Virus record (IMG/VR): IMGVR_UViG_3300001979_000002 | Coordinates: 1 to 48,442 of that record | DNA: 48,442 nt | From: a virus | Reading direction: 5' to 3' (one strand) | Shown here: positions 1 through 48,442 of the stretch, piece after piece | How positions within the stretch are numbered: the first letter of the stretch is position 1 | Layout of the letters: every line of letters begins with the position of its first letter | Position numbers and translations under genes: made by a program | The notes under the pieces: model-generated | Told to the model about the DNA's origin: nothing | Databases searched by the model: none | The model's input: only the letters and a program-made list of their open reading frames with translations

Positions 1-234
1 CACGATTTTCTCATTGCTCATCTGCTGGGCAGGCTTGGATCAACAACCGCGGATATGCGCGGTTTTACCAACGCCGTGATACAGCAGGTCGGGCTTGACC
101 TACGCGACAATGGAATGCGCGCTCTGGGAACACCGGATGCGCAACGCTTCGCTGATGCGCTGAAGACGTTGGAGTATTTCTCGGATTCGCTTCTGGGCGC
201 CATGGATAAAGCACCGAAAGAGGAATTGAACTGA
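1..234 (+). CDS. Hypothetical protein, 5' end outside window
   Basis: Frame 1 is open from the first base and stops with TGA at 232-234, giving 77 C-terminal residues (ending APKEELN). The visible part is a mostly helical, soluble sequence with no motif I recognise. The next gene starts one base after the stop, so the two are probably co-transcribed. The true start and any function lie outside the window. Confidence 0.6.
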   Translation, partial: HDFLIAHLLGRLGSTTADMRGFTNAVIQQVGLDLRDNGMRALGTPDAQRFADALKTLEYFSDSLLGAMDKAPKEELN

Positions 235-235
235 C

Positions 236-436
236 ATGGGCGATGAAACCGGTGCCGCGCCGCCGCGAACACTATCCCATCTTTTCGAGCACTACTGCGA
301 GCATCCAGGCTGTAATCTCTGGGGTCTGCTCGGCTACGAGCCAATCAAAGGCCAGAACAGATGGTGGTGTTGGGAGCATTTTCCCGATGAGGAATGGAAG
401 GCCGCGAGACGCAGGGAAAAAGAAGTGCGGGATTGA
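236..436 (+). CDS. Small Cys/His/Trp-rich hypothetical protein
   Basis: 66 residues. It has the pattern HYCEHPGC near residues 19-26 and WWCWEH near 43-48, so three Cys and several His could hold one zinc ion. The C-terminus is strongly charged (RRREKE). It starts one base after the preceding stop, which suggests translational coupling. Zinc binding is inferred from residue spacing only, and I do not recognise the family. Confidence 0.6.
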   Translation: MGDETGAAPPRTLSHLFEHYCEHPGCNLWGLLGYEPIKGQNRWWCWEHFPDEEWKAARRREKEVRD

Positions 437-576
437 TACCAAGCTATCGTTGCAGCACCCACCCTGCATCTGTGATCAAAGGTAGTGGGCATCGCTCGCG
501 TATGTAGAGCCACTAACATTCGAACGCCGCTCTCCCCATATAAAGGCAAGCGACGTGGCAATATAGGGGTTTCATA

Positions 577-759
577 ATGCAGACTGTCATCAGTCCCGAG
601 GCGAGAAAGAAACTCAATGAGTTACATACGAGCCATTCGAAGGCCAAAGCGCGCGCAAGCCACATTCTCGCGAAATCCGGAAGAGAATCCGAGGCCTTTC
701 AAAAAGCCGACAAAGAGACGACACGACTTTGGCGCCTTATGCGAGAGATTACAGCTTAG
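577..759 (+). CDS. Small basic helical hypothetical protein
   Basis: 60 residues, rich in Lys, Arg, Glu and Ala, predicted helical, with no Cys and no membrane segment. A GGGG tract lies about 7 bases before the ATG. It is separated from the previous gene by 140 bases, in which I see no clear promoter or terminator. It converges on the lysis operon, whose last gene ends at 785. Function unknown. Confidence 0.5.
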   Translation: MQTVISPEARKKLNELHTSHSKAKARASHILAKSGRESEAFQKADKETTRLWRLMREITA

Positions 760-784
760 TCGCTACCCGCAATCCGCTTCAGAG

Positions 785-1264
785 CTAAGGTTTCACGACT
801 GGCATTCGGAAAATGCTTTTGTCGGGCTTACCCTGCGAATCCTCGAATTTTGAGCTCAGAACCTGCACCTGTGTGCTGACTTTGTTTATACTGTCGATCG
901 CCGTGTCGAGCTTTTTGCCGAAGGCATCAACAATCCGATCGATGCGATCATTCGTGGCCTCAATCGCCTTCTTGTTTTCGGCGCCGGCTTCAGTCGCCCG
1001 GGTAGTTTGAAATGTGAGGGGGGCGATCTGGGCGAGTTGTTGCTGAACGTCGGCGATTTGGGCTTTTCTGTCGGCCCCGTCTTTGTCCATGCGGTTAACG
1101 ACATCGGTTATCTGCTTTCGAAGATCAGCGTTGTCGTTTCGCATGTCGGCATAGGTTATGCCCCAGCCCGCAGAGGTCACGACAAGCCCGGCGATCATGC
1201 TGCCGAGCGTAACGATGGTATTAAAGTTCCATTCGAATTTCTTGCTTCGCTGTGGAAACTGCAT
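785..1264 (-). CDS. Membrane-anchored coiled-coil protein (possible spanin-like lysis protein)
   Basis: 159 residues. A charged N-terminus is followed by one membrane segment (about residues 16-38, TIVTLGSMIAGLVVTSAGWGI), then a long heptad-like helical region (about 45-145). This N-in, C-out layout with a periplasmic coiled coil is that of inner-membrane spanins (Rz type), but also of other phage membrane proteins. The ATG at 1264 is preferred because GGAAGAGG lies 5 bases upstream; an in-frame TTG lies at 1279. It is the last gene of the leftward lysis cluster. The spanin role is inferred from topology and position only. Confidence 0.6.
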   Translation of the reverse strand: MQFPQRSKKFEWNFNTIVTLGSMIAGLVVTSAGWGITYADMRNDNADLRKQITDVVNRMDKDGADRKAQIADVQQQLAQIAPLTFQTTRATEAGAENKKAIEATNDRIDRIVDAFGKKLDTAIDSINKVSTQVQVLSSKFEDSQGKPDKSIFRMPVVKP

Positions 1265-1307
1265 AACAACCTCTTCCAACTTGCCGCCCCTTTGAAATGC
1301 CGATGCC

Positions 1308-1403
1308 CTATGGTGTCAAAACTGAATGCCACGCCAGCAGGAGAAACCCCGCCAGCGTGGCTATGAAGATGATGGCCCCGAGGAGCTGGAGGCGGGAGAT
1401 CAC
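1308..1403 (-). CDS. 31-residue single-span membrane peptide overlapping the holin-like gene
   Basis: A GTG at 1403 overlaps the stop of the upstream gene as GTGA, a usual sign of translational coupling. The product is 31 residues: a short positive N-terminus, a hydrophobic run (LGAIIFIATLAGFLLLAW) and a short tail. It is small enough to be missed by gene callers. The position in a lysis cluster suggests a holin accessory or antiholin-like role, which is inference. Confidence 0.5.
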   Translation of the reverse strand: MISRLQLLGAIIFIATLAGFLLLAWHSVLTP

Positions 1404-1744
1404 GAGCCGAGGGGTTTCTTCGCCATATAGCGGCCCCACAGCGAGATAGCCGGGCCGGATAGGGTCACGCCAAGCGAGATAAGAATCTCTTGCGTGCTGG
1501 CTCCCATGGTCACGCCAGCGGCATTCAGTATCAGACCGATGACCGTGACGATGGAACCCCAAGTGACGCGGGATTTATACCATGGCTCATTGTTGGTCGA
1601 ATGCAGGATGGAGTCGATGACGGGAGTAAGTGCATCGATGATCGCTGGGACAGCAGATAGCTCGGCCTGGACCTTCGGGTCAGAGACAGCCGAAGTCACC
1701 GCATCGGCCATCTGTGCTTTGATTTGGAGTTGGGTATCAGCCAT
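1400..1744 (-). CDS. Holin-like protein with two membrane segments
   Basis: 114 residues. The N-terminal ~60 residues are a soluble amphipathic helical part. Two membrane segments follow, about residues 64-82 (TWGSIVTVIGLILNAAGVT) and 86-105 (ILISLGVTLSGPAISLWGRY), with a short basic tail (AKKPLGS). GGAGCCC lies upstream of the ATG. Small size, two spans, a basic end and lysis-cluster position fit a holin. The long soluble N-terminus is less typical, so the role is likely but not shown. Confidence 0.6.
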   Translation of the reverse strand: MADTQLQIKAQMADAVTSAVSDPKVQAELSAVPAIIDALTPVIDSILHSTNNEPWYKSRVTWGSIVTVIGLILNAAGVTMGASTQEILISLGVTLSGPAISLWGRYMAKKPLGS

Positions 1745-1788
1745 TTTCAGGGCTCCGTTTGAGGGTAGTTCGCCGACCGGAGGCCGGC

Positions 1789-1998
1789 TTACGCTAAAGG
1801 GGCTTGGAGAGCCGCAGAAAGCGCCTGATGGCTCGACTGAAGGGCTGTGCGCTGTGCGTCAGTGAGCGGCTGCCCCATGAACACGAGCTGATAGAAGGCC
1901 CCAATCGCAGGGCCAAGGTCTTGACCAAGGGCTTGAAGAAGGGCGAGAGCGGAACCGACGATCTTGAGGTCGGCTAGGATGACATCAGCAGTAGCCAT
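1789..1998 (-). CDS. Small Ala/Leu-rich hypothetical protein
   Basis: 69 residues, helical and moderately hydrophobic but without a clear membrane segment. The start follows directly on the TAA of the lipoprotein gene, with GGAG 8 bases upstream lying inside that gene's end, so the two are translated together. I do not recognise the family. Position suggests a lysis or lysogeny accessory protein. Confidence 0.55.
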   Translation of the reverse strand: MATADVILADLKIVGSALALLQALGQDLGPAIGAFYQLVFMGQPLTDAQRTALQSSHQALSAALQAPLA

Positions 1999-2421
1999 TT
2001 ACTTTACTCCATTATCGGCTGCGATCTGTTCAGCAGCACTGATTGCGGCCTTGAGGGCCGTATAGGCGGTGGAAATGCCCGAGCACGAAGTCTGGCCAGC
2101 GGCCGTACATGCATTGAGGTCGTCCTGAATTTCCTTCAGAGCATCCTCAACAGCCTTGTCCGCCGTCTGGAGCTTCTGAACGATGGCCTTCTGGGCACAG
2201 AGGCCATTGGCGTTCGTCACCTTGTCGGAGCCGAGGCATGGGTTCTTGTCGTAGAGAGAGCGGTAGTTCTTGGCCGGAGCCAGAAAGACCGTGTCATAGC
2301 CAGACATGGCTTTGTCGATCGTCGTCTGGCTGATGGAGAAGTCATTGATCTTCTGCAGGGCTGCACAAGAGCCGAGCGAGATCGTCAAGGCGGCTACTGC
2401 CGCCAAGGTAAAGATGCGCAT
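1999..2421 (-). CDS. Phage-encoded lipoprotein
   Basis: 140 residues with a type II signal peptide: MRIFTLAAVAALTISLGSCA, with lipobox LGSC and the lipidated Cys at residue 19. The mature part is helical and holds four further Cys (two near CLGS and LCAQ, two in CTAAGQTSC), which could form periplasmic disulfides. AAGGA lies upstream of the ATG. Phage lipoproteins serve either as outer-membrane spanins or as superinfection-exclusion proteins, and the sequence does not decide between these. It lies between the endolysin and the holin-like gene. Confidence 0.75.
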   Translation of the reverse strand: MRIFTLAAVAALTISLGSCAALQKINDFSISQTTIDKAMSGYDTVFLAPAKNYRSLYDKNPCLGSDKVTNANGLCAQKAIVQKLQTADKAVEDALKEIQDDLNACTAAGQTSCSGISTAYTALKAAISAAEQIAADNGVK

Positions 2422-2448
2422 GGGATTGTCCTTTGATGTTGAGGGGGC

Positions 2449-3102
2449 TTATGCCGCAGACTTCAGCGCCGTCCAGAATTGGCGACCGAAGTTCGCGATC
2501 TGTTGGGCCTTGTCTTGCCCATTGACGATGTACCGAGCGCCTACCCAGTCGGAGGACGTCGGTTCAAAATAGTTGGAAAGCTTGTGGCCGGTGAAGACGC
2601 CGTCACGCATGCCGATGACGATGATCTTGGCGGCAGTATCGTCACTTAGAGCAAGATCGGGATTTCCGACCAGATCAACGCCGAGGATTGTCGAGAACTT
2701 GGCATAGTTCGCGCGGCCGGTGATCTGGACGAAACCCCTGCCCCGATATTTCCACCCGTCGCCGCTCGCCTCGTCGCCATTGCCGTTTCGATTGGCATAG
2801 GCGCGATTGGCGATCCGCTGGGGCTGCCGAGCATATGCAGACGCTTGCGCCGGCGTGAAGTACTTCTTGAACGTCGTCAGCAGCCCTTGGGCGCTGTAAT
2901 TCAGGTTCTCGACAATCGGGACGAACGAGCCGCCGGTTTCGATCATCGGGGTTGCCAGGATATAGGCGACCTGGCGCAGATCCGTGACGGCGCCGGCATC
3001 AACCGCGTCCAGAATCGCCTCCAACCCATTGACCTGAGCTTGCGATAGCTTTCCTCCGAATACTGGGGATCGCACCGCGTCGAAAAACTTCGATCGGTCC
3101 AT
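2449..3102 (-). CDS. Endolysin, glycoside hydrolase family 19 (chitinase-like) fold
   Basis: 217 residues with no signal peptide. The putative catalytic acid is E55 in IETGGSF, followed by VENLNYSAQGL and the family motif YRGRGFVQITGR (119-130). GH19-type phage endolysins cleave the glycan strands of peptidoglycan. The ATG at 3102 is chosen because TTGGAG lies 7 bases upstream; a TTG 12 bases earlier is the alternative. Without a signal it needs the holin-like protein to reach the wall. An intrinsic terminator ends about 14 bases before its start. Confidence 0.9.
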   Translation of the reverse strand: MDRSKFFDAVRSPVFGGKLSQAQVNGLEAILDAVDAGAVTDLRQVAYILATPMIETGGSFVPIVENLNYSAQGLLTTFKKYFTPAQASAYARQPQRIANRAYANRNGNGDEASGDGWKYRGRGFVQITGRANYAKFSTILGVDLVGNPDLALSDDTAAKIIVIGMRDGVFTGHKLSNYFEPTSSDWVGARYIVNGQDKAQQIANFGRQFWTALKSAA

Positions 3103-3116
3103 TGTAGGCTCCAATG

Positions 3117-3141
3117 AAAAAGGCGCCCCAAAGGACGCCTT
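3117..3141 (-). terminator. Intrinsic terminator just upstream of the endolysin gene
   Basis: On the minus strand AAGGCGTCC pairs with GGGCGCCTT around a TTT loop (one G-U pair), followed by TTTTTC. It lies between the methyltransferase gene and the endolysin. Its T-run is next to the endolysin ribosome-binding site, so it can either insulate the lysis genes or control them if read-through is regulated. Confidence 0.75.
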
Positions 3142-3167
3142 GAATGTTCAAACGTTAGGATTGATGT

Positions 3168-3902
3168 CTATGCGGTGAGAATACAGCTAGATTGACCGAG
3201 CTGAAATTTCTTCGGTGGTTCTGACATAAGCGGTGATGTCTTGCCGCTGGTAGGCAGCGCATCAACACCATCTACGAACTGCACGTTCGAAAACCCGGCC
3301 TTCTCACCGAAAAGACGAAGGACTTCCTTGGTCGTGTATTTCAGCATATCCCCGTGTCCATGCCTGTGCTGGGCCGCATGGCGGAAAAAATTCTCTACGT
3401 GCCGATCGTACATGAAATCTAGAAACGAGAAGATCGCCACACCGCCAGGCTTCAAAACTCGGCGTGCGTCCTGAAGGTATTCAAACGTCTCCTCGTCGAG
3501 AAGGTGCGTGATGACGGAATAGGCAACGACAACATCGGCAACACCATCTTCCATCGGGATTTTGCAATCAGACCCAATTTCGAAGGAAAACCGTTTGTCA
3601 TCCTTCGCGATCTCTATGGCGTCTTGAAGGATTTCAGGAATGATGTCGATGCCGAGATAGCGGGTAAGTGGTTCATGCAACATGTGCTGCGTAAGCCGAC
3701 CGATACCGCAGCCGATATCAACAACAGTGGCACCATTCAGATCCTTGGAACGACGAATCATTTCCAGTTCGCAAAAGCCCATCCAGATGGGATCTGAGCC
3801 GCCGACGAAGACCTTCCCGACCTCTTCTGGAGGTAGGCTAGCTTTCAGGATCTCATACTTGCTACGATGGCCGTCGACGTTATCCGAAAGAGCGCTTGGC
3901 AT
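3168..3902 (-). CDS. SAM-dependent class I methyltransferase
   Basis: 244 residues with a Rossmann-type SAM site: motif I VVDIGCGIGRL near residues 60-70, an acidic loop YLGIDIIPE after it, and LKPGGVAIFSF near 150-160, typical of small-molecule or glycan methyltransferases. The ATG at 3902 has GGTGGA upstream; a GTG at 3911 is the alternative. It sits between tail-fibre and lysis genes and has no virion motif. It is probably an accessory gene that modifies a host surface sugar or another small substrate. Substrate unknown. Confidence 0.8.
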   Translation of the reverse strand: MPSALSDNVDGHRSKYEILKASLPPEEVGKVFVGGSDPIWMGFCELEMIRRSKDLNGATVVDIGCGIGRLTQHMLHEPLTRYLGIDIIPEILQDAIEIAKDDKRFSFEIGSDCKIPMEDGVADVVVAYSVITHLLDEETFEYLQDARRVLKPGGVAIFSFLDFMYDRHVENFFRHAAQHRHGHGDMLKYTTKEVLRLFGEKAGFSNVQFVDGVDALPTSGKTSPLMSEPPKKFQLGQSSCILTA

Positions 3903-3985
3903 TGGTTCCACCCATGAGTTGAATTAGTCATAGATGGTTATGCCATTTCCAGGAGAGATTCAACGAGGGATATATACCGTTTACG

Positions 3986-4216
3986 TCAGTTTTTCTCGCT
4001 GTTCGGGCATTTATTTTCGGACTTTACCTTATCAAGCTCGGCTTTGAGCTTGTTGATCTCGACCTGGGCGCTTGTTAGTTGATCAAGGATCGCATTGCGC
4101 TGTGCATACAGGACGGGGGCGGCATCTGCCGCATTGGCGTTTGAGGCATTATCTTCCTGAGCGAATGCCATTGTGCCAGCAGCCAACATTATAGCGGCGG
4201 CAAAAAAAGACCTCAT
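3986..4216 (-). CDS. Small secreted coiled-coil protein
   Basis: 76 residues from the chosen ATG. A signal peptide of about 19 residues ends AMA/FAQ, then a low-complexity Asn/Ala stretch and a coiled coil (ILDQLTSAQVEINKLKAELDKVK). The start at 4216 has GAGGA 8-9 bases upstream and avoids overlap; ATGs at 4231 and 4249 are also in frame, the latter overlapping the fibre gene stop. It directly follows the signal-bearing fibre-like gene, so the two exported products may act together. Confidence 0.6.
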   Translation of the reverse strand: MRSFFAAAIMLAAGTMAFAQEDNASNANAADAAPVLYAQRNAILDQLTSAQVEINKLKAELDKVKSENKCPNSEKN

Positions 4217-4233
4217 CGTCAATTTCCTCATTC

Positions 4234-6423
4234 TTAAAGAGCTGAGCATTGGACAAGGATCACATCACCTGATCCCATGGTTTGAGCAGCACCTGTGGTG
4301 CGCGAATAATCCTGAAACGCCGCCGACGTTGTGCTATGCCCAGCCTGAACGATTACGTGCGAACCGGGATTCGTCAGATCGGATGCGGTACAGGACCAAT
4401 CATTTGCTGCGGCGGGCATCGTGAGCGTTCCAGTGCCAGCAGAACATCCTGATCCGACAAAGATTTTAAATGCCGCAGTCCCATTTGCGGCAGCGATTGT
4501 CGGCGATGTGCAAAAGCCGCTCGCAATGACTGGCACGGCGGTGGTAGAAAGCATGTTTGACAGGCGATAGCTGGTAGCTGTCGTGTTTCCCGAGCCATCA
4601 ACGCTGAAATTCGCCGATCGAAGGAAGTATCCGGTGACAGTATAGGTGTGAAGATCGATGCCTTGTGCGATAGTGTTGGCACTTCCATCCGTGCAGACAA
4701 CGCACCCGCCCGTCGCAAGTGGAGCAATACCGCCGACATTGCTTAGATAAAGCGCGTTTACCCAATTAGTCGAGCCGGTTCCGGATGATGCGTGAAGCTC
4801 ATACGCCGCATCACCGATAGTAGCTTCTGACCCAGGGAAGGAGACGGAAGAAAAACCGAACCTATATTTCATAGTTCCAGAAACGTTGATGTCGTTTTCT
4901 AGACCGACGACGCTATTTAGGTTGGTTGCTGTTCCACGCACAACGTGGTTAGCACCGAAAAAATTACCTAATGGCGTCCCAGCGGTCCCTCCATCTCCAG
5001 AATTAATCTGCATATAGGTGGCAAACGGAACATAGTTCCTGTTCGCATTGCTTGCGCTCGTAGCAGCCGTGAACGTCGAGATGATATCAACCGACTGCCG
5101 AGCACCTTTGACCGTCGAGCCGCCAAAGTTGTGGGTAAATTGCCAACCGTCGAGCGCACCTCCAGTCGATGCGTCAACCGTATCCGCGCTGATATTCTGA
5201 TTCTGAAGGCACGGAAAATTAAAAGTCCCGCCTCCGCCGCAAGTCGTGCCCGCCGTACCAGAAGCAGAGAAGCTAGCGCCGGACAACGAAAGCGCTATCG
5301 AGGCATTATTCGCCGTTGAATTGCGGGAAAGATCGTACTGAACAACTCCTGCCCCACTGTCTTGGGCGACCAGAGCGCGAAACGATGGGGCGCCACTGCT
5401 TCCATTGGGGGCCGCGAAGACAACATTCGCCGATTGCGATGGGAAAACAGGATTTGCCGAGAAGGTCTGGGGCAGCGTCCAGGTGTTTGCTGTGTTCAAA
5501 AAAGGGATCGTTGCACCGCTCGTCCCAGTATTCTGGGTGGCAGCAGTGCCAAGGCCAAAGTTTGTTCTGGCCGAAGACGCGGTATTCGCGCCGCTGCCTC
5601 CCTGTGCGACCGACAATGGCGTCGTAAGTCCCGAAATGGAGGTAATATCGCTATTCCCTCCTGATGCGGCGGCGCTTAATGCGGTCCTGGCCGCTGCCGC
5701 CGACGTAGAACCGGTTCCGCCTTGAGTAACTGACAGGGCTGTCGTGAGACCTGTAATGGAGGTAATGTCTCCATTGGCGCCAGAAGCGGCTGCGCCAAGA
5801 TTCGTTCTTGCCCCCGCAGCCGTGCTTGATCCTGTGCCACCATCGCCCACAGCGAGATCAGTGATCCCGGTGATCGATCCGCCTGTAATGGATATTGCAG
5901 TTGCATCCTGCGTCGCGATTGTTCCGAGCCCGAGGTTCGTCCGAGCCCCTGCAGCGGTCGCCGAGTTGGTGCCGCCTTGTGCGATCGAAATAACGCCGCC
6001 CACCAAACTGGCCTTTGTTCCCAGGCCAGTGTCAACATAGGCTGTCGTGGCGACATTTGTGGAATTGTCACCCTGTGATTTTGTTGGTGCTGTCGTGATC
6101 CCGGTGAAAATAGCAGAGCCACCCGTAATTGCTACAGCATTCGAATTCTGGAAAGCCATCGAACCAGGAGAGCCGCAATCCGTGATCAGATTGGCGCTAC
6201 TTCCCCAACAGGCGAGGTTCCCGGCCGTCGGAGATGTCGAACCAGGCTTGAGGAAGTCGGTTACTGGCTCTCGGCCGACATGGCCTCCGCCATCATGTCC
6301 AATGACGTGAGACAGTGTGTGGATTGGAAGTTGCTCAATGGCGCCGCTTGTGGTCTGAGCATGAGCGCCCGAAATAAGGGCACACGCTGCCACAATACCG
6401 AGCAGGAGCTTGGTAAGCTTCAT
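4234..6423 (-). CDS. Tail-fibre-like repeat protein with an N-terminal Sec signal peptide
   Basis: 729 residues. Residues 1-22 form a clear signal peptide (KLTK, hydrophobic core, AHA|Q). Residues about 148-300 hold four copies of a phage tail-fibre repeat of type GGTGS-x-AAGARTNLG, alternating with DITSITGLTT-x-LSV segments. The remaining ~400 residues are Gly/Ser/Thr/Asn-rich, beta-type sequence with several Cys pairs. The repeats and its place next to other fibre genes suggest a receptor-binding fibre. A Sec signal is not expected on a virion protein assembled in the cytoplasm. It could instead be an exported surface protein. Confidence 0.75.
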   Translation of the reverse strand: MKLTKLLLGIVAACALISGAHAQTTSGAIEQLPIHTLSHVIGHDGGGHVGREPVTDFLKPGSTSPTAGNLACWGSSANLITDCGSPGSMAFQNSNAVAITGGSAIFTGITTAPTKSQGDNSTNVATTAYVDTGLGTKASLVGGVISIAQGGTNSATAAGARTNLGLGTIATQDATAISITGGSITGITDLAVGDGGTGSSTAAGARTNLGAAASGANGDITSITGLTTALSVTQGGTGSTSAAAARTALSAAASGGNSDITSISGLTTPLSVAQGGSGANTASSARTNFGLGTAATQNTGTSGATIPFLNTANTWTLPQTFSANPVFPSQSANVVFAAPNGSSGAPSFRALVAQDSGAGVVQYDLSRNSTANNASIALSLSGASFSASGTAGTTCGGGGTFNFPCLQNQNISADTVDASTGGALDGWQFTHNFGGSTVKGARQSVDIISTFTAATSASNANRNYVPFATYMQINSGDGGTAGTPLGNFFGANHVVRGTATNLNSVVGLENDINVSGTMKYRFGFSSVSFPGSEATIGDAAYELHASSGTGSTNWVNALYLSNVGGIAPLATGGCVVCTDGSANTIAQGIDLHTYTVTGYFLRSANFSVDGSGNTTATSYRLSNMLSTTAVPVIASGFCTSPTIAAANGTAAFKIFVGSGCSAGTGTLTMPAAANDWSCTASDLTNPGSHVIVQAGHSTTSAAFQDYSRTTGAAQTMGSGDVILVQCSAL

Positions 6424-6485
6424 GAGATTTTATCCTGTAATTGAATGTTGCGAGCCAGTACGCAGCATCAATGTCCTGAATATGA

Positions 6486-6507
6486 AGGTCGCCGTTATTA
6501 GCGACCT
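6486..6507 (-). terminator. Weak hairpin between fibre genes
   Basis: AGGTCGC (6486-6492) and GCGACCT (6501-6507) form a 7-bp stem with an 8-base loop. On the minus strand it is followed by TCATATTC, which is a poor T-run. It may be a weak terminator or an mRNA-stabilising hairpin before the signal-bearing fibre-like gene. Confidence 0.3.
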
Positions 6508-6521
6508 GTAGGACCTGACGG

Positions 6522-6731
6522 TTATTCTTGCGGTGGTGGTATGAGCGTTTTTCCGGACACGATCCATCCTAAGCCAGCACCAGCTACGGTCATTATCTTT
6601 GTGCCGGCAGGGGCGGTCCATTCTCCGCTTGGCCCTCCAGCGACACTGGAGCCATTTGGAACTATCGTTGCGGTATCATCGATCTCGATGATGTTGATGA
6701 CCGTGCCGTCCTTAACAACTTGCGCAATCAT
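6522..6731 (-). CDS. Small tail-fibre-associated hypothetical protein
   Basis: 69 residues. The first half reads like a short beta-rich fibre-linked protein (MIAQVVKDGTVINIIEIDD), the end is IPPPQE. The start overlaps the upstream fibre stop as TAATG. The fibre neighbours suggest a fibre accessory or assembly protein. No known motif seen. Confidence 0.6.
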   Translation of the reverse strand: MIAQVVKDGTVINIIEIDDTATIVPNGSSVAGGPSGEWTAPAGTKIMTVAGAGLGWIVSGKTLIPPPQE

Positions 6732-7900
6732 TAGAAGCCATACTCCTCAATAACGATCTGGCCACGGAAGCCATTGCCGCCTGTCAATGCGCCATTGCCC
6801 CCCGCAGATAAGGTTCCAGCACCGCCGCAGCCTGGTTGGGTGGCGGATGGGCCGTTGGAATTGATACCCTGATATCCAGGTGGTGAACCCATCGTCCCAC
6901 CACCGCCCGCGCCGCCAAACCCTGCGGTTGTGGAAAATCCTATCGACAAGCCACCTAAGTTGCCACTTTTGTTCATGATGGAACCACCAGAGGCAATTGT
7001 GCCTTGAGTGCTAGCGGCAGCAAAGGTTGGCGCAGTCGGGCCAGCAATACCGCCGCCAGGACCGCCGGGACATGAGATCGGGCCAAAAGTCGTCGTGCCG
7101 CCATTTCCACCAGGGGCACCAGTAGCCTGCAATCCGCCAGCGCCGACCGTGTAATTGACCGGACCTGTTATAACCACCCAACCCTCAGCATATGAGCCTT
7201 CCGTTCCGGGTGCACCAAAACATACTGTGCTAGCGCCAGACGCAGGAGCGCCTCCACCTGCGCCGGCGCCACCGATCGCTTTTACACGGGCAAGAACGCA
7301 TCCCGTTGTAGGGGTGTACGTGCCCGAGGCCGTCAATATCTGCGTGTTGAGATATCGTCCGGGCTTGGCTGTGGTATCTACACGAAAATTCGTGCCATCA
7401 AAGGTGAATTCAACGATTGATCCCGCCGAGAATGCGCCAGCCTGTATCGCATTGCCAAGTTGATCGGTGATGCTTTTTGCGCCGAGGCCGTTGACGTTCA
7501 ACGTCATTGCGCTTGTGGGTGCAGTCCCTATCAAGATTTTGAACGACATCCCAGCGGTCAAAGCTGCAGGAGCGGGGTTGAGCGTCACGGTCACATCATT
7601 GGGAGTGCCGCCAGCGACGGAAAAATTGAGTTTTCCGCCCTGAATTGTTCGCTCGAAGCTAGCCAGCAAGTTTGCGACACTGCCATCGTCAAGCGCATCA
7701 AATCCGCCAATATCGGCGACGAATTGACCGATCATTGCCGCAACGACGGACGCCTGGCGCCAGACCGTATTGAGCTCTTCAGATTGAGCTACGCCTGCTG
7801 CGAAACCAGAAAGGCGCGCTGCAAGTGCTAAGTACTCAGCGGGCGACAGCACATTTGCTCCGCCGGCCGTGCCGAACGGTAGATATTGATTTTCGGTCAT
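6731..7900 (-). CDS. Tail fibre protein with glycine-rich tip domain
   Basis: 389 residues from the ATG at 7900, which has GGGGA upstream; an upstream in-frame start would overlap the DUF2612 gene. The N-terminal half is a fibre shaft-like, beta-rich sequence. From about residue 200 it becomes a polyglycine domain (repeated GGAGAGGG, GGPGGG, GGNGG blocks) closing with GFRGQIVIEEYGF. This closing motif and the Gly blocks match the glycine-rich adhesin tips of many phage fibres. It probably binds the host receptor. Confidence 0.8.
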   Translation of the reverse strand: MTENQYLPFGTAGGANVLSPAEYLALAARLSGFAAGVAQSEELNTVWRQASVVAAMIGQFVADIGGFDALDDGSVANLLASFERTIQGGKLNFSVAGGTPNDVTVTLNPAPAALTAGMSFKILIGTAPTSAMTLNVNGLGAKSITDQLGNAIQAGAFSAGSIVEFTFDGTNFRVDTTAKPGRYLNTQILTASGTYTPTTGCVLARVKAIGGAGAGGGAPASGASTVCFGAPGTEGSYAEGWVVITGPVNYTVGAGGLQATGAPGGNGGTTTFGPISCPGGPGGGIAGPTAPTFAAASTQGTIASGGSIMNKSGNLGGLSIGFSTTAGFGGAGGGGTMGSPPGYQGINSNGPSATQPGCGGAGTLSAGGNGALTGGNGFRGQIVIEEYGF

Positions 7901-7914
7901 GTTTTCCCCGGGGA

Positions 7915-8706
7915 TCAGGAGGTGAAGTAGGTCGGGTCCACGCCCCATGCACCGGTATCGAAACCGGCGATGTAATCGTTCTGCACGTCAAAGCCGAAAA
8001 CTGGGGCGCTATTGACGGAGGTGACTTCGTAGTTCACGCGAACGGCTGCCGGCTTGATCGGTAAAAGTCCCTGTTCAAGAATTGCCAGAAACAGCAGCGA
8101 TGGAATTTCTCCAGCAATGCCAACCGTCATCGTCATGTCTTGGTTATCGAGAACAAAGAGAAGCGTGCCGGAGAGCGCCGGAAACGCTGAAAGTACTACT
8201 CGCAAACCGCTATCGGTTAGTCCGGTCAGAAGAGAATAAGAGCCATCATCATTCAGCCCTTGAAGCTCCACACGGGCGTTTGACGGCTGCGGGAAGATGA
8301 TATCGAACGCATCGGGCGCGTTCTCGACCGTTCCATCCCAGATATTCGCCGCGATCTTTGCGCGGATCAGCGTCCGATAGGTGTCGTCGTCAAGAACGGT
8401 GATACCAGTGTCGCTGTCGTATGGACCTTTCCAGATGCCAAGATCGAACCCGCGTTTTGGATCATCGAACGAAAACCATACGTTCGGGATCGGAACCGGA
8501 ATATTCCGGCTGATACCAACCCAAGCGCCATCTGCGTCTTCCTGGACACCGATCGAATAATCGATGTCGAACGCGGCCGGCAATGAGCCGAGAAAGTTCT
8601 GACCATCCACCAACGGCTGAACCAGCGCAGCCAGTGTGGCTGTGAAATCCGGCTGGCCGCGATGGTAACTCGTGATGCGAGCGAGATAATCGTCAACGCT
8701 CGCCAT
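7915..8706 (-). CDS. Baseplate protein, DUF2612 family (P2 gpI position)
   Basis: 263 residues. The N-terminus VDDYLARITSYHRGQPDF is typical of the DUF2612 family, found in phages with simple contractile tails directly after the gp47/J gene. By position it corresponds to P2 gpI, which links wedge and fibre network. It overlaps the J gene by one base (8706), the usual tight baseplate gene packing. Confidence 0.8.
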   Translation of the reverse strand: MASVDDYLARITSYHRGQPDFTATLAALVQPLVDGQNFLGSLPAAFDIDYSIGVQEDADGAWVGISRNIPVPIPNVWFSFDDPKRGFDLGIWKGPYDSDTGITVLDDDTYRTLIRAKIAANIWDGTVENAPDAFDIIFPQPSNARVELQGLNDDGSYSLLTGLTDSGLRVVLSAFPALSGTLLFVLDNQDMTMTVGIAGEIPSLLFLAILEQGLLPIKPAAVRVNYEVTSVNSAPVFGFDVQNDYIAGFDTGAWGVDPTYFTS

Positions 8707-9884
8707 CAGGTCACCGTGACCGAAATATCCGTGACGTCACATGTAGCCGCTTCATTGAAGGCAAGCGGGACGTCGGGCGTGCCAGATCCACTGGCCCGGG
8801 AAAGCGTCATTGAGGTCACTCGAAACGCAGAAGAACTCGGAATGCTCTTAGCGGCAGAGACGGCGGTATCCCATTCGACAACGCCGCTCTGGCCACCGCC
8901 GATAGCAGTCAAATTGATCTCGTCGGCAACGGCAGTTTTCATAGAGTTTTCGACCGTCGTGGTGTAGCCGGCAAGCGCCTTCACGGTGATTGCTACTGAG
9001 ATAGGCACCAATGTGGGCCGAGAGAAGCGAATAATGTTCGCCACGCCATACTGATTGATGACCGTCTCACTGGTCGTGCCGAACGTGCCGGCTCCTTCGC
9101 CCTTTTTCAGTGCGATCGTGTTGGCAATCGTCTGGGCATCGCCGCCCTCGATCACGAGCGCAAAAGTATGGCCGGGGATGCCATTCGAATCCGTGACATC
9201 AGTGTCATTGTCATAGGCGGCATATCGGGTAACGCCGGTCAGATTGGCAACGGCGCCAATGATGCCTTCAAGGACTGTCTTATTCGGCAGCATGGTCGAT
9301 GTCGTCTGGCGCTTCCGCAGTGTTGGATCTTTCTCCACCGGTGCACCTACAGCGGCGGCAGAGGCATTCGTCACCGATTGCCAGCCTCGTGTCGGGGTGG
9401 CGATTGTGTTGACGCTTCCGACGTCGGCCAGAATGGCTCCAGCCTCGGCCGCTGTGGCAGTCGCAATGATCTCCCCCCCCGATGGGATCGTCACGCTCGC
9501 CGGCAGAAGCCATTGATTGCCGTTGGTATCGGATGCGATCCCGTTCGTGATCGTCGTGCCGGCCTGGCCGATCAGGGTCAGATCCACCGATGAATAAGAC
9601 GCCACGCCGCGCTGAATGCCATTGAGCTTGACGACGCTCGAAAGCCCCGCGCCTTGGGCGGTCGCAGGCGAGAACGAATTATAGACCGCCGCTGCCATTG
9701 AATTGGCATCCGAAATCGCCAAGGCGAAAATCGCGAGCAGCTGCCCATCCTGGCTGTCCGGCTCGAGGTAGACATCGGCGCCGTAAATCGCACGATAGGC
9801 GTTCTGCAGATATGTCAGGACGTCGGAATATTGCGGAACATGAATTCCAGTCGCGTCGATCGTGCAAACCGGCGTGGTTGCCAT
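8706..9884 (-). CDS. Baseplate wedge protein, gp47/J family
   Basis: 392 residues. The N-terminus is typical of baseplate J-like proteins: a short beta part, then YLQNAYRAIYGADVYLEPDSQDGQLLAIFA. Further hallmarks are RGVASYSSVDLTLIGQAGTTI and the later region PTRGWQSVTNASAAAVGAPVEKDPTLRKRQ. J-like proteins form the wedge core, which changes conformation when the sheath contracts. It overlaps its neighbours at 8706 and 9884 by single bases. Confidence 0.9.
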   Translation of the reverse strand: MATTPVCTIDATGIHVPQYSDVLTYLQNAYRAIYGADVYLEPDSQDGQLLAIFALAISDANSMAAAVYNSFSPATAQGAGLSSVVKLNGIQRGVASYSSVDLTLIGQAGTTITNGIASDTNGNQWLLPASVTIPSGGEIIATATAAEAGAILADVGSVNTIATPTRGWQSVTNASAAAVGAPVEKDPTLRKRQTTSTMLPNKTVLEGIIGAVANLTGVTRYAAYDNDTDVTDSNGIPGHTFALVIEGGDAQTIANTIALKKGEGAGTFGTTSETVINQYGVANIIRFSRPTLVPISVAITVKALAGYTTTVENSMKTAVADEINLTAIGGGQSGVVEWDTAVSAAKSIPSSSAFRVTSMTLSRASGSGTPDVPLAFNEAATCDVTDISVTVT

Positions 9885-10237
9885 TACATCGTCTCCGAAA
9901 CCACGGCGGCGCCGTATTGCGTATCAATTGTGCAATTCACCGAGAAACCTCGGGTGTCGCGATTGAGCGCGCTGGAATAATCAGCGATGCCCGTCACACC
10001 CTGGCTGCCGAGTATGCGTGTCCTGATCACGGGATCGCGGGTGGATCCGGTGTATTTGCCAAGCACCCGCGTCTTCCATGGAGTGCCTTCGGTATTGTCG
10101 AGGAACCATTCGCCAAGCTGCAGGTGAAGGCGCGTCTTCACTGCTTGGGCCGGCGCCTCGGGCACGTCCCGATAAAAGTCGGCTTGGCCATGTCCAAAGG
10201 TGTAATCACCCGTGGGAGAGAGCTTTCGATAGCGCAT
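9884..10237 (-). CDS. Baseplate wedge protein, gp25/W-like
   Basis: 117 residues. The order spike, this gene, J, gpI-like matches V, W, J, I in P2. Size and the C-terminal pattern (RILGSQGVTGIADYSSALNRDTRGFSVNCTIDTQYG) fit the small lysozyme-like W/gp25 group that nucleates sheath on the baseplate. The assignment rests on gene order plus size, as the EPR motif of gp25 is not evident. Confidence 0.65.
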   Translation of the reverse strand: MRYRKLSPTGDYTFGHGQADFYRDVPEAPAQAVKTRLHLQLGEWFLDNTEGTPWKTRVLGKYTGSTRDPVIRTRILGSQGVTGIADYSSALNRDTRGFSVNCTIDTQYGAAVVSETM

Positions 10238-10902
10238 CAGATCACCGCAAAAACCTTTGAGGATGGGCCAGCGACTGTCTCAACCGGTTGACCACCTAAG
10301 CCGCCTAGATCGACCCGCGAAGCCGTTATTGAAACGAGCATGCCGCCGGTTACTTCATGAACAACGGACGTCGGGGTGACGGTGCTCTGTGAGCCGGTCG
10401 CTTTGAGCTTGACCTCGTCGCCCTTGAGGCTGATGACCGTGTTGCCATCGGCCGTTCGAATTTCAGTCGCGTCGGTGTTGACGTTCGAGAGCGCGTTCGG
10501 GCTCGACTTAAAGCCGACCAGGGCATAGGCGTCCGACAGATCATGCATCCGCGCGTCTATCTGCCCCTGCTGGCCGCCGGACTGCTGCCACGCGTCTGTC
10601 GGCCGACACGAGAAGATCAGAAGCGCCTCGTCGCCGGATTTCACCGGAAACGTCATCGTGACACCGCCGCCAGAGGGGAAGTGCAACGGGACGTCCGGCA
10701 GCACCGGCAAGTCAACGGCCGTCGTCGTGCCATCCGGGTTGCGGACGATCGATTTTATGCCGGCCTGAAACGTCGCATGCTGGCCGTCCGCATGAACTGT
10801 CGAGATTGAGGCCGGGATAGCAGTCCATATTTTGGCCTGAAAGCCATCCAGCATCGCCCGGAGACTTTCCTCCTGGTCGTGCAGTCGTTCGCGAATGTCC
10901 AT
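10237..10902 (-). CDS. Baseplate spike protein, Gp138-type N-terminal OB domain
   Basis: 221 residues. It opens with an N-terminal helix, then an OB-like region (PASISTVHADGQHATFQAG, VLPDVPLHFPSGGGVTMTFPVKSGDEALLIFSCRPTDAW). This is the pattern of Gp138-N baseplate spikes. The C-terminal third (IRTADGNTVISLKGDEVKLKATG) looks like a beta-helix/prism tip. The product should be the membrane-piercing central spike, equivalent to P2 gpV. Confidence 0.85.
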   Translation of the reverse strand: MDIRERLHDQEESLRAMLDGFQAKIWTAIPASISTVHADGQHATFQAGIKSIVRNPDGTTTAVDLPVLPDVPLHFPSGGGVTMTFPVKSGDEALLIFSCRPTDAWQQSGGQQGQIDARMHDLSDAYALVGFKSSPNALSNVNTDATEIRTADGNTVISLKGDEVKLKATGSQSTVTPTSVVHEVTGGMLVSITASRVDLGGLGGQPVETVAGPSSKVFAVI

Positions 10903-10905
10903 TGA

Positions 10906-11841
10906 TCACGGATCCACATTGATGCCCTTGGGTACGAGCCCAAGGGGAATTGGGCCCTTACCGTCGGCCCGGATACAGAGCATGTCCGAATACCAGGGCT
11001 CTCCACGGGTATCGCCCAGATGGTTGACGACCAGCACCTTGTAGAAGCCATCGTCCGCCGTCGTGGGGATCATCGAATTGTTGACCTCGCCGAGATAGCC
11101 GGGGTCGAACTTTGCTTCTTGGATGTCCGCTTGGTCGATCTGGATGAGCGTCCCCGGCCCGATCTTCTGATTGAGCAGAGACTGAACCTGAATGCCGTCG
11201 ATCGTCTGGACAGGCAGCCCGATCATACCGGTGCGCGAGTTGAGTACGATGGCGCCGCCTGGCGACGCCTCGCTGTCCTTGACCACCGTGAGCTGGTTAT
11301 TTTGGATGCTCCAGGACGTGCCCGTGGAGATCGCCACGGTCCGCAGCACATCACGGGCCATCCCGAAGAGCACCCTGCCCTTCGGCATCTGCTTTTTTCC
11401 GAGATCGGCGATGTAGCCGAGCGTGATGCCAAATGGCTTCATCGCCTCGTAAGCGGCCATAACCTGATCTTTGTAGGTATGGCCGGCCGCGAGCGTCTTG
11501 TTGACGACAGCGTGGTTGTAAGCCTGGTCACCGCCTTGGGCGAGGATGTTCAGATAGGTATCGACCGGATTTTCACGGCCGCGCCGTTTCTGAATGATTT
11601 GGCCCTTGAAGATGAGGCCATAGCCGTCCTGATATCCGGCTTCGAGCGTGACGGTTGTGCCTTCGTTCTTGATCCTCTGGACCGTCTGATCCGAGAGGTT
11701 CGAGATTGTGATGTCTCCAACGTTCGGCGACTGGAGAGTGTGCTGCGCGACGTTGAACCGGATACGAAGTTCCGACAGGTCGATCGCCTCACCGCCGCCC
11801 TCAACCGTGAGCTTGCAATACCGGATCCACTGACGGGTCAT
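10906..11841 (-). CDS. Baseplate hub protein (gpD/gp27-like)
   Basis: 311 residues. The pattern LSELRIRFNVAQHTLQSPNVGDITISNLSDQTV and GYQDGYGLIFKGQI is that of phage hub proteins lying between plug and spike genes. Hub proteins form the ring that carries the spike and starts the tail tube. It overlaps the plug gene by 4 bases (ATGA type) and precedes the spike by 3 bases. Confidence 0.8.
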   Translation of the reverse strand: MTRQWIRYCKLTVEGGGEAIDLSELRIRFNVAQHTLQSPNVGDITISNLSDQTVQRIKNEGTTVTLEAGYQDGYGLIFKGQIIQKRRGRENPVDTYLNILAQGGDQAYNHAVVNKTLAAGHTYKDQVMAAYEAMKPFGITLGYIADLGKKQMPKGRVLFGMARDVLRTVAISTGTSWSIQNNQLTVVKDSEASPGGAIVLNSRTGMIGLPVQTIDGIQVQSLLNQKIGPGTLIQIDQADIQEAKFDPGYLGEVNNSMIPTTADDGFYKVLVVNHLGDTRGEPWYSDMLCIRADGKGPIPLGLVPKGINVDP

Positions 11842-12152
11842 GGCGTCACGAAATACAGGTGTGATTCCACACCAAGATTGTTGAATGTCGGCACGGCGTC
11901 GGGGTCGGCATCGGTTTGGACGATCAACTGACCGTCGATACCGAGATAGGCATATTGCTCGAGCAGATCATGGCCGGTAACCAAGGGCGCGCCGCAGAGG
12001 ATGTTGTCGCCATTCTGATCGGCGATATCGAGCAACCAGCCGCCCATCGGCGCGTCGGTATATCGGACGGTCAACTGATAGGAGATGCCGGCCAGGAGGA
12101 TGCTGAAGGTCTGCGGCGTGGGTGACAGCGGGATTTCATATGTCGTTGCCAT
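11838..12152 (-). CDS. Baseplate plug protein (Pam3 gp18-like)
   Basis: 104 residues with the pattern of the small plug family known from cyanophage Pam3: MATTYEIPLSPTPQTFSI, LTVRYTDAPMGGWLLDIAD, CGAPLVTGHDLLEQYAYL. In Pam3-like baseplates it plugs the hub lumen below the tube. It overlaps the hub gene. Upstream is a 340-base gap that carries a gene on the opposite strand. Confidence 0.8.
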   Translation of the reverse strand: MATTYEIPLSPTPQTFSILLAGISYQLTVRYTDAPMGGWLLDIADQNGDNILCGAPLVTGHDLLEQYAYLGIDGQLIVQTDADPDAVPTFNNLGVESHLYFVTP

Positions 12153-12185
12153 CGTTCACCATCACTATGCGCGTCAGCTCTCGAC

Positions 12186-12197
12186 TTTCGCGCGAAA
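12186..12197. promoter_or_regulatory. Perfect 12-bp palindrome upstream of the rightward membrane gene
   Basis: TTTCGCGCGAAA reads the same on both strands. It lies in the non-coding gap 12153-12244, about 48 bases before the GTG of the antisense membrane protein gene, a typical operator distance. Binding protein unknown. Confidence 0.35.
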
Positions 12198-12244
12198 TAG
12201 ATTCAACATGCCCCACCTTCAATTCAACGCCTCGGAGCACATCA

Positions 12245-12496
12245 GTGGGCAATTATGTTCAGCGGGTCGGCGACCTCATCTTTACGATTTCGGTCTTTGC
12301 TTTGATCGCCGTATTGGCGGGATATCAAGGACATCCATTTTTCGGGTCCTATCTCGTGATGGCGATCTCTTCGCTGGTCACCGGATTGCTCATCGCCGTC
12401 TTCGGCCGGATGTCGTCTGAACTGACGATGATCCGCTCCACATCGGAAGAGCAGACCAAACTTCTCCAACAACTGTTGGAAAAGGGTCAGGCTTAA
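12245..12496 (+). CDS. Two-span membrane protein encoded antisense inside the tail operon
   Basis: 83 residues from a GTG at 12245 that has GGAG 7 bases upstream; earlier in-frame ATGs (12140, 12167) lack a ribosome site. Membrane segments are about residues 9-26 (DLIFTISVFALIAVLAGY) and 34-51 (YLVMAISSLVTGLLIAVF), then a charged helical tail (ELTMIRSTSEEQTKLLQQLLEKG). It is the only rightward gene between 785 and 23623, and its stop shares TTAA with the convergent Dit-like gene. It looks like an independently expressed accessory membrane protein. A superinfection-exclusion role is possible but unproven. Confidence 0.65.
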   Translation: MGNYVQRVGDLIFTISVFALIAVLAGYQGHPFFGSYLVMAISSLVTGLLIAVFGRMSSELTMIRSTSEEQTKLLQQLLEKGQA

Positions 12497-13014
12497 CCGC
12501 CGGCCGCCTGGATTGGCCCGGTGATTTGCTTTGCACCGGTGTTCACCACTCCCGCAGTCTTCTGAGGAGACGCCTGCACACTTTGCGCTGGCGACTTCGT
12601 GGTTGCGGTGTCGACAATGAGTACCTCTCGAAGACCTGCCACGAGATAGAGCGCATGTTCGCTACGTTCATCAGTCGTCACTTCAAGTGACCTGATCAAC
12701 ATATTGGAATATTGGCGCTTTCCGGTGAACACATCGAATGGCTGACGAGCCGCCTGCAGATCGAGGAACTCCTGATAGACCTCCTGGACATAGCCTTCGG
12801 CGCCGACCGTCGAGTTGGAGAACCCACAACGGATTTCCACCTCAACCGGTAGCTTGAACGCATGATCCGAAATCGCGGCACCGCGCTCGACCGGATGATC
12901 CGTGATGACGAGCTGATCCCGATGGTTCTCCTCGACAACGACGTCTGGAACAATCGTCCCGATCGCGCGAAAGGGCGCCGAGATCAGAGCGTATAGGTCG
13001 TCTATGAGGCTCAT
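12493..13014 (-). CDS. Dit-like baseplate/tail protein
   Basis: 173 residues. The pattern VVVEENHRDQLVITDHPVERGAAISDHAFKLPVEVEI, then YQEFLDLQAARQPFDVFTGKRQYSNMLIRSLEVTTD, matches the Dit-like N-terminal domain of simple contractile tails, found between tape measure and plug. The C-terminus is a Ser/Ala/Gln linker. It joins tube and baseplate. It overlaps the tape measure gene by 4 bases. Confidence 0.85.
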   Translation of the reverse strand: MSLIDDLYALISAPFRAIGTIVPDVVVEENHRDQLVITDHPVERGAAISDHAFKLPVEVEIRCGFSNSTVGAEGYVQEVYQEFLDLQAARQPFDVFTGKRQYSNMLIRSLEVTTDERSEHALYLVAGLREVLIVDTATTKSPAQSVQASPQKTAGVVNTGAKQITGPIQAAGG

Positions 13015-14912
13015 CTAACGGCACCCTGAGTGTTCCTGAGCATCAGCGAATTCACCGAGTTTTGCCGGCGCTCGACCGAACTAGCGGTCGAAGTCGGGTC
13101 GCCAGATCCCATCACGCTGATATTTGTGGTCTGCTGTAAGGTGACATTGTTGGTGCTGCCGTTCGTCGTGAGCGGGCCGGCCGTCAGTGCGGCATTCGTC
13201 GCGCCATTTTTCATGAGCTGACGTAGGTCGTCATCCTTTGTCGGACGATCTTTGGAAATCCCCGGGAAGTTCTCCTTCGTCAGCGGGTTATCGGCAGCAT
13301 CCTTCAGACGTGTCGCCCATGTGTTTGCTTTGACGCCGCGTGCCTGTGATTGGCCTGGCACATCGGCAGGACGTTCAAAGTATTGCGTGAAGATTGCCGC
13401 AGCCTCTGCTGGAGTTTTGGCATCTTGCAAAAGTGTCCATGCCCTCCGGGCGCCTGGATCGCTGCTGTGCTGCATTTCCCATAGGGCCGCGCGTACATGA
13501 TCGCCATGAGGAGTCGTCGGATCCGTGACGTCGATACCGGTCCCCTTCAGGATCGCGGCTTGGCGATCAGGATGCCATTGGAAGCCGCCGGATGCCTGGC
13601 CGCCGTCGCCGGTGGCTCGCGGATTAAAACCACTTTCTGCATCCTCATTTCCGACAATGCCGAGCGCGGCTTCGCGCGAAAGACCCGCATCGCGTAGGAT
13701 CTTGTAGGTTTCCTGCGCATTCTGATCACGCTGGCTGTTCGAAAGAGGCTTGCCGGCTTCGGGGCCGACCTTTGTATTTCCGCGCGCATCGATGGGAGAA
13801 AGTCCGAACCAACCGCGAACCTTGTTCCGAGCTCCGACGAACCAAGACCCGATACCAGTTCCGCCGATCGCATCGTTGATCGCGTCCCCGTTTGCTTTTG
13901 CTTGCTCCATGGAATTCGGCGCAAAGCCGACAAGAGCAGCAAGGGCCAGCCACCCAATTCTGACCTGCCCAAAGACGCCCAGCACGCGCAAGAGCCACGA
14001 ACCGGCGAGGAATACCGCAAAGGTTTCGAAAGCTGCCTGCAGGCCATCCTTGCCGGTCAGCGCCTTCGCCATGTCGTCGAAGGTCTTAAAGACAGGCTTG
14101 AATGCCTCGATCAGTTTGCCAAGATCTTCAATCAGGCCCTCGATCGCGTCACTCACAGCTATGATAAACTGCTTGATGTCTTCCTTGTGGTCGATGAACC
14201 ACTGGCTGAGAGCGTTCAGCTTTTCGGTTAGTGTCGGTTCAAGATCGGTCAGTACCTTGGTGACCACCGCTTCGATCGTCGATTGCAGCTGCGTCAAGGC
14301 CTGCATGAAGTCTTTCGACCTCTTTGCCGCCTCTTCGCTATCGAGACCAGCGGCCTGCTGGATCTTGACGTATTCGTCCATCCTCCGGCCGAGATCGCCG
14401 CTCATCAAGGCGCGTAGCGTGTTCTCGTCCAGACCGAGCGCGCCGCCATATTGGAGTGCGATCGGATAGGATTTTGTCGATAGCACCTTGCCGAGATCCC
14501 GGAGGATATCGACCTGGTCGCGCATCTTGCCGTTCTGCTCGGTCGCGATGCCGAGCGAGCGAAGCATGCTCGAATAGCCGGGATTGCTCCGCAGATGCTG
14601 ACCGAACGCTTCGATTGCGGACCGAGTGCCGTCGTAGGAGCCGCCGAGTTGCGACACCGCATAGGACAGCGCCCTGATATTCTGGACCGACGCGCCGGTC
14701 CGCTGGGATGACCAGTAAAGGCTATCGAAGCTCCGGGCGACCTTCTGGACACCATCGGCGACCACCTTGACCATGCCTTCAATGGCATCGGCCAAGAGTT
14801 GAGCCTGCAGCGTCGCACCCCGCATGGATTCCTTGAACTTGCGTTCAGAGTTTCCGTCGACGGTATAGCCCAGGCTGACAAGAAACTCGCGGATGGTCGT
14901 TGATCCGGCCAT
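13011..14912 (-). CDS. Tail tape measure protein with C-terminal phage lysozyme domain
   Basis: 633 residues. An N-terminal helical region (REFLVSLGYTVDGNSERKFKESMRGA) and long helices to about 290 are followed by a hydrophobic stretch (about 305-340, FAVFLAGSWLLRVLGVFG and WLALAALVGFA). A tail-lysozyme domain follows at about 400-520 with AALGIVGNEDAESGFNPRATGDGGQASGGFQW, the Glu there being the likely catalytic acid. It sets tail length and opens the wall during DNA entry. For a myovirus it is short. The second of two tandem ATGs is preferred (GGAGG 6 bases away); the first is at 14915. Confidence 0.9.
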   Translation of the reverse strand: MAGSTTIREFLVSLGYTVDGNSERKFKESMRGATLQAQLLADAIEGMVKVVADGVQKVARSFDSLYWSSQRTGASVQNIRALSYAVSQLGGSYDGTRSAIEAFGQHLRSNPGYSSMLRSLGIATEQNGKMRDQVDILRDLGKVLSTKSYPIALQYGGALGLDENTLRALMSGDLGRRMDEYVKIQQAAGLDSEEAAKRSKDFMQALTQLQSTIEAVVTKVLTDLEPTLTEKLNALSQWFIDHKEDIKQFIIAVSDAIEGLIEDLGKLIEAFKPVFKTFDDMAKALTGKDGLQAAFETFAVFLAGSWLLRVLGVFGQVRIGWLALAALVGFAPNSMEQAKANGDAINDAIGGTGIGSWFVGARNKVRGWFGLSPIDARGNTKVGPEAGKPLSNSQRDQNAQETYKILRDAGLSREAALGIVGNEDAESGFNPRATGDGGQASGGFQWHPDRQAAILKGTGIDVTDPTTPHGDHVRAALWEMQHSSDPGARRAWTLLQDAKTPAEAAAIFTQYFERPADVPGQSQARGVKANTWATRLKDAADNPLTKENFPGISKDRPTKDDDLRQLMKNGATNAALTAGPLTTNGSTNNVTLQQTTNISVMGSGDPTSTASSVERRQNSVNSLMLRNTQGAVR

Positions 14913-15513
14913 CATCTGCCTCCGTTAGCCTGTTGGGTTGCTTGCTGGGCGCGAGACTGGTTTTCGTCCGCGACGCTCAGTGCTTCGTTCATAAGGGCGA
15001 TGTCGCAAATATCGAGCGTGCCGTCTTTAAGGCTTTCGAACTTGCAGAGACCGCGGAGAACCGGCCGCATCAGCCAGCTCATGCCATCGGGGAGCGCTAC
15101 CGCTTCATAGGCGGGTGAAGGGGCTAAGTTTGGGACATCGAAGGGAGCGCGCCGAAGAAAGGGACGATCGCTTCTCCGATCACGGCGAAAACGATCCTCA
15201 GCATCACAGCCATGTCGATGTCAGAGAACATTGGCGCCTTTGCCTCAGACGACCAGACTTTGGCCCATCCTGCACCGCCTGGCTGCTCACGCGTAACGAC
15301 GGCCATGCAGGATCCGATCACGTATTCGGTGTCAGCATCGCTCATATTGGATATCGCTTGGGCGACGATCCCAAGACCATCCTCGAGCTTCATGTCGAGC
15401 ATGTTCTTGACGCTGTCGAGGATTGGCGCAAGCCGTCGAACGACATTGAACTGCTTCATGGCGTTCATTTGCGAGGATCGGTATTTGATCCCATTGATTT
15501 CGAACTCAGCCAT
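14912..15513 (-). CDS. Tail assembly chaperone, long form by -1 frameshift
   Basis: Predicted 200-residue product: residues 1-119 of the short form, then 81 residues in the -1 frame down to the TGA at 14912-14914. The -1 frame is open from the slip site CCCTTTC (15157-15163) through the short form's stop, and reads like protein (AYEAVALPDGMSWLMRPVLRGLCKFESLKDGTLDICDIA). Arrangement and position just before the tape measure gene match lambda G/GT-type chaperones. An independent 56-residue gene starting at MSWLM is the alternative. Confidence 0.7.
15124..15513 (-). CDS. Tail assembly chaperone, short form
   Basis: 129 residues ending at TAG 15124-15126. It starts EFEINGIKYRSSQMNAMKQFNVVRRLAPIL, a pattern common in chaperones encoded between tube and tape measure in DUF3277/DUF3383 tails. 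Such proteins coat the tape measure while the tube is built and are not in the virion. ATG at 15513. It is the zero-frame product of the frameshift gene above. Confidence 0.8.
   Translation of the reverse strand: MAEFEINGIKYRSSQMNAMKQFNVVRRLAPILDSVKNMLDMKLEDGLGIVAQAISNMSDADTEYVIGSCMAVVTREQPGGAGWAKVWSSEAKAPMFSDIDMAVMLRIVFAVIGEAIVPFFGALPSMSQT
15157..15163 (-). promoter_or_regulatory. Programmed -1 ribosomal frameshift site
   Basis: Minus-strand heptamer C-CCT-TTC: the last base of GTC followed by codons 118 (CCT) and 119 (TTC). This is the X-XXY-YYZ form in the correct reading frame, so both tRNAs can re-pair as CCC and TTT after slipping back one base. The new frame is open to the tape measure start. 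Confidence 0.7.
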
Positions 15514-15521
15514 GGCTCACC

Positions 15522-15974
15522 TCAAATGGCCGGCGTGCCGACGCCGAGCTTTTCATCGATGTAGATGCAATCGAAGCCCCACTCGTTTGTGTTGCCCTCC
15601 TTCGCATAGCTGAGGTCAGGGGCTTTCTTGAACGCGCACTGCGATGCCTGGACGCTGTCACCGCGCACCGGGTCACGGACCGAAATGACGTTCTGCCCGT
15701 GATTGGCTGAGGATGCGGTCTGGAAATTGTACATTTCCATCAGCAGCGCATTGGTCGGGCTGGTCTTGAGCAGCCGGACCGTGATCGTGCCGCTCTTGCC
15801 AGCGTGCAGCGAATGCATGCCGGAGCCGTCGGCGCCGATCGTCATGGTGTTCTTGTCTTCGGTCATGGTGACCGTGATGCCCTCTTCCGAAGTGCCAGCA
15901 CCATTGCCGAGGGAGATGGAGCCGCCGGGGCCTTGGATCGCCGCGACGACGTTGGCAAAGGAATATGTGCTCAT
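15522..15974 (-). CDS. Tail tube protein, DUF3277 family
   Basis: 150 residues. YSFANVVAAIQGPGGSISLGNGAG, EEGITVTMTEDKNTMTIGADGSGMHSLHAGKSGTITVRLLKTSPTN and a Phe/Asn/Gly-rich middle are typical of DUF3277, the tube protein that accompanies DUF3383 sheaths. It stacks in rings inside the sheath. It follows the sheath gene by 14 bases and precedes the chaperone gene, the standard order. Confidence 0.85.
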   Translation of the reverse strand: MSTYSFANVVAAIQGPGGSISLGNGAGTSEEGITVTMTEDKNTMTIGADGSGMHSLHAGKSGTITVRLLKTSPTNALLMEMYNFQTASSANHGQNVISVRDPVRGDSVQASQCAFKKAPDLSYAKEGNTNEWGFDCIYIDEKLGVGTPAI

Positions 15975-15988
15975 AGATTATCTCCGGC

Positions 15989-17473
15989 TCAGCGATTGAC
16001 GTTGACGAGGACATCCACGCTGTGGATGGCCCCGGCGAGCTTGACAGCGGTTTGGATGGGAACGGCCTTGCGCGCCTCACGATCAGGTTGGCTTTGGGTC
16101 GCCACTGGCGGCGCATAGACGTAGTAGCCGGAGCTCAACATCTGGCCTTGCTTAAGCTGACCGAAGCCGGCCGAGTTCCAGATGCCAGGAGCCGCTAGGC
16201 CATTGTTGACCGCGCGGGAGCAAGTGCCCTCGATCGTGGTAACCAGAATATGCGTGCCGTCATCGGTCTGCGGAATCTTTGTCGGGCTCTGGTAGAGCTG
16301 GTTATAGCAATCGGTCTGGATGGCATTCTGAAGCCAGTCCGTGCCGTGAACCTCGTCAAAGAAGTAGCCGTTCGCCATGACACCTTGCTCGATGATCGCA
16401 GTGTCATTGTTGTAGTTGACGAAGACGTTGCAATTTTTCGCCTCGAGGGCGTTGGCCTGGCTCTCCTTGATCGTCTCGGCAGTGATCCCCGGCTCTTGCT
16501 TGAACTTCAAGGTGATCGTCGTGTTGTTCGCCTCGAAATTGACCGTGAAGGCGCGGCCATACATCGAAGCGACGGCATAAGGGCTCGACGACGAATATTG
16601 GGTGAAGGTCCGCTTGTACTTGGCGGCCTTGAGAAGGCTTGCCAGATCGTTCGTGACTGTCGAATCCAGCACCGACGGGTTTGTGATCGTAATGCCATAG
16701 ATATGGCTCTGCGACGCCCCTTCGATGAAGGAAGCGACAGCGAGATGATCGGAATTGCCCGGAGGCGTGGCCGTGGCGACCATAAGGCCGTACCAGTCGT
16801 TCGAGATATCTGCGAGCTCCTGAACGGCAGCGAGCAGCGTCTCCGCCGCGACGCCGGCGACAGGGGGCGATGCAATGCCCGTCACGAGATTGAGCATGGC
16901 CGAGATATCGGTACCGCTGCCGGTCGCCGACGCGTAACCGATGGTCGAGCTCGTGCCTGTCGTTCCGCTCTCAATGACAAATCGCTGCGAAACCGCATCC
17001 CAGACACAAGACGCACCTGCGAGAGCCGTCTGGATGATCGATGCCACGCCATTGAGGTTTGTCACGGAAGAGAAGTTCAACGCCGAGAGCGTCTTGGTCA
17101 CGCCATCGACATCGATCTTCATCGAGCCGTTCGTAATGGCGTCGAAGTTCGAAATATCCTGTTGGGCTGCTGAGAGCACCCCACCATTTAGGCGCCCCGC
17201 TGTGGCGGTCTGCGCCCAGCGGCCGACATAGACTAAGGACGGCTGCGGTGACTGCGAGAAAAAGGCGTCCATAGCCAAGTATTCAGGCGACGCCGTACCA
17301 AAATCTTCAGCGCCACCATCAAGGTCAGAATAGGACCGCAGACGCTCATTGGTATCGATGACGTCGGACGATCCGAGGATGAGGAGTGCACCGAAATTGC
17401 GAACGGGAGCCGCTGTCGGAGCAAGGTTGATCGTGACGTTGACGACACGATTGACGTTAAGACCAGAAGCCAT
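15989..17473 (-). CDS. Contractile tail sheath protein, DUF3383 family
   Basis: 494 residues. Starts [28 protein letters not shown], then [39 protein letters not shown], which is characteristic of DUF3383 sheaths. C-terminal hallmarks include [25 protein letters not shown] and [21 protein letters not shown]. It forms the contractile outer tail and shows that this is a myovirus-type particle. Confidence 0.92.
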
Positions 17474-17485
17474 AGATCAGCTCTC

Positions 17486-18064
17486 CTAGGCTGGCGTTTC
17501 CCAAGGTTGGGTAAAGGTTTCGGTGACGATCGTTCCGCTTGCCGAAAGCAAGTTCAGCACGGCGTACGTGCGGGTGATCTGGGTTCGAAGAGTGATGGCC
17601 AGGTCGTACTTCCTGATCCACTGCTCATTGATGAGCGCCGGGGCGGCGATGATTTCAGACGCCTCGACGAAAGCGATGTCCTGCAGATAAAGCGCCTCGC
17701 GGTTCTGCGGGATCTGCAGGCCGTCGCGAAGTATCCCAGCATATGCCTGCCCGTTCGGCCCGTAGAAGCTCGCCAGAACCTCAAAGGTGACATGGCGCTG
17801 CATTTCGTCGTGACCGTCGCCGTCGGGATGGTGTCCGACCCATGCATAGGTGTCGCCGACCAGCCGAGTAACGCCTACGGCGCACCAATCGGTGCCGGCC
17901 GGCGGCTGTGCGATCGGCGTAGGTATCCAGCGTGGCCGCACGAAATCGCTGTTGAGACCCGTGATGCCGACGACTGCCTCTTGGATCTGATTGTCAAGCG
18001 CGTCGCCCGCGGCCGGCGGCGGTGAGGTCGGCGCAAGATAGCCGCCCGTCGATGAATCCGTCAT
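17486..18064 (-). CDS. Neck/tail terminator protein (LIC_12616-like)
   Basis: 192 residues from the ATG at 18064, which overlaps the upstream stop as ATGA; a longer in-frame start is disfavoured. Pattern NQIQEAVVGITGLNSDFVRPRWIPTPIAQPP, HVTFEVLASFYGPNGQAYAGILRDGLQIPQNREAL and LITLRTQI-like end fit the neck terminator family next to DUF3383 sheaths. It caps the tail at the neck. Confidence 0.75.
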   Translation of the reverse strand: MTDSSTGGYLAPTSPPPAAGDALDNQIQEAVVGITGLNSDFVRPRWIPTPIAQPPAGTDWCAVGVTRLVGDTYAWVGHHPDGDGHDEMQRHVTFEVLASFYGPNGQAYAGILRDGLQIPQNREALYLQDIAFVEASEIIAAPALINEQWIRKYDLAITLRTQITRTYAVLNLLSASGTIVTETFTQPWETPA

Positions 18065-18444
18065 GGTGCAGCCTCGACGAAGTTCTTGAGCGTGCCGACG
18101 GCCATGATGAAGCCGGCGCCGAACGTCGACCAATCATTGACGCCGGTGATTTGGTAATCTCGCCCCTGCCACGTGATGATGTCGGCTTGGGTGGTCTCGC
18201 TGACCGACGTGAGCCGGAAAGTCGTGTGGATCAGGATGGCGCCCTGGATGTTTGCCATCTCGGGAAAGTACTTGAGGATGTCACCCTGCCCGGCCGTGAC
18301 AACAGCCGTAACATTCGGAAAGGTCTGCGTTGTGACGATCGGCCGGCCATGATCAAAGCCTGTTTGGCTCGATCGCGTGACGGTGATCGTGTCGGCGAAA
18401 TCCGGATCGCTCAGGATTTCTGTCACATCGAGAAGCGGCATCAC
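18061..18444 (-). CDS. Head-tail connector/head closure protein
   Basis: 127 residues, beta-rich: SDPDFADTITVTRSSQTGFDHGRP, FPNVTAVVTAGQGDILKYFPEMANIQGAILIHTTFRLTSVS, DIITWQGRDYQITGVNDWSTFG. Position between the gp10-like and terminator genes, and a sequence like small stopper proteins, indicate a neck component. The start MM overlaps the HNH gene stop. Confidence 0.7.
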   Translation of the reverse strand: MMPLLDVTEILSDPDFADTITVTRSSQTGFDHGRPIVTTQTFPNVTAVVTAGQGDILKYFPEMANIQGAILIHTTFRLTSVSETTQADIITWQGRDYQITGVNDWSTFGAGFIMAVGTLKNFVEAAP

Positions 18445-19007
18445 TTGCCTTTCGCGCGGATGAGATGATCATGAGCGCGCATTGCTTTCGCAATAGCTTC
18501 ATGCTCTTCAGCAGTCCCGTCATTTTTGATAAGGTTGGCCCGATATCCAACGATCCAGACGTTCCCGGGAACATATCCCAGTGTAGAATCAATGCGATCG
18601 AGCGAGGGGGAGAGCGGCGTTCTCCTCACATCTGATGGCGGGAAAGGATGTCCAAGCAATGGGCATCGCTCTCCCATCGGGGGAATATCCTCCATCTCGA
18701 TGGCGAATTCTATTCCTCTGGATTTTGCTCTGCTTCTTGCTTCAAGGAACAATGCCCTCACTAAGTTTCGTGACCGCCAAGCACGCCGCCGTTCGTTAAA
18801 TCTATCGCGATTGTTTTCTCGCCAACGTTTGTTGGTCTCCTTCGCCTTTTCCTGATTATTCTCGCGATATTTGCGGGAACTAGCGGCTTGTGCGCGTTTC
18901 ATTCCCTCTGGATCACGCGCTCTGCGCCTTGCTTCATATGCACGTTGGCGAATAAGACGTTTCTCCCGCTGCTCAGGAGTTTCAACCGCAGGCCGTTTGG
19001 GCATCAT
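18441..19007 (-). CDS. HNH-type endonuclease, probable free-standing homing endonuclease
   Basis: 188 residues. The N-terminal ~85 residues are a very basic repeat-like helical region (RDRFNERRRAWRSRN). The C-terminal half holds CPLLGHPF, then SLDRIDSTLGYVPGNVWIVGYRANLIKND, the signature of a widespread phage HNH family. It lies between two neck genes, overlaps both by ATGA-type junctions, and is AT-richer (two 60-base lines counted give 45 and 47% GC). The two junctions resemble each other. These features fit a selfish insertion. It could also help packaging, as some phage HNH enzymes do. Confidence 0.75.
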   Translation of the reverse strand: MMPKRPAVETPEQREKRLIRQRAYEARRRARDPEGMKRAQAASSRKYRENNQEKAKETNKRWRENNRDRFNERRRAWRSRNLVRALFLEARSRAKSRGIEFAIEMEDIPPMGERCPLLGHPFPPSDVRRTPLSPSLDRIDSTLGYVPGNVWIVGYRANLIKNDGTAEEHEAIAKAMRAHDHLIRAKGK

Positions 19008-19010
19008 TTA
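18994..19010 (-). repeat. HNH gene upstream junction (partner near 18434-18450)
   Basis: The minus strand reads AAAGGTAAATGATGCC at the 5' junction and AAAGGCAAGTGATGCC at the 3' junction, 14 of 16 bases equal. Each encodes KGK-stop overlapping ATG ATG CC. This near-duplicate flanks the HNH gene and probably marks its insertion. Confidence 0.45.
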
Positions 19011-19513
19011 CCTTTTGGTCTGATTACGTACGTGATGCTGTTCCTGTAAGCGCCCGTATCGATGAGCGGTTTCTCGCCGGTTCGGCCACGGCGCTTGCGA
19101 TCAGCCAACGTCTTCGGCGCGAGTGGAACGAATGGCCCCTCGGTGATCTTGTTGCGGACCGCGTTTTGTCCGACAAGGCCAGCCTTGTTCAGCGCGATAT
19201 CGGCCGCCTGCTTATCGCCAGAGAGCGCTTTCATGGCGCCGGCTTGTAGAACATCGCCGAGCTTGTCCTTGGCCTCTTCGACGCCGGGAACAAGATGTGG
19301 CCTGGCCGGGATGTTCTTCTCGGGAAGGCCGAACTCCATGACATAGCCAATCTCGGCATTCGAAATCGGCTCTTGCTCTTCACCTTGTTCCGGCTGTCGA
19401 CCGGCATTCTCATCCGGAACGCCGATCAGGACCTCTTGCTTGGTGAGCGCGCGGATCTGCTTCAGGATGGCGTCGACGTCATCCTTGGTCATAGTCACAC
19501 CGGACTTTGCCAT
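19004..19513 (-). CDS. Neck protein, HK97 gp10-like
   Basis: 169 residues. VLIGVPDENAGRQ, ISNAEIGYVMEFGLPEKNIPARPHLVPGVEEAKDKL, GPFVPLAPKTLADRKRRGRTGEKPLIDTGAYRNSITYVI is the classic pattern of gp10/virion-morphogenesis neck proteins (IPARPHL and LIDTGAYRNSI are conserved). It joins head and tail. It overlaps the DUF4054 gene by one base. Confidence 0.85.
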   Translation of the reverse strand: MAKSGVTMTKDDVDAILKQIRALTKQEVLIGVPDENAGRQPEQGEEQEPISNAEIGYVMEFGLPEKNIPARPHLVPGVEEAKDKLGDVLQAGAMKALSGDKQAADIALNKAGLVGQNAVRNKITEGPFVPLAPKTLADRKRRGRTGEKPLIDTGAYRNSITYVIRPKGK

Positions 19514-19899
19514 CAGAGTTGCAGGCCGCCTGCGCCCATCATGGAGACGAGATCGAGATAGCGGGTCCCGTAATCGGTCAGATTGTAATTGCCGCCGTCC
19601 TTGACCGAAGCCACCGCCGTGTCATAGCCGACCGAAACGTCCGCGACCGCTTTGGAGGAAGTCACGCCGGTCGACAGACCGGGAACCCCACCTTTCGAAC
19701 TCGCGATCTGGGCACGCTTCCACAGCACAAGGTTATGAGCCGTGAGCAGTTCGATGCCCAGATCCGCCAAGCCTACCCAGCGATCGACATTGATCAGCTG
19801 AGTTGCGACCGTGAGCCAGAAATTCACATTGGCGTCCGGATAGGCTGTTGTCTCGGCGAACTCCGGGAAATCCTGGCGGAACTGAGCGACATCGACCAC
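19513..19899 (-). CDS. Head-tail adaptor, DUF4054 family
   Basis: 128 residues. FRQDFPEFAETTAYPDANVNFWLTVATQLI and IELLTAHNLVLWKR are the DUF4054 hallmarks. Proteins of this family sit under the portal as an adaptor ring in this class of phage. It is adjacent to the STY1053-like gene (stop at 19900). Confidence 0.85.
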   Translation of the reverse strand: MVDVAQFRQDFPEFAETTAYPDANVNFWLTVATQLINVDRWVGLADLGIELLTAHNLVLWKRAQIASSKGGVPGLSTGVTSSKAVADVSVGYDTAVASVKDGGNYNLTDYGTRYLDLVSMMGAGGLQL

Positions 19900-20448
19900 T
19901 TATTCGGCCTTCTGCTCGGCGGTCTTTTCACCGTCGTTGGTACCGGCCTCGCCCTGCGACTGCTGGGGAGCCTGTTCTTCGCCGGCGGCCTGCTGCTGAT
20001 CTCCGCCTTCGCCAGCGGTCTGCGATCCTTCACCGGCCGGCGCACCGGATGCGAGCGGGATCGGCGGAAGATCGGTAACGGCATTAGCCGGCTGAGGATC
20101 CTTCCTTGTGAGGTTGTCCTGCGCCTGCTGGGCGACGGCAGCAATGGTCTCGTTAGTCTTTTGCAGGAGCGCGGCTGCCCTCGCCTCGGCGTCGGCCCGA
20201 GCCTGTGCATCGGCTTCGGCCTGCTGCTCGGCGGCGACAGTGTCTTCCTCGCTCTTCAGCGCGCGATTTCGCTGCGCATACTCAAATGAGCCTTCTTTCG
20301 GCTCAAACGACGCGCCGACGAGATGCGCTTTGACAAACCAGTGGTCGGCGATTTCCTTGTCGACGCTCTGCTCGCCTACATCGAAGTCCTTGGTTGTGCC
20401 GTCTGGCATATTCAGTCGAAACGGCTTTGCCACGTTGATCTTGGGCAT
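19900..20448 (-). CDS. STY1053-family phage protein with long acidic tail
   Basis: 182 residues from the ATG at 20448 (GAGGA upstream). Residues 1-50 (KINVAKPFRLNMPDGTTKDFDVGEQSVDKEIADHWFVKAHL) match the STY1053 group found after the capsid gene. Residues 60-110 are a charged Ala/Glu coiled coil. The last 60 are a Gln/Gly/Glu/Ala low-complexity tail. Precise role unknown; probably a head-associated or assembly protein. Confidence 0.7.
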   Translation of the reverse strand: MPKINVAKPFRLNMPDGTTKDFDVGEQSVDKEIADHWFVKAHLVGASFEPKEGSFEYAQRNRALKSEEDTVAAEQQAEADAQARADAEARAAALLQKTNETIAAVAQQAQDNLTRKDPQPANAVTDLPPIPLASGAPAGEGSQTAGEGGDQQQAAGEEQAPQQSQGEAGTNDGEKTAEQKAE

Positions 20449-20514
20449 GGTGACATCCTCATTCAAAAGGGGAGCCGGCCCCCGAAGAGACCGGCCGCAC
20501 ATGTTCCTCAGATC

Positions 20515-21555
20515 TTAGAGGCCGTCGGCGTAACCGACGGTTTCCGGGTACCGGGCCTCGACCTGGCCGAGGCGGCCGTAGTAGGTCGTGATCTGGTACA
20601 GCGACCGGTATTCGACCGGCGTGCGCTGCAGCGGAACCATCGGGAACTGGACGTACTTCTTGTCCTTGGTGTAGGCCATCATGCGATCCACACCGGCAGC
20701 ACCACGGCCGGTCAGCCACTTCAGCGGCTGGATGTTCAGCGGCTTGCCGTTGACCGAGTTCGAGAGGCTGTTCTGCTTCAGGAACTCAAGGATCGAGATG
20801 TTGCCGGCGGAGCTGACCGTCTGTGAGACGATGTAGCCGAACTGGACCGGAGGCAGACGCAGATCGGTCGGGGCCTGTGCCCAGCCGGAAGCGGCCCATA
20901 CCGCGTTCAGGAGGCTATTGACGTCTCGCAGGATCTGCGCCGGCGTCTTGTTGATCCAGAGCGGCGAGCTGCCGGTGCCATCGCTGAGAACGTTGCTCGG
21001 GGTGACGGCTGCGAGGTTCAGCAGGCCGTAGCAGTTCGGTAGGACGGAATCACCGATGTAGACCTGCTCGTCGACGTCCATATTGCGCTTGAGCACCATG
21101 GCATCATACTTCTGGGTATCGATCGGACGGCCGATCTGCTGAGCGCTGGCGAGCTCGGGGAGCGTCCAGGAGATTTCAGCGCCCCAGAGGTTCAGGGGTT
21201 GCGGGGTCTTACCGATGTCGAGCGCCAGCGAAGCGATGGCATTCGCATCCTTGCCGATCCAGTTCTTGCCGCCGGGATTCAGACCGCCGGCGCCAGCAAA
21301 GGTGGAATTGGTGAAGGACGCAGTTTCGTCAGCGATCGAGACGTCTTCGCGAAGATCGATGTCGCGAGACCATGTGACACTGACGAGCGGCTCGTTGATG
21401 GTCTGGTCGAGACGTTCGAGCTCGCCAATCAGGAACGCGCCAGTGCTGTCGATCGTCTGACGGTCATAGGTTGCGAGTGCGTCGCGGGTCCGGGCACGGA
21501 TGATGTGAGGGGTCATCAGTGCGGCGCTGCCCACGAGGAGGAGTTGCTTGGTCAT
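20515..21555 (-). CDS. Major capsid protein, DUF2184 family
   Basis: 346 residues from the ATG at 21555 (GGAG 6 bases upstream). WSRDIDLREDVSIADETASFTNSTFA, EISWTLPELASAQQIGRPIDTQKYDAMVLKRNMDVDEQVYIGD and FPMVPLQRTPVEYRSLYQITTYYGRLGQVEARYPET are typical of DUF2184 capsids (HK97-like fold). Neighbours are the cement and protease/scaffold genes. No large N-terminal delta domain is seen, consistent with a separate scaffold. Confidence 0.9.
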   Translation of the reverse strand: MTKQLLLVGSAALMTPHIIRARTRDALATYDRQTIDSTGAFLIGELERLDQTINEPLVSVTWSRDIDLREDVSIADETASFTNSTFAGAGGLNPGGKNWIGKDANAIASLALDIGKTPQPLNLWGAEISWTLPELASAQQIGRPIDTQKYDAMVLKRNMDVDEQVYIGDSVLPNCYGLLNLAAVTPSNVLSDGTGSSPLWINKTPAQILRDVNSLLNAVWAASGWAQAPTDLRLPPVQFGYIVSQTVSSAGNISILEFLKQNSLSNSVNGKPLNIQPLKWLTGRGAAGVDRMMAYTKDKKYVQFPMVPLQRTPVEYRSLYQITTYYGRLGQVEARYPETVGYADGL

Positions 21556-21615
21556 TGAAAGCTCCATAGAGAAGACGGCAGCGCCGTCACTGCTGGGATG
21601 TTTGATGGGAAGCCG

Positions 21616-22116
21616 TTAGATGTTGTAAGCGACTTCGACGATGCCGTTGGCGTCTGCCGGGCCCATGAAGACGAGGCCGGCCGGAGCGACGGTGTTGGTG
21701 CTATCGGCCGCACCTTCGATGCCACCGATCGGCTTGCCAGAGGCGGCGGCCGCAACTCGGATGTAGGCTTGGCCGCCCTTGGCTACCGTTGCGCCGCCAT
21801 TGAGCTGAATAGCCATGTAGCCACGCTTCAGGAAGTCGCCGAGGCCACCGGCCTGCGGAGGAACGCCGGAGCCGAGACCGCCAGAGGAGACCGGCGAACT
21901 GATCGGGAACGGGCGGACAACCAGCGCAGCGAGTGCGGTAGCGGCTTCACCGCCCGAGAACGGCTGATACTTGCCGCTGACCAGCTTGGCCGGAAGGCCA
22001 TAGGCCGAGAACGGCGCCGATGCGTCGAAAAGACCAGGCTCGACGGTTGCCTGAGCATGGTCACGGGAGATATCGCCGGGGATGCCCGCCGGCATACGGT
22101 ATTGGAATGCAGTCAT
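21616..22116 (-). CDS. Capsid cement/decoration protein (Gp24-like)
   Basis: 166 residues from the ATG at 22116 (GGAG upstream). AFQYRMPAGIPGDISRDHAQATVEPGLFD at the start and YIRVAAAASGKPIGGIEGAADS are features of structural cement proteins encoded between protease/scaffold and capsid. It probably trims and stabilises the mature shell. Start further upstream is possible in frame but would read into the protease gene. Confidence 0.8.
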   Translation of the reverse strand: MTAFQYRMPAGIPGDISRDHAQATVEPGLFDASAPFSAYGLPAKLVSGKYQPFSGGEAATALAALVVRPFPISSPVSSGGLGSGVPPQAGGLGDFLKRGYMAIQLNGGATVAKGGQAYIRVAAAASGKPIGGIEGAADSTNTVAPAGLVFMGPADANGIVEVAYNI

Positions 22117-22129
22117 GTCGGAGGGCTCC

Positions 22130-22906
22130 TTACTTGCGGTTCTGAGACCAGAATTCCGCGTTGCGCTTGTTGATGTCAGCGATAGTCGGAGTCTCGCTCT
22201 GACGCGCGCTGGCATCTCGTGTCTGGTTGCCGCTGTTGTTGCCGATCTTCGCCAGCTCAGAAGCGCCGTTGAAAATCAGCTTCACGGCGTCGCAGCTCAT
22301 CGCCGTGAAATCGGGGGCATCCGTCGTCAGGAACGGAGCGAAATGCTTCTTCTTCGCATCGTCCTTGAAGGCGACGCCCATGGCCTTGCGGCGAAGAGCA
22401 CAGAGGCTGTCTGCGGTCTTCTTCTTTTCGGCCTTCGCATCGAAGGTCGGAAGCTTGACGCCGGGAGCGAGGATCTCGGCGCGGGCGACGGTATCGGTGA
22501 ATTCACCATGAAGGCCGGCGGAATCACCGGTCCGGACCTTTTCCTTGTTCTCTTTGTCGTCGCCTTCATCGGCGTCCGCATCTTCATCGCCGGTGGGATC
22601 GCCTGCCTCAAGCTTGGCGACACGGGCACCGAGATCGGCGATAGCGCCGGTGATCTCGGTTTTCATCGCCTCGATCGCAGCCATGCAGGCGGCCATCGGA
22701 TCGTCGCCGCCCTCACCGCCTTCGCCGTCGTCTCCGGTCGGCTTTTCTTCGGTACCGGCACCCTTGACCTCGATCACGAGGCGTTGCGGGGTATCGGAAC
22801 CCTCGTCCATCGCCTTCTGGGCGTTTTCGAGTTCTTCTTCGAGTGCCGCCTCATCCTTCGCTTTGAAGGCGGTGCGGATGCGATCCCATGTGGTTCGCTT
22901 TGCCAT
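22130..22906 (-). CDS. Nested scaffold protein from an internal start
   Basis: 258 residues, in frame with the C-terminal half of the protease gene. The ATG at 22906 is preceded by AAGGAG with 6 bases between, a nearly perfect ribosome site. The product starts MAKRTTWDRIRTAFKAKDE, is helical and acidic with a Gly/Asp/Glu-rich middle and a coiled-coil segment (MKTEITGAIADLGARVAKLEAG). This copies the lambda C/Nu3 arrangement, in which the scaffold is read separately from within the protease gene. Confidence 0.65.
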   Translation of the reverse strand: MAKRTTWDRIRTAFKAKDEAALEEELENAQKAMDEGSDTPQRLVIEVKGAGTEEKPTGDDGEGGEGGDDPMAACMAAIEAMKTEITGAIADLGARVAKLEAGDPTGDEDADADEGDDKENKEKVRTGDSAGLHGEFTDTVARAEILAPGVKLPTFDAKAEKKKTADSLCALRRKAMGVAFKDDAKKKHFAPFLTTDAPDFTAMSCDAVKLIFNGASELAKIGNNSGNQTRDASARQSETPTIADINKRNAEFWSQNRK

Positions 22907-23623
22907 AGTTGTCTCCTTGGAAGGATCGGGTTTGCTATCACGCACTGCGCATCGAAGGCCGCAGCGACCTTTGTCCACGAGAGCCACATGGTTCCCGAGA
23001 ATGTTGAACTGTCGGGCTAGACCGGGCTCGACTGCCTCGTAGTCGGCGTCATAGCCGCAGGAGAGCTCGCGCTTTCCGTTTCGGATGGCCTCAATGCCGG
23101 ATTGCTCCTGGATCAAGAGATCGGCCATGAGGGTATCGGCGAACTCGCCTTCCCCGCGGCGGACGTTGAACACGACGCCGATGGCGAGAGATCGCCAGTT
23201 TTCTGGGGTGACCCACTCGTCCGGATGCTCGATCGTCACCGGTTTGCCGAGAAACGACGCCATCGAGACCGGGTCGAAAACCTGATCCTCTTCCCGCATG
23301 ACGCGGATCACGCCATCCCGGCCGGCTTTTAGCGGCTCCTGGCCCTGGGTGGCTTCGATCTCGCCCGGCACGTAGACCAGCTCGCCGGTGCGCGCGATTG
23401 GCACGTCTTCACAGACGAGATAGCCTTCGGGCGTTTCCCGCTGCTTCGGGCCGAGCTCCGTCGGTGCATAGAAGCTGATGCGAGTGCTTTCCTCGTCGTC
23501 GCGCGTCTCACCTGCCTCTCGATAGGCGATAGCCGCCGCCTGATCTGGCTTGTGTCTGGAGCGCACGAGCTCCGCTATGTTGGCAGAAATCGTCGCCTGC
23601 GATGAACCGGCTTGTAACGGCAT
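22130..23623 (-). CDS. Prohead protease (DUF2213) fused to scaffold
   Basis: 497 residues from the third of three clustered ATGs (GAGG 6 bases upstream; others at 23635 and 23629). Residues 10-40 carry the ISANIAELVRSRHKPDQAAAIAYREA segment. The protease part reaches about 235, with VTIEHPDEW (H133) and ELSCGYDADYE (S188) as likely active-site residues. The C-terminal half is the scaffold. It should cut scaffold, and possibly itself, during head maturation. Confidence 0.85.
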   Translation of the reverse strand: MPLQAGSSQATISANIAELVRSRHKPDQAAAIAYREAGETRDDEESTRISFYAPTELGPKQRETPEGYLVCEDVPIARTGELVYVPGEIEATQGQEPLKAGRDGVIRVMREEDQVFDPVSMASFLGKPVTIEHPDEWVTPENWRSLAIGVVFNVRRGEGEFADTLMADLLIQEQSGIEAIRNGKRELSCGYDADYEAVEPGLARQFNILGNHVALVDKGRCGLRCAVRDSKPDPSKETTMAKRTTWDRIRTAFKAKDEAALEEELENAQKAMDEGSDTPQRLVIEVKGAGTEEKPTGDDGEGGEGGDDPMAACMAAIEAMKTEITGAIADLGARVAKLEAGDPTGDEDADADEGDDKENKEKVRTGDSAGLHGEFTDTVARAEILAPGVKLPTFDAKAEKKKTADSLCALRRKAMGVAFKDDAKKKHFAPFLTTDAPDFTAMSCDAVKLIFNGASELAKIGNNSGNQTRDASARQSETPTIADINKRNAEFWSQNRK

Positions 23624-23636
23624 CGACATCCTCATG

Positions 23637-23655
23637 TTGCGCAGAACTGCGCTAT
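23637..23655. promoter_or_regulatory. Operator copy 1, dyad GCGCA-N4-TGCGC
   Basis: TTGCGCAGAACTGCGCTAT. Inverted repeat GCGCA/TGCGC with 4-base centre. It begins 31 bp before an almost identical copy and lies directly next to the protease start and upstream of the XRE gene on the other strand. Confidence 0.6.
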
Positions 23656-23667
23656 TTCCTTGAGTTT

Positions 23668-23686
23668 TTGCGCACCTTTGCGCTAT
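23668..23686. promoter_or_regulatory. Operator copy 2, dyad GCGCA-N4-TGCGC
   Basis: TTGCGCACCTTTGCGCTAT. Same arms, flanks and centre length as copy 1; only four centre bases differ. A weak rightward promoter can be read across it (TTGAGT, 17 bases, CTATGG), so binding would block transcription of the XRE cassette. Confidence 0.6.
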
Positions 23687-23695
23687 GGTGCGACG

Positions 23696-23878
23696 ATGAC
23701 AGCCGCATCATTGACTGCGTTACGAAAGCGCCTGAAACTTTCGAAGACGGCTTTTGCCGAGAAAATCGGGATCGGACGCCGCACCTTGGGCCAATATGAA
23801 GCCGAAGAGCGCCCTATCCCCTTGACTGTTGCCCTCGCCTGCGCGGCAATTGCGTTCGGCCTGCCACCAATTGAGTGA
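23696..23878 (+). CDS. Small XRE-family helix-turn-helix regulator
   Basis: 60 residues from the ATG at 23696. LTALRKRLKLSKTAFAEKIGIGRRTLGQYEAEERPIPLTVALACAAIAFGL is a standard Cro/CI-type helix-turn-helix with almost nothing else. A start at 23660 is in frame but runs through the operators. It heads a rightward cassette that faces against the head operon. Two phased operators lie just upstream, so self-regulation is likely. Confidence 0.8.
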   Translation: MTAASLTALRKRLKLSKTAFAEKIGIGRRTLGQYEAEERPIPLTVALACAAIAFGLPPIE

Positions 23879-23882
23879 ACCG

Positions 23883-24197
23883 ATGACCAAAGAGCTGCAG
23901 CCCCTCGTGACCATTGACGTTTCGAAGATACGATTTGAACCGGATCAACAGACAACCGAAGAATCGTTCCGCGAAATGCGTCGTCACCTCGCCAGAATAT
24001 CGCAACTAGCCTTGGGCGATCCCTTATTGCGTGATCAGCTCGCCAAACTCGATGAACTTGATGGTCGCATCGCCCTCGGAGATATCAGTCTGATGGCTGA
24101 GCATAACGCTACGCTAATCGCCGTCTTTCGTCATATCGCGCCAACCGAAGAGTGGACGGCGGATTATCTCTCCATCCTTGAAAGGGAAGCCCAGTGA
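23883..24197 (+). CDS. Hypothetical protein of the antisense cassette (1)
   Basis: 104 residues. The N-terminus VTIDVSKIRFEP resembles that of the next gene (ITVDFSRIQVPH). The middle is a charged helical bundle (FREMRRHLARISQLALGDPLLRDQLAKLDELDGRI). Starts 4 bases after the XRE stop and ends overlapping the next gene as GTGA. No known motif. Confidence 0.65.
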   Translation: MTKELQPLVTIDVSKIRFEPDQQTTEESFREMRRHLARISQLALGDPLLRDQLAKLDELDGRIALGDISLMAEHNATLIAVFRHIAPTEEWTADYLSILEREAQ

Positions 24198-24436
24198 CCG
24201 AAGCTCATCGTGGCTTGATAACCGTGGACTTTTCGAGGATACAGGTCCCCCACGGCGTTCCTGCTCCTCAAAGTGACTCTTCCGTACCGTTGCCAGCTGC
24301 GACCATAGGCTTGCTGATTTCTGATAATCCAATGCCAGCAGACGCAATAAGCTTTGACGATGACGATTTCTCTGTTTCGCCCGAAGAGATCAGAGAAGCA
24401 GAGAAATTCTTTTCCAATCAGGATGAGACCCCATGA
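24194..24436 (+). CDS. Hypothetical protein of the antisense cassette (2)
   Basis: 80 residues from a GTG that overlaps the previous stop (GTGA). N-terminal ITVDFSRIQ motif shared with the previous gene; C-terminus is acidic (FDDDDFSVSPEEIREAEKFF). The shared motif suggests a common partner or common binding mode. Function unknown. Confidence 0.6.
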   Translation: MTEAHRGLITVDFSRIQVPHGVPAPQSDSSVPLPAATIGLLISDNPMPADAISFDDDDFSVSPEEIREAEKFFSNQDETP

Positions 24437-24642
24437 CCGTAGCCGAACTCCGCAAGGAGCTTGAAGGACTGCCGGATGATATGCCGGTTGCCTTTCAGGA
24501 TCTCGATACTTGGATCAACCTTGCGCGAGAAACAGCGACAGTCGAGCTTCAACGACGCGGCGAACACGATCTCGGCGACTTCATCGAGCCATCAGCTAAA
24601 ACTGACGTTGGCGAATTACAGGAAGTTTTCGTGATCAGCTAA
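24433..24642 (+). CDS. Hypothetical protein of the antisense cassette (3)
   Basis: 69 residues, ATG overlapping the previous stop (ATGA). TVAELRKELEGLPDDMPVAFQD is like the start of small phage proteins of unknown role; the C-terminus is ELQEVFVIS. Co-translated with the two genes before it. Confidence 0.6.
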   Translation: MTVAELRKELEGLPDDMPVAFQDLDTWINLARETATVELQRRGEHDLGDFIEPSAKTDVGELQEVFVIS

Positions 24643-24675
24643 AGCCCTTGGTATCTTCCATACTATTGTCGCCCC

Positions 24676-24687
24676 ATGCTATAGCAT
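24676..24687. promoter_or_regulatory. Perfect 12-bp palindrome
   Basis: ATGCTATAGCAT equals its own reverse complement. It lies 33 bases after the third cassette gene in the 222-base gap 24643-24864. It may be an operator for the following gene. No protein can be assigned. Confidence 0.3.
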
Positions 24688-24727
24688 AAGTCCCTTTGCG
24701 TGCTCCGCTGCACAGACGGCCACGCTT

Positions 24728-24784
24728 AAGGGGGAAGAATGCCGCTGGAAGGTGCAGATTTCAGCGGTTTCAGCTTAACCCCTT
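24728..24784 (+). other. Structured element with nested stems and a 15-codon reading frame
   Basis: Outer stem AAGGGG (24728-24733)/CCCCTT (24779-24784) and inner stem CCGCTG (24742-24747)/CAGCGG (24762-24767). A GGGGGAAGA ribosome site precedes an ATG at 24739 that encodes 15 residues (MPLEGADFSGFSLTP). Could be a leader/regulatory RNA for the gene at 24865, or chance. Confidence 0.3.
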
Positions 24785-24864
24785 GATCACTTCCCGCGAA
24801 GAACCCTGCGCAAGAGGCATGTGCCATCCTTGTTTTGATGAATGCGATGTGTATGGATGGGGGC

Positions 24865-25086
24865 ATGACGCTGCCCCGCCTCAGTCCCGAAGAACTGGTT
24901 GAAGAGTTGAACGAACTTGCTCGAGCGAGCTTCGTTGATACGTTCCCGAATGTTCCACAGGATCAGACGCTAGAGGCGGATGCCGCAGCATTCATTCAGT
25001 CCGCGGCTGCGGTTCTGACCGAGCTCGCGGCCGAAGGTGGCGCTATTGGTGAGCGGGCGCAGCGTGTTCTTGATCGATTGGAATAA
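24865..25086 (+). CDS. Small acidic helical hypothetical protein
   Basis: 73 residues from the ATG at 24865 (GGGGG tract upstream; in-frame ATGs at 24835-24853 possible). LSPEELVEELNELARAS, EADAAAFIQSAAAVLTELAAEG, ERAQRVLDRLE: all-helical and acidic. Last gene of the rightward cassette; converges with the leftward gene ending at 25095. No family recognised. Confidence 0.55.
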   Translation: MTLPRLSPEELVEELNELARASFVDTFPNVPQDQTLEADAAAFIQSAAAVLTELAAEGGAIGERAQRVLDRLE

Positions 25087-25094
25087 TCTGGAAT

Positions 25095-25385
25095 TCACCA
25101 GTAACCTTTCCGATGAAGCTGTCGGCGAACTTCCTCTGCGACATACGCCGGCGCAGTCGAGGTCGAGACTGCGTCTGGTGTAATGATCTGGATTTCCGTC
25201 AATGTGTTGTCTTTAGACCACGCCATGACACAAAAGCCGTTGAGCTCGCCTGGCTTGAATGATGCTGCGATATACGCAGCCCATTCGACCATGACCTTTT
25301 GGACATCGTCACGCGCCGGCGTCGGAAATCTCAGCACCTCGACGCCATTCCTGAGCTTCACTTTGCCGATCCTGCATCCGTTCAC
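25095..25385 (-). CDS. Hypothetical protein downstream of the minor head gene
   Basis: 96 residues from a GTG at 25385 (AGGA 9 bases upstream). A longer in-frame start (25478) would overlap the minor head gene heavily. VNGCRIGKVKLRNGVEVLRFPTP, then VMVEWAAYIAASFKPGELNGFCVMAWSKDNT: an alpha/beta protein often seen in phages without a known role. Start moderately sure. Confidence 0.6.
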   Translation of the reverse strand: MNGCRIGKVKLRNGVEVLRFPTPARDDVQKVMVEWAAYIAASFKPGELNGFCVMAWSKDNTLTEIQIITPDAVSTSTAPAYVAEEVRRQLHRKGYW

Positions 25386-25396
25386 GGTCTTTGTTC

Positions 25397-26140
25397 CTAT
25401 TCTTCTGGTAAGATCGGCTCCGGATAACACCGGCAATTGAAGATAGCCCCCGGAAGAGCTCGATATCCCGGATCGCACTCCGGCGGATCATCCCAGCGGA
25501 AAGCTTTCCCATTCAGCGCCCGGTGACTATCGCGAACATCGCTGTCGCCCGCCGTCCGCCAAATGAACATCGTGCTGCCGACATGCTCGGCTCTCGCCCG
25601 CGTTAGTTCCGTGGCCGTCCGGCTAACCTCGGTCCGCGCGATCATGTTCGCCCGGCTCTTGGCCACATCCCCGGATTTCATGATCTCTTCGGCGATGTAG
25701 TTGGACCGGCGCCCTTGGACGATGCCCTCATTCGCGAGATCGCGGACTCGCTGGGCGGCGTCGAGCGGAATGCTCTTGATGAGCGATACCTGCTCGTCGA
25801 GCCGTTCGCGCATCACGCGGCCGGTCGGGGCCGTCTCGAGCTCTTGGCGAAGTCCGCGGCCCATGCGGCGGGATACTTCCATCCATGCCGCTTTGTCGCG
25901 GGCAGCGACATCTTCGACCATCCGCTTTGCGGTCGCTTCTGCCCAGCCGCCGATGATATCGCCGTAGCGACGCAGCGCCTCGCCGACCTTGTTGGACAGG
26001 AGCGGGTCGTCGGGCGAGAATGCCTTGACGATGTCGCCGACATGCCGCGCGATCTTGCGGAGCTGAGCGGCGTATCGTGCTTCCACCTTCCGGGCGCGGA
26101 TGAAGGCTGATCTTCCCTCCGCTTTATCCCGAAACTTCAT
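25397..26140 (-). CDS. Minor head protein, Mu gpF/SPP1 gp7-like
   Basis: 247 residues. N-terminal helical bundle; C-terminal head-morphogenesis domain with ARTEVSRTATELTRARAEHVG, WRTAGDSDVRDSHRALNGKAFRWDDPPECDPGYRALPGAIFNCRCYPEPIL. The Cys/His pattern (DSHRALNGK...NCRC) is the family hallmark. It is bound to the portal and aids head assembly or DNA ejection. Overlaps the portal stop by 4 bases. Confidence 0.9.
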   Translation of the reverse strand: MKFRDKAEGRSAFIRARKVEARYAAQLRKIARHVGDIVKAFSPDDPLLSNKVGEALRRYGDIIGGWAEATAKRMVEDVAARDKAAWMEVSRRMGRGLRQELETAPTGRVMRERLDEQVSLIKSIPLDAAQRVRDLANEGIVQGRRSNYIAEEIMKSGDVAKSRANMIARTEVSRTATELTRARAEHVGSTMFIWRTAGDSDVRDSHRALNGKAFRWDDPPECDPGYRALPGAIFNCRCYPEPILPEE

Positions 26141-27609
26141 TTCTTGCCTCCGGTCACAACAGACAGCGCCGGCTCGGCTTCGTTCTGCTCTTGCTCGAGC
26201 GGATCCTGGTCGGGCTCGTCGACTGGCTCGATCGCTCCCTCGGCGCCGGGCGGTTCTTCGCCTTCTGCTTCCTTGATCTCCTCATCGGAGATGTTCGAAA
26301 AGATTCCAGTGATATCAGACGATTGCCGCAGTTCCTTGAGAGCGGTGGCGCGGCTGATGATGCTTGCACCTTCGACGTTGGTCACTGCGGTAGACACTGC
26401 GGTCGCGATGTCGGCCCGCTCCTTCTCGCTCATTTGCCACAGCGGGTTGAAGCGGAAGTTGAAGGACTTCGGAGGCTCGATGCCGAGCTCTGACCGGTGC
26501 AGGACTTGAAGGAGTGCTGCCAAACCAGGCCGGAGACGATCCTCCTGCTGAGCATTGATGAAGTCGTAATAGTTCCGCAGATCGCTTTCGCCTGTGGCGT
26601 TCATTCCCGCCGGCGACTGGCCGAACAGGCGGACAATCGGGATGTCGATCGCGCCGGACAGCTGCTGAGCGAACTGCAGCGTAATATCCGACAGTCCTGC
26701 GAAGGTGTACTGATGGGCTTCGAAGTCGTCTTCCGCATCCATGAGGGTCATGCCCTCGTTGGACTGAAACTTGCGGACCATGTCCATTTGCTTGAGCAGC
26801 GCTTCCAGAACCGCGCCGCCGGCGGAGATCACCCTGCGGAGATCCTTGACCTTATAGGTGCGCAGATGGGCCTTGTAGATAAGCTGTGCCGCGCCTTGCG
26901 TCGCGCTATCGAACGCGATGAGGCGATCATACAGGCGCTCAAGGACGCTGAGACCCCAACCATTCTCGGTGATCTTCTGCTGGAACGGCAGCTCATAGCC
27001 TTCGATCCGGATCACGCGGGAATAATGCACGCGCTTGTTCATCAGCGCCGGTGCATTCTGGTTGACCACATATTCCATCGGCTGGCCGAGATCGGGGCCG
27101 AAGTCCGTCACCGGCTTTTCGATCGACGGCTGCACCATCCAGCGGTCAAGAACGAGCAAGCCCTTGAATTGCCCCTTGGTCACCGTTTCAGGACGAAGAG
27201 GTGTTTCGACATCCTGGCCGTCAATCAGCATCACAGCGATCGCGCCACCGTATAGCCGCGCCCATTTGATCGTGTTGCTGATGGCTTTCCAGATCCTCAG
27301 GCGCTCCAGCGCGCCCTGCAGCTCTTCTATATCGTCAGGCGATGTCGTGCCGTTCAGATCGATGCCGGCTCGGGTCATGTCCTCGGCGGGAACATCGACT
27401 GCTTTGCCGACCAGCCACGAGCCTCGATACATGAACTCGAGCAGCACACGATTGCGGCTGATTGGGTTGAGACCGTATGTGGTGCCGGTCGCCATGCTAT
27501 CGGTGCCGACGCCGGTCCGAGCCGCGAAGTTCTGAAAGCTGTCGTTCGTCTTGGCCGGTGGCGCTTGCGTCCAGCGCTGTTGGATTCGGCTGCTGCGGCG
27601 TCTTGACAT
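26137..27609 (-). CDS. Portal protein, DUF1073 family
   Basis: 490 residues from the ATG at 27609, which overlaps the terminase stop as TAATG. GTTYGLNPISRNRVLLEFMYRGSWLVGKAVDVPAEDMTRAGI is the DUF1073 start, with later GLSDITLQFAQQLSGAIDIPIVRLFGQSPAGMNATGESDLRNYYD. The C-terminus is acidic. It forms the DNA channel at the head vertex. I see no extra phosphodiesterase (Acb1-type) domain of the kind fused to some relatives. Confidence 0.92.
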   Translation of the reverse strand: MSRRRSSRIQQRWTQAPPAKTNDSFQNFAARTGVGTDSMATGTTYGLNPISRNRVLLEFMYRGSWLVGKAVDVPAEDMTRAGIDLNGTTSPDDIEELQGALERLRIWKAISNTIKWARLYGGAIAVMLIDGQDVETPLRPETVTKGQFKGLLVLDRWMVQPSIEKPVTDFGPDLGQPMEYVVNQNAPALMNKRVHYSRVIRIEGYELPFQQKITENGWGLSVLERLYDRLIAFDSATQGAAQLIYKAHLRTYKVKDLRRVISAGGAVLEALLKQMDMVRKFQSNEGMTLMDAEDDFEAHQYTFAGLSDITLQFAQQLSGAIDIPIVRLFGQSPAGMNATGESDLRNYYDFINAQQEDRLRPGLAALLQVLHRSELGIEPPKSFNFRFNPLWQMSEKERADIATAVSTAVTNVEGASIISRATALKELRQSSDITGIFSNISDEEIKEAEGEEPPGAEGAIEPVDEPDQDPLEQEQNEAEPALSVVTGGKK

Positions 27610-29150
27610 TATCCGGCTAGCCTCTTCCACATGTTTTCATCGAAGGTGTCGCCAAGGGCGAGCTCGTTCAGAGCATCGGCGAAGGCATCGACCTGGTCAT
27701 CGAACTGTCCGTTCGGAAACGAGCAGAGCTCATCAAGGAACGCTTCGTTCCAATCACCGCGGACAAGCTTCACATTGCCGGCCTCCGCTTGGGCAGAAGC
27801 TGGCTTCGCTCGCGTTGCCTTGTCACCTGTAGGCGGCACGGCCTTCACATCAAATCCCGCGAGCAGCTTGATCTTTGTCCCGGCATCCGCCTTACCGGCA
27901 GCGCCTGGGTCTTGCGGCATTCGAACTGTCACGAACGGTCCGTCCTGTGTGGCTGCATTCTTCAGGTTCTTCTCGACATCCGACGGCGACCAGCGATCGC
28001 GGCGCACATCCTCGACGTAGAAGACGTTGTCGACGTAGGCCATCTTGAGGCCGACCGTCCAATCAGGCTGCTTGCCAGGTTTCGCGACAGATGCGGCGAA
28101 GTCCCAAGCCCTGCAGCGTCGCGCGCCGGCCGGAACGACATCCACGATTTCAAAGTCACCACGCTGGAACATGCCGCCAGATCGCGGCGTCGGCCGCTGC
28201 TGGTACTGTCCTGCGTAAGCGTAGGAGCCCTTGGCCTTCTTGAGGCGTTCGATCTCCGATCGCGGGAACCGCTCGGGGAAAAGCAATTCCCCTTCTTCGG
28301 TCCGAGGATCCTCAAAGAATAACTCGCCATCGACATAGGTCCGGCACGCGTTCTCCGGTTCGAACTCCATCGGCAGGTTCAGATGCACGAAGCCGATATC
28401 GAGCTGCAGCGCTACCGCCGCCACGTCCTGCGCATGCAGGCGCTGCATGATGATGACGATCGCCGATGTGGTGACATCGTTCAGGCGGTCCGAAATACCT
28501 TCCCGGAAAATGCGAACTGCCGTCTGGCGCTCGGTATCGCTTTCCGCCGTCTCGGTGGAGTGCGGGTCGTCGATCTTTACCCGGTCGCCGCGTCCACCGG
28601 TCATGGAACTGAAGGGGCGCGCCTCGCTGAAGCCGTTGCCGGTATTCTCGAACTTTCCCTTGGCGTTTTGATCGTCACGAAGCTTGAGTGGCCAAAGCGT
28701 CTGAAACTTTGGGCTCTCCACCAGACGGCGAAGCTTGATGTTGTCTCGAAGGACGTTCGGCTGACTGTATGACGTCGCCAAGACCTGGATATCGGATCGC
28801 TCGCAGGCGCCCCACTCCCAAGCGGTCCAGAAGACCATCAGGAGGGATTTCATCATGCCCGGCGGCACGGTCATCATCAGGAACTGGATCTTGCCGGCCG
28901 TCACTGCTTCGAGATGCTTGCACATCGCCCGAAGCGCCCATCCGAACCGCAGTTCCCGCTTAGGCTCCAGGACCGTCCAGAACTCCCGAATGAACCCTTC
29001 CAAGGTTTGACATTGCGCCCGGATGCGTTCGGCGTCCCGTGCGGTCCGCTCCTGCTCGGCTAGCTCAGCTCTGCGTTTCCTCTCCGCCCTGATCGCCCGC
29101 ATCATCGTCGCCGGATCCGGCAAGCGGGCCAAAGATGGCTTCGAGTGCAT
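27609..29150 (-). CDS. terL: Terminase large subunit
   Basis: 513 residues. ATPase: P-loop VPPGMMKSLL (residues 95-104, the form usual in this phage group) and acidic motif VKIDDPHS near 200. Nuclease: RAWDFAAS near 345 and QFDDQVDAFADAL near 485. It cuts concatemers and drives DNA into the head. The ATG at 29150 has GGAAGAG upstream but overlaps the small subunit by 86 bases; an ATG at 29105 is the alternative. Confidence 0.92.
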   Translation of the reverse strand: MHSKPSLARLPDPATMMRAIRAERKRRAELAEQERTARDAERIRAQCQTLEGFIREFWTVLEPKRELRFGWALRAMCKHLEAVTAGKIQFLMMTVPPGMMKSLLMVFWTAWEWGACERSDIQVLATSYSQPNVLRDNIKLRRLVESPKFQTLWPLKLRDDQNAKGKFENTGNGFSEARPFSSMTGGRGDRVKIDDPHSTETAESDTERQTAVRIFREGISDRLNDVTTSAIVIIMQRLHAQDVAAVALQLDIGFVHLNLPMEFEPENACRTYVDGELFFEDPRTEEGELLFPERFPRSEIERLKKAKGSYAYAGQYQQRPTPRSGGMFQRGDFEIVDVVPAGARRCRAWDFAASVAKPGKQPDWTVGLKMAYVDNVFYVEDVRRDRWSPSDVEKNLKNAATQDGPFVTVRMPQDPGAAGKADAGTKIKLLAGFDVKAVPPTGDKATRAKPASAQAEAGNVKLVRGDWNEAFLDELCSFPNGQFDDQVDAFADALNELALGDTFDENMWKRLAG

Positions 29151-29541
29151 TCAGTTGCTCTTCCGATGCGTTGGTGAGGTCAACGGTTTGGATCGGGCCG
29201 CCATTCGGACCGGCGATGCGGTGTTGCGCCGGCGGATAGCTACCTTGCATCTTGTTTGCCTCTGCTATGGCGGCAATGGCGGTGCGGCGGTCATCCGCTG
29301 CTGAGGCGTCGAAGATCGACTTAAGACCCATGAGCCTGTCAGCGGCCGTCCATTCAGCCTTTTCGGCCACTCTGGACTTGATCTCAGCGACGCGCCGTCG
29401 AATGTCGTCTTTTGTCGTCAGACGTGCTGCATTCTTACGATCAGGCTTATAGCCTGCGTCCTGATATGCCTCGGTTGCGCTCTTACCTTTTGCAAGTGCC
29501 TGCGCAAACATCTCGTGCCGAGCGTTTTTCAGGACTGGCAT
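29065..29541 (-). CDS. terS: Terminase small subunit
   Basis: 158 residues. RHEMFAQALAKGKSATEAYQDAGYKPDRKNAARLTTKDDIRRRVAEIKSRV is the helix-turn-helix/coiled start of small terminases, followed by ERLMGLKSIFDASA-like and an acidic tail. It recognises the packaging site. Starts 22 bases from the divergent zinc-ribbon gene, so promoters here must overlap. Confidence 0.85.
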   Translation of the reverse strand: MPVLKNARHEMFAQALAKGKSATEAYQDAGYKPDRKNAARLTTKDDIRRRVAEIKSRVAEKAEWTAADRLMGLKSIFDASAADDRRTAIAAIAEANKMQGSYPPAQHRIAGPNGGPIQTVDLTNASEEQLNALEAIFGPLAGSGDDDAGDQGGEETQS

Positions 29542-29563
29542 GGCCTAACCTTTGGAGGGTGAG

Positions 29564-29764
29564 ATGGTAGCGAAATGCCCGAAATGCGAACAAGACGTCC
29601 ATCACTTCAACTATGAAAACAAAGACGCGCGAGATGCGTTCAATCTGCGGCCAACATACCCGGCGGTCGCATTGACCTGCATACACTGCTCGACCATCCT
29701 TGGCGCGACGATCGATCCAATTGTCTTGCATACTCAGATCATGGACGCCTTGAAAAAGAAGTGA
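29564..29764 (+). CDS. Small zinc-ribbon protein
   Basis: 66 residues from the ATG at 29564 (GGAGG 5 bases upstream). CPKCEQDVHHFNYEN and, 30 residues on, CIHCSTILGATIDP give two CxxC knuckles, a zinc ribbon. It is rightward in a leftward region and divergent from the small terminase. Function unknown. Confidence 0.7.
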   Translation: MVAKCPKCEQDVHHFNYENKDARDAFNLRPTYPAVALTCIHCSTILGATIDPIVLHTQIMDALKKK

Positions 29765-29899
29765 TCCGGCTGACCCACTTAGCGCCGTATATGAAAGGGC
29801 TCAGGACCCCGGAGCGGCGGCGCGGCATCTTCTGCCACGAGTGAAGCCATGGTCTTGTCGCCGGGAACAAGCCGAAAGGCCCGCTCTCTTCGGAATGGA
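29765..29899. other. Gap between convergent genes
   Basis: 135 bases between the zinc-ribbon gene and the leftward gene ending at 29900. I see no convincing gene, tRNA or T-run terminator here. Confidence 0.4.
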
Positions 29900-30151
29900 T
29901 TAGGAGACCCTGTCGAAGGTCAGCTGATAAACGGCACCAATTTCGAACTGATCGATGGCAGCCGGATTGGTGATCGTCATGGCGATGTCACCAGACGGCG
30001 TCCACTTGGACCAATCGCCATTACCCTCGGGCAAACCCTTAAGATAGGTGCCGAAGGCCGCGCCGAGCTTTACCTCGACGTTGACCGCATCGGCTTGCCC
30101 CGTGGCCCGGTGATTGATTTCCTTCACGTAGAACATGGCTTGGACGGACAT
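29900..30151 (-). CDS. Hypothetical phage protein
   Basis: 83 residues. MSVQAMFYVKEINHRATGQADAVNVEVKLGAAFGTYLKG, GDIAMTITNPAAIDQFEIGAVYQLTFDRV: a beta-rich small protein of a kind seen next to terminases in rhizobial phages. AAGGAG lies 6 bases before the ATG. It is 53 bases downstream of the early-operon terminator, so it needs its own promoter or read-through. Confidence 0.7.
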   Translation of the reverse strand: MSVQAMFYVKEINHRATGQADAVNVEVKLGAAFGTYLKGLPEGNGDWSKWTPSGDIAMTITNPAAIDQFEIGAVYQLTFDRVS

Positions 30152-30204
30152 TCGTCTTCTCCTTTATTGGTCCGGTTACCGCCGGACGCGGATGGCTGGC
30201 GAAG

Positions 30205-30234
30205 AAAAACCCGCCGACCGGTGAAGGTGACGGG
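30205..30234 (-). terminator. Intrinsic terminator of the leftward early operon
   Basis: On the minus strand CCCGTCACC pairs with GGT-C-GGCGGG (9 pairs with one bulged C), loop TTCACC, then TTTTTC. It begins 6 bases after the tRNA 3' end, so the tRNA is probably the last product of the early operon. Confidence 0.75.
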
Positions 30235-30239
30235 CTGAT

Positions 30240-30314
30240 TGGTTGCAGGCTCCGGAGTCGAACCGGATCTTTCGAGGTTATGAGCCACGCGGCTTACCGT
30301 TTGCCCTGCCTGCG
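30240..30314 (-). tRNA. Initiator tRNA-fMet (CAU) with encoded CCA
   Basis: 75 bases. Acceptor GCAGGC/GCCTGC with the unpaired first pair C1 x A72; D stem GGC/GCC with purine 11:pyrimidine 24; loop AAACGGTAA; anticodon loop CTCATAA; variable AAAGA; T arm TCCGG-TTCGACT-CCGGA; end GCAACCA. C1xA72 and the R11:Y24 pair are initiator hallmarks. The anticodon stem has two loop-proximal G-C pairs, then a U-U mismatch where initiators usually have the third G-C. It is close to normal but slightly degenerate. Confidence 0.85.
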
Positions 30315-30322
30315 TAAATGGT

Positions 30323-30342
30323 GCCCGAGCCGAAGCCCGGGC
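30323..30342 (-). other. Stable hairpin with UUCG loop before the tRNA
   Basis: GCCCGGGC-TTCG-GCTCGGGC on the minus strand: 8 pairs (one G-U) closed by a C(UUCG)G loop. It lies 9 bases before the tRNA 5' end. It has no T-run, so it is more likely a processing or stability element than a terminator. Confidence 0.45.
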
Positions 30343-30408
30343 TATGGGGCGGCGCTGCAGCCTTACCTCGCGACCAGGATACCCCGATCCCTTGGAACCT
30401 ACCCCAAG

Positions 30409-31050
30409 TCATGCCGGAGTTTTCACTCCCAAGCTCCTGTTTCGATCAGAATGCCGCGCCCGAATGTCTCGGGGTTCGATTACTCTGGACGATGCCAGCG
30501 TAGGGTCGATCTGCGGCTTGCCGTCCGGTGCGATCCAGTAGGCTGGCCCGTGGTCGCGTTTGTCGGACGATACCGTTGTTGATGCGTGTTCTACGCTGTT
30601 TTGCGACACGCCGTCCAGATCGATTGTCAACCGAGCGCGATGCATTTGGTTGAGATTGTCCGCAATTATTTGACAATACCGCTGAATTTTTCTTTCGAAA
30701 GTTCGTCTCACCATGTCGTTCTGTTCGAGATAGCGCTCTAAAAACATGCCCTTGCGGCTCTTTATGAAACCATAGTCATAGACAAGCTTGCGTTCCGCCT
30801 CTTCCAGGTACGCGTTGATCCATGTCCATGTCTCTTCCATGCGGCTGAGTGCGCCGGCGGAGATGATGCGGCGGTAGGACGGCGCCCGATCATATTCCGT
30901 TGCGATGACGGCCGACACCATCTCCCCGAAAGCACCGCTCTTCATTCTGGGGCCGAGGGCAGCCGGCGATGCTGCCAGGGTCTCGGCGGCCTCGATCACC
31001 CGCCCCTTCACTTGTTCGTACGTCCAGTCATGGAACACTGCCATGTTCAT
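30409..31050 (-). CDS. Hypothetical early protein, DUF6362-like
   Basis: 213 residues. A helical N-terminus (WTYEQVKGRVIEAAETLAASP) and a Trp-rich middle (LSRMEETWTWINAYLEEAERKLVYDYGFIKS), then a possible helix-turn-helix, resemble the DUF6362 phage proteins; the match is by eye. C-terminal ~60 residues are polar. It is the last protein gene of the early operon; GGAG lies upstream of the ATG. Confidence 0.6.
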   Translation of the reverse strand: MNMAVFHDWTYEQVKGRVIEAAETLAASPAALGPRMKSGAFGEMVSAVIATEYDRAPSYRRIISAGALSRMEETWTWINAYLEEAERKLVYDYGFIKSRKGMFLERYLEQNDMVRRTFERKIQRYCQIIADNLNQMHRARLTIDLDGVSQNSVEHASTTVSSDKRDHGPAYWIAPDGKPQIDPTLASSRVIEPRDIRARHSDRNRSLGVKTPA

Positions 31051-31499
31051 GCCGCTTCTCCGATCATGTCCAAAAGATCGCCCTGCACGGGCTTGTAGAA
31101 TTTCACCCCGATCAACACGCGGAGAACATGGGTTGTCGGGATGCCGCAGTTCATTGCCTTGGCCTTGCGCCGGAGGCTGCCGAGGTCGAGCCCATTGAAG
31201 TCACTGACCAATGACGGCGAGCGCACCAAGGCCGGGTTCTGGATTAGGACGGATGACACCGCCTTGATCATGTCGCTGTAGAGTTCCGCCGCATTCCCCT
31301 TGGTGCCGGTCATCAGCATGAAGACGAGCTTCAGATGATCCTCACCATATTCCCTGCCGATCTCGCGCACCGTCGGCTTGCAGTAGCACTCGAATGGCTT
31401 CCGGCTTGTCGGGCTATGCAGATGGCCGTCGAATAGCTTAACGCCGCATTGGCGCGCTACCTTGTAGATGTCGCAGGGATGGGAGGCTGGCTGGTTCAT
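31047..31499 (-). CDS. Hypothetical early protein
   Basis: 150 residues from the ATG at 31499, which overlaps the upstream stop (ATGA). CDIYKVARQCGVKLFDGHLHSPTSRKPFECYCKPTVREIGREYGEDHLKLVFMLMTGTKGN: conserved-looking in rhizobial prophages, no motif I can name. Overlaps the next gene by 4 bases. Confidence 0.6.
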   Translation of the reverse strand: MNQPASHPCDIYKVARQCGVKLFDGHLHSPTSRKPFECYCKPTVREIGREYGEDHLKLVFMLMTGTKGNAAELYSDMIKAVSSVLIQNPALVRSPSLVSDFNGLDLGSLRRKAKAMNCGIPTTHVLRVLIGVKFYKPVQGDLLDMIGEAA

Positions 31500-31747
31500 A
31501 TGCCGGCAGCCCTTTCGATCGCTTGCTTCAACCCCTTGCGCCAAAGAACCTCATCGCAGTAATAGAGGCGGCTCACCCGGTCTGGATCGCTCTCCCGCTT
31601 AATAGCCCGCTGCACCTTCGCTCGCCTGCGGCGTAGGGACTTCGACACCATCGCCCAATGCTTCCCACAGACCCACTCCACCCATCCCTTGGGATTGGCA
31701 TGGGTGCGGCGACAAAACGGGACACAGCAGGAGATGCGGTCGGTCAT
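31496..31747 (-). CDS. Small zinc-finger-like basic protein
   Basis: 83 residues. SCCVPFCRRTHANPKGWVEWVCGKHW: Cys/His spacing suits one zinc site; then a strongly basic helix (SLRRRRAKVQRAIKRE). Similar proteins are common in alphaproteobacterial phages. Probably nucleic-acid binding. Confidence 0.6.
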   Translation of the reverse strand: MTDRISCCVPFCRRTHANPKGWVEWVCGKHWAMVSKSLRRRRAKVQRAIKRESDPDRVSRLYYCDEVLWRKGLKQAIERAAGI

Positions 31748-32229
31748 AGCTTCCCCTCCGCCTTCAATCGCTCGATCTTTTTGACGGCATGCAGAACAGT
31801 CGTATGGTCGCGACCGCCGAAAAGCCGACCGATTTCCGGATAGGATCGGTCGAAGAGCTTCTTGACCTCGTACATCAGCAACTGACGAGCGGCGACGACC
31901 TTGCGATGACGATCAGGGCTCCGGATCTTGTCGAATGAAAAACCGAGCTCTGCGGCGCGGTTCCTGACATACAGGCTGCTGTTGCGCTCGTGGATTCCCC
32001 GCCATGCGCGCCAGGCATGTACGTGGGCATCGAATTCTATGTCGCAGCCCATCCAGTAAGGCAGGTGCGGTAGCGGCTCGCGCTGTATGAGCATGGGAGC
32101 CGGCGGCTTCGGAACAGGCGTCGGTACCGACCGGCGCAGCGGTGCGGCTCTGAGGCGCTGTTGAAGCAGGCGATAGGCGTCTATCATTTCGGCGCCGGTG
32201 GCATAGGTCTTTGCGTCGACTTGCATCAT
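31744..32229 (-). CDS. DnaA domain-IV-only DNA-binding protein
   Basis: 161 residues. The C-terminal ~60 residues (SPDRHRKVVAARQLLMYEVKKLFDRSYPEIGRLFGGRDHTTVLHAVKKIE) match DnaA domain IV, with the signature GRDHTTVLHAVKKI at 139-152. The AAA+ domain and Walker motifs of DnaA are absent. Residues 30-60 are Pro-rich. GAGG lies 7 bases before the ATG. It sits downstream of the helicase in the operon and could mark DnaA boxes on phage DNA or compete with host DnaA. Confidence 0.85.
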   Translation of the reverse strand: MMQVDAKTYATGAEMIDAYRLLQQRLRAAPLRRSVPTPVPKPPAPMLIQREPLPHLPYWMGCDIEFDAHVHAWRAWRGIHERNSSLYVRNRAAELGFSFDKIRSPDRHRKVVAARQLLMYEVKKLFDRSYPEIGRLFGGRDHTTVLHAVKKIERLKAEGKL

Positions 32230-32471
32230 GCCGGCACCTCGTGCGGTCCAACGGTGATGATCTCAGCATTGCGCGTCCGCACAAACGGCACGAAATCCGA
32301 GCCCTCGTAGCGGCGATCAGTGCTCGACCGCGCCTCTATGATACGGAACCTGTCACCGGCTCTCAGCTCGCGACATGCCGCCGAAATCGCTGCGTCTCGC
32401 GTCGGCTCATCGACGGCCAGATTGTAAACATCGTCATCGAGCTCTCCGGCCCACCATCTCCAAGGCGTCAT
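32226..32471 (-). CDS. Small hypothetical early protein
   Basis: 81 residues. MTPWRWWAGELDDDVYNLAVDEPTRDAAISAACRELRAGDRFRIIEARS: acidic alpha/beta, of a type seen in rhizobial phages. GGAGG upstream; overlaps both neighbours by 4 bases. Function unknown. Confidence 0.6.
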   Translation of the reverse strand: MTPWRWWAGELDDDVYNLAVDEPTRDAAISAACRELRAGDRFRIIEARSSTDRRYEGSDFVPFVRTRNAEIITVGPHEVPA

Positions 32472-32776
32472 GCCGGCATCCTCCGGCGCTCGACCTCGAT
32501 CAGCCGCGACTTGCCCCGCTGTTTGACGAACGGCTTGAGATTGAAATGGGTGTCCGCTTCGGAAACAGCCTTGATGACTTCGCCGTCGCGAACGAGGTGA
32601 CCGTTGAAATAAGCCAGCAGATGGCGATTGACGGCCCGCAGCGCTTCAACCTCAGTCGGGAAGACAAAAGGCTTGTCGCCATCCATGAGAGGCTTTGGAT
32701 GGCCGTCGCGGGCGAAACGCAGCATTGCCCAATGGCCGCCGGGGACTGGACGCGTGTAACCTGCGAACTCGTTCAT
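32468..32776 (-). CDS. Small hypothetical early protein
   Basis: 102 residues from the ATG at 32776, overlapping the preceding stop. EFAGYTRPVPGGHWAMLRFARDGHPKPLMDGDKPFVFPTEVEALRAVNRHLLAYFNG: a compact alpha/beta protein. Tight operon packing. Function unknown. Confidence 0.6.
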   Translation of the reverse strand: MNEFAGYTRPVPGGHWAMLRFARDGHPKPLMDGDKPFVFPTEVEALRAVNRHLLAYFNGHLVRDGEVIKAVSEADTHFNLKPFVKQRGKSRLIEVERRRMPA

Positions 32777-33234
32777 GCTTCTTCCTTCCAAAGGCGATCG
32801 TCGATCACGGCTTCGGTCCATGGCCGAATGCCTTCAGCCTCAACGGCTGCGATGTTTTGAGGGGTGAGATGGATGACGCCGACATAATAGCTGTCGCCGA
32901 ACGCGCCGACGATTTGCTGCTTCTTCAAGCGATCCGCCAATTCCTTCTGGCAATCGGCCAGAAGGATGCAGTCGCCTTCATGTGACCAGGCGCCATAGGT
33001 GTCCTGCTTCCAGAACTTGCCGCTATCCCAGAGCTGCTTTCGGAGTGGCCCGTGCAGGTCGAAGCCGATAATCCGGCCGCGCTTGGCATCCCGTTTGATC
33101 AGGTCGAGATTGGCGTTGACGACTTGGAGGACGTCCATTCGCTTCAGGCCGGCCATCGATGCGATTTCAGCGATAGTCGTGAAGGATTTGCACTTCAGCA
33201 GCGCGCGGACGGTATCGAGGACAGGCGTCGTCAT
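32773..33234 (-). CDS. Winged-helix-like hypothetical protein
   Basis: 153 residues from the ATG at 33234. N-terminal LDTVRALLKCKSFTTIAEIASMAGLKRMDVLQVVNANLDLIKRD fits a helix-turn-helix/winged helix. The C-terminus is mixed, with ILLADCQKELADRLKKQQIVGAFGD. Possibly a DNA-binding helper of replication. Overlaps both neighbours. Confidence 0.6.
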   Translation of the reverse strand: MTTPVLDTVRALLKCKSFTTIAEIASMAGLKRMDVLQVVNANLDLIKRDAKRGRIIGFDLHGPLRKQLWDSGKFWKQDTYGAWSHEGDCILLADCQKELADRLKKQQIVGAFGDSYYVGVIHLTPQNIAAVEAEGIRPWTEAVIDDRLWKEEA

Positions 33235-33809
33235 CGGCGCGTCCTCCACACTTCCTCAGGGTCGATACCTTCCGCCGCCATACGATCAAGCGCGGCGGCC
33301 TGTCGGGCGTCGTGGTTTCCCCAATGCTCCGCGTGCTTTTCTTCTCCCCACTGATCCCATGTAGTTTCCCGCTTGCAGCGGTCTGCAAAATCCTTGTTCT
33401 GACGCCATTGGCGGCAATAATCCGGCCACCATTTGGTCATCTTGCCGTTGCAGCCGTGTTTGCTGTCGATCATGGCTTCGATGATCTGGCGGATTTCGTC
33501 AGGCGAATATTCGTTCTCGCCGGCTACTTGATAGACGCCAGCGAACGAACGAAATCCTGTCTCCGACCAATAAATCGAACCTGGCGGCTCAACAGCGTAG
33601 GTCTGGAAGACAGACGAAAATCTGATGAGTGTCGGTATGCCGCGAACTTCAATTTCGATTGGATCGCGCTCGGCGACATCGATTTCCATAGCTTCCCATA
33701 CGCCATAGGCACGCGTCATGAATTCCCGGCGAGGTGGCGGCGTCCAGGGCTTTGTGACCACCGGCGCCGGTGGCGGCATCATCAAATCGAACATGGAAAG
33801 CTGCTGCAT
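33231..33809 (-). CDS. Hypothetical early protein
   Basis: 192 residues. Pro-rich start (MMPPPAPVVTKPWTPPP), a beta-rich middle and a charged Trp-rich C-terminus (NGKMTKWWPDYCRQWRQNKDFADRCKRETTWDQWGEEKH). Starts one base into the helicase stop (TGATG). No motif recognised. Confidence 0.55.
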   Translation of the reverse strand: MQQLSMFDLMMPPPAPVVTKPWTPPPRREFMTRAYGVWEAMEIDVAERDPIEIEVRGIPTLIRFSSVFQTYAVEPPGSIYWSETGFRSFAGVYQVAGENEYSPDEIRQIIEAMIDSKHGCNGKMTKWWPDYCRQWRQNKDFADRCKRETTWDQWGEEKHAEHWGNHDARQAAALDRMAAEGIDPEEVWRTRR

Positions 33810-35263
33810 CAGAACAAATCCCCCGTCCGCGCCGGCTGATTGGACCGGTAGCGCGTGTATTCCGCTTCGAATTTCAGGGTTTCGACGATGGACGGATCAC
33901 CGAAGCGGACCTTGATCGACGCGATTTCGGCGATGCCCTCGATGTCCGATCCAAACGTCTTGTTGATCAGCGCCCAATCCTTGTCGGTGACGGCGACCTT
34001 CATTCGCTCCTGCTTGTATTTCTCAGGGCGATAGAGGGTAAGGACGGCGTCGTAGTCCGCACGGGCGCCCTCGCCGCCGTAGAGGTCTCTTGATATCGGG
34101 CGGGGATTGTCGCGGATCGTGCCTTGCCCGTTTCTCTGGTTGAGGATCAGGACCGCCGAGCCGGTCTCATCTGCAAGCGATTTCAGCTCGACGGTGACCT
34201 CGCCTGAAATCCGATCGGGGGAAAGCTTCGGATCGCGAGGTTTCACCTTGCCGATGTGGTCGATCACAATGAACGGCGTCTTGCCGTTGGCCCGCTTCTT
34301 GATGAACCGGCGGGCATAGGTCACCAGCCGGTCAACTCCTTCGCGCTGGCAGCGGATGATCTCGAATGGCTGCTCATTGATCCACGTCGCGAACTGAACG
34401 CATAGATCCTGCTGGGCCTGGCTCATCAGCCGCATGGGTTCGCGCTGCTGCCTAACACTGATCTCGTGAACCTGGGCGATCATTTGCCGCACGCATTGAG
34501 CCGCTGACTGGTCATAGGAGAGGAAAAGGACCGGATGTCCCTCGTAGACCGCGTGGTAGATGAGCTGCATCGTCAGAGACGATTTTCCCTCGCCGGATGA
34601 GGAAAGCAGCCCGTACAGGTTGCCAGCCTCGAAGACCGGCTCCGAGAGAACCTTGGCAATTTCCGACAAAGCGATCGGAACGCCGATAACACCGTCGCGC
34701 CGGGCCGACGCCTGGAAGGCTGCGAGATAAGAGGAACCGGGCGCCGCAATAGCCGTCGTTTCGGCGAAGCGAGACCGCATGTCCTTCAGGCGAGCTTCGA
34801 GCTGCTCGATCTCGTCCCCAAGCGTGAGAAGGGTATGCCCTTCCTTCGCCATCGTGGCGGCGAACTCAGCTTCCCGGGAAAGCTGCCGGGACAATGCGGC
34901 GCCCTTGATAATCTGCAGGGCAGCCTCAATGCGCTCCGGCCGCATGTTCAGCCCTTCGGCAAGCATATTGGTCAGGTACTGTGCCGGGGTAATCGATAGG
35001 CCGGCGATCGCCTTAGGCATTGCCGGCTTCAGATTTACGGGTGTCACCGGATGGTTTGCCGCGAAGAGCCTTTCTGCTTCCTCGAAGATCTTACGGTGCA
35101 GTGCCTCCTCGAAGTCATCTGCCTTGAGGCCGCATTCCGCCAGAATGGTATTGTTGCCGAGGATCGCCGAAAGGATATCTTGTTCGGCTGTGAGGACGTC
35201 CTCTGCGGAGATGCCGTCCAGCAAGCGGTTATCGGAGGTGAAGTCGCGCGGATGAGCGTTCAT
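33809..35263 (-). CDS. Replicative DNA helicase, DnaB-like
   Basis: 484 residues. N-terminal helical domain (LTAEQDILSAILGNNTILAECGLKADDF) is that of DnaB. The RecA-like ATPase has Walker A SSSGEGKSS (221-229) and Walker B FIVIDHIG near 333, then ILNQRNG and the basic GEGARADYD loop. It unwinds the fork. The DNA methyltransferase gene overlaps at its 5' end. GAGG precedes the ATG. Confidence 0.9.
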   Translation of the reverse strand: MNAHPRDFTSDNRLLDGISAEDVLTAEQDILSAILGNNTILAECGLKADDFEEALHRKIFEEAERLFAANHPVTPVNLKPAMPKAIAGLSITPAQYLTNMLAEGLNMRPERIEAALQIIKGAALSRQLSREAEFAATMAKEGHTLLTLGDEIEQLEARLKDMRSRFAETTAIAAPGSSYLAAFQASARRDGVIGVPIALSEIAKVLSEPVFEAGNLYGLLSSSGEGKSSLTMQLIYHAVYEGHPVLFLSYDQSAAQCVRQMIAQVHEISVRQQREPMRLMSQAQQDLCVQFATWINEQPFEIIRCQREGVDRLVTYARRFIKKRANGKTPFIVIDHIGKVKPRDPKLSPDRISGEVTVELKSLADETGSAVLILNQRNGQGTIRDNPRPISRDLYGGEGARADYDAVLTLYRPEKYKQERMKVAVTDKDWALINKTFGSDIEGIAEIASIKVRFGDPSIVETLKFEAEYTRYRSNQPARTGDLF

Positions 35264-36399
35264 GCTGCCACCTCGTCAGGTTCTGATTGCTTGGGAAGTC
35301 GGGTCTTGCCCACAATTCGCCCCTCGGCGATGTCGGCATATTCTGGCTTGAGTTCGATCAATGCGCTGCGATAGCCGTGCTGCTCAGCAACCAGCGCAAC
35401 GGTTCCGGATCCTCCAAAGGGATCGAGGACTATGCCCGGCATACGATCGAACGTTTCGCAGATTGGCCCGCAGCCTTCAGCAGCGCCACAGCAGCCGCAG
35501 ACGGTCTTCGGGGTTCCCGCTAGGATGCAACGGCGGGCAAGCTCCCGCGGGAAAGTGGCGAAGTGAGCGCCGCGATAGCCCTCGATATTGAAGGTCCAGA
35601 CGTTTCGGCCGTTGCGCAGATCTGGCACATAGGTCTCAACCCATGTGCCTTCGCGGTTTTGTCCAGCAGTGCTGCCCTTGGCCGGCTTATACTGCCCATC
35701 CTTACGCCGCGCGTGGGCATTCCCGGTGGTCGGCTCCTTCAGGGATTCAGCGTCGAAGAAATACCGCTCACTTTTCGTCAGCAGCCAGATCTTCTCGTGA
35801 ACCGCCGCCGGCCGATCGTCGATGGACTCGGGCTTCGGGTTAGTCTTGTTCCAGATGATCTCCGACCTGACCCACCAACCATCATCCTGCAGGGCGATGG
35901 CGAGCCGGTTCGGGATCATGCAAAGATCCTTCGGCTTCAAATATCCACCTGGTCGAACGGTATAACCGCTGTCAGATCGATATGCCTCCTTCGCACCAGC
36001 CCGTTGCGGCCCGCGTGCGTCGGGCTGCAATATGGGGCCGACTGTAGAGAACGGCTTATCGCGGAATGTTCTGTCGTCGCTGCCATCCGCCTTATAGGCT
36101 GCCGCCGATTTCCCGTTCGGCTGGGCCGCGTAGCAGTCGCCGTAATTCACCCAGACAGTTCCGTGCGCCTTTAGGATACGTCGGATTTCACGGAAGACAG
36201 TGACCATTACCTCGAGGTGTTCGCCGAGCGTCGGCTCAAGCCCGATCTGTCCGGCTACACCGTAATCGCGAAGGCCCCAATATGGAGGAGAGGTTACGAC
36301 ACAGTCGACGGACCCTGTCGGCATGGAACGCATGACATCGAGGCAATCGCTGACATGAATCGTGCAGCGCCCGTCAAGTATGGAGCGGGCTTCCGTCAT
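35260..36399 (-). CDS. Beta-class site-specific DNA methyltransferase (N4/N6)
   Basis: 379 residues from the ATG at 36399 (ATGA overlap). Motif IV SPPYWGL (37-43) comes before motif I LDPFGGSGT (325-333), the beta-class order. A zinc-type CGCCG/CGPIC loop lies near 290. The MTase domain is of the N4-cytosine/N6-adenine type. No partner nuclease is next to it, so it is an orphan that probably guards phage DNA from host restriction or times expression. Target site unknown. Confidence 0.88.
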   Translation of the reverse strand: MTEARSILDGRCTIHVSDCLDVMRSMPTGSVDCVVTSPPYWGLRDYGVAGQIGLEPTLGEHLEVMVTVFREIRRILKAHGTVWVNYGDCYAAQPNGKSAAAYKADGSDDRTFRDKPFSTVGPILQPDARGPQRAGAKEAYRSDSGYTVRPGGYLKPKDLCMIPNRLAIALQDDGWWVRSEIIWNKTNPKPESIDDRPAAVHEKIWLLTKSERYFFDAESLKEPTTGNAHARRKDGQYKPAKGSTAGQNREGTWVETYVPDLRNGRNVWTFNIEGYRGAHFATFPRELARRCILAGTPKTVCGCCGAAEGCGPICETFDRMPGIVLDPFGGSGTVALVAEQHGYRSALIELKPEYADIAEGRIVGKTRLPKQSEPDEVAA

Positions 36400-37007
36400 G
36401 CGGCAACTCCCGCGCGCTCGTTGCGCTGCATGCGGAGATCCATAAGCGGCTGCTGGTAACGGCCGGCATGGACCTTCATGTCTCGGACACCCCAGCAGAT
36501 AGCCAGAGCGCAAGCCTCAGCGGCATTGTGGGCCAAGGTCTTTTGCGTGGGGAGCTTGATGCCAATCAGCTCGCATTGGCTTACAGCGGCGGCTTTCCAG
36601 TCCTTCTTACCGTTCTTGTCGAGCGGCGGCTTGAATGTCTGCCCGTAGAAGCTTTTGCGCCAGGTACCGGGTGGAAGCGTGCCATATGGAATGCCGAAGT
36701 TGGCGATTGTCGAAACGATCGCCGTTGTCGCAATCCACGGGTAGAGCATCGCGTCGGCGCTGGTGTTGCCGATCTTGGCAAGAGATTGTTCTTCGAGGAC
36801 AACCCAATCCGGCTTTCCATGCTCGCGGATCAGGGCCGCGACCTTCAAGCCGATCTGGTCGCCGGTGTAATAGTGGTCGGCCTTGTCGGGCATCTGGAAG
36901 ACACCGCATTTCACATGCGAGTAATTCCGATCAAGCTTCTGCTGTTCGGGGCTGAATATGGCCCAGCCGGTGGATTTAGACGGGTCAAAGCCCCAGATTG
37001 TCGTCAC
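36396..37007 (-). CDS. RuvC-like endonuclease
   Basis: 203 residues from a GTG at 37007 (GGGGA upstream, GTGA overlap). RNase H-type acids: D8 in WGFDPSKSTGWA, E72/E73 in VVLEEQS, and E164 in LAHNAAEACALAICWG. The last site usually carries Asp; here Asn161 and Glu164. Likely a Holliday-junction resolvase or replication nuclease clearing branched DNA before packaging. Confidence 0.8.
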   Translation of the reverse strand: MTTIWGFDPSKSTGWAIFSPEQQKLDRNYSHVKCGVFQMPDKADHYYTGDQIGLKVAALIREHGKPDWVVLEEQSLAKIGNTSADAMLYPWIATTAIVSTIANFGIPYGTLPPGTWRKSFYGQTFKPPLDKNGKKDWKAAAVSQCELIGIKLPTQKTLAHNAAEACALAICWGVRDMKVHAGRYQQPLMDLRMQRNERAGVAA

Positions 37008-37174
37008 GACTTCCCCTCTACGATCTTGATGATTTCGGCCATGCAAGAGGACGCGCCACGGCCTTGCTTGTACTCGGTGATGATCCGGTTGATTTCCCGC
37101 TCCCGACGCTTGCGGGCGCCGGCATTCCGCCGCGCGCGTCTGACGTCTTCGGATGAGTAATTCCCTTGGGTCAT
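37004..37174 (-). CDS. Small basic hypothetical protein
   Basis: 56 residues from the ATG at 37174 (AAGAG upstream; another ATG at 37204). DVRRARRNAGARKRREREINRIITEYKQG is very basic and helical. Overlaps the RuvC-like gene. Probably binds nucleic acid; no family recognised. Confidence 0.5.
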   Translation of the reverse strand: MTQGNYSSEDVRRARRNAGARKRREREINRIITEYKQGRGASSCMAEIIKIVEGKS

Positions 37175-37224
37175 CTGAAACTCTTGGAAAAGGCTCCCGG
37201 TCATTCGCGACCGGGACAGTGGTA

Positions 37225-37256
37225 GGCGGCTCAAGCCGGGAGGAAGGCGAGCCGCC
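37225..37256. other. Intercistronic stem-loop
   Basis: GGCGGCTC (37225-37232) pairs perfectly with GAGCCGCC (37249-37256), with an inner GCC/GGC. There is no T-run on either side. It lies between the GapR-like gene and the small basic gene and may slow decay of the upstream mRNA. Confidence 0.4.
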
Positions 37257-37264
37257 CGGGGAAC

Positions 37265-37834
37265 TCAGTCGCCGTCTTCGGCATCGTCAGAGCCGAAAGG
37301 ATCGTCGCCTGTCGCCGGCGGCGCTTCGTTGGTCGCGGCCTGCTTTGCAGCGCTGCGCTTTTCCATGGCCGATTGCAGGTTTTCGCGGGCGATGCGCTGG
37401 CCCTCGTCGTATCCGTCGAGCCAAGCGCGATCCTCGGGGCTACCGGCGGCATATTTCTTCGAGACCCGATCGAGAGCAGCAAGGCCAGCCTCGACGCCGG
37501 CGGCATGGATCATCTGCTCGTTGGTGACACGGTCAGCGAGCAGGTCGCTGTTGCGATCGTCCTGGATAAGACCAAGCCGGATCCGGTTCCGCTTGAGCAT
37601 ATTGAAGTTGTCGACCTTCTTCTGAGGGTCGTCGGTCGTCATGCAGTCGATGAAGTCTTTTATCTCGGCTTCGGAAAAGCCGTCGTTCTTGGCGTCCTTC
37701 TTAAGCTCTTTGCCTTCGGCCGCGAGCTCGTCGGATCTCGTCTTGTGAGCGAGCCGGCGCCGGACGTGATGGCCCCATAGCGCCTGCTTCTCCTCGTCGT
37801 TAAGCTGAGTGTTATGCCCGGCGCTTGCCATCAT
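37265..37834 (-). CDS. GapR-like (DUF2312-like) hypothetical protein
   Basis: 189 residues. Residues about 30-90 (ELAAEGKELKKDAKNDGFSEAEIKDFIDCMTTDDPQKKVDNFNMLKRNRIRLGL) have the layout of GapR: helix with AK-x-x-GF, second helix, short DP turn, third helix ending LG. GapR is an alphaproteobacterial protein that binds overtwisted DNA. The C-terminal half is acidic and polar. Resemblance judged by eye. Confidence 0.5.
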   Translation of the reverse strand: MMASAGHNTQLNDEEKQALWGHHVRRRLAHKTRSDELAAEGKELKKDAKNDGFSEAEIKDFIDCMTTDDPQKKVDNFNMLKRNRIRLGLIQDDRNSDLLADRVTNEQMIHAAGVEAGLAALDRVSKKYAAGSPEDRAWLDGYDEGQRIARENLQSAMEKRSAAKQAATNEAPPATGDDPFGSDDAEDGD

Positions 37835-37837
37835 CGG

Positions 37838-38269
37838 TCACCTTCCTTTCGCTGTTTCCATCGCAATTTCAAGCTTCTGAGCCAAAGCCTCAGCCTCAGC
37901 TTCAAGATCGATAAAATGGTCACTCCCAAACCTCGCTTTCTGGGCGTCCAGCTCCCTCTGCAGTCTTTTGATTTCTGCCTGCCAAAGCCCAATCCAACCG
38001 GTTCTGATACCTTCGAGAAGGCGGAAACCGGGGTTCTTGATCTCGCCCGATAAGAACCGACGAAGTTGCCGAGCAGACATGCCGCATCGCTCCGCAACCT
38101 TTTCGTAGGCGTTCATCTGATCGCCATAGCCGCGACTTTCGCGCTCGATCATGCGCCGAGCCATTTCGTCGGCGTCTTGGGGGGTGAAAACGTCAACTGC
38201 GAACATTGCTTTCATCTTTCCCTGGTTTGTCGATTTGACCGAAATTCGGTCAGAAGTTTCCCTGTCCAT
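37838..38269 (-). CDS. Hypothetical DNA-binding early protein
   Basis: 143 residues. NAYEKVAERCGMSARQLRRFLSGEIKNPGF is a helix-turn-helix-like segment; then a charged coiled coil (EIKRLQRELDAQKARFG, LEAEAEALAQKLE). The ATG at 38269 has AGGAG 8 bases upstream; an ATG at 38215 (GGGA) is possible. Downstream gene begins 3 bases after the stop. Confidence 0.6.
   Translation of the reverse strand: MDRETSDRISVKSTNQGKMKAMFAVDVFTPQDADEMARRMIERESRGYGDQMNAYEKVAERCGMSARQLRRFLSGEIKNPGFRLLEGIRTGWIGLWQAEIKRLQRELDAQKARFGSDHFIDLEAEAEALAQKLEIAMETAKGR
38236..38252. promoter_or_regulatory. Perfect 8-bp dyad
   Basis: TGACCGAAATTCGGTCA: arms TGACCGAA/TTCGGTCA around one base. It lies inside the N-terminus of the 38269 reading but upstream of the alternative start at 38215. 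Possible operator if the shorter start is real. Confidence 0.3.
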
Positions 38270-38326
38270 AATCACCGCTCCTGCTAGGTTCCCTGTCAGC
38301 GGGAAGCGGCGATTAACGAAGGGAGT

Positions 38327-38599
38327 TCAGCCGGAGCCCGTGGGCGACAGCCGATAGAAATCATCAGGGTTCGGACCGGTACGAACGGCCTGCCAGCCGG
38401 TACCGAGAAGCTCCTGATTGAGTTTGGAAAATGAGATGCAAAGCAGAGTGAAAGCTCGAACCGGGTCAGACTGCCAGGAAAGACCGATGAGATTGCAAAG
38501 CTGCGATGCTGGAATGAAATGCGGATATTCAGCGCGGAGAGCACGTTCCAAGCGGCTCTCGCGTGAATCCGATGGTGGAATGGCGTTGCCCGTCATCAT
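38327..38599 (-). CDS. Small hypothetical early protein
   Basis: 90 residues from the ATG at 38599 (overlaps the previous stop, TGATGATG; a second ATG follows at 38596). SRLERALRAEYPHFIPASQLCNLIGLSWQSDPVRAFTLLCISFSKLNQELLG: possible winged helix. No family recognised. Confidence 0.55.
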   Translation of the reverse strand: MMTGNAIPPSDSRESRLERALRAEYPHFIPASQLCNLIGLSWQSDPVRAFTLLCISFSKLNQELLGTGWQAVRTGPNPDDFYRLSPTGSG

Positions 38600-38808
38600 C
38601 AAACGTCATCCCAGAAATGATCGTCATAGATGGAAGGAACACGGAAATTGCGGGCGTCGCCCTCGGGAGCGCCGCTATCGTCCGGCTTGGTCTGCGGGCC
38701 GTATACGAGCCGCCCAATCCACATCAGGAGCATCATGCCGACGATCGCGATCAGAATGATTATGAAGGCGCCGGCGGCATATTGCAGGCCGAGAAGGAAG
38801 AAGCTCAT
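38599..38808 (-). CDS. Single-span membrane protein
   Basis: 69 residues from the ATG at 38808 (GGAGG upstream). A long hydrophobic segment, FFLLGLQYAAGAFIIILIAIVGMMLLMWIG, then a cytoplasmic acidic tail (PDDSGAPEGD). Overlaps the 42-residue membrane gene upstream (ATGA). Function unknown. Confidence 0.6.
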   Translation of the reverse strand: MSFFLLGLQYAAGAFIIILIAIVGMMLLMWIGRLVYGPQTKPDDSGAPEGDARNFRVPSIYDDHFWDDV

Positions 38809-38933
38809 TGGCGATGGCCCTCCTCCTGGCTGATTTGGCCGGAGCGACGGCAGGCGAAGCAACAAAGCAGCGATACAACGAAGCCGATGATGACGATCGC
38901 AGCGAGGATGGTTTCCAGGATGGTCCCGATCAT
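38805..38933 (-). CDS. 42-residue membrane peptide
   Basis: MIGTILETILAAIVIIGFVV then SLLCCFACRRSG and a polar tail. It overlaps the stop of the gene before it and the start of the gene after it as ATGA on both sides, so it is almost certainly translated. One membrane span followed by a Cys cluster. Too short for most gene callers. Confidence 0.6.
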   Translation of the reverse strand: MIGTILETILAAIVIIGFVVSLLCCFACRRSGQISQEEGHRQ

Positions 38934-39250
38934 GCCGGCACCTTTGAGGGCTGGCTATTCAAGAGAGCCCTGAACTGGCTGATGTCGGTCTTGCGGGCGA
39001 CGACAGGGCGGAACCGATCGACGTGAAACGCGTGCTCTAAAGTGATCGTTTGGTATTCAACGACTGGGTTGACGATCTCTTCAAGGCGAAGAGCGTAGAA
39101 AGTCTCAAGCCAAATGACCTGTCGGATAGTGTACACGCGGCCAGTGCTCGGGAAAACAATGCCCTCCGAGCGGTAGAAGTCTGCCAGTTCACGGTCATTT
39201 ATTTTGCCGTTCACGCAAACGACCTTCTGACCCACACGGAAACTAGTCAT
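38930..39250 (-). CDS. Hypothetical early protein
   Basis: 106 residues. FRVGQKVVCVNGKINDRELADFYRSEGIVFPSTGRVYTIRQV is a small beta-barrel-like (SH3-type) pattern common in rhizobial phage proteins. ATGA overlap on both sides. No function known. Confidence 0.6.
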   Translation of the reverse strand: MTSFRVGQKVVCVNGKINDRELADFYRSEGIVFPSTGRVYTIRQVIWLETFYALRLEEIVNPVVEYQTITLEHAFHVDRFRPVVARKTDISQFRALLNSQPSKVPA

Positions 39251-39375
39251 GCCGCCCTCGCCTGGATTTGAGTTTCGATTTTCGCCGGTCGCTCTGCCTG
39301 CACTCGATCGTGCGGCGTGCGGCCTTCAACTGCGTTCTGGGCTACAAGGCAGATGCCGACGGATTGCTTCGTCAT
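39247..39375 (-). CDS. 42-residue hypothetical peptide
   Basis: MTKQSVGICLVAQNAVEGRTPHD then a basic tail. Starts in the stop of the upstream gene and ends in the start of the next (both ATGA). The exact overlaps argue for a real gene despite the length. Confidence 0.5.
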   Translation of the reverse strand: MTKQSVGICLVAQNAVEGRTPHDRVQAERPAKIETQIQARAA

Positions 39376-39572
39376 TGATATTCCTCCAAAGCCTCGCGAA
39401 GTTCCGAGACAGAAAGATCGCCGTCGATCTCTTCGAGGAAGTGGAGAAGTCCATCGCGATGATTGAGGATGTCTCGGCGTTCGGCATTGGCGATCGGGAA
39501 CGATGCCCGGGTCTGCTTGCGACCTGTAGTCGTCGCCTCAAGCGCATCGAATATTTCCTGGGGGTCGACCAT
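39372..39572 (-). CDS. Small acidic hypothetical protein
   Basis: 66 residues. VDPQEIFDALEATTTGRKQTR, HRDGLLHFLEEIDGDLSVSELREALEEY: helical and acidic. Three bases between the previous stop and its ATG. No motif recognised. Confidence 0.55.
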   Translation of the reverse strand: MVDPQEIFDALEATTTGRKQTRASFPIANAERRDILNHRDGLLHFLEEIDGDLSVSELREALEEYQ

Positions 39573-39575
39573 CGC

Positions 39576-40109
39576 TCACTGTCCCCCAACGTCATCGATC
39601 AATGCGGGGCAGATGACTTTAGATGCACCTGCCCCGCCCGAGGCCGCTGTGGTCACAGCCTCTACCGAAGCCGGCTCTTTCTCTTCCTCAGGCGTTATAA
39701 GGAATGATCGATCCGGTTCGGGTTCGTTTATCTGCTTATGCTTGTGGACGATGTTCAAACCACCGTCGGAACGGGTGGGGAGATGGATCGCATCTTCGTC
39801 CTGCATCTCCCCGAAGCCGCGCGCTTGGCAGGGCTCCTCATCCGATCTGTTTTCAGTCTCGGGCCGATAAGGGGTGGCATCGGGGCGAGAAATAGCAGCA
39901 TCGGTTTGGGTATTTTCGAATGCGGGGATATCGCACCAGGCGAGCAACGACTTTGCGTTCTCCGGAAAGCCGTTGAACCGGCCGCTCGGGCAATGCTTCG
40001 TCGGCTCAAGCCAGTTGGTGACGAAAACCTTGTCGCCGTCGCGCGTGGTGCGCATCAGGATCTGTCGATCTCGCGGGGCGGAGGCGATGTCGAAGTTCCA
40101 CACGCTCAT
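39576..40109 (-). CDS. Hypothetical early protein
   Basis: 177 residues. The N-terminus DIASAPRDRQILMRTTRDGDKVFVTNWLEPTKHC, SLLAWCDIPAF is a small domain widely seen in alphaproteobacterial phages. The C-terminal ~90 residues are low-complexity, acidic and polar. Second gene of the leftward operon. Function unknown. Confidence 0.6.
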   Translation of the reverse strand: MSVWNFDIASAPRDRQILMRTTRDGDKVFVTNWLEPTKHCPSGRFNGFPENAKSLLAWCDIPAFENTQTDAAISRPDATPYRPETENRSDEEPCQARGFGEMQDEDAIHLPTRSDGGLNIVHKHKQINEPEPDRSFLITPEEEKEPASVEAVTTAASGGAGASKVICPALIDDVGGQ

Positions 40110-40348
40110 GCTGCGGTCTCCTGCTGGAGACGACGCTCAGCCTCGTCGAGCCACTCAACCATCTTCTGGTACGTTTTGATGTTGAAGCCGATATCGGGAT
40201 TTTGGACCCGGCTAAGAAATTTGCTGTCCCCAACGGCGGATATGCCCATCGCGGAAAAGCTCGTCTTTGCCTTAGTCGCATACGAGGTAGCTCGAGCGAT
40301 GAGGCTTTCTCGGATGTCTTGTTCGGTGATTTCGGCTCTCTGTGTCAT
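40106..40348 (-). CDS. Cro-like small regulator, first gene of the leftward operon
   Basis: 80 residues from the ATG at 40348. SAVGDSKFLSRVQNPDIGFNIKTYQKMVEWLDEAERR looks like the recognition half of a small helix-turn-helix protein. It is divergent from CI across operators O1-O3, the position of Cro. The ATG lies 6 bases after a -10 box, and no ribosome site is present, so the mRNA is probably leaderless. Confidence 0.6.
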   Translation of the reverse strand: MTQRAEITEQDIRESLIARATSYATKAKTSFSAMGISAVGDSKFLSRVQNPDIGFNIKTYQKMVEWLDEAERRLQQETAA

Positions 40349-40354
40349 GACAGC

Positions 40355-40383
40355 CATATTCGGGACATTTCCCGAATTGTCAA
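40355..40383 (-). promoter_or_regulatory. Leftward early promoter with operator in its spacer
   Basis: Minus strand: -35 TTGACA (40378-40383, perfect), 17-base spacer, -10 AATATG (40355-40360). The spacer is operator O1 minus its edges. Transcription would start close to the ATG at 40348. Confidence 0.65.
40358..40377. promoter_or_regulatory. Operator O1
   Basis: ATTCGGGA-CATT-TCCCGAAT, perfect 8-bp arms. Best copy of the site and probable CI/Cro target. Confidence 0.75.
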
Positions 40384-40399
40384 GGGATACTTCCCGATG
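40380..40399. promoter_or_regulatory. Operator O2
   Basis: TCAAGGGA-TACT-TCCCGATG. Core GGGA-N4-TCCCGA kept. Starts 22 bp after O1. Confidence 0.6.
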
Positions 40400-40418
40400 G
40401 ACGTGATATTTCCCGAAA
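40399..40418. promoter_or_regulatory. Operator O3 (one good half)
   Basis: GGACGTGA-TATT-TCCCGAAA. Right arm intact, left arm poor. Lies just before the CI start, where it could let CI control its own promoter. Confidence 0.5.
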
Positions 40419-40432
40419 TGCGATTATCGGGC

Positions 40433-41104
40433 ATGGAAACGTCCCTACAAAAACGCCTCCGCATCCGCATGGATCTGCTTGGTCTCAATGCCCTCCAAAC
40501 GGCCAAGAAAGCCGGCCTTGGGGACAGCTTCGTGCGTGATATCCTCAGAGGGAAAACGCGAAGCCCAAACGCCGAGAACTTGAGAAAGCTTGCCGAGGCT
40601 CTCGATACAACGCCTGACTGGTTTATGGGGTCTGGAGAGGAGAGATCGAGCGTTAAGCCGATTGGGAGCGTCTCGGGCTTGGAAGTCCAAGGATCTATTC
40701 AGGCCGGAAGTTGGGTTGACCGGTCGCTTATCGATGAGAACGAAGAACGTGAAATCATTCCGGTGGCGCGTGATCCGCGCTTTCCCCACGCAAAGCAATA
40801 TGCCCTTCTCGTAATTGGGGATTCCATGGATAAGGAATACCCAGAAGGCTGCTATGTGACGTGCGTCGATTACTGGGAAAGCGGCGTTGCCCTGAAACCT
40901 GGTCTAATAATCCATGTGGAGCGACATAACGGCCCATTGATTGAAATGACCCTCAAGGCGATCGAGCTGACTGAGGACGGCATAATGCTTATGCCACGCA
41001 GTTCGAATCCTCGCCATCAGCCGATAAAGCTCGAGGGCGACGGGGGGACGGAGATCATCGTGAAGGGTATCGTCACCGGTTCATATAGGCGCACTGCTAT
41101 CTAA
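40433..41104 (+). CDS. CI-type repressor: helix-turn-helix plus S24/LexA-type self-cleaving domain
   Basis: 223 residues from the ATG at 40433 (no ribosome site; in-frame starts further upstream lie in the operators or the opposing gene). Helix-turn-helix at about 8-62 (LGLNALQTAKKAGLGDSFVRDILRG). Cleavage site A91-G92 (QAGSW). Catalytic S131 in GDSM and K175 in TLKAIE. These residues fit RecA-stimulated autocleavage and SOS induction. It should hold lysogeny by binding the six operators. Confidence 0.9.
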   Translation: METSLQKRLRIRMDLLGLNALQTAKKAGLGDSFVRDILRGKTRSPNAENLRKLAEALDTTPDWFMGSGEERSSVKPIGSVSGLEVQGSIQAGSWVDRSLIDENEEREIIPVARDPRFPHAKQYALLVIGDSMDKEYPEGCYVTCVDYWESGVALKPGLIIHVERHNGPLIEMTLKAIELTEDGIMLMPRSSNPRHQPIKLEGDGGTEIIVKGIVTGSYRRTAI

Positions 41105-41106
41105 AT

Positions 41107-41127
41107 TCATATGGACACCCGTTGTCC
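41107..41127. repeat. 21-bp direct repeat, copy 1 (with internal dyad)
   Basis: Begins TCATATGGACA, ends TTGTCC, with inner dyad GGACA-CCCGT-TGTCC. Identical over 21 bp to the copy at 41143. Lies 3 bases after the CI stop in the convergent gap 41105-41315. Confidence 0.7.
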
Positions 41128-41142
41128 GTATGATTTTCCCGA

Positions 41143-41163
41143 TCATATGGACACCCGTTGTCC
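41143..41163. repeat. 21-bp direct repeat, copy 2
   Basis: Same 21 bp as copy 1, 36 bp downstream; here the dyad extends to ATGGACA/TGTCCAT. Between the copies TATGAT-N7-ATCATA forms another dyad. The remaining gap to 41315 has a GGGG/CCCC stem (GGGGTTCCACCCC) but no gene I can support. Confidence 0.7.
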
Positions 41164-41315
41164 ATCCTTACGCGGGCGCGCGCGGCTATTATATTCATGG
41201 GGTTCCACCCCATACCCCGCAAGGAGCGTTGCCCCTTGACCCAAAGCGAACGCTTCGCGCTCGCCGTCCAGCTTCGTTTGCTATCGTGTAATGCCGTTTT
41301 TGCTTTTGAGGGTGG

Positions 41316-41753
41316 CTATCGAAAATCAGGGACGATTACTCCAGATAAGTCTGCTGGTACAGACAATCTGATCCTGCGCCCGCGGACAAGCTTCTCTCCG
41401 TTCGAGAGCCAAACCGTCGACGTTTCTATCAGGCCAAGGGCCTTCAAGTCCGCAATTCCCCTTTGAACAGTCTTAGTTGCGCAATGTCCCGCAGCCGTCG
41501 CGATTCTTGCGTCGGTAGCAATGATCTCGCATGTATCTAGCTCGAAAACCTCATCAAAGGCCGCTAGCAGTCGAAAGGCTGCATTCGCTTTTGCCTTATC
41601 GACAATTTGCATCGCGACATTGCGCCATTCCTTGAACTGACCGCGGCGCCCAGCATGGCTTTCACGCCAGAAAAGCGGATAGAGAATCGCTTCTGTTTTC
41701 GCGATTTCGCGGCGCTTTCCCGATAGGTCATTCAGATTTTTTTTCGTTGCCAT
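41316..41753 (-). CDS. Winged-helix protein of the immunity region
   Basis: 145 residues from the ATG at 41753. FWRESHAGRRGQFKEWRNVAMQIVDKAKANAAFRLLAAFDEVFELDTCEIIATDARIATAAGHCATKTVQRGIADLKALGLIETS: a Rep/MarR-like winged helix with typical TVQRGIADLKALGLI recognition part. Likely a replication or regulatory DNA-binding protein. The ATG is 6 bases past a -10 box, the same geometry as the Cro-like gene, suggesting a leaderless mRNA. Confidence 0.65.
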   Translation of the reverse strand: MATKKNLNDLSGKRREIAKTEAILYPLFWRESHAGRRGQFKEWRNVAMQIVDKAKANAAFRLLAAFDEVFELDTCEIIATDARIATAAGHCATKTVQRGIADLKALGLIETSTVWLSNGEKLVRGRRIRLSVPADLSGVIVPDFR

Positions 41754-41759
41754 GCCAAA

Positions 41760-41788
41760 GGCATAAGGGACTATTCCCGAACGCGCAA
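41760..41788 (-). promoter_or_regulatory. Leftward promoter of the winged-helix gene
   Basis: Minus strand: -35 TTGCGC (41783-41788), 17-base spacer made of O4, -10 TATGCC (41760-41765). The ATG starts 6 bases later, as at 40348. Confidence 0.5.
41763..41782. promoter_or_regulatory. Operator O4
   Basis: ATAAGGGA-CTAT-TCCCGAAC. Fills the spacer of the leftward promoter. Confidence 0.6.
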
Positions 41789-41793
41789 CATAA

Positions 41794-41813
41794 ATTCGGG
41801 ATTTCTCCCTTGC
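41794..41813. promoter_or_regulatory. Operator O5
   Basis: ATTCGGGA-TTTC-TCCCTTGC. Left arm identical to O1. Lies between the two divergent promoters, next to O6. Confidence 0.6.
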
Positions 41814-41838
41814 ATTTGGGAATTTTCCCGAATATAAC
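41810..41838 (+). promoter_or_regulatory. Rightward early promoter with operator in its spacer
   Basis: -35 TTGCAT (41810-41815), 17-base spacer, -10 TATAAC (41833-41838, 5 of 6 consensus). O6 fills the spacer. It would give a leader of about 160 bases before the XRE gene at 42005. Confidence 0.65.
41814..41833. promoter_or_regulatory. Operator O6
   Basis: ATTTGGGA-ATTT-TCCCGAAT. Directly abuts O5; overlaps the rightward promoter. Confidence 0.7.
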
Positions 41839-42004
41839 AATCCTCGTAGACAGCGACCACGAAGACGCCTCGGCAGATCTGGATCGCGGTGAAAGCAGAG
41901 TGACGCCCACTCCAACATGGAGGCCGTCATGTGAACAGCAGCTCGGAGATAGCGGCGAGGCCCGAGCCTCGAACAACCTCGCCGCGCTTAAGAGGATGGC
42001 GAAT

Positions 42005-42322
42005 ATGGCAAAGCGTATCGAAAATATCGACGTCGAAGTCGGTGCCCGTGTCAGGGATTTCCGCAAGATCCGCGGTGTAACGCAGACCGGTCTTGCGAAG
42101 GCTCTCGGCGTCACCTTTCAGCAAGTCCAGAAATACGAGAAGGGCACCAACCGCATTTCGGTCGGCAGCCTGGTCGAGATCTGCCGGGTTCTGAAGATCG
42201 AGCCAACGGATTTGCTCGGCGTCTACTTCGGTCGAGACGAAGACGTTGGCACGTCATCCCTCCTCTCGGAGGTCAAAACCCTACGCACCAAGATTTCCAA
42301 CATTCAACAGCTTTGCGTCTGA
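42005..42322 (+). CDS. XRE-family regulator, first gene of the rightward operon
   Basis: 105 residues from the ATG at 42005 (AGAGG upstream; ATG at 41996 also in frame). GARVRDFRKIRGVTQTGLAKALGVTFQQVQKYEKGTNRISVGSLVEICRVLKIEPTDLLG is a full Cro/CI-type domain; the tail is a short coiled coil. It is under the O6 promoter, so it is expressed when CI is lost and may be an activator or an anti-repressor-like regulator. Confidence 0.85.
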   Translation: MAKRIENIDVEVGARVRDFRKIRGVTQTGLAKALGVTFQQVQKYEKGTNRISVGSLVEICRVLKIEPTDLLGVYFGRDEDVGTSSLLSEVKTLRTKISNIQQLCV

Positions 42323-42330
42323 GGTCGGCC

Positions 42331-42672
42331 ATGACTACGCCCGCCCAGCTCAACGCCGACGCGATGCGCGAATACGTGAAGCTCCTCGACGAGGTGATCC
42401 GCAAGGTCCGCGAATTGCGCCGTGTAGGCAAGGAAGCTCCGAAGGCTTCGGTTCGCTATCTCGACTATATGCGCCGCGCCCATGAATTCCGTGAGGAAGC
42501 GAAGGCGCAGGGCTTCGGCGGTCCGCTCTACAACATCATCGAGCCCATGCCGTTCCATACCGGTTTGGTCGGCCTCACGACCGAACAGGTCCGTGAGCGC
42601 GAGTGGAAGGGCGTCTTCAACCACTTCCCGCCGGCTGCTCCGGCATATCCTTACTCAATCGCTGCAGAGTGA
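42331..42672 (+). CDS. Hypothetical early protein
   Basis: 113 residues from the ATG at 42331 (GAGG upstream). EYVKLLDEVIRKVRELRRVGKEAPKASVRYLDYMRRAHEFREEAKAQGFGGPLYNII: helical and basic N-terminus, compact C-terminus. Rightward recombination operon. No motif recognised. Confidence 0.6.
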   Translation: MTTPAQLNADAMREYVKLLDEVIRKVRELRRVGKEAPKASVRYLDYMRRAHEFREEAKAQGFGGPLYNIIEPMPFHTGLVGLTTEQVREREWKGVFNHFPPAAPAYPYSIAAE

Positions 42673-42678
42673 TCGGCC

Positions 42679-42909
42679 ATGTCGGACGATATGCGGACCT
42701 ATAACCAGCATCTTTCGGCTCGGTACCTGAGCGAAGCTCTGCTGATGAAATATGCGCAGGAAGCGACCAAAGGAAAAATTCCGCTCTACGGCGATACGCA
42801 GGTCGAAGAGGCCTTTGAAGATCTCGCCAACCGTCTCGGGTACCGAGTGTTTCGCGTCGTGTCCGAGATCTCGCCGGTTAGCGAGCCAGCGGTCCAAGCG
42901 GCCGAATAG
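42679..42909 (+). CDS. Small hypothetical early protein
   Basis: 76 residues. MRTYNQHLSARYLSEALLMKYAQEATKGKIPLYGDTQVEEAFEDLANRLGYRVFRV: alpha/beta, of a type common in rhizobial prophages. Six bases after the previous stop. Function unknown. Confidence 0.6.
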   Translation: MSDDMRTYNQHLSARYLSEALLMKYAQEATKGKIPLYGDTQVEEAFEDLANRLGYRVFRVVSEISPVSEPAVQAAE

Positions 42910-42937
42910 TCACCCATTTCCAAGCAGGAGTGCCGTT

Positions 42938-43954
42938 ATGGCAGAGCAGTCTATTGGCGCACTTGCGTCAAAAATCATCGACCGGTGGAGCTGGTGGCGC
43001 GCTGCGCTCAAGAACCCGGCCGCAATCGGCAAGACCCTTCCGGTTCACGATGGGGATGCGCAGCAGGGCTATTACCGGACGCGCTTCAAGGATGGTCCGT
43101 GGGAGCCAGTGGCGATCTTCTACCCCGAAGGTTCAGATCAGCTCGTCGCCTATCGCGCCGGCCGTGAAGTGCGCGCAGATGAGATCTGGACGTTTTGCTG
43201 CCGGTATCCGGTGACTTTCGAAGCCTATACGGCTGCAACTGAGGGCAAAGGCTGGCCGGACGATGACGCGACAGTTGCCGCCCAGGTCAAGGCGCCAGAG
43301 CCGGGCATCGGCGACAACTCCGGCAACGTCGATCCGATCGATGCGCTTAAAGATCAGATCGAAGCCGCTCTGAAGGGTCTGGTCGCCTATCAGAAAATCG
43401 CTGACGACAAGACGGCCGCCAAAGCGCAATCGCTCCGGAACCGACTAAATGAGCTTTCGGGCGATGCCGACAAGAAGCGCGACGAGCTGAAGCGCCCGCA
43501 CCTCGAGGCCGGAAAGGCGATCGACAAGGTTTGGATGCCGCTCGTCAAGTCGGCCAAGGATGGCGCGAATGCCGTTCGATCGGCCCTCGAAGATTGGGAG
43601 ACTGAAAAGCTCCGCAGGCGGCGCGAGGAAGAGCGTAAAGCCGACGACGCGCGGAGAGCCGCAGAGGAAGCTGCTCGCCAGCAGCAAGGCGACACGACTG
43701 TCATGGAAGCTCCCAAGGTCGAAACGCAGCCTGACGCCGGTGCAGGCCGGATCAACGCCTCTTACGGAAAGGATGCATCGGTCGCCGCGAAGATCGTTCT
43801 CGATCAAGTCACCGATTGGGAAAAGCTGGCCGTCTACATGTCCGGTCATCCCGAATGCCAGGAAATTCTCCGCAAGCTTGCGCAGCGCGCCATCGATGCC
43901 GGCCGCAAGGATATCCCCGGTATCACCACAACCGAAAAGGCTTCCGTACGATGA
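42938..43954 (+). CDS. Hypothetical protein with central coiled coil, upstream of the recombinase
   Basis: 338 residues from the ATG at 42938 (AGGAG 7 bases upstream). Residues 1-110 are a globular part with aromatic residues. EPGIGDNSG at about 122-130 is a motif often seen in rhizobial phage proteins. Residues 140-265 are charged helices (KLRRRREEERKADDARRAAEEAARQQ). The end (VYMSGHPECQEILRKLAQRAIDAGRKDIPGIT) resembles C-termini of proteins next to phage annealing genes. Role unknown, probably recombination. Confidence 0.65.
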   Translation: MAEQSIGALASKIIDRWSWWRAALKNPAAIGKTLPVHDGDAQQGYYRTRFKDGPWEPVAIFYPEGSDQLVAYRAGREVRADEIWTFCCRYPVTFEAYTAATEGKGWPDDDATVAAQVKAPEPGIGDNSGNVDPIDALKDQIEAALKGLVAYQKIADDKTAAKAQSLRNRLNELSGDADKKRDELKRPHLEAGKAIDKVWMPLVKSAKDGANAVRSALEDWETEKLRRRREEERKADDARRAAEEAARQQQGDTTVMEAPKVETQPDAGAGRINASYGKDASVAAKIVLDQVTDWEKLAVYMSGHPECQEILRKLAQRAIDAGRKDIPGITTTEKASVR

Positions 43955-44235
43955 GCGAACAGCTTTCCCCTACCCGCGCCGTCGCCGCCGTCAAGTTCAA
44001 ATGGCAGAAGGCCGAAGACGCCAAGACCTATGATTATTTCGTTCCGGCCGGCCTTGAGCTGCAGACCGGCGACAAGGTCATGGTCGAAACCAAGCATGGC
44101 CCGAAAGAGGTCGAGGTCGTCGAGATCAAGGCCGAATCTGACAAGGCGGAGAAGGAAATCCTTCGCCGCGCCGATCCGAAGCCAGAAGTCGGAACAGCCG
44201 CTTCGCCGGCCGTCGAGACGAAGTGGGACTTCTGA
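43951..44235 (+). CDS. Small beta-barrel-like hypothetical protein
   Basis: 94 residues, start overlapping the previous stop (ATGA). VKFKWQKAEDAKTYDYFVPAGLELQTGDKVMVETKHGPKEVEVVEI suggests an SH3/KOW-like barrel (DUF5839-like by eye). C-terminus charged. Between the coiled-coil gene and the annealing protein. Confidence 0.6.
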   Translation: MSEQLSPTRAVAAVKFKWQKAEDAKTYDYFVPAGLELQTGDKVMVETKHGPKEVEVVEIKAESDKAEKEILRRADPKPEVGTAASPAVETKWDF

Positions 44236-44236
44236 C

Positions 44237-45370
44237 ATGGACACCCAGACCCAGACGAAACCGAGCATGCCGGCGCTTGCCGGTGGCGGCCAGGTCATGG
44301 CGATTGTGCCGCAGACCTTCGAAGAAACATTCCGCATCGCCAAGGCCGTCTATCTTGGCGGCCTGGCACCTGCGGCGCTGATCGGCCGGCTGCAGGGCGA
44401 TGATGCCATCAGCGCTGTCACCGTCGCCATCATGGCCGGTGCCGAGCTCGGCCTGAAGCCGATGGTCTCTCTCCGGAGCTTTACCGTCATCAACGGCAAG
44501 CCAGCGCTGTACGGCGATGGTATCATCAACGTCGTGCGCCAGTCCGGGCGCGTGGCGCTTCTGAAAACCGGCTACGCCAAGGATGACAAAAAGATCCTGC
44601 GCGATGCCGGCGTGCTTCCTAGCAAGGAAGCGGAAGAGGAAGTGCCGGGCGTGACGGCTAAAGCCTACGCCGCTCTGACGGAAGATGAGCGCACCTTTGG
44701 CTATTGCGTAGCCAAGCGATCGGACACGGGCGAAGAAAAGACCGTAGTCTTCAGCGTCGCCGACGCGAAGCATGCACGCCTTTGGGACGATCGTCCGACG
44801 GTGCGAAAGCAAGTCTTGGAGAACGGGCAGAAGGTTTGGAAGGACGGGCAGCCGAACGACGCGCCTTGGTACCGCTTCCAGAAACGCATGCTGTCCTGGC
44901 GCGCTGCGGGCTATTGCCTCCGCGAACTGTTCGGCGACGTGCTTGGCGGTATCCGCGATGAGTTCGAAGCTCGCGAGATCGCCGACCTCGACGATATGCG
45001 CGACGTCACCCCGCAGGCTGAGCAGCCTGCGAGGCCAAAGCCGCCGAAGCCGCCAAAGCCGCCTGTCGAAGATGCGGAAGTCATTGACGTCACAGACCAA
45101 CCAACCGAAGAGAGCAATGCAGAGCCGGACCAGTCGGAAGAGCGTGAATCTGAAACCGGATCACAACATGAGATCGTAGACGATAACGAGTTCTTCGAGC
45201 AGCTCGAGGAAGCCCTCGCCGTCGTCTCCGACACGGCATCGCTGGAAGAGGTTTGGACCGAGTTCGACCCTATGGCCCGTTTCGACGGCAAGCCCCAGGG
45301 CGAAGTCAACCAGGGCATCGCCAAGGCGATCCGCAAGCGCGCTGAGAAGCGCATCGGCGGTGCGGCATGA
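44237..45370 (+). CDS. RecT/Red-beta-like single-strand annealing protein (putative)
   Basis: 377 residues from the ATG at 44237, one base after the previous stop. IAKAVYLGGLAPAALIGR, AIMAGAELGLKPMVSLRSFTVINGKPALYGDGIINVVRQSG, WYRFQKRMLSWRAAGYCLRELFGDVLGG are typical of phage RecT-type proteins of alphaproteobacteria. The C-terminal ~120 residues are Pro-rich (PKPPKPPKPP) and acidic. It should anneal single strands during replication and concatemer formation. No partner exonuclease is recognised next to it. Confidence 0.7.
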   Translation: MDTQTQTKPSMPALAGGGQVMAIVPQTFEETFRIAKAVYLGGLAPAALIGRLQGDDAISAVTVAIMAGAELGLKPMVSLRSFTVINGKPALYGDGIINVVRQSGRVALLKTGYAKDDKKILRDAGVLPSKEAEEEVPGVTAKAYAALTEDERTFGYCVAKRSDTGEEKTVVFSVADAKHARLWDDRPTVRKQVLENGQKVWKDGQPNDAPWYRFQKRMLSWRAAGYCLRELFGDVLGGIRDEFEAREIADLDDMRDVTPQAEQPARPKPPKPPKPPVEDAEVIDVTDQPTEESNAEPDQSEERESETGSQHEIVDDNEFFEQLEEALAVVSDTASLEEVWTEFDPMARFDGKPQGEVNQGIAKAIRKRAEKRIGGAA

Positions 45371-46224
45371 GCAAGTCCGATTTCCCCCCGCTTCGCATGA
45401 CGATCGAGGGCAACCGGCTCATTCCCGCCGGACCCTTCGACGCCGAGCGCCTGAACTCGTATCGCCGCGGAACCATCGTCTTCGTCACGTTCACAGAAGA
45501 GAAAGACAGGCCCCTCGTCCGTAAGTGGTTCGCCGTACTGGGTCTGGTTGTCAAGCAGTGCAAGACGCCATGGAAGACGCGCGATGAAGCTCACGAGGCC
45601 ATCAAGCTCGCCTTGGGCATCGTCAACCTGTCGAAGACTGTCGGCGGACAGTTCATGTCGTATCCGAAGTCGCTGACCGAGCTAGAAGACCCGGAACTGC
45701 AGGAAGCTCTCGACAACATGATCGAGCTTCTCAGCCATATGACGGGCGTCGATGTCGCGACCCTCAAGAAGGAAACCGCGCACGTCGACGAGGAGCCGCA
45801 TGATCCTGACACAGGCGAATCCCTTGATACTCGATCCACCAATTCCGGCCCGATGCCATCCGAGCCGGATACAGCGGACAGCGGCACCCTTTCCGCCTCC
45901 GCAGCGTCCGACGATACCGCCCCCCAAGCCTCGTCGTCGGACGCTCCCACTTCAGAACGCGAAACGCTGATCAAGTTTGCCCGGGACATGCTCCCCATGG
46001 CTGCGGATACCAGCGTCTCGCCGGCAGCCCTCAAAGCCGTCGAGCGCGAATGGGCTCCGCTGATCAAGGAGCTTTCGCCCGAGAGTGTCGATAAGGCCCG
46101 CGCGATCAGTGAAAGCGTCCGTGCGATCGCCAACGACCCCAAACGGCTCGGGCCGGCGCTTCAGCATTTTGCCGAGGTGTTGGAATGCACCGTCGAAGAC
46201 ATCCGCGGAGCGACCGATGGCTAA
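45367..46224 (+). CDS. Hypothetical protein of the recombination operon (DUF1367-like N-terminus)
   Basis: 285 residues, ATGA overlap with the recombinase. MTIEGNRLIPAGPFDAERLNSYRRGTIVFVTFTEEKDRPLVRKWFAVLGLVVKQCKTPW resembles the start of DUF1367/Nin-region proteins by eye. Residues 145-195 are a Ser/Asp/Pro linker; the last 90 are helical. Probably works in recombination or replication; uncertain. Confidence 0.55.
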   Translation: MSKSDFPPLRMTIEGNRLIPAGPFDAERLNSYRRGTIVFVTFTEEKDRPLVRKWFAVLGLVVKQCKTPWKTRDEAHEAIKLALGIVNLSKTVGGQFMSYPKSLTELEDPELQEALDNMIELLSHMTGVDVATLKKETAHVDEEPHDPDTGESLDTRSTNSGPMPSEPDTADSGTLSASAASDDTAPQASSSDAPTSERETLIKFARDMLPMAADTSVSPAALKAVEREWAPLIKELSPESVDKARAISESVRAIANDPKRLGPALQHFAEVLECTVEDIRGATDG

Positions 46225-47623
46225 ACGCCGGCCGCCTAACGAACCCCTTTCCCCCTATGATCCAAGGAGCCGCAAGATGAGCTTCGATAAAATCCCAGAA
46301 CCCCCACGAGCCGAACGTTTCGAGTTGCGCGGCTGTGGCGATCCGAACTGCACCGAATGCAATTCCCACATTCCGCGCGAGGTCGCCAGAGGCATGCCGC
46401 GCGGCGTTCCATCCTTCACCAACTCCTCACCAATAGGAATTTCTGGAATGGCAACTCCATCATCTGGCGATATTATGGCGATGTTGCGTGACGAAATGAG
46501 CCGCGCAATGCGCAACCCTTCTCCGATTTTCAGCTTCGAAGTTGATAGGCCGAAGGCTGATGCGGAACCTGCTGCCTATAAGGAAGCTCGGGAAGCGGTC
46601 AAAGAATACCTGCTGGAAGTCAACCACGATACGGCCTGGGATGACGTGATCGGCAACGACAGTGCCCGCGCCGCATTGGTCGAGGCGATTGAGGAGCCCA
46701 AACTTCATCCGGAGCTTTACGATCACTACGGCATGAAGCCGCCAAAGGGTTTGTTACTCTTTGGTCCTCCCGGCTGTGGCAAGACCATGTTCGCCAAAGC
46801 AGCTGCTGCCGCCGTCGGCCGCAGCTACGGCGCCAAGGCCGAAGTCCTCGTTGTAAACGGCCCGTCGATCCAATCGCCTTATGTCGGCGTGACTGAAAAG
46901 ACGATCCGGAGCATCTTTGCATTCGCCCGAGAATATCACGCCTTCCATAAGCACCCGCTGACTGTGTTCTTCGATGAAGCCGAGGTGCTATTCCCGGATC
47001 GCACGGGCCGCACACGCCGCGTCTCGCCTTGGGAGGAAAGCCAAGTCGCGCAGTTCCTGGCCGAAATGGACGGTCTGAACTCGCTCGGCGCTTTCGTGAT
47101 CCTTGCCACGAACCGGCCGGAAGAGATCGACGAGGCATTGCTTCGCGACGGTCGATGCGATCGGAAAATCAAGGTTGAGCGCCCAAACCGAGCAGCGGTT
47201 GAGCATATCCTCCGCAAGACGCTGGCCCCGGTCCCGGCCTCCGACGCGCTGGACGATCTTGTCATGGCCGGCACGGAATCTTTCTTCAATCCGCACTACG
47301 TCATCCATGAAGGCCACATCGTCTCCGGCTTGGTCTCGAAGGACGGAAAGGGTTCAACCAAGAACGTTGCCATTAACTTTTGCCTGGAGCACATCGTCTC
47401 CGGTGCAATGGTTACCGGTGTGGCTCGGCGCGCGAAGTCGCAAGCGTTTGCCCGCGATCGGGAGAACGGCGAGAAAACCGGCATTAGGATCCAGGATGTT
47501 CTCTTCGCCGTGAAGCAGATTTTCGAGGAGAACAAGAACCTCGAACACGGTTTTGCGATCCGAGAGTTCGTCGAGGGCCTGCCGCTCAAGGAGATGCTTG
47601 AGCCGAAGGGCGTGATCCAATGA
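46217..47623 (+). CDS. Classical-clade AAA+ ATPase
   Basis: 468 residues. Zinc-like CGDPNCTEC (40-48) then a long linker. AAA domain: Walker A GPPGCGKT (183-190), pore-loop-like QSPYVGVTE (219-227), Walker B FFDEAE (251-256), sensor-1 Asn299, and SRH with LLRDGRCDR (309-316). This layout belongs to the FtsH/PAN/Cdc48/NSF group, rare in phages. No protease or helicase domain attached. The ATG at 46217 has GGAG upstream; an in-frame ATG at 46277 has AAGGAG and may be the main start. It could remodel a protein complex during early infection. Confidence 0.85.
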   Translation: MAKRRPPNEPLSPYDPRSRKMSFDKIPEPPRAERFELRGCGDPNCTECNSHIPREVARGMPRGVPSFTNSSPIGISGMATPSSGDIMAMLRDEMSRAMRNPSPIFSFEVDRPKADAEPAAYKEAREAVKEYLLEVNHDTAWDDVIGNDSARAALVEAIEEPKLHPELYDHYGMKPPKGLLLFGPPGCGKTMFAKAAAAAVGRSYGAKAEVLVVNGPSIQSPYVGVTEKTIRSIFAFAREYHAFHKHPLTVFFDEAEVLFPDRTGRTRRVSPWEESQVAQFLAEMDGLNSLGAFVILATNRPEEIDEALLRDGRCDRKIKVERPNRAAVEHILRKTLAPVPASDALDDLVMAGTESFFNPHYVIHEGHIVSGLVSKDGKGSTKNVAINFCLEHIVSGAMVTGVARRAKSQAFARDRENGEKTGIRIQDVLFAVKQIFEENKNLEHGFAIREFVEGLPLKEMLEPKGVIQ

Positions 47624-48018
47624 GCAAACGCCGCTCAATCTTCTGCTGTGGTTGCCAGGCCTATGTTTCCGCCCGGCTCCCCAAGGGCCGCGAAACCTAT
47701 CCGCACCGCAAGGACTTGCACGATCTTCCTTTCTGGAAGTGCGATGCTTGCGGCAACTTCGTCGGCTGCCACTATAAATCATCCAACCCCACAAAGCCGC
47801 TCGGCTGCATCTCGACGCCGGAAATCAAGTACGAACGCCAGCGGATCCATCAAGTGCTTGACCCACTTTGGAAGTCACGGCGTTACGACCGGCGCGAGCT
47901 ATATTCGATGATCGCCCATGTTCTCGGCGTCGAGGAATACCATACTTCCGAAATTCGCAGCGTCGAGCAGGCGCGTGAGGTCTATCGGATCGTGAGCGAG
48001 ATTGGAGGTGCCGCGTGA
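47620..48018 (+). CDS. Zinc-finger protein, DUF3268 family
   Basis: 132 residues. FCCGCQAYVSARLPKG, WKCDACGNFVGCHYKSSNPTKPLGCISTPEIKYERQRIHQVLDPLWKS matches the DUF3268 phage zinc-finger family; the Cys pairs bind zinc. ATGA overlap with the AAA+ gene. Probably nucleic-acid binding. Confidence 0.85.
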   Translation: MSKRRSIFCCGCQAYVSARLPKGRETYPHRKDLHDLPFWKCDACGNFVGCHYKSSNPTKPLGCISTPEIKYERQRIHQVLDPLWKSRRYDRRELYSMIAHVLGVEEYHTSEIRSVEQAREVYRIVSEIGGAA

Positions 48019-48442
48019 CACAGGCCTTCCCGCTTCAATGGCCGATCTCGCGGCCACGCACGAAATCGCCCACCCGCGCAACCTTCGGGAAGAAGGTACA
48101 GCGATCCGGCCAAAGCTGGGCGCAGATGGAATCTCTCTCTGTTGCCGAGGCGCTGAACCGCCTGCAGCGTGAGATCGACCTCCTCGGCGCCCGGAATTAT
48201 GTCCTGTCATCGAATGTCCAGCTCCGTCTTGATGGTTTGCCACGCTCTGGACAGCCCGAGCCGGCCGACCGCGGCGTCGCCCTCTATTTCACGCTCGCCG
48301 GCAAGCCTCACTGCCTGCCCTGCGATCGATACGACCGAGTAGCTGACAACATCGCAGCAATAGCGAAGCACATCGAGGCTACCCGCGCGATTGAGCGATA
48401 TGGCGTCGCCTCTCTGGCTGAAATGTTCACCGGCTTTGCGGC
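48015..48442 (+). CDS. Hypothetical protein cut by the window edge
   Basis: Starts at a GTG overlapping the previous stop (GTGA) and is open to the end: at least 142 residues. FPLQWPISRPRTKSPTRATFGKKVQ, LSVAEALNRLQREIDLLGARNYVLSSNVQLRLDGLPRSGQPEPADRGVALYFTLAGKPHCLPCDRYDRVADNIAAIAKHIEATRAIERYGVA is a family common in alphaproteobacterial prophages, where a J domain may follow. The C-terminus is outside the window. Confidence 0.75.
   Translation, partial: MTQAFPLQWPISRPRTKSPTRATFGKKVQRSGQSWAQMESLSVAEALNRLQREIDLLGARNYVLSSNVQLRLDGLPRSGQPEPADRGVALYFTLAGKPHCLPCDRYDRVADNIAAIAKHIEATRAIERYGVASLAEMFTGFA

Follow-up and report, generated by a model that had tools for sequence, protein, structure and literature searches.

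What does a phage gain from an initiator tRNA of its own? The usual idea of codon compensation explains little for such a tRNA, and to our knowledge phage initiator tRNAs have been annotated without an explained function. The question is raised here by a tRNA gene in a 48,442-base IMG/VR contig (the window, analysed over its full length), whose tRNA locus has its DNA relatives in Sinorhizobium, Mesorhizobium, and Rhizobium phages.

Class and setting of the tRNA gene

ARAGORN identified a single tRNA in the window, a 75-nt tRNA-Met(CAU) with an encoded CCA end on the minus strand (30314-30240), and a search of the whole window against all Rfam families recovered it as RF00005 at 43.8 bits (gathering cut-off 29, E 3.9e-06). 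Both agree with an earlier sequence-only reading, which had placed an initiator tRNA at exactly 30240-30314 and had named ARAGORN as a check. In RNA sense, the gene reads CGCAGGC AG GGC AAACGGTAA GCC G CGTGG CTCATAA CCTCG AAAGA TCCGG TTCGACT CCGGA GCCTGCA ACCA. It lies downstream of a minus-strand early block (methyltransferase, DnaB-like helicase, DnaA C-terminal domain, and orf213) and is followed by orf83, terminase, and portal genes. The main features of the window are:

30240..30314, minus strand: initiator-type tRNA(CAU) with U29.U41 in the anticodon stem (ARAGORN, Rfam, family alignment, pair counts)
30205..30236, minus strand: intrinsic terminator of the early operon, a hairpin and T run 3 nt after the CCA (fold, homology)
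30323..30342, minus strand: hairpin with a perfect stem of 8 bp and a UUCG loop, lacking a T run, located 8 nt ahead of the tRNA (sequence, fold)
30409..31050, minus strand: orf213 (phrog_6836), the final protein-coding gene of the early operon and left border of the tRNA slot
31744..35263, minus strand: part of the early operon, with a DnaA C-terminal-domain protein, orf158, orf192, and a DnaB-like helicase
29900..30151, minus strand: orf83, right neighbour, 81% identical to phiLM21 p037
29065..29541, minus strand: terminase small subunit (PHROGs)
27609..29150, minus strand: terminase large subunit (PHROGs)
40202..41104, plus strand: CI-like repressor (HTH and S24 peptidase), divergent from the early operon
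44030..45370, plus strand: RecT-like annealing protein, a candidate agent for short-homology recombination

The window also encodes exonuclease and RuvC-like genes. Elsewhere it holds an AAA ATPase (46085-47623, plus strand) matched by the PADLOC models IetA and TRIP13, possibly defence-related cargo, and a methyltransferase-like gene (3168-3911, minus strand) matching phrog_4752 (tRNA methyltransferase) and PADLOC mad2.

The initiator tRNA of E. coli is marked by a 1:72 mismatch, G2:C71, C3:G70, and A11:U24 for formylation, and by three G-C pairs for the P-site (PMC7949028). All of these are present in the window tRNA except that 11:24 is G:C and 29:41 is U.U. Its acceptor end has C1xA72, G2:C71, C3:G70, A73, and the encoded CCA, G11 pairs with C24, and the CAU anticodon sits within the loop CUCAUAA; in the anticodon stem, G30:C40 and G31:C39 are paired and U29.U41 is mismatched, which leaves two of the three consecutive G-C pairs at 29-31:39-41. 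In four rhizobial genomes that carry relatives of the window tRNA, the host tRNA-fMet itself has A29-U41; three G-C pairs are thus not the rule among these hosts, and compared with them the phage tRNA has broken one A-U pair and lost no G-C. The sequence-only reading had thus listed the anticodon, the CCA end, C1xA72, the purine 11:pyrimidine 24 pair, and U29.U41 correctly, while its statement that the U-U replaces the G-C of initiators holds against E. coli and fails against rhizobial hosts. With the host tRNA-fMet, the window tRNA shares C1xA72, G2:C71, C3:G70, purine 11:pyrimidine 24, the loop CUCAUAA, G30:C40, and G31:C39, although 55 of 79 aligned columns are identical overall and the host tRNA has U8, a 4-bp D stem, A29-U41, and a length of 77 nt. 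The core of the window tRNA departs in having A8 for U8, a 3-bp D stem with A13.A22, and A48; of the U8-A14 core, which is a general tRNA feature and no initiator mark, U8 is absent and A14 is kept.

Because 1:72 and 11:24 are of the initiator type, the window tRNA is, by its sequence determinants, an initiator-type tRNA and neither an elongator nor an Ile2 tRNA, as the sequence-only reading had it. A CAU anticodon by itself would fit an elongator tRNA-Met, a tRNA-Ile2, or the remnant of an attachment site, and tRNA genes do serve as attachment sites for many temperate phages, yet we consider these identities highly improbable: the first two are ruled out by 1:72 and 11:24, and the third by a longest common block of 12 nt with host tRNA-fMet and by four host genomes, in which the only matches are full-length copies of the phage family and none is a host tRNA. 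The record, which may be incomplete, also returned no tyrosine or serine integrase when searched, a result that bears equally on tRNA-dependent lysogeny, in which a phage would integrate into the matching host tRNA gene and make good the loss with its own copy. Separately, five phage CAU tRNAs (L075, L080, L128, L135, and L141) combine C1xA72 with the elongator-like pyrimidine 11:purine 24 and are natural half-initiators.

Phage initiator tRNAs had been regarded as unusual in the sequence-only reading, a view that did not survive comparison with public records. Of 50,697 phage records in GenBank, two initiator queries matched 289 and 345 with an E value of at most 0.001 (raw BLAST matches that include a few plainly bacterial records, a handful having been inspected as tRNAs), so that similar tRNAs are present in hundreds of GenBank phages. 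Scanning IMG/VR by pattern gave at least 120 stretches with an initiator-like tRNA pattern. For phiLM21-like S. meliloti prophages, tRNA-Met or tRNA-fMet (CAU) is already reported in 15 of 25, with one further tRNA-Val (PMC12429752). Initiator tRNA genes are therefore commoner in phages than assumed and common in rhizobial phages, and the window tRNA is a divergent variant of an already known phage-encoded initiator tRNA.

The early-operon terminator (-16 kcal/mol, z -3.7, with none of 200 shuffles equally stable) follows the tRNA, as the sequence-only reading had said, but at a spacing of 3 nt (stem from 30236) and not of 6 bases. Three tRNA-less relatives found by anchoring on orf213 (L287, L289, and L290) have the window's terminator directly after orf213, and the window tRNA thus sits after the last early gene but before the terminator that belongs to this operon. 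This position is the best evidence for early transcription, and it suggests that in the window phage the tRNA is likely transcribed with the early operon, as had been proposed. A sigma-70 scan of the minus strand from 29500 to 31200, which covers alphaproteobacterial promoters poorly, returned no promoter of its own near upstream of the tRNA. The UUCG hairpin, which is kept in L202 with a changed loop, may help in processing or transcription. An adjacent terminator was also considered as a trait of the wider tRNA family and rejected, since it accompanies just 3 right-flank types out of 37 and 3 left-flank types out of 33, versus 10 of 300 random stretches.

Covariation and fold in the 75-nt family

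The window tRNA belongs to one divergent family, represented by about 40 intact loci (20 distinct sequences) besides many decayed ones. Members were gathered mostly by D-arm patterns; phiM5 was recovered separately in a BLAST search, and L062 was reached via its terminase. The patterns fix A8, and the invariance of positions 7-25 is partly by construction; A8 invariance was accordingly not used as a test, although A8 is common to the window, phiM5, and L062, the latter two found without D-arm selection. No member of the 20 has G:C at 1:72, where 19 have C.A or A.A and the remaining one U:A, and the pairs from 2:71 to 7:66 are always formed. Five pairs have changed on both sides, a number reached by 2 of 500 shuffles, whereas none of the 500 reached the covariation score, and all slid controls failed; within the family, pair 29:41 alone occurs as C-G, U-A, G-C, A-U, and U-G. 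These compensatory stem changes indicate that the RNA structure is or was selected. G30:C40 is present in all 20 family sequences and in 60 of 64 other phage initiator-like tRNAs, compared to 30 of 45 elongator-like CAU tRNAs (Fisher p 0.0005), while the tally of 1:72 in this wider set is biased by a search pattern that fixes A or T at 72. The anticodon loop is the same as the host's in 19 of the 20 family sequences.

Covariance scores rank the window tRNA (43.8 bits) below host tRNA-fMet (64.9 bits), among the intact family members (43-53), and above decayed copies such as the truncated L255 (32 bits) and the anticodon-less L209 (below the cut-off). It is therefore not the score of a plain pseudogene, which the sequence-only reading had named as evidence against an initiator. 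The U29.U41 mismatch is a subclade trait that recurs in eight loci (L197, L198, L199, L202, L204, L206, L264, and L265), and sequence error or recent decay was rejected as its cause on this ground. Its cost to the predicted cloverleaf is about 6 kcal/mol: forced into this fold, the window tRNA reaches -24.5 kcal/mol, compared to -30.0 to -30.8 for the host and unmismatched relatives, and its predicted minimum of -26.2 kcal/mol is not a cloverleaf, whereas that of L115 and L201 (about -30.5) is. The altered efficiency suspected from the U-U pair thus agrees with a weakened predicted fold; the window copy is probably a weaker folder, and U29.U41 probably makes it a weaker initiator than its relatives.

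A cultured phage holds a member of the same family. The tRNA-Met of the Sinorhizobium phage phiM5 (MF074189, 7352-7426) has 84% identity to the window's and the same A8, D arm, CAU, and CCA, but differs in a U1:A72 pair and, together with L266, in having U.U at 31:39 instead of 29:41. It also lies among virion genes, adjoining the major capsid gene, and not at the early/late junction.

Use, exchange, and loss at the tRNA slot

Where neighbours are recognisable, the tRNA almost always shares the strand of the genes and follows the early genes, ahead of terminase or portal. Among 48 terminase-anchored loci, which were not chosen for tRNAs, eight have a tRNA in the preceding 4 kb, in every case on the same strand; these comprise three initiators, two tRNAs for Thr, and one each for Gln, Tyr, and Gly. 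A tRNA-Gln lies between homologues of the window's orf213 and terminase in L004, and phiLM21 and RHph_TM3_3_3 carry a different 77-nt initiator tRNA in the equivalent place. The phiLM21 tRNA-Met/fMet(CAU), beside an orf83 homologue and the terminase, is of initiator type but differs from the window's in its 77-nt form, U8, and 4-bp D stem, and the use of such a different initiator in this place suggests that the activity is kept, not only the sequence. Lambdoid Shiga-toxin phages have tRNA genes near the antiterminator region ahead of the late genes, near the early/late junction, although these are rare-codon elongators, unlike the window's initiator. For phiLM21-like prophages, the part of PMC12429752 used here reports the presence of tRNAs and not their slot, exchange, or determinants. 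In KJ743987.1, the phiLM21 tRNA-Met (21148-21224; L003 5558-5634) is apparently annotated opposite to its genes, whereas ARAGORN and BLAST place it on the gene strand.

The 100-bp flanks sort into 33 types on the left and 37 on the right, joined in 45 combinations. These include a complete four-way set, U1 and U2 each with D2 and D9, which requires recombination within the tRNA. Identical tRNAs stand between flanks unrelated on both sides in 70 locus pairs, and one-sided homology is lost across the tRNA in 157 of 314 and 117 of 237 ordered pairs, compared to roughly 7% for each 100 bp at greater distances upstream. On the downstream side the flanks are mosaic in any case, the first two 100-bp steps giving 34% and 33%; since the loci were chosen for a common tRNA and the pairs are not independent, a special joint at this site is supported but not proven. 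The window illustrates both edges: its left spacer is common to L202 (97% over 167 bp including the tRNA), whose DNA differs directly after the CCA, and its right side matches L201 over the terminator. L202, with a tRNA identical to the window's, also has a tRNA-Thr and a tRNA-Gly alongside (2498-2573 and 2932-3006), and the slot can hold several tRNAs.

Decayed copies occur as well. Nine loci of one flank type hold remnants, mostly with the anticodon loop cut to CUAA and no CCA, the others truncated. In L209, L210, L214, L226, L236, L241, L252, and L259, the loop is about four bases long (CUAA or CUAG) and the CCA is gone, while the D and anticodon stems are intact. In L218, an intact 77-nt initiator accompanies a broken 75-nt copy, and L195, L215, and L237 likewise hold two tRNA types, some of them damaged. 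With several relatives lacking the anticodon or the gene, the tRNA is dispensable, although useful often enough to be kept and spread.

What the tRNA may do for the phage

We read the gene, with a probability of roughly 0.6, as a phage-encoded accessory initiator tRNA, an exchangeable and optional cargo of a slot at the early/late junction that is not essential. Its initiator determinants, the selected cloverleaf of the family, the position before a terminator, and repeated exchange are established at the level of sequence. Beyond these, the tRNA would be transcribed early by read-through from orf213 and then processed, charged with Met by host MetRS, and formylated by host Fmt because of C1xA72, G2:C71, and C3:G70, after which it would enter the ribosomal P site and top up the fMet-tRNA pool during infection. 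The likeliest benefit would be a larger supply of initiator tRNA at times when many starts on phage messages are required or the tRNA-fMet of the host has suffered damage. Several observations count against this reading: A8, A13.A22, and A48 break canonical core contacts, the cloverleaf is no longer the predicted minimum with U29.U41, close relatives are without the gene or have anticodon-less remnants, and the hosts already possess tRNA-fMet genes, often in multiple copies.

A backup against host nucleases, in which the phage tRNA would replace an initiator cut by VapC and the altered anticodon stem would make it a poor substrate, appears distinctly unlikely. Cleavage of initiator tRNA at the anticodon stem-loop is known for many VapC toxins, among them one from Bosea (Rhizobiales), for which extra tRNA-fMet partly rescued growth (PMC8522696); four genomes holding relatives encode 1 to 19 PIN-domain proteins, and the phage anticodon stem is unlike the host's. 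However, PIN proteins are common everywhere, the window has no PIN or antitoxin match, and phages usually avoid encoding tRNA-fMet where VapC cuts it (PMC10264068). The loop mutations that mark nuclease evasion in that study are absent from a loop that is the host's own in nearly all family sequences, and evasion of this type was rejected. A formylatable but P-site-defective tRNA might instead be a decoy that ties up IF2 or disturbs ribosome maturation, slowing host translation. The E. coli 3GC-mutant initiator is charged, formylated, and bound by IF2, yet it does not function in initiation and impairs the maturation of ribosomes (PMC10486304), and the window tRNA has one broken pair in the 3GC region, phiM5 and L266 another; with most anticodon stems of the family fully paired and G30:C40 invariant, we find this role very hard to credit.

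The exchange at the tRNA edges could also mean that the gene persists mainly as a short island of DNA in common, through which rhizobial phages recombine their early and late modules, its tRNA function secondary or fading. The many flank combinations with their complete four-way set, the identical tRNAs between unrelated flanks, the loss of one-sided homology across the gene, the RecT-like, exonuclease, and RuvC-like genes in the window, and the persistence of decayed copies all fit such a joint. We nevertheless regard it as unlikely, as compensatory stem changes would be unexpected if the gene were no more than a DNA joint, the same slot is used by several tRNA types (77-nt initiator, Gln, and Thr), the downstream flanks are mosaic in any case, and the exchange counts come from non-independent pairs of loci chosen for the tRNA. 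We tentatively entertain a version in which the gene is a standing joint of rhizobial temperate phages, its RNA structure selected and its 75 bp letting RecT-type recombination reshuffle early and late modules.

For the accessory initiator tRNA, what is kept while the rest drifts are the initiator marks and the RNA structure, in a gene located exactly where phage modules reassort. As a cultured S. meliloti phage with a member of the family, phiM5 makes a direct test of the role of a phage initiator tRNA possible. If the gene is indeed a recombination joint with a selected RNA, one small gene would serve both translation and genome shuffling.
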